Source: a virus
Direction: 5' to 3' (one strand)
Virus record (IMG/VR): IMGVR_UViG_3300032053_000387
Coordinates: 1 to 28,679 of that record
Length of the DNA stretch: 28,679 nucleotides
Every line of letters starts with the position of its first letter. Position 1 is the first letter of the stretch. Position numbers and translations under genes: made by a program. Below are positions 1-28,679 of this stretch, piece by piece. The notes beneath the pieces were generated by a model that ran no database searches, was not told where the DNA came from, and was given only the letters and a program-made list of their open reading frames with translations.

Positions 1-2066
1 CAATCTATTAATATTTTTATTAATTTGATATTTCCTTGTGCAGATGCCCATCTTAATGCAAGAGAGTTAGCTTCTCTAAAATTTAAACTTTCTTTTTTTA
101 TTTTTATAAGAAGATTAGCATATTTATATTGTTTTCTTTGTATAAGAAGACATAACAACGCATAATAACTTGTAGCATTTAAAAACTTATAATTTTCTGT
201 AAATTCTTTACCATTGTTAGTTTTTTTAAACCACTCAGTTATCTTATGCATCAATCCAATACCCATATCTTGTATAGGATCGCTTTCTTTAGTAAACTTT
301 TCATTTATATGTTCTCTTACTAATTTCATAAATGTATTTTGTCCTCCAATATTTTTACAAACAGCTCTAACTTCTTTTTCTGTAAATCGTTTGGCATTTT
401 GCGTACATATGAAAGCGCCGGTACTCATGTCATGAACAGGATCTGATTCATCTGTAAATTTTTCATCTAATCTGGGATAAAATGTTTGCAAATTATTTTT
501 CATTGATTCTTTTATTTCTTCTATTTTTTCAATTTCTATAAATACTTGAACACTTCCGGCCGTGCGAATTACTAATTTAACAGAATTGATTTTATCACCA
601 ATAATTACATCATAATTAATATAAATTCCTTTATTATTATTACTATCTTTGATGATAATTTTCCCTGTATTATTTTCAGAATCGCCAGTTCTAATATCAT
701 ATAGAGTTAAGCCTCCATTTTCTTCATATTTTATAATTTTTACATCATCTGGATTACCACTAGCTTTTCCAACATATTTAAAAAATGTTGGATTTTTTCC
801 TAAACTTAAACTATATGCTGCAATATTTATAAATATATTATTTTCTAAAGTAGTTTGTTCAATTAAATATTTTAACATTTTTAATGCTGCATATTTTCCA
901 AGAGCCAAATCTGTTTTATTAAATCCATCAAGAGGTTTTTCAACAGCATATATAAAAGTATCTGAAATATTATTTTTTTCTAGTAAGGAAGGTATTTCAT
1001 TTCTAATTTCAATTATTTTATCTAATAATTTTAGTTTATCCCATTTTCTTTCTTCTACAGTAATATTATAATGTTGTTTTGTTGAATTTATACTATCTAA
1101 ATAACTTTTTCCTTTTCCGCCTCTAGCTTGGGTTTCTTTTAAAGATATTCCTAATATAGACCTATTTTTATCTATAATATCAAGATTATTTACAAATGTA
1201 GAGTTATAAATGTGTGCTTTTTGTTCCAGATTATCTTCATTTTTTGCATCTGCCCAGATTTTTAATATTTTTTGTTTTGATTCAGGTTTTATAAGAATTA
1301 TATCCATGGGATTCCATTTATCAGACTTTAAAAATTTTAAATCTTTTGCAGCTCTAAATTTAAGATCGGAAAAAAAACTATCTTTATGTATTTCCCATGA
1401 ACTATATAGACTTTCTTTTAATTTATTTGCAATAGACATTGCGTTAAATATATCATTAAGAAAACTAATATTAAAATTATTGGATTCTCCTTCAAGTGCA
1501 TCTAATATTTGCGTTACATTTTTAATTTCTAGTCCTTTAATATCATTGATTTCGATATCTTTTTTTATTTTTTCAACTAATTCAAAATATTTAGTTTCTT
1601 TTTGTGATGGACTTTTTTTACTAAATGCTGCATAAGATTCTAGTGTATTAAAAAAATAAACTACCATACCTTCTTTAAAAGCTGCAAGGGTTTGTGTTAG
1701 TTTTTCTCCAGGTAAAGCACCTGAAAATTTTACTTTAAATAATTCACCATCTAAATTAAAACAAAGTGTTGGATATTTATCTGAAATTCCGCCAGCAGCT
1801 TTTCCCGGAGGAAGAATTTTTATAGAATTTATATCTATGTTTAAATTATAATCATTTATAACAGTCTTAACATCTTCCACTAATTCATCAGTACTAACTT
1901 TAATTCTATTTAATATTCTTCTTCCATTAATAAAATGATATTTAATTGAGAATTTTTTTTCAAGTTCTTTAAGAAGAAATACATTGCCCGCGCCTTTATT
2001 ATATAAACGTTTTGTTATATTAAGGTTTTTTTCATCTTCCAATAATAATTTTGGATAAAAGGACAT
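1..2066 (-). CDS. Long ORF with two internal ESDP motifs, 3' end outside window
   Basis: The frame stays open from the ATG at 2066 to the window edge (688 codons), so the C-terminus is missing. Residues 1-500 form a lysine-rich domain I do not recognise; a conserved-looking stretch near residues 305-318 reads SLKETQARGGKGKS. The last part carries two copies of the ESDP motif found in six other genes here: EKFTDESDPVHDM at about residues 535-547 and EKFTKESDPIQDMGIG at about 588-603, the latter followed by an ankyrin-like helical repeat. Internal Met codons at 503 and 329 each look like the start of a separate ESDP gene (the one at 329 has GGAGG about 13 nt upstream), yet no stop codon separates them. 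It may be a polyprotein, a fusion of former neighbours, or one gene with internal starts. A late-like promoter box precedes it. Confidence 0.75.
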   Translation of the reverse strand, partial: MSFYPKLLLEDEKNLNITKRLYNKGAGNVFLLKELEKKFSIKYHFINGRRILNRIKVSTDELVEDVKTVINDYNLNIDINSIKILPPGKAAGGISDKYPTLCFNLDGELFKVKFSGALPGEKLTQTLAAFKEGMVVYFFNTLESYAAFSKKSPSQKETKYFELVEKIKKDIEINDIKGLEIKNVTQILDALEGESNNFNISFLNDIFNAMSIANKLKESLYSSWEIHKDSFFSDLKFRAAKDLKFLKSDKWNPMDIILIKPESKQKILKIWADAKNEDNLEQKAHIYNSTFVNNLDIIDKNRSILGISLKETQARGGKGKSYLDSINSTKQHYNITVEERKWDKLKLLDKIIEIRNEIPSLLEKNNISDTFIYAVEKPLDGFNKTDLALGKYAALKMLKYLIEQTTLENNIFINIAAYSLSLGKNPTFFKYVGKASGNPDDVKIIKYEENGGLTLYDIRTGDSENNTGKIIIKDSNNNKGIYINYDVIIGDKINSVKLVIRTAGSVQVFIEIEKIEEIKESMKNNLQTFYPRLDEKFTDESDPVHDMSTGAFICTQNAKRFTEKEVRAVCKNIGGQNTFMKLVREHINEKFTKESDPIQDMGIGLMHKITEWFKKTNNGKEFTENYKFLNATSYYALLCLLIQRKQYKYANLLIKIKKESLNFREANSLALRWASAQGNIKLIKILID

Positions 2067-2075
2067 ACTTTAATT

Positions 2076-2090
2076 TTATTTTATATATTT
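2076..2090 (-). promoter_or_regulatory. T4-late-like promoter box
   Basis: Read leftwards this is AAATATATAAAATAA, 9 nt before the ATG at 2066. Near-identical boxes precede the genes starting at 10354, 14304 (plus strand), 15861, 20523 and 28514. It resembles the T4 late promoter TATAAATA. The promoter role is inferred from recurrence and position. Confidence 0.5.
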
Positions 2091-2107
2091 AAAAAAATTA
2101 AAATGAA

Positions 2108-2130
2108 AAATCCCGGTATAACCAGGATTT
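2108..2130 (-). terminator. Rho-independent terminator after the clamp gene
   Basis: On the minus strand a 9-bp stem (AAATCCTGG / CCGGGATTT, one G-U pair) encloses the loop TTATA and is followed by TTTTTCATTTT. It lies between the clamp stop codon and the promoter box of the next leftward ORF. Confidence 0.75.
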
Positions 2131-2165
2131 TAAAAATATTTAAATAGTGAGGGTGTATACTTTAA

Positions 2166-2948
2166 TTATTCTGTATCAGTTGTCATTGATAATACACAAG
2201 TAGTATCACTATCTTTTGATTTAAAAACTAAACGATCTTCTCCTAATTCAACATTATAGTTTTCAACGTCAATATTTGAGTATTGTTCTTTAAACACACT
2301 TAAAGAAGTTGAAACTTTTTCAATTTTACAAATTGTTAAATCAAATGTTTTTCCTGAAACAAAAACTTCATTATCTTTAAATTTAAATTCTATAAATTTA
2401 TGATCACTATCAAGAGTACATAATGAATTTATTTTTTCAATATTAGATTTTGTTAATTCAAAAGAACCTAATACATCAACTGTAGCAATTGAATTCTTAA
2501 ACAAATCATCCGTTATATACTTAAAGATATTAAGTGATGTACAATCAACAGACATTTTAAGATTTTTATTTCGTAAAAGAATCGATTCACCTGCATATTG
2601 TACATTTGAATCATCGCCTACTAAATCTTGATAATTTACTGTTATAGTAAATTCCATATCATTAAATTGATCAATTACTTTAATTAAACGGGGTATATTA
2701 AAAATACCTATTTTTATTCGTTTAGGATCTTTATTTAATTTTGTAGTTAGACCTGCATCATCAAATTTTATTGTACTCATTTTTACAACGCTACGTTCTT
2801 CGTTATAAGTTTTAGAAATAAAAGTGGATGATTTTTCATCTATTTCTAAAAGTAATGAATTGTCTATAGAAGCGAATCTTCTAAGCCAATTCGTAAATGC
2901 TTTTACATTTTTTGCTGTAAATTCGATAGTTTTTTTGCTGCTTGCCAT
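2166..2948 (-). CDS. Sliding clamp, gp45/PCNA-like
   Basis: A 260-residue protein whose fold pattern suggests a phage DNA polymerase processivity clamp. The N-terminus (EFTAKNVKAFTNWLRRFASI) is followed by alternating short strands, as in the two-domain gp45 subunit (T4 gp45 is 228 residues); a second similar half starts near residue 150. Such clamps encircle DNA as a ring, tether the replicative polymerase and, in T4, also activate late transcription through gp33/gp55. That fits the late-like promoter boxes in this window. A terminator follows the stop codon and the next gene upstream is a small membrane protein. Identity rests on overall resemblance and topoisomerase neighbours rather than on a single diagnostic motif. 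Confidence 0.65.
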   Translation of the reverse strand: MASSKKTIEFTAKNVKAFTNWLRRFASIDNSLLLEIDEKSSTFISKTYNEERSVVKMSTIKFDDAGLTTKLNKDPKRIKIGIFNIPRLIKVIDQFNDMEFTITVNYQDLVGDDSNVQYAGESILLRNKNLKMSVDCTSLNIFKYITDDLFKNSIATVDVLGSFELTKSNIEKINSLCTLDSDHKFIEFKFKDNEVFVSGKTFDLTICKIEKVSTSLSVFKEQYSNIDVENYNVELGEDRLVFKSKDSDTTCVLSMTTDTE

Positions 2949-2994
2949 GATTTTTTAATTTGGTGTAAACTGATTTGTATTTTTTATAGATGAG

Positions 2995-3024
2995 AATAAG
3001 TAAAGTTTTAAGTTTTTACTTATT
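2995..3024. repeat. Inverted repeat at the stop codon of the membrane-protein gene
   Basis: Perfect 10-bp arms (AATAAGTAAA / TTTACTTATT) are separated by 10 nt and overlap the TAA at 3020-3022. The U-rich flank lies on the plus-strand side, so as a leftward terminator it would be weak. Confidence 0.4.
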
Positions 3025-3442
3025 TTTTATTTGTGGTTTTATTCAACCAACAATTTAATATGAAGTCTTTGGCACTAGGGTATTGGTTATAATAATACAT
3101 ATTTATCATACTTTTATATTCTTCTTTTGACACCCCCAAATATACTCGTATATTATTATATCTTTTTGTTTTTTTATGCCATACTATATATCCGAATATG
3201 CCTAAAATTGCTAATACGAAAACATAAATAAAACTAGGAATAAGTTTATAAGGTTTAGAAAAGTTTAATAAATGAAATAAAAATTGTACTATAAAGGGAA
3301 ATATTAAAAATAAAGATATTATTGCAATAGTTATCTTATTATCATATATGCTGATAATAGAAACATATTTTATAAAAAACATTTCAATTTTTGAAGGAGG
3401 AAATTTTCTATAAGCTATTTCAAATTCTTCTTTTGTTATCAT
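3020..3442 (-). CDS. Two-helix membrane protein, unknown function
   Basis: 140 residues with two clear hydrophobic segments at about 38-59 and 67-88, separated by a short loop containing a lysine and a proline (SKPYKLIP). The N-terminal 35 residues and the lysine/tyrosine-rich C-terminal tail of about 50 residues are hydrophilic, so both would lie on the same side of the inner membrane. I recognise no family. It sits between the C-terminal half of gp52 and the clamp, 26 bp after the gp52 stop codon, so it is probably co-transcribed with the replication genes. Confidence 0.6.
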   Translation of the reverse strand: MITKEEFEIAYRKFPPSKIEMFFIKYVSIISIYDNKITIAIISLFLIFPFIVQFLFHLLNFSKPYKLIPSFIYVFVLAILGIFGYIVWHKKTKRYNNIRVYLGVSKEEYKSMINMYYYNQYPSAKDFILNCWLNKTTNKK

Positions 3443-3468
3443 TTTTAAATAAATACATATTTGTATAT

Positions 3469-4779
3469 TTATTCTTCGCTTTCGGGATTTTTTTCATCTT
3501 TTTCATCATAAACATCTTGACCATCCCAAATCAATATTCCATCCTTATTTTCTACGATATCATCAGTATCAAATAAATTTACTATATTCTTTTTAGAACC
3601 TACACCGCGAGTAAGAGTAGGATCTACATATTTTTCAAATATTTTTTGAGTTTCTTTCAATTCTTTTTCTTTTTCTTTTAAATCTCTTTTTAATCCAGCA
3701 ATTAATCCCGTAGTTGCAAAGAGTTCATCTGTAGTAAATTTCTTTGAAGTTAATCTTTCAAGTCTTTCTATTATTTCCTTATCATAAGATTTTAACCATT
3801 TATCAATTTCATTTACACTTCGTTGTTTTTGTAACACAAAACTTATAAATAATTCTTTGGCGTAATTAAATTTAAGTTCAAAAGATAATTTATTTCTTTC
3901 ATATTCATTATTTTTTAATTTTAAACGAACTACTTGCCATTTATAATCTTCAAGATATTGTTCAATCGAATCATATGTAAGTACTTGACTATCTTTTATA
4001 AATACGGGATTTTCAGTAACAATGATTGAAAATGTTTTGTGAATATATTTTAATAATTCATCCCATTCTTCTTTTCCTTTACCAGTATATATTATATCTA
4101 TATTTACTTTTGTTTTTGAATTATTAATTATACGTATATTACTTTCAAATTTGTTAAAAAGATAATCCAATTTTTTAAGTACTGCCATATACTTAAGAAC
4201 TGGTGGAATTTCTCTAATCATTATTTTTTTGCCTTCTACCGTTACATTAGAAGATATTAGCCACGCTTTATCAATACTATTATATTTTTCTATTGTTCCG
4301 TTAAATCCTTCAAAATATGGTTTAACGCTTTTACGTTTACCTTCTAAAAATTCTTGAATATCTTTTAATTTTCTTGGAAGAACTGTAGTTTTGTATCCTA
4401 CAGCAATACCAACTATGGGTGTTACAAGGCCAATAGGTATATCCATCCAAAACGGATCGTAGGGCCCATCAGGTTCCCTTGTCGTAAGGTGATTATATTT
4501 ATTAAGGATTCCATTAGCAATGGTAGAAAGTTTAACAGAAGTGTATCTAGCGGCAGCAGGTGAAGGCGATACTTCCGTTCCAAAAAATCCATATCCTTCT
4601 AATATTTGTAGAGCATTACCAAACGGCCTAGCAAGTTTTGAAATCGCTCCTTGCAAAGAACTATTATGAACAATTATATTAGAATTACTGATAGAAAAAT
4701 TATGATAGTTATCTACAGATATATCATAAAATTTTTCTTTATAATCCAATTTAACTGTTTTTATTGTTTTTATTTTCAT
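3469..4779 (-). CDS. Topoisomerase II medium subunit (gp52-type), C-half: C-intein plus C-extein
   Basis: Residues 1-39 are a split C-intein: a short N-terminal lead, FYDISVDNYHNFSI (block F) and the terminal NIIVHN (block G), followed by Ser as the +1 extein residue. The remaining 397 residues are the GyrA/ParC-like breakage-reunion part: SSLQGAISKLARPFGN, then the catalytic tyrosine in AAARYTSVKL (residue 79 here, about 121 after splicing; T4 gp52 uses Tyr116), then a long coiled-coil region and an acidic tail. Trans-splicing with the product of 5549-6091 would restore YHHGD-SSLQG and a 478-residue subunit (T4 gp52: 442). It works with gp39 as a type II topoisomerase at phage forks. The start ATG lies inside the end of the endonuclease remnant. 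Confidence 0.9.
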   Translation of the reverse strand: MKIKTIKTVKLDYKEKFYDISVDNYHNFSISNSNIIVHNSSLQGAISKLARPFGNALQILEGYGFFGTEVSPSPAAARYTSVKLSTIANGILNKYNHLTTREPDGPYDPFWMDIPIGLVTPIVGIAVGYKTTVLPRKLKDIQEFLEGKRKSVKPYFEGFNGTIEKYNSIDKAWLISSNVTVEGKKIMIREIPPVLKYMAVLKKLDYLFNKFESNIRIINNSKTKVNIDIIYTGKGKEEWDELLKYIHKTFSIIVTENPVFIKDSQVLTYDSIEQYLEDYKWQVVRLKLKNNEYERNKLSFELKFNYAKELFISFVLQKQRSVNEIDKWLKSYDKEIIERLERLTSKKFTTDELFATTGLIAGLKRDLKEKEKELKETQKIFEKYVDPTLTRGVGSKKNIVNLFDTDDIVENKDGILIWDGQDVYDEKDEKNPESEE

Positions 4780-5501
4780 TTATAAAATTTTGATAATCAT
4801 TCGTTAATTTACTCAAAGATATAGAACATTTAATTCCTTTTGAAGAATTTACCGAATGCGTTAATATTTCTAAATTAACTATAGAACCAATAATTTCTGG
4901 TGAAATTTTATTTTTATATCCTTCGAATGTAGAATATTTATGATCTATTGTTAATTCATTTTTATGATCTTTAAATTTATTTTCTTTTTTCCAATTATTT
5001 TTCCAATATTTTTTATGGATTCTCTCGTTATTTGCCAAACATTATATCTGTATATATCATATTCATCTGTATGTCTATCTAAACTCCATAAGCCATTATT
5101 TATAAATGTTTGTTTTATTTTTTCTTAATTTCAGGAATTTGTGATACATTTAATACATCTATATTATATTTTTCTTTAAGTGTTTGTTTGATTTTTATTT
5201 TAACATCTTCTCTTTGCCAAACATTTGTGATTCCCTCGTCATTCAATAATTTTTCTTCCCATTTTTTTCTAGAGGATGAATTTTTTGAAAAGTTATGTTC
5301 TGTTCCACAGGTTTTTTTCCAACTTTGTTTTCTTAATTCATACGCGCACTTTTTACTGCATGTTCTTGATTGCACAAAAATTTCTTTTCCACATATTTCG
5401 CAATTTTTATGATTTTTTCTACAACCACAACAATATTCTGACTCAGCATATTTTTTTATTGTGTAAAAAATTCTTCCGCAATTTTTGCATTTTCTATCCA
5501 T
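4751..5501 (-). pseudogene. Decayed HNH homing endonuclease between the gp52 halves
   Basis: From the ATG at 5501 the frame encodes paired CxxC zinc motifs (CKNCGR, CCGC, CEICGK, CSKKC) and a modular DNA-binding segment (GITNVWQREDVKIKIKQT), then stops at 5115. The protein continues in other frames: INNGLWSLDRHTDEYDIYRY at about 5100-5040, then KKYWKNNWKKEN and the HNH core IDHKYSTFEGYKNKISPEI in the frame ending at 4751. Two frameshifts are therefore needed, near 5120 (within an A6 run) and near 5010 (also beside an A6 run). An intact version would be an HNH endonuclease that spreads the split intein. A late-like promoter and a start-codon hairpin remain upstream. A sequencing error cannot be excluded. 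Confidence 0.75.
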
Positions 5502-5535
5502 GATGATATATTTTTTATTATATATTATCATGGAT
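5496..5535 (-). promoter_or_regulatory. Hairpin covering the endonuclease start codon, with a late-like promoter inside
   Basis: Sixteen-nt arms at 5496-5511 and 5520-5535 form an inverted repeat with one mismatch (A-C in the minus-strand RNA) and an 8-nt loop. The 3' arm of the minus-strand RNA contains the AUG at 5501. The 5' arm and loop read AATATATAATAAAA (5526-5513), similar to the late-like box. Read-through RNA would hide the start codon; RNA begun at the internal promoter would lack most of the 5' arm. The regulatory role is inferred by analogy with T4 I-TevI. Confidence 0.5.
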
Positions 5536-5548
5536 TATATAAAGATAA

Positions 5549-6091
5549 TTAACTTAGTGTAAAAATATCATCATTTTCTTTTAGATCTTTTGCTTGTGTC
5601 CATATTCCATTTACAAAAAATGGATGATTTTTTGTGCATTTTACAATTTCTCCATTTTCAAGTTCTATTTCTAAATATTCATCTGTTTCTTGTCCTATTC
5701 TAGGAGAATGTGCAATACCTAAGATTTCATTATTATCTTCATCTTTAGATTTAACCAATAATACTGCTTCTGGATATTTTTCAAACCATTCACCTATAGT
5801 TATTTGCGTCCCATCTCCAAGATTTATTTTTGTATTATATTCAAGACAATCGCCATGATGATAGCCATCTTCTATAGATTTACCAACAACACTAAGAGTT
5901 TTATTAAATGAAGTTGGTGAATTTTTTAGTATATACCTTTGTACTGGTGTAAGAGCATCATAAAAGCTGGGAATTCCACGAGCTTCTAATACATATACTG
6001 CATAATCTCTAAATTTACTATCAATAAATTTAGATATAGGCAAGCGTACTATTTTTTCTTTTACTTTAGGTTTTGTTAAATCCTTCTTCAT
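5549..6091 (-). CDS. Topoisomerase II medium subunit (gp52-type), N-half: N-extein plus N-intein
   Basis: Residues 1-81 are the start of a GyrA-like subunit, with ARGIPSFYDALTPVQRYIL matching the conserved 'R-A-L-P-D..DGLKPVQRRIL' region and ending in SIEDGYHHGD. Residue 82 is the catalytic Cys of a split N-intein of about 99 residues: CLEYNTKINLGD (block A) and later GEIVKCTKNHPF (block B, with the T-x-N-H signature). The product must join the C-half from 3469-4779. Its length matches the roughly 90-100-residue N-inteins of the gp41-1/IMPDH-1 type. The ATG overlaps the stop of the upstream secreted-protein gene by four bases (ATGA). Unspliced, the protein lacks the active-site tyrosine and can do no strand passage. 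Confidence 0.9.
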   Translation of the reverse strand: MKKDLTKPKVKEKIVRLPISKFIDSKFRDYAVYVLEARGIPSFYDALTPVQRYILKNSPTSFNKTLSVVGKSIEDGYHHGDCLEYNTKINLGDGTQITIGEWFEKYPEAVLLVKSKDEDNNEILGIAHSPRIGQETDEYLEIELENGEIVKCTKNHPFFVNGIWTQAKDLKENDDIFTLS

Positions 6092-6594
6092 TTAGTTTTA
6101 AATAGTTTATAACTAAATACTACTTCAAAGGCTGGTATAACTCCTACATCAGATATATTACAGCCTACACCAAATTTACATAAAATATTTTTATTAGACT
6201 CTGGAAATAAAACAGTTTTAGCCCCAACTAAAATAATTACAGATGAAACAGTTTTATAATGTTGATAATCATAGGGTTCGATCATATAAGTATAACCTTG
6301 AGATGCTAAACCAGCAGATGCATATATATTTAATATACGTCCTACTAAATCTACATGTTCATCTCCGTATACAACTAAGCCTGCACTCCATGAATTAAGG
6401 TGATCGCCTGAAGGTGTAAGTCCTGGTCTCCAGCCTCCAACTAATGCAAATCTACTTACTTGCAATTCTATACCAGCTAATCCTCGGAGTTCTGAATCTC
6501 CAATGTTAACATCTAAAGATACTGGAACTTGAGCATGTAATGTTAAACATGTAAATAACATCATTACAATAACAATTAATCTTAATTTTTTCAT
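6088..6594 (-). CDS. Secreted or outer-membrane-type protein B, paralogue of 6669-7211
   Basis: I place the start at the ATG at 6594, because MKKLRLIVIVMMLFTCLTLHAQ (shown here only as MKKL...HAQ) is a textbook signal peptide with cleavage before or at AQ, the usual Bacteroidota form. The mature part of about 146 residues is made of alternating amphipathic stretches rich in Gly, Val and aromatic residues and ends in FEVVFSYKLFKTK, like a small beta barrel. It shares IGDSELRGLAGIELQVSRF and a following GGWRPG with IGDSELTGNLGAEFQISHY and SAGWRYY in its neighbour, so the pair arose by duplication. It overlaps gp52-N by four bases. A role in altering the infected cell's surface is possible but not shown. 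Confidence 0.65.
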   Translation of the reverse strand: MKKLRLIVIVMMLFTCLTLHAQVPVSLDVNIGDSELRGLAGIELQVSRFALVGGWRPGLTPSGDHLNSWSAGLVVYGDEHVDLVGRILNIYASAGLASQGYTYMIEPYDYQHYKTVSSVIILVGAKTVLFPESNKNILCKFGVGCNISDVGVIPAFEVVFSYKLFKTK

Positions 6595-6668
6595 AATTCT
6601 ATTTTTAAATTTATTAATATATTTTATATTATATCGAAAAGACATTTAAAAGATTTAATTTTATAAAT

Positions 6669-7211
6669 TTATTGATTAAATATCCAACAATTTAATACAA
6701 ATTCAAAAACTAAAGTTGATCCCTTTGAACTAAATTCACCACCTAATCCTGCATTAACACAAAATCTATCACAATGTTCTTTAAATATGTCATTTAATCT
6801 AACTTTATAACCGGCCATAACAATGGTTGAATTTATAGATTTTACTGTACCATCTAAATCTTTGTAAGGATAACCATTAGTAGTTTCGCCAACTGTTAAA
6901 TAAACACCTGACATGTACCAAGGATTACTATAAATTGATAATGCCAATCCGTATGAATTTACATGTATTTCTCCATAAGAAGAAAAGGGTATGGGTCCTA
7001 TTGTATAATATCTCCAACCTGCTGAAATAGAATAATGAGAAATTTGAAATTCTGCTCCGAGATTTCCAGTAAGTTCTGAATCTCCTATTCTAAGTCCTAA
7101 AGCCATTGGGGTTTTTTCTGATGCATACGGTGAATACGAAATATTGGTCAACTGCGAGTTTGCAATTAAAGATATGCACATTAAAATAATAAAAATGCTT
7201 ATTTTTTTCAT
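6669..7211 (-). CDS. Secreted or outer-membrane-type protein A
   Basis: 180 residues starting with a signal peptide (MKKISIFIIL...IANSQ, about 20 residues). The mature protein alternates polar and hydrophobic residues with many Gly, Tyr and Ser, as in eight-stranded outer-membrane barrels, and ends in a hydrophobic aromatic segment (LVFEFVLNCWIF). It is paralogous to the gene just downstream. Two cysteines in EHCDRFC near residue 150 could form a periplasmic disulfide. The gene has its own copy of the ~40-bp promoter-like element, ending 27 bp before the ATG, so it probably heads a transcription unit running into protein B and gp52-N. No family name can be given from sequence alone. Confidence 0.65.
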   Translation of the reverse strand: MKKISIFIILMCISLIANSQLTNISYSPYASEKTPMALGLRIGDSELTGNLGAEFQISHYSISAGWRYYTIGPIPFSSYGEIHVNSYGLALSIYSNPWYMSGVYLTVGETTNGYPYKDLDGTVKSINSTIVMAGYKVRLNDIFKEHCDRFCVNAGLGGEFSSKGSTLVFEFVLNCWIFNQ

Positions 7212-7237
7212 TGTATTAAATTTATTTTTTTCTTTTC

Positions 7238-7284
7238 CATAGTATAAATATAATCAATTTTTCTGAAACTAAAAAATATTTGTT
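7238..7284 (-). promoter_or_regulatory. Copy A of the ~40-bp promoter-like element
   Basis: Read leftwards it contains TTTTTTAGTTTCAGAAAAA followed by TTGATTATATTTATACTAT and ends 27 bp before the ATG of the gene at 7211. It matches copies at 14225-14268 and 22254-22297 except for one substitution and a two-base insertion near its 3' end. TATATTT resembles the TAnnTTTG -7 box of Bacteroidota. Confidence 0.6.
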
Positions 7285-7322
7285 AAAGAATTTTTAAAAT
7301 TTATGCATATTATATTAAATAT

Positions 7323-8171
7323 TTAATCGTATGATTTTTTAATAGAATTAGAAAGATTGATAATTTTTTGATATTCTGCTGGCGTTAAATCATGAAATAG
7401 ATAATTTATAGCATTAACTTTTTGATTATTTTTAATTACTTCATAATGTAAATGTGGTCCTGTAGATATTCCAGTATTTCCAACATACCCAATTATTTCT
7501 CCTCTTTTAATTTTTTTTCCTTGTTTAATATTGAAAGAATTAAGATGTCCATATAACGTTTTATATCCATAGCCATGATCTATAATTATTAAATTGCCGT
7601 ATCCTTCAGAAGCTTTATCTATAGATTTAATAGTAAATTGAATAACGCCATCACCAGTAGAATAAATAGGAGTTCCAACTGGTGCTGTAAAATCTAATCC
7701 ATAATGAAATTTTAATATGTTATAAATTGGATGAGTTCTCATTCCCCAGCCAGAAGCAACTCTTGTTAAATCTTTATTACTAATAGGTTGAATTGCAGGA
7801 ATATGCATAAGCATATCTTGATGCGAATATGCAGTTGTAGTTAAACCGTATAAAGAATATGCTTCTTTTGCAAGATATTGATCAAGTTCAGAAAGTTTTT
7901 GATTTGTTGAATTAACGATTTCATAATTACTCATGCTATCGTATTCAACCCCTATTTGTTTTTTAACAATATCAGAAACATCGAAAATTGATTTGTAAAT
8001 AATACTATCTTGTTCCTTTATCTGTTGAAGTACTGCTTCAGCATAAATTATTCTTTTATTTATATTATCAAATTCATTGAATAAATATGAAGTATTTTGT
8101 TTTAATTTTCTTTCTTTGGGTGTATCATAAAAGGATGAAAAAATAAAAAAAAATAAAATTGACACAATCAT
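7323..8171 (-). CDS. M23 (LytM/lysostaphin-type) peptidoglycan peptidase, membrane anchored
   Basis: A zinc metallopeptidase that would cleave peptidoglycan cross-bridges. From the ATG at 8171: a hydrophobic segment (residues 1-15), a coiled-coil stalk (about 20-105), and the M23 domain with SGWGMRTHPIY, zinc ligands His156 and Asp160 (HYGLD), then His240 and His242 of HLHYE. Order and spacing match the Bacteroidota cellular M23 family, including PAIQPISNKDL and the C-terminal INYLFHDLTPAEY. Homologous-looking sequence continues upstream in frame (YTYSKESISYNRYHILKFKT) to about 8270, but with no ATG, GTG or TTG; an ATT start near 8267 or 8270, or loss of the original start, is possible. It may be a lysis or entry enzyme, apparently acquired from a host. 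Confidence 0.88.
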   Translation of the reverse strand: MIVSILFFFIFSSFYDTPKERKLKQNTSYLFNEFDNINKRIIYAEAVLQQIKEQDSIIYKSIFDVSDIVKKQIGVEYDSMSNYEIVNSTNQKLSELDQYLAKEAYSLYGLTTTAYSHQDMLMHIPAIQPISNKDLTRVASGWGMRTHPIYNILKFHYGLDFTAPVGTPIYSTGDGVIQFTIKSIDKASEGYGNLIIIDHGYGYKTLYGHLNSFNIKQGKKIKRGEIIGYVGNTGISTGPHLHYEVIKNNQKVNAINYLFHDLTPAEYQKIINLSNSIKKSYD

Positions 8172-8260
8172 TAAAATAATAAAAAGAAAAAATAAAGTTT
8201 TAAATTTTAAAATATGATACCTGTTATAGGAAATAGATTCTTTGCTATATGTGTATAATT

Positions 8261-8641
8261 TTAAAATAATGGATTAATATTTTTTGATTTTAGTAATTGT
8301 TCATCTTTAATATTCCACTCAGGAACTTCAATATTTAGTTGTTCTTTTATCCAGGCAGAAACTATATGTCTATGACAAAATTCTCCAGATTTTTCCCAGC
8401 ATAATAATACGTTGTTTTTAAACATATTATGAACTTGTTGTGCATCTAATTTTGCAAGTATTTCTTCTCTATATCTTTTTTCATATTCTTTTTTATCTAT
8501 TTTTTCGGATTTTATATCATAAAAACTACTTGTAGATGGGGCTAAAGCGGGAAACTGTAATCCTGACCAATCTATTGGAGGATAAAGACAAATTGCTACA
8601 CCCATATCACCAGTATAATATTTAAAATATGAAGTTTTCAT
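8261..8641 (-). CDS. DUF488-family protein
   Basis: 126 residues with the DUF488 signature NVLLCWEKSGEFCHRHIVSAWI: a strand, a Cys-x-x-x-x...Cys-His-Arg motif and a helix. The N-terminal part (YYTGDMGVAICLYPP, then a tyrosine/lysine-rich helical region) also fits short members of the family. The biochemical function of DUF488 is unsettled; the conserved Cys/His/Arg cluster suggests a catalytic or thiol-based role. The ATG shares one base with the stop of the ATPase C-half (TAATG), so the two are probably translationally coupled, and the M23 reading frame begins right after or within its end. Confidence 0.7.
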   Translation of the reverse strand: MKTSYFKYYTGDMGVAICLYPPIDWSGLQFPALAPSTSSFYDIKSEKIDKKEYEKRYREEILAKLDAQQVHNMFKNNVLLCWEKSGEFCHRHIVSAWIKEQLNIEVPEWNIKDEQLLKSKNINPLF

Positions 8642-9468
8642 TAAAATCCTATTTTTTTAGTATCAACAATTTTAGTATTGTTATCTGCTCCATAATAATA
8701 AATATCTGCCAAAGTCATGGTTTCTTTTACTTCAACATCATAACCTAATTTATTTAATAAAGCTTTTGATTTTTCAATAGAAAGTTTTTCAAATTTATAA
8801 TTCATTAATAAGCGTCCTTTTCTTAAAAGGGCTTCATCTATATTTCTGATATTTGTATTAAAAGTAGCTACAATAGATATTTTTAAGCAATCAGAAAGTA
8901 ACCCATCTGTTAAATTAAGAACATTACTTACAGCACTACTTCTGCCTCCTTGATTTCTTTTTTCAAGAGCAGGCTCAGCATCTTCTATAATAAGAATAGA
9001 ATCATTATTTTTCATAAGAAATGGAATAAAAGCAGGATCTGTAATTGAATCCACCATATCAGGAGATATAAAAATTATATTCTTTTTAAGTTTAGATGTA
9101 AGATATCTGATGAAAAACGTATTATGACTTAATATTCCATTTGTAAAATATACTTTATTAGAATCATGATCTAATTCTAGATCGTACATATTTTCCTTTT
9201 TATTCAAATTTTCTATAGATATAATTTTTTCGGCGCCGTTTATTGTTAATATTTCATCGTTGATTTTTAAATCTTTTACAAAAATTTCAGAATTATTTTT
9301 TAATATTATTATATGATTATCTGCACATAATAATTCATGCGATTTTGTTTTTAGTAAATATACATTATATTCGATGGTTTTATGAATAGCGTTAATATCC
9401 ACCCAACCATCAGGAGTTAATACCTGATAATTATTAAGTTTCTTAGATTTAATAAATTTTTTATTCAT
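8641..9468 (-). CDS. AAA ATPase, C-half: long C-intein fragment plus C-extein
   Basis: Residues 1-116 are intein: YQVLTPDGW just after the break, ELLCADNHIII (block B region), KINDEILTING, then MYDLELDHDS and YFTNGILSHN (blocks F and G). The +1 extein residue is Thr117, giving TFFIRYLTS, the second half of a Walker A motif. The C-extein has Walker B ILIIEDAEPAL, sensor-1-like IVATFNTNI and an arginine-finger region LLRKGRL, typical of AAA+ proteins of the BCS1-like type. A 116-residue C-fragment with only 27 residues in the N-fragment is the reverse of the usual split and resembles the AceL-TerL class. The start overlaps the endonuclease gene by 8 bases. The target of the ATPase is unknown. 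Confidence 0.85.
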   Translation of the reverse strand: MNKKFIKSKKLNNYQVLTPDGWVDINAIHKTIEYNVYLLKTKSHELLCADNHIIILKNNSEIFVKDLKINDEILTINGAEKIISIENLNKKENMYDLELDHDSNKVYFTNGILSHNTFFIRYLTSKLKKNIIFISPDMVDSITDPAFIPFLMKNNDSILIIEDAEPALEKRNQGGRSSAVSNVLNLTDGLLSDCLKISIVATFNTNIRNIDEALLRKGRLLMNYKFEKLSIEKSKALLNKLGYDVEVKETMTLADIYYYGADNNTKIVDTKKIGF

Positions 9469-10354
9469 GTTGTAAAAATTTTAGACATTTTTGTATAGTA
9501 TTTTTATCATCTATTTCATTTTCCCAAATAATTAAAATTTGATAATTTAATTTTTTTAATGTGTTTATTTTGAATTCATCTTTTTTCCAAATTTCTTTAG
9601 CTTTTAATATTCTAGATTTTGCTATCATTATTTCAGAATTTTCATCATAAAATAATGGATTTGCATGATAAAAATTTCCATTAAATTCAATTATTTTATT
9701 ATCATAAAGCAAATCAACATAAAATCCTTTATTTTTATTATATCGTATCCATTTTTCTCTTTTACCATAAAATAACTCTGCGTTTATATATTTTTGTAAT
9801 TCATTAAAAATTTTTTCTGATATTTTACTGTATCTTCTATAGAATGGATTTGTTCTTCCACCTCTTTTTTTGCAAAATATTTCAGTTCGTTCTTCACCAA
9901 ATTTATCAATTAGTTGTTGTTTTGTTTTTCCTCTGCTTTTATTGATTTTTTTTCTTTCGTCTTTAGATTTAGAATAATATGTATTTTTACGCTTAATCAT
10001 CATATTATATATTTTTTCATCGCTTAAATTTATAATACTACATTTATTTTTTAAATTATTAATTTTTTCTATAGCATCAATTTCTGAAAATCCCCTTTCA
10101 ACCCAATATTCTTTTAAATATACATTTGCTATATTATTTTTATTTTGTTTATTACTATTGAATAATTGTTTTTCTTTTATTTTTTGTAAAGCTTCTTCTT
10201 CTGAAAACCCTTTTTTAATCCAAAATTCTTTGCACCAACAAGAATTTTCTCTATTATTTTTTTTAATATTTTCTATACATTTAATAGAATCTTCTTCTGA
10301 AAATCCTTTATTTTTCCAATATTCAATCGAATATCTTGATGTTCCCTTTTTCAT
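9461..10354 (-). CDS. Intact homing endonuclease, PD-(D/E)XK/Vsr-like, nested in the ATPase split intein
   Basis: 297 residues from the ATG at 10354. The first 100 residues contain three tandem modules of the form (E)YW-x-x-(K/R)GFSE-x-x-(A/S)I (at about 11, 43 and 82), probably DNA-binding. The C-terminal catalytic domain has FYVDLLYDNKIIEFNGNFYHANP (quoted in part; key residues Asp, Glu, Gly, His), then KAKEIWKKDEFK and IIWENE, like the Vsr-type nuclease seen with fractured split-intein genes. The same domain is in the decayed gene at 24957-25985. It would cut intein-free alleles of the ATPase gene and so drive spread of the insertion. A late-like promoter and a hairpin at the start codon precede it. 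Confidence 0.82.
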   Translation of the reverse strand: MKKGTSRYSIEYWKNKGFSEEDSIKCIENIKKNNRENSCWCKEFWIKKGFSEEEALQKIKEKQLFNSNKQNKNNIANVYLKEYWVERGFSEIDAIEKINNLKNKCSIINLSDEKIYNMMIKRKNTYYSKSKDERKKINKSRGKTKQQLIDKFGEERTEIFCKKRGGRTNPFYRRYSKISEKIFNELQKYINAELFYGKREKWIRYNKNKGFYVDLLYDNKIIEFNGNFYHANPLFYDENSEIMIAKSRILKAKEIWKKDEFKINTLKKLNYQILIIWENEIDDKNTIQKCLKFLQHE

Positions 10355-10388
10355 AACAATACTGTTTATTTTATATATTATTATGAAA
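10349..10388 (-). promoter_or_regulatory. Hairpin at the endonuclease start codon with a late-like promoter in the loop
   Basis: In minus-strand RNA UUUCAUAAUAA (10388-10378) can pair with UUGUUAUGAAA (10359-10349), 11 bp including one G-U, covering the AUG at 10354. The intervening loop carries the late-like box AATATATAAAATAAA (about 10380-10365). A transcript starting at that box would lack the 5' arm and leave the start codon free. The function is inferred. Confidence 0.5.
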
Positions 10389-10407
10389 TATGCTGGAACT
10401 GCCAAAA

Positions 10408-11295
10408 CTACATCAAATCTGCAATATTAATTTCTTCTTCTTTTTTTGTTTTTTTATTTCTAATTTTAATTTTTGTATTTCCAACTACACATTTTCCTGT
10501 GCCAGCATCTCCACTTAATATAACTAAATTAGTTTTATCTTTACTATTTAGACCATTTATTATTTCTACAGATTTTTCTATAAACCCATCATTATAATTT
10601 TCTGTTAGATCAACATTTATCTTTTTAACATCAAATCCTATTTTATCAAATCCGTGTTGATTTCTATATACGATATAAATTTTATTCTTAGATACTTTAG
10701 GTTTTCTAACTCCTCTTAATAAACTTAGTAAATCATGAAATATATTATTTTCTTCTTTTTCATATGCTATATTATAATAGATTGCTCCATCATTAGGACC
10801 ATCGAAATATATCAATAAATCTTTTCTAAAAGCTATTATAAATGAAGTTAATTTAGATTCATCAGAATCTTGAAATGAAATTTTACTATAGGAAGTTTCG
10901 GGAACTTTATAATTTTTAAATAATTCATTTATAAATTTATAAATATTAAATTCTTCAAATCTATAGATAGCAGGATAATACCCATTAACAATTTGAAATC
11001 TATACGCAAAATGATTTAGTTCTGAAGAATAGGAAAAAAAGCCTTCATCACTATCAGCCATTTGAGTAAATTCACTAATGTTATAAAATGTAAGATCAGT
11101 TACATCACTAAATTTCTTAGCTTTAATTTTCTTTATATCAATAGCAATATCTACTGTATCTTTTTTATTTTCAGTTGTATTGCCTTCTTCATAATCCTCA
11201 AAATTATCATATTCTATTTGCATATCACTATCTATATTAAATAATTTTTCTATAAAATTAAAATATTCTTTATCATGTTTAAACTCAGTTTTCAC
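10408..11295 (-). CDS. AAA ATPase, N-half: N-extein plus 27-residue N-intein
   Basis: I choose the GTG at 11295, one base after the gp39 stop and about 10 nt after GGAGG, over an upstream ATG at 11349 that lies inside gp39. The 268-residue N-extein has no motif I know until its end, NLVILSGDAGTGK, the first part of a Walker A loop. The next residue, Cys269, begins a very short N-intein, CVVGNTKIKI followed by a Lys/Glu-rich stretch and INIADLM, then a TAG. The broken P-loop means neither half can bind ATP until trans-splicing with the product of 8641-9468 restores GDAGTGK-TFFIRYL. It is transcribed directly after gp39, which suggests a role in replication or packaging, but no specific function is shown. 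Confidence 0.85.
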   Translation of the reverse strand: MKTEFKHDKEYFNFIEKLFNIDSDMQIEYDNFEDYEEGNTTENKKDTVDIAIDIKKIKAKKFSDVTDLTFYNISEFTQMADSDEGFFSYSSELNHFAYRFQIVNGYYPAIYRFEEFNIYKFINELFKNYKVPETSYSKISFQDSDESKLTSFIIAFRKDLLIYFDGPNDGAIYYNIAYEKEENNIFHDLLSLLRGVRKPKVSKNKIYIVYRNQHGFDKIGFDVKKINVDLTENYNDGFIEKSVEIINGLNSKDKTNLVILSGDAGTGKCVVGNTKIKIRNKKTKKEEEINIADLM

Positions 11296-11296
11296 T

Positions 11297-13102
11297 TTAT
11301 TTACCCTCCAACCAAACTTTCCGTTTTGCGGTGGAGTCTCCAAAAACAATTTCTAAAAATCTATTAGCACTTCTATCATCTATCATAGAAAATAATATTT
11401 TATTTTTCATTACGTTTTCCCAATCTTCTATATTTAATGATCCTAGCCCTTTAAGATAATTGACATTTGTTACTTTTGTGGTCACTATAAATTCTTCATA
11501 TTCTTTAAGCGTATAAAAATACGTTCTTTCTTTTCCAATACTACAAACTACTAATGGAGTTGTTATTCTAAATAGTTTTTTACTTTCTATTATATGTGGA
11601 AACCATTTATGAAAAAAACTAACTATTAAAGAAGCTATGTGATGGCCATCTCCGTCTTCATCGCTTGCAATTATTATTCTATCATATACCGGTTGTTTAT
11701 TGCTTCCGGGTTCTATTTCAAGAATACTCATTATATCTAACCATTCTGCATTACCCGTTAAATCTGATAGTTTTCTTGCATTTTTTACTTTTCCTTTAAG
11801 GGCATATACAGCATCAGATTCGGTGTCTATTACTTGTAGAAGAGAACCTTTTGCCGAAAGCCCCTCTGTAATATAAATATTGTGTTTATATTTAGAAGCT
11901 GGACTAAATTTATCAGAAATTTTACGTTTTGATTGTTTTTGTGCTTTTCTTATTTTAACAATATTTTCATTATGTAGTCTATCTTCAATAGATTTTTCAA
12001 TATTTCTAGCAATTTCTGATTTACCTAAAAATTTGATTAACTTATTATAGAATGAATCTTTTAAATGTTCTTCTATTTCCCATCTGCCAGTAGCAAATTT
12101 AGTTTTATTTTGATCTGAAAATTTCATTAGTTGAGATGGAACATTAAGAGATATTAATGTTTCATAAAAATGATGCGCAAGATTATAATTGAAATATTCA
12201 TTGCACCAATCATTAACCACTTTTTGATGAATTCCTGTACATTGAGAACCATTAACAAAAGATAAAGAACAAGAATTTTCATAAGCTTCCCATAAATATA
12301 TAGTCCCAAGGTAATTTGTAACAGTTATATGATTTGGAGGAATAAAATCAGTTGTAATGTCAATATCAAATTCTTTTCCTTCTTTAATAAAATATCCTTT
12401 TAAATTTAATTTGTTAATTGTAGGATCATTTTTAATTAAAAAGTATTTAAACGATAAATATGTTGTTATTAAATCAATATCCCATTTATATTTAGGGAAA
12501 ATTTGTTGAGAAGGTATAAATGAAATAGAAGTTCCTATTTTATCTACAGAAGTTTTTTTGCGAATTTCTTCTTCAACAATTTTAAAATCATCCCAAACAA
12601 ATCTTACATAATGAGTTTTATTCACTGTAATTACAGAAAACCTTTCGGATAATATATTTGTAACAGCAGATCCCACGCCATTAGTACCAATAAGGTTAGA
12701 TTCTGTATCTGTAAAATTAGAACCTGCGTGTAATTCTTCTAATGCTGTACGAACAACATTCTTTTTAGTTTTAGGATGTTTTTTAGCTGCATTGTGAAAT
12801 CCTAAACCTTCATCTGTAACTGTTATTTCATTACTATCAAGATTTACTTTAACAGTAATATTTTTCATTTTACCCTTACAACGTTTAGCTTCATCTAAAG
12901 CATTTTCTAGTATTTCTACAATAAGATGCATAAATCCTGGAGACCAAGACTTATCCATATACAATAATTTCCCATCAATAACAAGCGGAAGTTTCTCTTC
13001 TAAAAGAGAAACTTGAGATACATACATTGTAGGACGCAATCTTACTGCTTCAAACGTATTAAGGGCGATTATTTCTTTAGAATTTTTTTGTTCTATCGCC
13101 AT
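11297..13102 (-). CDS. DNA topoisomerase II large subunit, gp39-type (GyrB-like)
   Basis: 601 residues in one uninterrupted frame. The GHKL ATPase domain shows ILENALDEA (Glu66, Asn67 region), DEGLGF (97-102) and GTNGVGSA (139-146). The transducer region follows, then the TOPRIM domain with YITEGLSAKG (Glu413) and the magnesium-binding DEDGDGHH (Asp481, 483, 485). It supplies ATP hydrolysis and half the cleavage centre for the gp52-type subunit encoded at 5549-6091 and 3469-4779. In T4 the equivalent is split into gp39 and gp60; here it is a single gene. An AT-rich leader of about 60 bp separates it from the small zinc-protein gene upstream. The AAA ATPase starts one base after its stop. Confidence 0.93.
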   Translation of the reverse strand: MAIEQKNSKEIIALNTFEAVRLRPTMYVSQVSLLEEKLPLVIDGKLLYMDKSWSPGFMHLIVEILENALDEAKRCKGKMKNITVKVNLDSNEITVTDEGLGFHNAAKKHPKTKKNVVRTALEELHAGSNFTDTESNLIGTNGVGSAVTNILSERFSVITVNKTHYVRFVWDDFKIVEEEIRKKTSVDKIGTSISFIPSQQIFPKYKWDIDLITTYLSFKYFLIKNDPTINKLNLKGYFIKEGKEFDIDITTDFIPPNHITVTNYLGTIYLWEAYENSCSLSFVNGSQCTGIHQKVVNDWCNEYFNYNLAHHFYETLISLNVPSQLMKFSDQNKTKFATGRWEIEEHLKDSFYNKLIKFLGKSEIARNIEKSIEDRLHNENIVKIRKAQKQSKRKISDKFSPASKYKHNIYITEGLSAKGSLLQVIDTESDAVYALKGKVKNARKLSDLTGNAEWLDIMSILEIEPGSNKQPVYDRIIIASDEDGDGHHIASLIVSFFHKWFPHIIESKKLFRITTPLVVCSIGKERTYFYTLKEYEEFIVTTKVTNVNYLKGLGSLNIEDWENVMKNKILFSMIDDRSANRFLEIVFGDSTAKRKVWLEGK

Positions 13103-13165
13103 AAAGATTTTTATATTATATTGTAATTATATATAAAGGTTTTTAATGATGTAAATGTAAAATTT

Positions 13166-13330
13166 TTAAATTTTTTCATTTTTTATTTTTTTAATAGGAG
13201 TTATATGTTTATTATATTTACTCCAAAACGCACAATTATAACAAAGTTCTTCAGATTTCATTATATTAAGTATTTCTTTTGTTATAAAACCCTTAGGCAT
13301 AGTATCTTTTTGACAAGTTTTGCAAATCAT
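13166..13330 (-). CDS. Small zinc-ribbon-like protein, 54 aa
   Basis: A short frame from the ATG at 13330 to a TAA at 13166. It encodes two Cys-x-x-Cys pairs, MICKTCQKD (Cys3, Cys6) and ELCYNCAFW (Cys30, Cys33), spaced as in a zinc ribbon, and a lysine-rich tail (PIKKIKNEKI). It fills most of the gap between the DUF932-like gene and gp39 and starts 17 bp after the DUF932 stop. A similar arrangement of two CxxC pairs occurs in the unrelated gene at 18486-18716. Small zinc proteins of this kind often act in protein or nucleic acid binding; nothing more can be said. Confidence 0.55.
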   Translation of the reverse strand: MICKTCQKDTMPKGFITKEILNIMKSEELCYNCAFWSKYNKHITPIKKIKNEKI

Positions 13331-13346
13331 AGTTATTTAATTTTAA

Positions 13347-14198
13347 TTATGCATTTATCATATATTCTTCAGCTACTTGCCAAAGTACTTTATTAAAATC
13401 AATGTTACGAGTTGCATTAGTAATTCCACGTGGTCTTGATCTTCTTCCATTTACAGTATGTCTTTCGAATTCACCTTTAACAAGTCTTTCTTGTACTACA
13501 TTAAATACAGTCCAAAGATCTTCACTTGCATCTTCACCTCTAAGAGGTTCAACTATTTGTCTTGGATTCATAATAGCAGTTACTTTTTTGGTATCTATTG
13601 TTCCATCTGGTTGAACAAATACTCTAGGTTCACGAGCTGCAATAGCCTTTATTACAAATTCTTCTCTTTGATCTTGATTAAGAGTATATTGTTGCATATC
13701 ACCTATATGCTTACCAATTTTAGTATACTGTTCAGCAACAATAGACATTAACTGTTTAAGTTCATCAATATCAATGCCAACGTGACGAAGTTTAATAGAT
13801 GTAAACATTCCAGGCATTGCAACTATAAGTCCATTTGTACATACAAGTCTAAAAAGACCCATGTGACCCATGGTAGGAGATCCACCATTATGAGAATTAT
13901 CGATAACAAACTGAGGCTTAACTTTATCCTTTTTAAGGTTCATGAAACCAAGTTCAGGATTAGTAAACCTTATCATATGACGAGCATAAGGACTGGAACC
14001 ATTTTGTTTAGCAAAAGTTGGTAACCATCCAGTTTTTTCAAAGGCGACAATTAAATCATCGGTAGGAACGAAAGAATAACGTTCAGAAAGTTTAGGGCTC
14101 TCATGTTTTGAGAATGCAGCAGGAACATGATTACGAAGATCTTCAATTGTTTGAACTTTGTAACCAATTGATGTTAAGGAATTGTCAATTTGAATCAT
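13347..14198 (-). CDS. DUF932-family protein
   Basis: 283 residues with features of the DUF932 family common in phages and plasmids: LSERYSFVPTDDLIVAFEKTGW near the N-terminus, GHMGLFRLVCTNGLIV in the centre, and a C-terminal NPRQI...DLWTVFNVVQERLVKGEF helix block followed by the basic NGRRSRPRG. Members are often made early and abundantly; the molecular role is not settled, although links to DNA metabolism have been suggested. The gene is visibly less AT-rich than its neighbours, as expected for a highly expressed gene or a different origin. Copy B of the ~40-bp promoter-like element ends 27 bp before the ATG. Confidence 0.75.
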   Translation of the reverse strand: MIQIDNSLTSIGYKVQTIEDLRNHVPAAFSKHESPKLSERYSFVPTDDLIVAFEKTGWLPTFAKQNGSSPYARHMIRFTNPELGFMNLKKDKVKPQFVIDNSHNGGSPTMGHMGLFRLVCTNGLIVAMPGMFTSIKLRHVGIDIDELKQLMSIVAEQYTKIGKHIGDMQQYTLNQDQREEFVIKAIAAREPRVFVQPDGTIDTKKVTAIMNPRQIVEPLRGEDASEDLWTVFNVVQERLVKGEFERHTVNGRRSRPRGITNATRNIDFNKVLWQVAEEYMINA

Positions 14199-14224
14199 TG
14201 CGGTATGAATTAAGTTTAAACTTC

Positions 14225-14268
14225 TATAGTAAATATAATCAATTTTTCTGAGACTAAAAAATATTTTA
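14225..14268 (-). promoter_or_regulatory. Copy B of the ~40-bp promoter-like element
   Basis: Read leftwards: TTTTTTAGTCTCAGAAAAA, then TTGATTATATTTACTATA, 27 bp before the DUF932 ATG. It differs from copy C (22254-22297) at a single central position over about 40 bp. It lies back-to-back with a rightward late-like promoter at 14283-14298. Confidence 0.65.
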
Positions 14269-14282
14269 TCAATTATTTTCTA

Positions 14283-14298
14283 AAATATATAAAATAAA
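14283..14298 (+). promoter_or_regulatory. Late-like promoter box of the rightward ESDP island
   Basis: AAATATATAAAATAAA lies 5 bp before the GTG at 14304. It is the same box as those upstream of leftward ESDP genes, but on the opposite strand and pointing at an ESDP gene. Confidence 0.55.
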
Positions 14299-14303
14299 AC
14301 AAA

Positions 14304-14651
14304 GTGAGAGCCAAATTTGTATTTGAAAAATTTACAGAAAATTCTGATCCTGTTCATGACATGGGAATTGGAATGTATGGTATGATAAGAAATTGGGTAA
14401 AAAAAGATTTTAATTTATCAGATAAAGAACTATATAATATTACAGATGAAACTTTTTTGATAGCATCAACTCTTCGTAATAAACTTGATTTTGTTAAATA
14501 TTTAATAAAAACTAGAAAAGTTAAAATTCCTGATGGTTTGATATCACAAGCAATAAACAATAAAGCAAATACCGATATAATTTTATATTTAATAACAGCC
14601 GGAAATGAAAAATCATTTGATTATGTAAAAAAACGTATGAAAAAATTATGA
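14304..14651 (+). CDS. ESDP-tagged protein with ankyrin-like body
   Basis: 115 residues from a GTG start; no ATG is available before the motif. Residues 1-23 (MRAKFVFEKFTENSDPVHDM then GIG) are the ESDP tag. The remainder is helical, with hydrophobic periodicity reminiscent of ankyrin-type or related helical repeats (LRNKLDFVKYLIKTRKVKIP, then NNKANTDIILYLITAGNE). First gene of a three-gene rightward set linked by ATGA overlaps. The tag begins similarly to the third gene of the island (MRAKFILEKF), as though the cassette was copied. I infer a virion-internal or otherwise targeted protein; the cargo function is unknown. Confidence 0.75.
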   Translation: MRAKFVFEKFTENSDPVHDMGIGMYGMIRNWVKKDFNLSDKELYNITDETFLIASTLRNKLDFVKYLIKTRKVKIPDGLISQAINNKANTDIILYLITAGNEKSFDYVKKRMKKL

Positions 14652-15103
14652 ATATTATAAAAGAATATATTAACGAAAAATTTACTCAAGAATCAGATCC
14701 TATTCAAGATTTAGGAATAGGTTTAAAAAATAATCCTAAAATTCTTTTACCGATTGTATGTAAGGAACTTAAAAAATATGGAATTATAGCTGAATGGGAA
14801 TCATCATACGAGTTTGGTCCAGGACACTATGATATTTATATTGAAGGCAATGATACTGATGAAGATATGGATGTTCAATATTTTTATTCTACTGATGCAG
14901 CAGCACATGAAGAAGGATGGAAAGGCGGTTTCAGTTTAGCTAATGATGAAGGAATTAACTTATGTAAAATTTCTCATGATCGAATGATATCTGAAAAAGC
15001 TTTAATAAAAAGAAAATTTGGAAATAAATCTAACATTAATAAAGAAATTAAAAAATTAGAAAATCAATTACAAATATTAAAAGAAGTAGAAAAAATAGTA
15101 TGA
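14648..15103 (+). CDS. ESDP-tagged protein, second in the rightward island
   Basis: 151 residues; the ATG overlaps the previous stop by four bases. The tag is KEYINEKFTQESDPIQDLGIG at residues 5-25. The middle is a compact, acidic alpha/beta-looking domain with WESSYEFGPGHYDIYIEGND and a cluster of Asp/Glu. The last 35 residues form a lysine/leucine-rich coiled coil (KEIKKLENQLQILKEVEKIV). No family is recognised. The start MNIIKEYINE also resembles capsid-targeting leaders of T4-like phages such as MKTYQEFIAE of T4 internal proteins, which end in an I/L-x-E cleavage site. Confidence 0.75.
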   Translation: MNIIKEYINEKFTQESDPIQDLGIGLKNNPKILLPIVCKELKKYGIIAEWESSYEFGPGHYDIYIEGNDTDEDMDVQYFYSTDAAAHEEGWKGGFSLANDEGINLCKISHDRMISEKALIKRKFGNKSNINKEIKKLENQLQILKEVEKIV

Positions 15104-15369
15104 GAGCTAAATTTATACTTGAAAAGTTTATAGAAGAATCTGATCCCATAAGAGATATGGGAATTGGTATCGAAACACTGATAAATAATTGGCTTAAAAC
15201 TTTATCATATATAGATTTACAACATACGTACAATAAACATGGTATGATGGTACAGTGTATAACACACAATAAACCTGAATTTTTTAAATATTTTTTAGAA
15301 AAAAGCAATCTTGATTTTCCTACTCTTTATGCTTGGATAAAATATGCAAAAAATAATAAAAAAAAGTAA
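15100..15369 (+). CDS. ESDP-tagged small protein, third in the rightward island
   Basis: 89 residues; the ATG overlaps the preceding stop (ATGA). The tag reads EKFIEESDPIRDMGIG at residues 8-23, followed by a short helical body (LINNWLKTLSYIDL, then HNKPEFFKYFLEKS) that parallels the start of the ankyrin-like body in the first island gene, and a poly-lysine end. After its stop, 15382-15440 contains an untagged open stretch reading INEYIEKRNTGSIKYKRFND in another frame, perhaps a gene remnant. The island closes at the hairpin at 15463-15489. Confidence 0.7.
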   Translation: MRAKFILEKFIEESDPIRDMGIGIETLINNWLKTLSYIDLQHTYNKHGMMVQCITHNKPEFFKYFLEKSNLDFPTLYAWIKYAKNNKKK

Positions 15370-15462
15370 ATATTATAAATGAATATATTGAAAAAAGAAA
15401 TACAGGTAGTATAAAATATAAAAGATTTAATGATATCTGTACATGATGTAGCAACTTAAACT

Positions 15463-15489
15463 AAAAAACCTGAATTATTCAGGTTTTTT
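15463..15489. terminator. Bidirectional rho-independent terminator
   Basis: A perfect 12-bp stem (AAAAAACCTGAA / TTCAGGTTTTTT) with a 3-nt loop. It ends the rightward ESDP island and the leftward SiaC-like gene, whose TAA stop forms the loop. Confidence 0.85.
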
Positions 15490-15861
15490 AATGTAATTAA
15501 ATTTTAATTTTGAAACATATTCATAATCTGCTCCACTATCAAGCATATTCTCATCCCCTTCTTCATAATACCAATTAACAGTAACTTTATGATTATGTTC
15601 TTCTACTGTTTTTGCAATCTCAAATATTTCAACAAATATTCTAGAAGATTTTGTATTAAAATACTCTAAATCAATGTCCATAGTTAAATCCATTGGTTTT
15701 TTTTCTACACAATGTTTAAAATATGGTACAAATTCATCAAAGTATTCTTCGGCAGTTGTAGCAATGGAACGTCCCTGTATCAATACAGTTCCTTTCATTT
15801 CTTCATAAACAATTTTCGGTAGGGTTTTAGCCTCATTTCCTGGTAGTATCATAAAGGGCAT
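15475..15861 (-). CDS. SiaC-like (DUF1987) regulatory phosphoprotein
   Basis: 128 residues with the DUF1987/SiaC pattern: VLIQGRSIATTAEEYFDEF near the N-terminus, the hallmark DLEYFNTKSSRIF (Thr70, Ser72), and KVTVNWYYEEGDENMLDSGADYEYVS. In Pseudomonas aeruginosa SiaC is switched by phosphorylation of the residue in the equivalent FNT motif and binds the diguanylate cyclase SiaD; relatives are widespread in Bacteroidota. A phage copy could interfere with this host signalling or serve in a phage partner switch. I see no kinase or phosphatase partner in the window. A late-like promoter box lies just upstream of the ATG and a shared terminator overlaps the stop. Confidence 0.75.
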   Translation of the reverse strand: MPFMILPGNEAKTLPKIVYEEMKGTVLIQGRSIATTAEEYFDEFVPYFKHCVEKKPMDLTMDIDLEYFNTKSSRIFVEIFEIAKTVEEHNHKVTVNWYYEEGDENMLDSGADYEYVSKLKFNYIKKPE

Positions 15862-15863
15862 CT

Positions 15864-15879
15864 TTTATTTTATATATTC
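15864..15879 (-). promoter_or_regulatory. Late-like promoter box of the SiaC-like gene
   Basis: Read leftwards: GAATATATAAAATAAA, ending 2 bp before the ATG at 15861. The very short distance implies a leaderless or nearly leaderless transcript, or use of a start codon further in. Confidence 0.45.
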
Positions 15880-15887
15880 TAGATTTT

Positions 15888-16085
15888 TTATTCTAGATGG
15901 CAATGAATACTCATAGCAGTATCTTCTGAATTTTCATAAAAATGTATTTCTTCTAGAGTCACACCACATTTTTCAACGTTATAATTAACTGTTGAGCCCG
16001 CAACATCAGGATGAATATTGCAAATATAACAGCCTACAGGTTTAGTACAGTTTGAAATAGTAAATATAAACAAAAAATCCGACAA
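15888..16085 (-). CDS. Small Cys/His-rich protein, uncertain start
   Basis: The frame from the ATG at 16085 gives 65 residues. The core CYICNIHPDVAG followed later by KCG and a final HCHLE suggests metal binding. The start is doubtful: the ATG lies inside the terminator hairpin at 16076-16105, and a promoter-like TTTATATTTACTAT (about 16071-16058) follows it, so a transcript from there would lack this ATG. No other ATG, GTG or TTG start precedes the CxxC motif in frame, so either readthrough transcripts are used or a rare start codon. The body ends near the SiaC-like gene's promoter box. No family recognised. Confidence 0.45.
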   Translation of the reverse strand: MSDFLFIFTISNCTKPVGCYICNIHPDVAGSTVNYNVEKCGVTLEEIHFYENSEDTAMSIHCHLE

Positions 16086-16105
16086 ATAAAAATATTTGAC
16101 GGATT
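16072..16105 (-). terminator. Rho-independent terminator after the nuclease-like gene
   Basis: Arms at 16076-16088 and 16093-16105 pair over 13 positions with one mismatch around a 4-nt loop. On the minus strand the hairpin is followed by TTTTTTG. It lies 22 bp after the stop at 16127. Confidence 0.75.
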
Positions 16106-16126
16106 ATTTTAACAGTTTCTTAACAA

Positions 16127-16534
16127 TTATTTAAAAAATTGATCTAATGACCAATGTTTAAGATTTTTTAATCTATAATACTTAAATCCCGGATCTCCTG
16201 ACATTAATGTATCAAAGTAATTTCTATTCATTTTTTTTATTTCTGCTGCTTCTATAACTATTGGAGTATGCAGCATATAATGATACACTATAAAATATTT
16301 GCCTGCAAAATTATCTAAAGATTTAAATGAAATCGCGTTTCTTTTAATATCGAAGCGTTCTCCGTTTACAAGAAAATCGCCATTAACTAAATCATATGAT
16401 ATGCTCCAATATGATTCATTAATAAATTTAGTATAAGGAATATGATTATCTATTAAATATTGTTCAAATAAATTTTCAGCTTCTACGCCCTTATTATATC
16501 TGACTTGAAATGTACTAAGATCTAGATTATCCAT
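16127..16534 (-). CDS. Possible PD-(D/E)XK-fold protein
   Basis: 135 residues. The N-terminal region GVEAENLFEQYLIDNHIPYT is a helix like the one that opens many restriction-endonuclease-like folds; it is followed by DLVNGDFLVNGERFDIKRN, where an Asp (GDF) and Asp-x-Lys (DIK) have the spacing of a PD-(D/E)XK core. The rest alternates strands and ends in the basic YRLKNLKHWSLDQFF. This is a fold-level guess. It follows a 53-residue gene by 10 bp and is closed by a strong terminator, so it is the last gene of that operon. Confidence 0.5.
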   Translation of the reverse strand: MDNLDLSTFQVRYNKGVEAENLFEQYLIDNHIPYTKFINESYWSISYDLVNGDFLVNGERFDIKRNAISFKSLDNFAGKYFIVYHYMLHTPIVIEAAEIKKMNRNYFDTLMSGDPGFKYYRLKNLKHWSLDQFFK

Positions 16535-16544
16535 TATTTTTATA

Positions 16545-16706
16545 TTAATACAAATTTGTACTTATTTCTTGAAGTACCCATGAATTAAATGATTGCGTCG
16601 AATTCATTCGTTTTACTTCAAGATCAACAGAAAATACAACGTGCCTTTTATTATTAGTTATATCATAACAAGATTGAAATTTATCTTTTGCGTCAGACAT
16701 TTTCAT
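16545..16706 (-). CDS. Small protein, 53 aa
   Basis: Frame from the ATG at 16706, which overlaps the stop of the preceding gene (TAATG), to the TAA at 16545; a second ATG at 16700 is also in frame. The protein starts MKMSDAKDKFQSCYDI and includes RHVVFSVDLEVKRMNS. The coupling to the upstream gene and the 10-bp gap to the downstream gene argue for a real gene. I recognise no family; it looks soluble. Confidence 0.55.
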   Translation of the reverse strand: MKMSDAKDKFQSCYDITNNKRHVVFSVDLEVKRMNSTQSFNSWVLQEISTNLY

Positions 16707-17041
16707 TATAAAAAATTATTAAGTAAAGGATGATATATTGATAAATAATCTGCTATGCCTTTTATTTCCCCAAAATTTTTAATAGCTGCTGAACCTTTAG
16801 ACATAGCTAACACTTTATGTTCTGTTTTTAATTCACTTTTTTCTGTAATATAATCATATCCGTATTTACCTACGAATTTTACTTTTTCCCCAAAATAATT
16901 AGAAAGAAGGGTTTCATATAAAGGTTCTAATATTAATCCATTGTTTATATTGTTATAAATGCCGCCTTCATTAATAAAATTGTCAATCATCGATTCATGA
17001 CAATCTTCAATAAAAACAGGAATAAATTTTTTAATTTTCAT
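16706..17041 (-). CDS. Hypothetical protein, 111 aa
   Basis: An unrecognised soluble protein beginning MKIKKFIPVFIEDCHESMID. The middle has GEKVKFVGKYGYDYITEKSEL, then a helical end with LAMSKGSAAIKNFGEIKGI. It heads a small operon with the 53-residue and nuclease-like genes, coupled by a TAATG overlap. A promoter-like TATTATATTTACATTATA lies about 20-35 bp before the ATG, sharing the core of the ~40-bp element but not its upstream part. Confidence 0.6.
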   Translation of the reverse strand: MKIKKFIPVFIEDCHESMIDNFINEGGIYNNINNGLILEPLYETLLSNYFGEKVKFVGKYGYDYITEKSELKTEHKVLAMSKGSAAIKNFGEIKGIADYLSIYHPLLNNFL

Positions 17042-17058
17042 CTTTATAAGTTTTAAAT

Positions 17059-17076
17059 TATAATGTAAATATAATA
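17059..17076 (-). promoter_or_regulatory. Promoter-like core
   Basis: Read leftwards the region gives TTATTATATTTACATTATA, the same TTATATTTAC core as the three ~40-bp elements, placed 18 bp before the ATG at 17041. The upstream TTTAGTCTCAG half is absent. Confidence 0.4.
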
Positions 17077-17129
17077 AAAATACTTGATAATATAAAATAT
17101 TTTATGGATTATTTTTATCAATTTTCATA

Positions 17130-17561
17130 TCAAATTATTCTAAATGTTTTTGTTTCATTTACAGGCCAGAAATATTTTCCATCATTAAATCCTTTATCTC
17201 TTGGAAATTTAGGACCATAAAAATTTTCATTTTTTTCGATAAGTCTTGCTCTCATTGCTCTATGGAAATTTTTATCTCCTATCCACCATGGATCTGTATT
17301 TTGATGATCAACATCATATTTAATCATTGTATTTTTATATCCTCGTTTAACCCACTCATCAATACAGCAATTGGTGTAGTATTTTAAAGAATTGGTGTAA
17401 CCTACCCACATTTTAATTGCTGGGTGATTCTGCCACGCTGTTGTTCTTCCTTCAAGAATATTAACAATTTGCATTGCTTCAATTCTTTGTTTTCCCAGAC
17501 GTTTCATATCAAGTTGTTGAACGCTTCTGATATAGTTAGGATAGGGCAAAAAGGTTTGCAT
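17130..17561 (-). CDS. MSMEG_6728 / pyrimidine-dimer-glycosylase-like family protein
   Basis: The start at 17561 is chosen because the family begins MQTFLPYPNYIRSVQQLD and this ATG comes directly after the previous stop. Family features: LDMKRLGKQRIEAMQIVN, then AWQNHPAIKMWVGYTNSL, then CIDEWVKRGYKN, and DPWWIGDKNFHRAMRARL. The related endonuclease V fold removes UV dimers in T4, but members of this group are mostly uncharacterised, so a DNA-repair role is only suggested. 143 residues. Followed by 88 bp without a gene. Confidence 0.7.
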   Translation of the reverse strand: MQTFLPYPNYIRSVQQLDMKRLGKQRIEAMQIVNILEGRTTAWQNHPAIKMWVGYTNSLKYYTNCCIDEWVKRGYKNTMIKYDVDHQNTDPWWIGDKNFHRAMRARLIEKNENFYGPKFPRDKGFNDGKYFWPVNETKTFRII

Positions 17562-17562
17562 C

Positions 17563-18279
17563 TTATGAATTATTTTTGTCGATTTTTTTCCTGAGTTCAT
17601 TCAATGCTAATTCTATTGTATTCGCAACATCTATTAGTTTATTATCATCTGGCTGTTTAACTTTATCTTTTATACAAGTCTCATAGCCTTTTCTATACGA
17701 TTCTTTTGCGAACTCGAATATTTTCAACATTAATTCTTTTCTTTTATTATAATCGCCTACAAAAGTTTTAAGATTTTCATTATATTTTGTAGAAAAATAC
17801 AACCAATCTACATTGTAAGTAAAATCATAGTTTACTAAATCAAATTTAATCGTATCGTTACTTACTGAAGTGTTCTCGGGAGAATAGACATGAGCATATG
17901 GTTTATCTGAAAATCTATATGTTCTAGAACTTTCAAATTCTACTTTTTCGCCTCCGGGTTTTAGAGCAGATGGAACTCTCCAACCATTTTTATAGTATAT
18001 AATAGATGTAAGAATTTTTCTTTCTTCAATAACTGCTTCTGCAATAACTTCTACGCGCTCGTTTGCAGCAAAAGAATTTAAAATCCAAATAGGTTTTTTA
18101 TTAGTAAAACTATAAGTTTTTTTAAACATTACATTTCTGGCAGCTCTTTTGGTAATATCTAACCACCAATTTTTTCCAAGAATTTCAGTAAGCGGGCCAC
18201 TACCACTTTTCCTATTAACATAAATATTACGTATACTGTGTACACATCTTTCTACCGCTTCGTTATAATAATTTTTCAT
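17563..18279 (-). CDS. Hypothetical protein, 238 aa
   Basis: An unrecognised protein. The N-terminal half has SGSGPLTEILGKNWWLDITK and a run of alternating strands (IWILNSFAANERVEVIAEAV); the C-terminal 90 residues are helical and charged (NKRKELMLKIFEFAKESYRK, then NTIELALNELRKKID). The ATG overlaps the stop of the small membrane-protein gene upstream (ATGA), and the glycosylase-like gene starts right after its stop, so all three are one operon. Confidence 0.6.
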   Translation of the reverse strand: MKNYYNEAVERCVHSIRNIYVNRKSGSGPLTEILGKNWWLDITKRAARNVMFKKTYSFTNKKPIWILNSFAANERVEVIAEAVIEERKILTSIIYYKNGWRVPSALKPGGEKVEFESSRTYRFSDKPYAHVYSPENTSVSNDTIKFDLVNYDFTYNVDWLYFSTKYNENLKTFVGDYNKRKELMLKIFEFAKESYRKGYETCIKDKVKQPDDNKLIDVANTIELALNELRKKIDKNNS

Positions 18280-18443
18280 TTATCGTCAGGTTTTAAATAT
18301 AACGTTGATGTAATATAATTCCATATTGAAAATACTCCCCAACATACTGCCCATTCAGTTTTTCCTTTTGCAGCGTAATATAACATTATACCAAGGCATG
18401 CAAAGGCAAACAACAGCATAACTGTAAATAATAATTTTTTCAT
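18276..18443 (-). CDS. Small membrane protein, 55 aa
   Basis: Frame from the ATG at 18443 to a TGA that overlaps the next ATG. The N-terminus MKKLLFTVMLLFAFACLGIM is either a signal-like or a transmembrane segment (Leu5-Tyr22), followed by a tryptophan-rich second hydrophobic stretch (WAVCWGVFSIWNYI) and a short charged tail KPDDK. The cysteine in FAC-LG at residue 15 is not in a clear lipobox. Tight coupling to the downstream gene supports it. Confidence 0.6.
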   Translation of the reverse strand: MKKLLFTVMLLFAFACLGIMLYYAAKGKTEWAVCWGVFSIWNYITSTLYLKPDDK

Positions 18444-18485
18444 AATAATTTAATGTATTTGTTAATTGATTAATTTGACAATGAT

Positions 18486-18716
18486 TTATTTTTCATCATT
18501 ATTATCTTTTTTAAATATTTTCATTATCATATCTAATGCACATTTACTGCAAAACAAAAGATCTGTTCTATCTATTAATTCTTTAAATCCAAGATTTTCT
18601 TTTATTATTATGCCGCATTTACGACATAATACAGCACCCCTACCATTATTAAATTTAAAAATAGGTTTTAACTGTTTTTTAGTTATAGGATCATATTTTA
18701 AACGAGACCAAGTCAT
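18486..18716 (-). CDS. Small zinc-binding protein with two CxxC pairs
   Basis: I place the start at the ATG at 18716, 4 bp after the upstream stop, rather than at 18758 inside the upstream gene. The 76-residue protein starts MTWSRLKYDPITKKQLKPIF and contains VLCRKCGIII and LLFCSKCALDM, separated by about 20 residues, a probable zinc ribbon, with a lysine-rich end. Together with the 80-residue gene upstream it forms a compact pair. No specific family is recognised. Confidence 0.6.
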   Translation of the reverse strand: MTWSRLKYDPITKKQLKPIFKFNNGRGAVLCRKCGIIIKENLGFKELIDRTDLLFCSKCALDMIMKIFKKDNNDEK

Positions 18717-18720
18717 AATT

Positions 18721-18963
18721 TTAATTTTTTGCAGATTTCCATGAAATTTTATATTCACTAAAATGTCTCCATTTCGTACTTATTTTGTAACCCTCAGTTT
18801 TAAGCTGTTTGACAACTTCATTATAAAGATATATATCGATGTTTGTGTAAAAATTTCCTTTCAGTATCGCCATTTCTATATCTTTCATTACTTTTTCATA
18901 TTGCGGTGTAATTAAAGATTTTATGGTTTTTACCGTTTTTTTATTTGCTTCTTTTGCTGTCAT
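18721..18963 (-). CDS. Small phage protein, 80 aa
   Basis: Starts MTAKEANKKTVKTIKSLITP. The pattern of a helical N-terminus, a mid-helix (EVVKQLKTEGYKIST) and a final strand with EYKISWKSAKN matches a type of short protein often seen in phages of Bacteroidota and Firmicutes, whose function is unknown. It follows the 36-residue membrane peptide by 7 bp and precedes the zinc protein by 4 bp. Confidence 0.6.
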   Translation of the reverse strand: MTAKEANKKTVKTIKSLITPQYEKVMKDIEMAILKGNFYTNIDIYLYNEVVKQLKTEGYKISTKWRHFSEYKISWKSAKN

Positions 18964-18970
18964 ATATTTT

Positions 18971-19081
18971 TTATTTAAATATTCCTTTACTTTTTAATAT
19001 TCCATACAATATAAACCATATTATGTATAATGTAGGAAACCAAAAAACTTTAATTAATAATACTATTTTATCTTTTTTCAT
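18971..19081 (-). CDS. Single-span membrane peptide, 36 aa
   Basis: Frame from the ATG at 19081 to the TAA at 18971. It starts MKKDKIVLLIKVFWFPTLYI and has one hydrophobic helix (about residues 7-29) with positive charges at both ends. A promoter-like TATTATATTTG lies 15-25 bp upstream, right after a terminator, so it appears to be the first gene of a leftward operon. Small size makes the call tentative. Confidence 0.45.
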   Translation of the reverse strand: MKKDKIVLLIKVFWFPTLYIIWFILYGILKSKGIFK

Positions 19082-19089
19082 AAATACTT

Positions 19090-19103
19090 TGTACAAATAT
19101 AAT
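19090..19103 (-). promoter_or_regulatory. Bacteroidota-type promoter -7 box
   Basis: Read leftwards the sequence is TTATTATATTTGTAC; TATATTTG fits the Bacteroidota -7 consensus TAnnTTTG exactly. It directly follows the terminator at 19104-19132 and precedes the ATG at 19081. Confidence 0.45.
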
Positions 19104-19132
19104 AAAAAAACCCGAAATAAAAAAACTTCGAG
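19104..19132 (-). terminator. Rho-independent terminator after an ESDP gene
   Basis: On the minus strand CTCGAAG pairs with the TTTCGGG side across an 8-nt T-rich loop, with G-U pairs, followed by TTTTTTT. It lies about 55 bp after the stop at 19187. Confidence 0.6.
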
Positions 19133-19186
19133 TCATATATTTCTGTTAAAAATCTGTTAAAGATTTAAGGTATTTTCTAACTAACA

Positions 19187-19684
19187 TTATTGTTTTGGAT
19201 CTTTTACTCTTATATCATTACCTTTAACATTACAAACTTTTTTTACATCTTCAATTGTAAATTCAACTAAATTATTATAGCAAGCAAACATATCATCTAC
19301 TTTTTTAGGTGCATATTCTAATGATGTTAATTGATTGTCACAACAAAAGAAATTATCTGTAACATATTCTGGACATCCTCGTAAAGTAGTTAATGGATTT
19401 GAATTAATCCACATAGTACCTTTAACTGTTCTAAATTTAATATATAGCGGTAATTCTACTAATCCTATATTATATAAATTTAAATTACCTTTAACATCTA
19501 TAGTTAAATTGTTATTTATTGTAAATTTAGCTTCGAGAACAAATGGATCGTGGTATCTACCTACAGAAAATTGTTTTATCCACTTTTCAATAATAGCTCT
19601 ATTACCAATTCCCATATCTCGTATAGGATCAGATTCATCTGTAAATTTTTCATTGATAATATAGTTTTTTACAAATCTCATCAT
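19187..19684 (-). CDS. ESDP-tagged leucine-rich-like protein
   Basis: 165 residues. The tag INEKFTDESDPIRDMGIG is at residues 10-27. After a short linker (AIIEKWIKQF) comes a leucine-rich-like solenoid with repeated elements of the form L-x-x-L-x-x-(C/A)P-x-x-V: NLYNIGLVELPLYI, NPLTTLRGCPEYV, NQLTSLEYAPKKV. Such 'NQLTSLEGCP' repeats occur in various large phages and mediate protein contacts. The ATG (two in tandem at 19684 and 19681) follows the preceding ESDP gene's stop without a gap. Last of a three-gene ESDP operon closed by the terminator at 19104-19132. Confidence 0.75.
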   Translation of the reverse strand: MMRFVKNYIINEKFTDESDPIRDMGIGNRAIIEKWIKQFSVGRYHDPFVLEAKFTINNNLTIDVKGNLNLYNIGLVELPLYIKFRTVKGTMWINSNPLTTLRGCPEYVTDNFFCCDNQLTSLEYAPKKVDDMFACYNNLVEFTIEDVKKVCNVKGNDIRVKDPKQ

Positions 19685-20191
19685 TTAATTCTGACGTTTA
19701 TGTTTTATGACTTGTTCTTTATATACTTGTTCAGTTTTATACTGACTATAAATAATTGAAAAAACTTTATAATCCATTCCCCTGTTATAACACGCCGGCT
19801 TTAATATATTTCTAAATTGAGGATTAATTTTAAATCTTACAATCATCGGCAATTTTGCTTTAGATATAGATTCCAGACATATGTTATCGTGTTTGATTAA
19901 TTTAGGATCAATAAGGACTCTACTTAATCCTAGATCATAAATTATGTTTTTAACATAATTGAATAAATCATTTACTTCAGTTTTTGATAAAGGCTTAACA
20001 TGAGGATGGCTAAACCAAAAATCTATGTATGTATTCCGAATGTATATAGTAAATAATAATTTTTTATTATCATGTTTATCTACTAAATCTACTAAATTTT
20101 TATATTGATTAACTGCTCCAATTCCCATGTCAGTTATAGGATCTGATTCATCAGTAAATTTTTCATTTATATATTCTTTAACTAATTGCAT
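19685..20191 (-). CDS. ESDP-tagged protein, middle of the leftward set
   Basis: Start at 20191, where TAATG couples it to the upstream gene; an in-frame ATG at 20197 lies within that gene. 168 residues from this start. The leader MQLVKEYINEKFTDESDPI (then TDMGIG) closely parallels the second gene of the rightward island (MNIIKEYINEKF). The body is an unrecognised alpha/beta domain (LLFTIYIRNTYIDFWFSHPH, SRVLIDPKLIKHDNICL) with a basic tail (EQVIKHKRQN). Confidence 0.75.
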   Translation of the reverse strand: MQLVKEYINEKFTDESDPITDMGIGAVNQYKNLVDLVDKHDNKKLLFTIYIRNTYIDFWFSHPHVKPLSKTEVNDLFNYVKNIIYDLGLSRVLIDPKLIKHDNICLESISKAKLPMIVRFKINPQFRNILKPACYNRGMDYKVFSIIYSQYKTEQVYKEQVIKHKRQN

Positions 20192-20523
20192 TACCATCTT
20201 AGCTCATTTTCTTCTCTCCATCTTTGTTCTCCTTCTTCTTGTCGTTCTCTTTCATACTCTTCCTGCCTTGCACGATCTTGTTCTCTATTATATTCCTCTT
20301 CTTGACAAACATTACACCAAGTTTCTTTAACGTATTTATCCCCAAATTTATCTAATATTATTTGAGCCCTATTAAGTTTATCTCCAAATAAAACTTCTCC
20401 ATATTCATCTATTAAACCACCGCATACATCGCAGCGATAAACAATTCCTTTGATTCCTATTTCTAAATCATTGATAGGATCTGATTCATCTTGAAATTTC
20501 TCATTAACAAATCTGGCTCGCAT
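20191..20523 (-). CDS. ESDP-tagged zinc-ribbon protein with charged helical tail
   Basis: 110 residues. The tag is the most diverged copy: MRARFVNEKFQDESDPINDL then EIG. Next comes a zinc ribbon with CDVCGGLIDEYGEV and WCNVCQEE (two CxxC pairs about 40 residues apart). The last 35 residues are almost only Glu, Arg and Gln (EEEYNREQDRARQEEYERER), a long single helix. A late-like promoter box lies about 14 bp upstream; this is the first gene of the leftward ESDP operon, with TAATG coupling to the second. Confidence 0.75.
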   Translation of the reverse strand: MRARFVNEKFQDESDPINDLEIGIKGIVYRCDVCGGLIDEYGEVLFGDKLNRAQIILDKFGDKYVKETWCNVCQEEEYNREQDRARQEEYERERQEEGEQRWREENELRW

Positions 20524-20536
20524 GTAATATGTTTAA

Positions 20537-20552
20537 TTTATTTTATATATCT
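20537..20552 (-). promoter_or_regulatory. Late-like promoter box of the leftward ESDP operon
   Basis: Read leftwards: AGATATATAAAATAAA, 13 bp before the ATG at 20523. Confidence 0.5.
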
Positions 20553-20596
20553 TTTTATCTATATGTTCATTGTTATTTTGAAGAAACTACAAATCA

Positions 20597-21916
20597 TTAA
20601 TCGTCTCGTTTTCCTTGAGTGTAAATACATACAACTGTTGGAAATCTTAAACTTATTTCTCCTTGTTGATTATGTGATTCTTCGAAATATTTCACTTTGA
20701 TTTCTTTTCCTATAAGATCTTTTGGGTGATCTTTGTAATATCTTCTTTCGTTTAACGAGAAGCCGCTCCCCACATTTACTTCATAACCTTTATGATCTAT
20801 TGTAACACTTCTCATGACAGTTTCTGTGACTTCTAGACCATCAACAATGACACGGAATGGGCCAACATCAACTTTCTTTACAATATATTCAGCATCAAAA
20901 AACGATTTAACTTTTAATAGATTATTAGAACGTTTTCCTTCATAAGGAATATTTTTACGAAGCATTACGCCTTCCCATCCTTCTTTTTTTCCTTGCGCAA
21001 TCATTTCAGTTAAAATAGTCCCATCAGTAACTTCAATTTGAGGAAGCATTTCAAGAATATTTTTATTGTATGAATTTGAGTTTAATAAAAATTTAAGATT
21101 ATTATATCTAATTGATAATAAAGTTTCTCCCTCTTTTTTTATAAAATCTTCTAACGAAATAATATCAAATATAAGAAGTTTGGGGTTTTTAATAGTATGA
21201 TTTTTACGATTATGTTCTTTTATTATACCCTGGAAATTTTCTTTTCCGTTTTCATCAACAATGCAAACTTCTCCATCGATAACACAATTTTTTAAATTAA
21301 GCTGTTTAATTTCATCTTTTAAAACAGTAAGAGTTTCAATTTCATTTCCACTACGACTTAACGTTTTAATATTTCCAACACTATCTATCATAACGATACA
21401 GCGAATTCCATCAAGTTTTCTACTTACAAACCATTTTTCTTTTGTAAAATCTATTTTTTTGCTCATTCTTTCATCGTATTTATTTGCAAGAGCAACATCA
21501 AATGTAGGAATAAGACCCGGGAATATTCTCTCAATAAGACTTGTAGATATTCTATTCTTAAGATTTCTATCAAAAATAGTATAAATTAAATTTCTATACT
21601 GTTCGTTATCTGATATGAAGCCATTAACTTCTTTTATAGCATCATGACCGGTTATTTTTCTTGCGTCAAGCGCATCTAATAGATCAAATAAGTCAGTGTA
21701 TACAGGGGAAACTGCACAAAGTTTATGATTTTTTTTAAGATTTGATGCTTTTACATAATACTGTTTAAATCCAGTATATGTGTAAAGTAAAACTTTCTTA
21801 ATAAATTCGTTATTTTTATACTTATTAAGTATGACAACCTTTTCATTTGTGGAATTTGTTGCATTAGATTCATCAATAAACTGTTTAAGGGTTGAAAAAT
21901 CATTATTCGTATACAT
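20597..21916 (-). CDS. ATP-dependent DNA ligase
   Basis: Seals nicks by way of a lysine-AMP intermediate. I choose the ATG at 21916 (MYTNNDFSTL), just after the upstream stop; 439 residues. Motif I is KLDGIR (Lys167), followed by LSRSGNEI, CVIDGEVCI (motif III), EGVMLRK (motif IV) and LLKVKSFFDAEYIVKKV (motif V), then an OB-fold domain ending in ISLRFPTVVCIY. The N-terminal 140 residues form the helical domain seen in T4 gp30-like ligases (T4: 487 residues). Its place among replication-type genes fits Okazaki-fragment joining. No intein is present. Confidence 0.92.
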   Translation of the reverse strand: MYTNNDFSTLKQFIDESNATNSTNEKVVILNKYKNNEFIKKVLLYTYTGFKQYYVKASNLKKNHKLCAVSPVYTDLFDLLDALDARKITGHDAIKEVNGFISDNEQYRNLIYTIFDRNLKNRISTSLIERIFPGLIPTFDVALANKYDERMSKKIDFTKEKWFVSRKLDGIRCIVMIDSVGNIKTLSRSGNEIETLTVLKDEIKQLNLKNCVIDGEVCIVDENGKENFQGIIKEHNRKNHTIKNPKLLIFDIISLEDFIKKEGETLLSIRYNNLKFLLNSNSYNKNILEMLPQIEVTDGTILTEMIAQGKKEGWEGVMLRKNIPYEGKRSNNLLKVKSFFDAEYIVKKVDVGPFRVIVDGLEVTETVMRSVTIDHKGYEVNVGSGFSLNERRYYKDHPKDLIGKEIKVKYFEESHNQQGEISLRFPTVVCIYTQGKRDD

Positions 21917-21920
21917 ATTT

Positions 21921-22235
21921 TTAAATATTAACGTTATCAAAATATTTTTTAACAGTTTCCATTGTAGGTTCTTTTAAAACTTCATCTGCTAATTCATCTA
22001 CGTAATCGTAGGCTTCATCATCCCCACACATTATTCCTTCATTATCATTAAATATTTGTTCATTTATAGCATCTACTAATTCTCCTTCCATAGCAGAATC
22101 TTCATATGCCTCTTCATCGAATACTTCATCAGGACTATTAAGATCAGCTTGTATTAAAAAATCCTGATAATATTCTCTGATTATATCTTTAACTTCTTCT
22201 TTATGAGATTTTAAATACTTTTTAGTCTTTTTCAT
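21921..22235 (-). CDS. Acidic hypothetical protein, 104 aa
   Basis: The start at 22235 (MKKTKKYLKSHKEEVKDIIR) is preferred to an upstream in-frame ATG at 22271, because the latter lies within promoter-like element C. The protein is highly acidic and helical (DEVFDEEAYEDSAMEGELVD, then DDEAYDYVDELADEVL) after a lysine-rich first 15 residues. Such acidity is seen in DNA-mimic and inhibitor proteins, but no family is recognised. It stands between element C and the ligase and is 4 bp from the ligase start, so it is likely an early gene co-expressed with it. Confidence 0.6.
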   Translation of the reverse strand: MKKTKKYLKSHKEEVKDIIREYYQDFLIQADLNSPDEVFDEEAYEDSAMEGELVDAINEQIFNDNEGIMCGDDEAYDYVDELADEVLKEPTMETVKKYFDNVNI

Positions 22236-22253
22236 AATGATATATTTTAATTG

Positions 22254-22297
22254 TATAGTAAATATAATCAATATTTCTGAGACTAAAAAATATTTTT
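22254..22297 (-). promoter_or_regulatory. Copy C of the ~40-bp promoter-like element
   Basis: Read leftwards: TTTTTTAGTCTCAGAAATA, then TTGATTATATTTACTATA, ending 18 bp before the ATG at 22235. One base differs from copy B over about 40 bp. Confidence 0.65.
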
Positions 22298-22313
22298 CAA
22301 TATATTTCCATTA

Positions 22314-22811
22314 TTATTCTGGAAATTCTATTGTATATTTATGTTCTTTTGACATATGACACATATTATTCTGTAATATTTCGAAATCTATTGTAGGTTT
22401 TCCGTAATCTGATTCAGTGTATATTTCAATATCTATAGAACCCATTATTACATCATTAATATAGTATATATGTTCTTTGACGTAATCTTCAAATTCTACT
22501 ACTTTATCATAAATTATTTCTATATCATCATCACCTAATACAGTATATGTTATTTTAATTTTTGATCTAAAGGGTGTATCGGAAAAAAACTTAAATCCTA
22601 ATGGAAAATCTCGGAAATATCTATGTTTAGTTTTTGTTAATACTCTATAATTTACAATTCTTATTGGTAAATCTATTTTAAATATGGGTTTTGTTACAAC
22701 AAATTTACAATCTGGTAATACAATTTTATCAATATTAGGTGCTTTTAATTTTTTTAATAAAATTATAATTATTACTAAGGCTATAACACATAATATAAAA
22801 TTAACCAACAT
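22314..22811 (-). CDS. Membrane-anchored hypothetical protein, 165 aa
   Basis: One N-terminal transmembrane helix (about residues 4-20, VNFILCVIALVIIIILL) followed by a lysine-rich stop-transfer and a strand-rich soluble domain of about 140 residues (FKIDLPIRIVNYRVLTKTKH, then IKITYTVLGDDDIEIIYDKV). The alternating pattern suggests an immunoglobulin-like or similar beta sandwich. No family recognised. It follows the fibre-like gene by about 30 bp and precedes element C, so it ends a transcription unit. Confidence 0.55.
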   Translation of the reverse strand: MLVNFILCVIALVIIIILLKKLKAPNIDKIVLPDCKFVVTKPIFKIDLPIRIVNYRVLTKTKHRYFRDFPLGFKFFSDTPFRSKIKITYTVLGDDDIEIIYDKVVEFEDYVKEHIYYINDVIMGSIDIEIYTESDYGKPTIDFEILQNNMCHMSKEHKYTIEFPE

Positions 22812-22840
22812 AATTTAATTATTGTTTTTAGGTTTTCATG

Positions 22841-23518
22841 TTATTTTGGGTTTAAATCGTTAATTTGTTGTTGTAATTCTTTAATAATTTTTATTAATGA
22901 TATGTTGTTAAGAAGTATATCTGAGGTTGATATATTTCCTTTTATATTTAAATTATCAGAAGCATCCATTAACAATGAATAACTTTCATAATTTGCAGAT
23001 GTTATTCCTAATATTGGTCTATTAGTTAATTTGGTATTATAAGTATTCCTACCATCTAAAACAATAAGAGGAATCTGCGAAGAAATGTTATTTCCAGCTA
23101 TGCCGATAAAATACAAGCCTGCATCGTTTTCATCACTTCCAATTCCTATTATCTCTGGTATAAAACCCTGAGATGTTCCGTTACCCATTGAAAATCCAAA
23201 AGAACCATCGCCAATATGAAGAGCTGTTACAATTGTATCCTTTGGTACTGCTAAATCTATTTTATAATTAAATAAAGGATAACGATTTATGCCAATTCTT
23301 CCATCTACATAGTATATATCTGTTGTTAAAAATTTATTATTAACAATTAAATTTAAACTTAAATCGAGTTCAGCCCATAAAATACTACCATCTTTATTTT
23401 TTATAAGAGTTTGATCTACATCGGAATAAGAATACTTTGGAATAATCTCTTTAAATGCAAACGAAGAATTATCTTGTACTATTTGTTTTAAAAGAATATT
23501 ATTAATATTATTTCTCAT
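22841..23518 (-). CDS. Tail-fibre-like or structural protein
   Basis: 225 residues rich in Gly, Asn, Ser and Ile with short alternating strands. IYYVDGRIGINRYPLFNYKI resembles repeats in phage tail-fibre shafts, and FSMGNGTSQGFIPEIIGIGS and ANYESYSLLMDASDNLNIKG resemble 'identity-like' fibre tips. The last 20 residues (LIKIIKELQQQINDLNPK) form a coiled coil, as is common at trimerising ends. It is coupled to the upstream gene by an ATGA overlap. Being far shorter than a full fibre, it is more likely an accessory or short fibre. I infer a virion role. Confidence 0.55.
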   Translation of the reverse strand: MRNNINNILLKQIVQDNSSFAFKEIIPKYSYSDVDQTLIKNKDGSILWAELDLSLNLIVNNKFLTTDIYYVDGRIGINRYPLFNYKIDLAVPKDTIVTALHIGDGSFGFSMGNGTSQGFIPEIIGIGSDENDAGLYFIGIAGNNISSQIPLIVLDGRNTYNTKLTNRPILGITSANYESYSLLMDASDNLNIKGNISTSDILLNNISLIKIIKELQQQINDLNPK

Positions 23519-24282
23519 AATTTAATTTCATCTGAAGATTTTTTTCTTCTAGTTTTTTTAATTTTAGAAGGCCAATGTTTTATTATTTCTGAAATGTCCG
23601 TACATATTTCATAATCTTCTTTATTTTTAAATTTTTCTAATAATGTAGTTAAAAATGATATTACATATTTATTTTCTACGATTATAATAGCCTTTTTATC
23701 AGCATATATAGTGAACGGTTCTTTTTTCTGTTTATTATGACTTATATAATCATACACTTTTTGAGAAAATTTATAAAATTCTTCATTTGTATAAAATTCT
23801 GATGTTTGCATAGTAGGATCAAATCCAAATAAAATTCTTTTATCTTCTGTTGAACCAATTGTGATTAATTGAGGAAGATGTGTAAGTTTTTCTACATAAT
23901 TAGCCGAAGATTCAAGTTCATTAACTATATTGGTTGCTATAACATCTATAGCGTGTTTTATTTCGACTGAAAACTCTTTATAATTTTTATAAAGTATATC
24001 ATCTACTAATTTCCAAACGGGATTAATTTCAGAATCATGCACAAATAATGCATGAGAATATATAGCAGTATTTGCTAAATCTGAAGCAATTCTATTAAAA
24101 TCAATTGTATCAAAATTAAACTGATAGCCATATATACACCAGGTATTCAGCACAGTTATAACTCTACAGGTTTTTATTTCAGGAAATTCTGAAAATAATT
24201 TAATTAATTCATCTTCACTAAAAGTTAAACCAGTTGGTCTATATTCTTCGATTATACCGTTTGAGTAGAGCAATATCGCCAT
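23515..24282 (-). CDS. Hypothetical protein, 255 aa
   Basis: An unrecognised protein beginning MAILLYSNGIIEEYRPTGLT. It contains alternating helices and strands: FDTIDFNRIASDLANTAIYS, then a helical centre, and a segment KEPFTIYADKKAIIIVENKY near residue 195, with a basic C-terminus (KIKKTRRKKSSDEIKL). It overlaps the fibre-like gene by four bases and lies 9 bp after the IMPDH/GMPR C-half, so it may be a structural partner or chaperone of the fibre-like protein; that is inference from position only. Confidence 0.55.
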   Translation of the reverse strand: MAILLYSNGIIEEYRPTGLTFSEDELIKLFSEFPEIKTCRVITVLNTWCIYGYQFNFDTIDFNRIASDLANTAIYSHALFVHDSEINPVWKLVDDILYKNYKEFSVEIKHAIDVIATNIVNELESSANYVEKLTHLPQLITIGSTEDKRILFGFDPTMQTSEFYTNEEFYKFSQKVYDYISHNKQKKEPFTIYADKKAIIIVENKYVISFLTTLLEKFKNKEDYEICTDISEIIKHWPSKIKKTRRKKSSDEIKL

Positions 24283-24291
24283 CTAACTATG

Positions 24292-24951
24292 TTATTTTTC
24301 AAAACGTTTACGCGATGCATCTGTTATAAAAATATATTGTGCTTTTCCTATAAAATCTTCTAATGATTTAGCATTGCAATAACTCATTGCTGATTTTAAA
24401 TAGTCTTCAAAATTTTCTGTCCATTGTTCTAATGTATATTCAACCAGTTGATATTTTGTTATTCCTTCTGCTGTTACCAGTTGTGCTTTTCCCCAATTTC
24501 TTTGTACAGCCTTTGTACTCATTCCTCTATATTTTTTCTTAATAGGAAAACCCCATCTCCATAAAGTTTCAGCTATTTTATTATTTATCTTTATTTTCCA
24601 AAGATAATTGAACCCTGCAGATTCTATAGATTTATTAAAAATAGAACCAATCATAACATAATCTGCGCCTAAGGCAAGGGCTTTAATTATATCTGAATAA
24701 TTTCTCATACCTCCATCGGCAACAATTTTTGTTTTTATATTATAATGTTTTCTTGCTTCATAACATTCAGATATTAATGAACCTAATGGATAATTTATAG
24801 ATACGTTTGCAGCTGTAGTGCATCCACTATTATGAACGATTACTCCGTTAATATTATATGAATGATTATCTTCTATTTCTAAATCATATATTTTTCCTTC
24901 ATATAATGATTTCTTAATAGTATTAATTTTTATTAATTTAAATGATTTCAT
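24292..24951 (-). CDS. IMP dehydrogenase/GMP reductase family, C-half: C-intein plus C-extein
   Basis: The ATG at 24951 follows the endonuclease stop by 5 bp. Residues 1-41 are a C-intein like that of the split IMPDH-1 intein: KIYDLEIEDNHSYNI and NGVIVHN, with Ser42 as +1 residue. The extein begins SGCTTAANVSINYPLG, supplying the catalytic Cys loop (SxCTT), followed by KIVADGGMRNYSDIIKALAL and GADYVMIGS of the (beta/alpha)8 barrel and a late segment with RKRFEK. Trans-splicing with the product of 26042-26893 gives about 361 residues without CBS domains, the size of GMP reductase. It acts in guanine nucleotide balance; reductase versus dehydrogenase cannot be settled here. Confidence 0.88.
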   Translation of the reverse strand: MKSFKLIKINTIKKSLYEGKIYDLEIEDNHSYNINGVIVHNSGCTTAANVSINYPLGSLISECYEARKHYNIKTKIVADGGMRNYSDIIKALALGADYVMIGSIFNKSIESAGFNYLWKIKINNKIAETLWRWGFPIKKKYRGMSTKAVQRNWGKAQLVTAEGITKYQLVEYTLEQWTENFEDYLKSAMSYCNAKSLEDFIGKAQYIFITDASRKRFEK

Positions 24952-24956
24952 ATTAT

Positions 24957-25985
24957 TTATTGATTTATAAAATTTATACAATCTAATATTACTGCTTCTT
25001 TATTTTTTAAATATTCAGATTCCCATATTACTTTTATACTATATCCATTTTTTCTAGCTTTATCTAATTTAATTTTTTCATTTTTCCAAATTTCACTTGC
25101 TTGTAGTTTTAAAAATGATAAAGGTATATCATAAGCCTTATATAATTCGGGGTTTGCGTGAAATTTATCACCATTAAATTCTATAATTTTTTTATTATCT
25201 TTTACTACAAAATCAAAATTTTGATTAGTTTCACACGCAAATTCATGATTTAATTCTCCGAAATATATATGTTCATATTTATCAGCTATTTTTTCATAAA
25301 TTTTCCAAAATATTTGTTGCGATATTTTTGACCAATTTTGTTTATTAATTTTGTTAAATTCATTCCAAAAAGAAGTTTTGGATAAAGTTTTTTTATATTC
25401 TTTGTATTTTTCATTAGCAACTTCTTCACCGTATTTTTGAACCCACGTACTATATACAGATTTTCCTGCCATTGGATTTCTCCCGCCGCTTAATGATTTC
25501 GACGCTCGTTTTCTTTTCAATTCTCTTCTTTATCTGCTTCTTCTTTTCCATATTTTTCAAGCCAAACATCATAAACTGTTTTTGCATACATGGGGTTTTT
25601 TCGCCAATATATTTGCCTTTATTTTTACCTAGTAAACTTTTATGAAGTTTTAATCTAGTTTCTGGTGTAACTACTCTATTTTTAGTTTTTCACTTTGTTT
25701 TTTTCTAGTTTCAACAGATACAGTTTTATGATACATGGGGTTTTTTTCGCCCAATCTACTACAATGCCGACAATAAAATTTTTTATTTATATTTGGCAAG
25801 TTTTGTAAAATCGTTTGTTTACCGCATTCATCACATATTACTATAAACGGATTATTAAAAAATTCTTTTCTTAAAATTTCGGTACCATTTTCAGATATTA
25901 ATATATGTTTATTTTTGTTAATAATTTTATAAGTTATAATTTTTTCATTATTATAAATTATCGTAGGTATAATTTTTTGTTCCAT
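24957..25985 (-). pseudogene. Decayed homing endonuclease between the IMPDH/GMPR halves
   Basis: The reading frame from the ATG at 25985 encodes a zinc ribbon (CDECGK ... CRHCSR) and a NUMOD3-like start (NPMYHKTVSVETRKK), then stops at 25671. Continuations lie in other frames: TPETRLKLHKSLLGKNKG (about 25670-25620), NPMYAKTVYDVWLEKYGKEE (about 25600-25540), and finally the frame ending at 24957 with NPMAGKSVYSTWVQKYGEEV and the nuclease core KKIIEFNGDKFHANPELY and VIWESEY. Three frameshifts are needed. The catalytic domain is paralogous to the intact gene at 9461-10354. The final frame alone (about 25520-24957, 187 codons) could still produce a nuclease domain if a start is available. Confidence 0.75.
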
Positions 25986-25987
25986 TG

Positions 25988-26032
25988 TTTTTAATTTATA
26001 TATTTATATTCATACAAATTATGTATGAATAT
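25988..26032 (-). promoter_or_regulatory. Hairpin and late-like promoter between the IMPDH/GMPR N-half and the endonuclease
   Basis: Arms at 26006-26015 and 26023-26032 (ATATTCATAC / GTATGAATAT) form a perfect 10-bp hairpin just after the N-half stop. Reading on leftwards, AATATATAAATTAAAA is a variant late-like box ending 3-4 bp before the ATG at 25985. Unlike at the other two loci, the hairpin does not cover the start codon. Confidence 0.4.
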
Positions 26033-26041
26033 ATATTGATA

Positions 26042-26893
26042 CTAATATTGAACAAGGAGATGTTTATTAATATCTAAATCTTTAGCAGATATCCATTTAG
26101 CATACTGTAATAAATTTTCATCATTAACTATATTCTCATATTGTTTTTCTATTACAAAAAATTCATGATTCTGCGTGCATTTTATATCATTAATTTCATA
26201 AATTTCTTCATTGATATCATATTCAAATTTGTTTGTTACCTTTTTGTATTCATTTAAATGTGTTAATACTTCATCTCCGATATTAATATTTTTAATATTT
26301 TTATTTTCATTTTTTAATTTAATATTTTGTCCTGAAATAAAACACCCAGTCCCTATTGAACATCTAACATAATCTGCTCCTGCTAATCCAAGATTAATAA
26401 AAGTATCAGGATTAGCAACATTGCCAACCATTAAGATTATATTTGGGTATTTTTGTTTAATTTCTTTAATAATATCTATAAGTTTATACATATGGCCATT
26501 GGCAATATCTATTAGTATATTAGGACAATCATAAAACATTATTGATTTTTTAAATTTTCTTACTAATAGTAAATCATTAGGACAATCATATTTTAATTGA
26601 TGTTCTATTTCACAAAGTCCAAAAGATTGAAAATATGGTTTATTAATTTGTTCGTTTACGTATATACCTCTTGGCATACAAAAAATTATGCCGTTCTCAG
26701 CAAATTTATTATAATTATGTTTAGATACTACAGTATCCATAGGAGAACACATTAATGGCAGTGTATTATAATATAAAATTGAATGTGGAATTTTAAATGG
26801 TACATTAGTATCACATTGTTTTCTACTGCTAATTGCGCTCTCTTCTGCTGGAATTAATACAATGTCTTGTAAATCCCATTTTAATTCCTTCAT
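26042..26893 (-). CDS. IMP dehydrogenase/GMP reductase family, N-half: N-extein plus N-intein
   Basis: The 183-residue N-extein opens MKELKWDLQDIVLIPAEESA and has LMCSPMDTVV (conserved barrel start), LIDIANGHMYKLIDIIKEI, LMVGNVANPDTF and GADYVRCSIGTG, ending at the active-site loop. Cys184 starts an N-intein of about 100 residues: CFISGQNIKL, INIGDEVLTHLNEYKKV, IKCTQNHEFFVIEKQ (block B), and a C-terminal ISAKDLDINKHLL that matches the end of the characterised IMPDH-1 N-intein. The insertion point is next to the catalytic Cys supplied by the C-half. No CBS domains are present. Confidence 0.88.
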   Translation of the reverse strand: MKELKWDLQDIVLIPAEESAISSRKQCDTNVPFKIPHSILYYNTLPLMCSPMDTVVSKHNYNKFAENGIIFCMPRGIYVNEQINKPYFQSFGLCEIEHQLKYDCPNDLLLVRKFKKSIMFYDCPNILIDIANGHMYKLIDIIKEIKQKYPNIILMVGNVANPDTFINLGLAGADYVRCSIGTGCFISGQNIKLKNENKNIKNINIGDEVLTHLNEYKKVTNKFEYDINEEIYEINDIKCTQNHEFFVIEKQYENIVNDENLLQYAKWISAKDLDINKHLLVQY

Positions 26894-26916
26894 TATTATG
26901 TTTTTAAGATATAAAT

Positions 26917-26936
26917 ACTCTTAAGGATTTAAGAGT
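26917..26936 (-). terminator. Hairpin after the DUF2693-like gene
   Basis: A perfect 8-bp stem (ACTCTTAA / TTAAGAGT) with a 4-nt loop lies just after the stop at 26941. The following minus-strand sequence, ATTTATATCTT, is only moderately U-rich, so termination is uncertain. Confidence 0.4.
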
Positions 26937-26940
26937 TAAC

Positions 26941-27792
26941 TTATTCTATTTCTGAAGCATCAATATTCTCCAAATCCTTATCCTTATCTGGTATTATATT
27001 CTTCAGAATCATTTTAGTTTTTGGTATAGGTTTTTCTATTTCTTTCGGGGTTTCTTTATTAGATTGCTGAATTTGATCTTCACGATTTTCAAATTCTTCT
27101 TGCGTAGCAAGTTTCCAATCACTTCCTAATTCTTTTAAATGCTTAATTGTATCTTTAGGTGTAATGTCCATTATTTTTGATGCTCCTGTAATTGGATTTA
27201 TAAAATAATATCTTTTTTCTCCTTCTGTTTTTTCAATAGGCTTAATTTTTTCAATTTCGGGTTTTTCTTTTTGCGGTACTTTTATAGGTTCTGTTATAGG
27301 TTTACCATCTACAGTAACTATTGGTTGTGTGCCTTTAGTCTCTATACCTTTAACTGCAACGCTTTCTCCGTCTGGTTTATCTTTAACCATAACTATAGGT
27401 TTGCCGGTTTCTTCACTTTTCTTAAGTACTATTTCTTTACTTCGTTGTGATACACTTCTCCAGTCGTGTTTTTGTAAATCATAAAATGTTGCTACTTTTG
27501 GAGATGAATGGCGAATTCCCTTTGGATGTTGAGATTGCGGCACATAATTCATTAAAAGTGTTCCCTTTGCTGGCCTCACCTCACCATCTAATTTAATAAA
27601 TTCAAAATTTACTATTTTTTTTCTCAATATATTTCTTAATTCTTCAATTGTTACTGGCTCACCATATAACAGGCGCTCTAATAATAATTCTTTATACAAA
27701 TAATCTACAATAGATTGATCTTCTAAAGATTCACAAATTCTATTTTCAAATAAAATTTCGCCAACAATGCTCTTAATTAAAAATTCTGTCAT
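26941..27792 (-). CDS. DUF2693-like protein with long low-complexity tail
   Basis: 283 residues. About residues 45-115 resemble DUF2693, a domain frequent in Bacteroidota and their phages: a strand IVNFEFIKLDGEVRPAKGTL, then KVATFYDLQKHDWRSVSQ. The next 150 residues are rich in Pro, Lys, Glu and Thr (EPIKVPQKEKPEIEKIKPIE) with short strands between, probably an extended linker, and include YYFINPITGASKIMDITPKD. The function of DUF2693 is unknown; it may bind nucleic acid or protein. The ATG overlaps the stop of the GIY-YIG gene (ATGA), suggesting the endonuclease gene was inserted directly ahead of it. Confidence 0.6.
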   Translation of the reverse strand: MTEFLIKSIVGEILFENRICESLEDQSIVDYLYKELLLERLLYGEPVTIEELRNILRKKIVNFEFIKLDGEVRPAKGTLLMNYVPQSQHPKGIRHSSPKVATFYDLQKHDWRSVSQRSKEIVLKKSEETGKPIVMVKDKPDGESVAVKGIETKGTQPIVTVDGKPITEPIKVPQKEKPEIEKIKPIEKTEGEKRYYFINPITGASKIMDITPKDTIKHLKELGSDWKLATQEEFENREDQIQQSNKETPKEIEKPIPKTKMILKNIIPDKDKDLENIDASEIE

Positions 27793-28514
27793 TCGTTATT
27801 TTTATGTTTGCAATTTTCATTATGATATCTAGAAAAATTAGAACTTTTTTTCATTTCTTTATTACAATATGGGCATGTTACTGTGGCGTAATTAATTCCT
27901 TTATTCCATACTGGTTTATTTTTTTTGTTTGTATGCAATTTTTGTTTAACTTCTGGACGTTGCATAGTTAATTTTGTGTTAACACTTATTTTATATTTTG
28001 TTTCTTCTGACATATTTAATTTAGATTTTCTTATATTTTCGCGGGTTTCTTTAGAACGTTTCTTTCCTTTATTAGATTTTCTACTTTTTTCTCGTGTTTC
28101 CTGCGCTACAATATGTCCTTTTAATGATTTTCGCCTTTTTATTTTCGTTTCTTCTGATTGAATCGGCCTATATTTTGCTGAATTTTTCATTTTTTGTTTT
28201 GTTTCTTCAGACACACTTTGTTTTACTTGATGGCCTCCTTTAGGACTTATGTTATATCCATTTGGTGCTAATGTGTTATATTCATTAATATATTTTTCTT
28301 GAGCATTAAATGCTTCTTGATTTGTATGAAAAGATTCTAGTATTTTACGTTTAAAATTTTGTTTTCCATATTTTTTAATAGCTTTTTGTATGTAAGAGCC
28401 TGATCCTAAATAATTATCATTTAAATTATCAGAGCAATGATCCCCTATATATTGTTTTCCATTAACTAAATTTGTAGTTATATAAACTACATTATATTTT
28501 TTTTCTTTTGTCAT
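27789..28514 (-). CDS. Free-standing GIY-YIG homing endonuclease with NUMOD3-type repeats
   Basis: 241 residues. The GIY-YIG domain has VVYITTNLVNGKQYIGDH (Tyr11; YIG at 22-24), and EAFNAQEKYINEYN with Glu73 as the likely metal ligand. Residues 100-190 contain five tandem NUMOD3-like repeats of the form S-x-E-T-(K/R)-x-K-x-(R/K)-x-S, a DNA-binding module. The end is a zinc-finger-like CPYCNKEM...HNENC. The order nuclease-repeats-finger is that of SegA-like phage homing endonucleases. A late-like promoter box lies within the end of the preceding gene. No intein or intron is seen here, so it is free-standing. Confidence 0.88.
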   Translation of the reverse strand: MTKEKKYNVVYITTNLVNGKQYIGDHCSDNLNDNYLGSGSYIQKAIKKYGKQNFKRKILESFHTNQEAFNAQEKYINEYNTLAPNGYNISPKGGHQVKQSVSEETKQKMKNSAKYRPIQSEETKIKRRKSLKGHIVAQETREKSRKSNKGKKRSKETRENIRKSKLNMSEETKYKISVNTKLTMQRPEVKQKLHTNKKNKPVWNKGINYATVTCPYCNKEMKKSSNFSRYHNENCKHKNNE

Positions 28515-28521
28515 TTAACAA

Positions 28522-28679
28522 CTATTTATTTATATATTCGTTGCTTATTTCCTTAAAATATTTTACATATTTATCTTTAATTACCCATATAATATTATAA
28601 GTATGCATAAATTTAGATTCTCTGAATTCATCATTTATAATTTCATCATTTATATCTAAAAAAACATGTAATCCAGCTT
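28522..28679 (-). CDS. C-terminal end of a gene cut by the window edge
   Basis: A frame open from the window edge to a TAG at 28522-28524 encodes 51 residues ending HTYNIIWVIKDKYVKYFKEI then SNEYINK. The start is outside the window. The fragment is strand-helix in nature and cannot be assigned. The late-like promoter of the endonuclease gene lies inside its last codons. Confidence 0.6.
   Translation of the reverse strand, partial: AGLHVFLDINDEIINDEFRESKFMHTYNIIWVIKDKYVKYFKEISNEYINK
28525..28539 (-). promoter_or_regulatory. Late-like promoter box of the GIY-YIG gene
   Basis: Read leftwards: GAATATATAAATAAA, containing an exact TATAAATA, the T4 late consensus, 10 bp before the ATG at 28514. 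Flanking AGCAAC and GTTGTT could pair (6 bp, one G-U) around it. Confidence 0.55.

Follow-up and report, generated by a model that had tools for sequence, protein, structure and literature searches.

In phage T4 the internal proteins ipII and ipIII (NC_000866) begin with the leader MKTYQEFIAE/A (a slash marks a cut site here and below), and this capsid-targeting sequence (CTS) has been the subject of experiments (PMC9026906). T4 internal proteins have anti-defence roles, blocking host restriction systems (PMC12373910). In the part of PMC5694885 considered here, the ejection proteins of phiKZ and SPN3US are described as in-head cargo whose propeptides the prohead protease cuts after x-x-Glu, while the polyvalent proteins that phages and conjugative elements encode, in the part of PMC5512222 considered here, combine several unrelated domains per polypeptide and are predicted to be injected. 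Here we analyse 28,679 nucleotides of viral DNA (IMG/VR record IMGVR_UViG_3300032053_000387, positions 1 to 28,679; hereafter the window), in which proteins with different bodies share an N-terminal tag, and examine how this locus compares with these systems.

A shared tag in the window

An earlier note on this sequence had reported the ESDP motif in six short genes and twice more in a large ORF. The observation is confirmed: all eight copies were found again in a search made independently of that note (Table 1), and the motif, written as a degenerate DNA pattern, matched 5 times in the window and in none of 100 dinucleotide shuffles. Five of the six short ORFs start where the note had placed them; the exception is the fifth, whose start lies at 20197 instead of 20191.

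Table 1. Tagged ORFs of the window and one ORF with a possible untagged leader (the presumed cut follows each leader)
Feature	Position	Strand	Leader (position)	ESDP tag	Motif copy	Body
Tagged ORF, 115 aa	14304..14651	+	MRAKFVFE (14304-14327)	14328-14372	14322	weakly ankyrin-like
Tagged ORF, 151 aa	14648..15103	+	MNIIKEYINE (14648-14677)	follows leader	14669	acidic
Tagged ORF, 89 aa	15100..15369	+	MRAKFILE (15100-15123)	15124-15168	15118	
Tagged ORF, 165 aa	19187..19684	-	MMRFVKNYIINE (19684-19649)	follows leader	19580	LRR-like domain
Tagged ORF, 170 aa	19685..20197	-	MVMQLVKEYINE (20197-20162)	20161-20117	20117	
Tagged ORF, 110 aa	20191..20523	-	MRARFVNE (20523-20500)	follows leader	20437	zinc-ribbon-like, then charged helix
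Multi-module ORF, 688 aa, extending past the contig edge	3..2066	-	MSFYPKLLLE (N-terminal)			~520-aa conserved body
Same ORF, after the conserved body		-	FYPRLDE, then KF-ESDP	461-417	417-467	remnant
Same ORF, last part		-	MKLVREHINE, then KF-ESDP (329-300)	from 299	231-308	ankyrin-like end
WYL_2-domain protein	26941..27792	-	MTEFLIKSIVGEILFE (possible, untagged)			

The window is syntenic with the sister phage genome G001, with 55-87% identity for most core proteins, and the tagged genes have diverged. The 151-aa ORF has an ortholog in a second genome, G002 (65% over 144 aa), and SiaC adjoins it in both. An AlphaFold2 model of the 165-aa ORF has pLDDT below 50 for the leader and the start of the tag and above 90 for the core, and its leader is predicted to be disordered; the model of the 688-aa ORF was unusable (mean pLDDT 48.9). 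The possible leader of the WYL_2 protein is weak (score 8.9 against a threshold of 10), and its G002 ortholog carries the leader MTELLIKNTISEILFE.

Spread of the tag

The motif search beyond the window that the earlier note had proposed shows that IMG/VR phages carry the tag: at least 277 distinct copies were found, the degenerate DNA pattern matched 114 stretches, and a single 405-kb sister phage holds 87 copies in 63 ORFs, or about 11% of its coding sequence. With a slightly stricter DNA pattern no GTDB contig matched, tblastn found no tag among the isolated phages of INPHARED, and tblastn with the LRR protein returned just LRR-repeat or chance matches. Two matched loci that were opened, from a 735-kb uncultured phage and a Vibrio phage, were without ESDP.

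The tag comprises a leader and a second module

Module 1 is a leader of about 8-12 residues (10 being the commonest length and 8 the next) that ends in [ILV]-x-E, as in MKLVREHINE and MRAKFINE. Module 2, F-x-x-E-S-D-P-I-x-D-M-x-I-G, lies downstream of the presumed cut and is repeated wherever polyprotein-like ORFs have an internal site, in up to 8 copies. Among the 277 distinct copies, N-terminal and internal alike, P1 is Glu in 99-100% and P3 is Ile, Leu or Val in 98-99%, and neither column played a part in selecting the copies. The pattern MK...E[HYF]I.E accounts for 52 of 76 ten-residue leaders, beside which the types MRAKxxNE and MSFYPxLxE occur; FYPxLxE was rejected as a general second leader, being mostly restricted to one gene family.

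The leader is also found without ESDP, on 21 of 787 ORFs where 0.6-1.7 were expected, and in some copies two-residue insertions part the cut site from the tag; what is conserved downstream of the site is therefore a module of its own, which answers the earlier note's own objection that conservation continues beyond the presumed cut. Its other objection, that Lys at P1' is unlike the small residues preferred by T4 gp21, falls away in that P1' is not fixed: Lys stands in most copies, and A, V, I, L, T and D, among others, also occur. The note had treated the ESDP motif itself as the leader. A leader does precede the presumed cut, but ESDP would remain on the mature protein. Since codon usage at most fixed residues is in line with background, selection acts on the protein.

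Protease, capsid and scaffold in sister phages

No protease or capsid gene lies in the window fragment, which is without a head module, and both are inferred from sister phages. There, the gp21-like protease that the earlier note had suggested looking for is present: an S77 protease (PF03420) and gp23 (PF07068) occur together, above cut-offs, in G001, G003, G015 and G017, and G030 and G007 have one of the two each, close to a contig end. The ORF L144:6658-9003 matches PF03420 with 57 bits against a curated cut-off of 27, and a gp23 gene lies directly downstream. In sister phages the T4-type prohead protease is fused to a scaffold-like region, a tagged gene pair lies near the protease gene, and G001 has homologs of gp20, gp21, gp23, gp17 and gp18.

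The propeptide of gp23 ends in HALNE/AAMGG in three phages, and the equivalence of LNE/A with T4 LTE/A rests on local similarity, because MAFFT does not align the two sites exactly. In G015 and G017 the protease-scaffold fusions contain 10 and 12 [ILV]NE, against 1.0 and 1.3 expected and with none of 2000 shuffles equalling them, and that of G001 contains 10 against 1.25 expected; untagged G001 proteins overall have a mild excess (146 against 100.6). Judged by sequence, the candidate sites in the fusions have the same specificity as the tags, although P1' is small at the presumed capsid site and at many scaffold sites, unlike the Lys of most tags.

Cargo bodies

Clustered by sequence, the 311 module bodies form 104 groups, of which 73 have a single member, and body families are shared between stand-alone ORFs and polyproteins. 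The earlier claim that what follows the tag differs completely is thus largely borne out, except that ankyrin-like and LRR-like bodies are found repeatedly and single-linkage clustering puts four window modules into a loose group. In a Pfam scan of 107 tagged ORFs, which bears on whether they combine catalytic domains like those that Iyer et al. catalogued for polyvalent proteins, ankyrin repeats were nearly the sole matches; the weakly ankyrin-like body in Table 1 matches Ank_2 with E 0.006, under the curated cut-off. As Pfam, PHROGs and PADLOC yielded little beyond ankyrin repeats for the cargo, we claim no effector function.

Proposed role and alternatives

The earlier proposal, in which proteins are targeted to the capsid and a gp21-type protease cuts after Glu, agrees with every computational test made here and gains support from [ILV]-x-E in 98-100% of copies, from S77 and gp23 in sister phages, from the [ILV]NE of capsid and scaffold, and from a leader resembling the T4 CTS. 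We consider it likely that the tagged proteins are internal cargo of the head of a large T4-like phage, probably one infecting Bacteroidota. The leader would be a capsid-targeting peptide that docks the precursor onto the prohead core, the S77 protease would remove it by cutting after [ILV]-x-E, and the product would be ejected into the host with ESDP still at or near its new N-terminus. ESDP would most likely be a second, retained signal, for example for head retention or ejection guidance. Once injected, the bodies (ankyrin-like, LRR-like and many without assignment) probably have targets in the host, defences for instance, in the manner of T4 internal proteins. In polyprotein-like ORFs the same cuts would part up to eight modules. 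More tentatively, and stopping short of favouring it, we suggest that such a precursor is packed via one leader and is cut in the prohead into separate effectors, each bearing ESDP as a new signal that would act at a second stage, in sorting or ejection.

The contiguity of site and tag in most copies, the conserved K-F and the retention of both parts in internal copies would also fit one uncut peptide, [ILV]-x-E-K-F-x-x-E-S-D-P, that docks onto a head or core protein, with the polyproteins as multivalent, beads-on-a-string binders. This seems unlikely to us: the leader occurs without ESDP, [ILV]-x-E is kept while P1' and spacing vary, and scaffold and capsid proteins of these phages have the site without ESDP. 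We think it rather less probable still that the tag has no virion role and sorts infection-stage proteins to destinations such as a replication compartment, RNA polymerase or the membrane. In the window and G001 the tagged genes are indeed dispersed among replication and nucleotide-metabolism genes, but T4 ip genes are equally dispersed among non-head genes, a tagged pair is located close to the protease gene, and the leader matches the T4 CTS and the capsid and scaffold sites. A late-promoter-like motif is enriched (12 of 32 operons compared with 22 of 148; p 0.006), which, the motif having been defined post hoc from these same genes, is weak support.

Least probable of all is that recent gene duplication left the similarity behind, or that it reflects a DNA or RNA element (recombination site, promoter or mRNA structure). 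Tandem gene arrays and skewed codon use at N-2, E-1 and K+1 could be read that way. Against this, the synonymous codons for F, I, D and G are used in line with background, Ser comes from both codon families, the leader is kept on unrelated bodies, and variants preserve Glu and the hydrophobic residues rather than the DNA; on the codon analysis we rejected a DNA- or RNA-level explanation.

If cargo delivery is correct, leader plus ESDP would be a sequence handle for listing the injected proteins of uncultured phages, and the injected repertoire of giant phages would become directly testable. It would also point to a strategy in which phages use polyproteins, and to a further signal for sorting into the head or for ejection; a search of open-access papers turned up no ESDP-like tag and no phage polyprotein that a prohead protease cuts.

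Comparison with known systems

With IPI, IPII and IPIII of T4 the tagged proteins share a ten-residue leader of the form MK-x-x-x-E-[aromatic/H]-I-x-E with hydrophobic P3 and Glu at P1, variable and unrelated cargo bodies, and T4-type head genes. A plain T4-type member would have nothing conserved beyond the leader. Here ESDP follows the site, and because of this conservation we regard the tagged proteins, on the sequence evidence, as a new variant form within the T4 internal-protein/CTS class and not as plain members. A conserved tag kept after the cut is not described for T4 in the part of the literature considered. Further differences are polyproteins carrying as many as eight tags, a scaffold-like region joined to the protease, Lys as the commonest P1', and the additional leader types. 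T4 has three CTS-tagged internal proteins; in one genome here, the same address label seemingly sits on 63 genes, some with several products (87 tag copies).

The account of phiKZ and SPN3US, in the part considered (PMC5694885), includes paralogs, gp53 and gp54, with an identical N-terminus and diverged bodies, as here. It differs in sites of the form A-x-E or S/A/G-x-E, in several propeptides of more than 100 residues and in the processing of eight of about 50 SPN3US head proteins, and that part describes no ESDP tag. Polyvalent proteins resemble the polyprotein-like ORFs in their several unrelated domains, but the part of PMC5512222 considered describes no repeated unit of tag plus protease site between modules, and we saw no common leader tying those families to the tagged ORFs.

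Distribution of the tag and its carrier phages

The ESDP tag (F-x-x-E-S-D-P-I-x-D-M-x-I-G) is present in eight copies in the window, at the places where the earlier note had put them; the ORF starts it gave also agree, except for that of the fifth ORF, which lies at 20197 (-). A degenerate DNA pattern of the tag matched 5 times in the window (0 in 100 shuffles) and returned 114 stretches when scanned against IMG/VR, while no tag was found in GTDB contigs or, by tblastn with a consensus query, in INPHARED. From the fetched loci we compiled 277 distinct copies (185 N-terminal, 78 internal and 14 other).

The window's phage has a T4-like sister in the 405-kb virus record G001 (IMGVR_UViG_3300027899_000001). 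Of the window core proteins that have a match in G001, about two thirds show 55-87% identity, and the gene order is largely kept, whereas the tagged proteins have diverged to about 38-51% and most of them lie at other positions. G001 encodes homologs of T4 gp4, gp17, gp18, gp20, gp21, gp23, gp41, gp43, gp44, gp46, gp47, gp61 and UvsX. A type IX secretion domain in a neighbouring ORF suggests a Bacteroidota host. The tag HMM identified 63 ORFs with 87 copies in G001 (10.9% of coding sequence) and 30 ORFs with 58 copies in the 84-kb record G005 (28.5% of coding), whose first 23 kb hold tagged genes near-continuously on one strand.

Features located in the window and related virus records
Record	Position	Strand	Feature
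Window	3-2066	-	688-aa multi-module ORF
Window	3469-6091 and 24292-26893	-	topoisomerase IV/gyrase A-like and IMPDH genes, each intein-split, small endonuclease-like ORFs between the halves
Window	8641-11349		clamp-loader-like gene, apparently interrupted in similar way
Window	15475-15861	-	SiaC-family regulatory phosphoprotein, adjoining tagged trio
Window	19187-19684		tagged ORF, C-terminal motif near residues 140-152
G001	94.5-135.8 kb		matched window core genes
G005 (L155-L156)	100-22862	+	~27 tagged genes head-to-tail, near-gapless; stop/start codons overlap in many
G015 (L151)	21399-24409		second, small S77-like protease near second gp23-like gene, away from main head genes
G017	11216-15172		as in G015

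Among other window genes, the topoisomerase gene is uninterrupted in G001 and the clamp-loader-like gene in the virus record G002, where a SiaC-family homolog likewise lies next to a tagged gene.

Leader and ESDP as separate units

Columns -3 to -1 before KF played no part in selecting copies, so conservation there is unbiased. In the 277-copy set, P1, the last residue before the presumed cut (↓), is Glu in 99% of N-terminal and 100% of internal copies, and P3 is I/L/V in 98-99%; P2 is mostly Asn, with Tyr/Phe second in N-terminal copies. Among the 178 copies found with the HMM, P1' varies, being mostly K (154) but also A (7), V (4), R (3), G (3), I (2), T (2), L, S or D. Insertions in G002 separate site from tag with [ILV]xE retained (HIDE-RM-GFTEDSDP, FIYE-AL-GFTEDSDP, SLNE-YL-GFTEDGDP), and the same leaders also stand on ESDP-free ORFs (e.g. 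MKLVREHINE↓EQIDE, MKLIRESLNE↓EIMSK, MKAKLVNE↓SMYPR), with 21 of 787 untagged ORFs having a leader score of at least 10 where shuffles or internal-Met controls predict 0.6-1.7. The P1' variation, insertions and ESDP-free leaders argue that the leader, up to and including [ILV]xE, forms a unit separate from ESDP.

For the invariant F, I, D and G of the tag, synonymous codons are used as in the background, and selection therefore acts on the protein. At N-2, E-1 and K+1 in IMG/VR loci, unlike most other fixed residues, the codons AAC, GAG and AAG are used 2-3x background, a skew that perhaps serves to avoid AATGAAAAATTT (out-of-frame ATG, slippery run).

In an AF2 model of the LRR protein, residues 1-18 are disordered and the core is well folded, as expected for, but not proof of, a cleavable leader. 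Ankyrin- and LRR-like folds are the sole functional hints in the cargo bodies. Many tagged ORFs carry a short C-terminal motif (~F-[ST]-x-E-D-[VI]-x-x-x-C); in the 688-aa ORF, a remnant of it comes after the first ESDP copy.

Polyprotein architecture

The fetched loci contain 217 tagged ORFs, 56 of them with at least two tag copies; the median distance between copies is 125 aa, and the highest copy number is eight (a 913-aa ORF in G002), followed by seven (827 aa, G005). Body families are common to stand-alone ORFs and polyproteins. Although xNE precedes internal and N-terminal copies alike, the internal ones have a consensus of their own (Ser/Asn at -4; Val/Leu/Ile at P3), which argues that they are not merely fresh fusions. 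MSFYPKLLLE↓ directly precedes the body in the 688-aa ORF; its G002 ortholog has an added N-terminal module (MSLYPRLFE↓...), then EPFYPSLNE↓ before the same body: site and module travel together. Import alone would need one ESDP per precursor, yet every site is followed by one, suggesting that every finished product needs ESDP.

Protease and presumed capsid site

The earlier note had proposed capsid targeting with a cut after the Glu and a search for a gp21-like protease gene. Such a gene is present in sister genomes; the window fragment stops short of the head genes. A 781-aa G001 protein has an S77 prohead-protease domain (57 bits, cut-off 27) and, after it, a long coiled scaffold-like region, and its gene adjoins a gp23 capsid gene. 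The carriers G003, G015 and G017 have both S77 and gp23, and G030 (S77) and G007 (gp23) have one of the two, near a contig end; records with neither may simply be fragments. A gp23-like paralog is present in G001, where a second S77 was not found.

The capsid protein contains the sequence HALNE↓AAMGG in 3 of 3 phages examined; T4 has FLTE↓AEIGG. [ILV]NE is enriched in the protease-scaffold fusions of G015 (10 versus 1.0 expected) and G017 (12 versus 1.3), with 0 of 2000 shuffles as high, and of G001 (10 versus 1.25), and is mildly over-represented in untagged G001 proteins too (146 versus 100.6). The predicted S77 preference, [ILV]-N-E, is the same as the sites in the tags.

Late-promoter-like AATATATAAAA is more frequent ahead of tagged operons (12/32 versus 22/148, p 0.006), but this motif was picked on the same genes as then tested for enrichment. 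Most likely, the leader would dock the precursor to the prohead core, the S77 protease would then cut off the leader and split polyproteins, and the products, carrying ESDP at their N-terminus or close to it, would remain with the DNA and be injected.

Relationship to T4 internal proteins

T4 ipII and ipIII begin MKTYQEFIAE↓A (NC_000866), and 52 of the 76 leaders that are exactly ten residues long fit MK...E[HYF]I.E. For T4 IPIII, residues 1-10 are enough for packaging, 4 and 7 mattering in targeting and 8 and 10 in processing (PMC9026906); the latter correspond to the conserved I and E in these leaders. Outside the leader, T4 internal proteins show no homology to one another; they act as inhibitors of Type IV restriction enzymes (PMC12373910).

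In a 735-kb uncultured phage (L184, LR756501) and a Vibrio phage (L185), LRR genes lie beside ORFs with capsid-targeting-sequence (CTS)-like leaders and without ESDP (e.g. MKNFTRFINE↓N, MKKLSNIKNFELFLNE↓N, MKFKQFLAE↓S); giant phages may commonly carry cargo of the CTS type.

No prior description of such a tagged system was found in the open-access literature, to which our search was limited. The tagged proteins appear to work like, and by most defining features belong to, the T4 internal-protein/CTS system, from which they differ in a second tag that would be retained, in the polyprotein layout and in a scale for which T4 offers no reported parallel.
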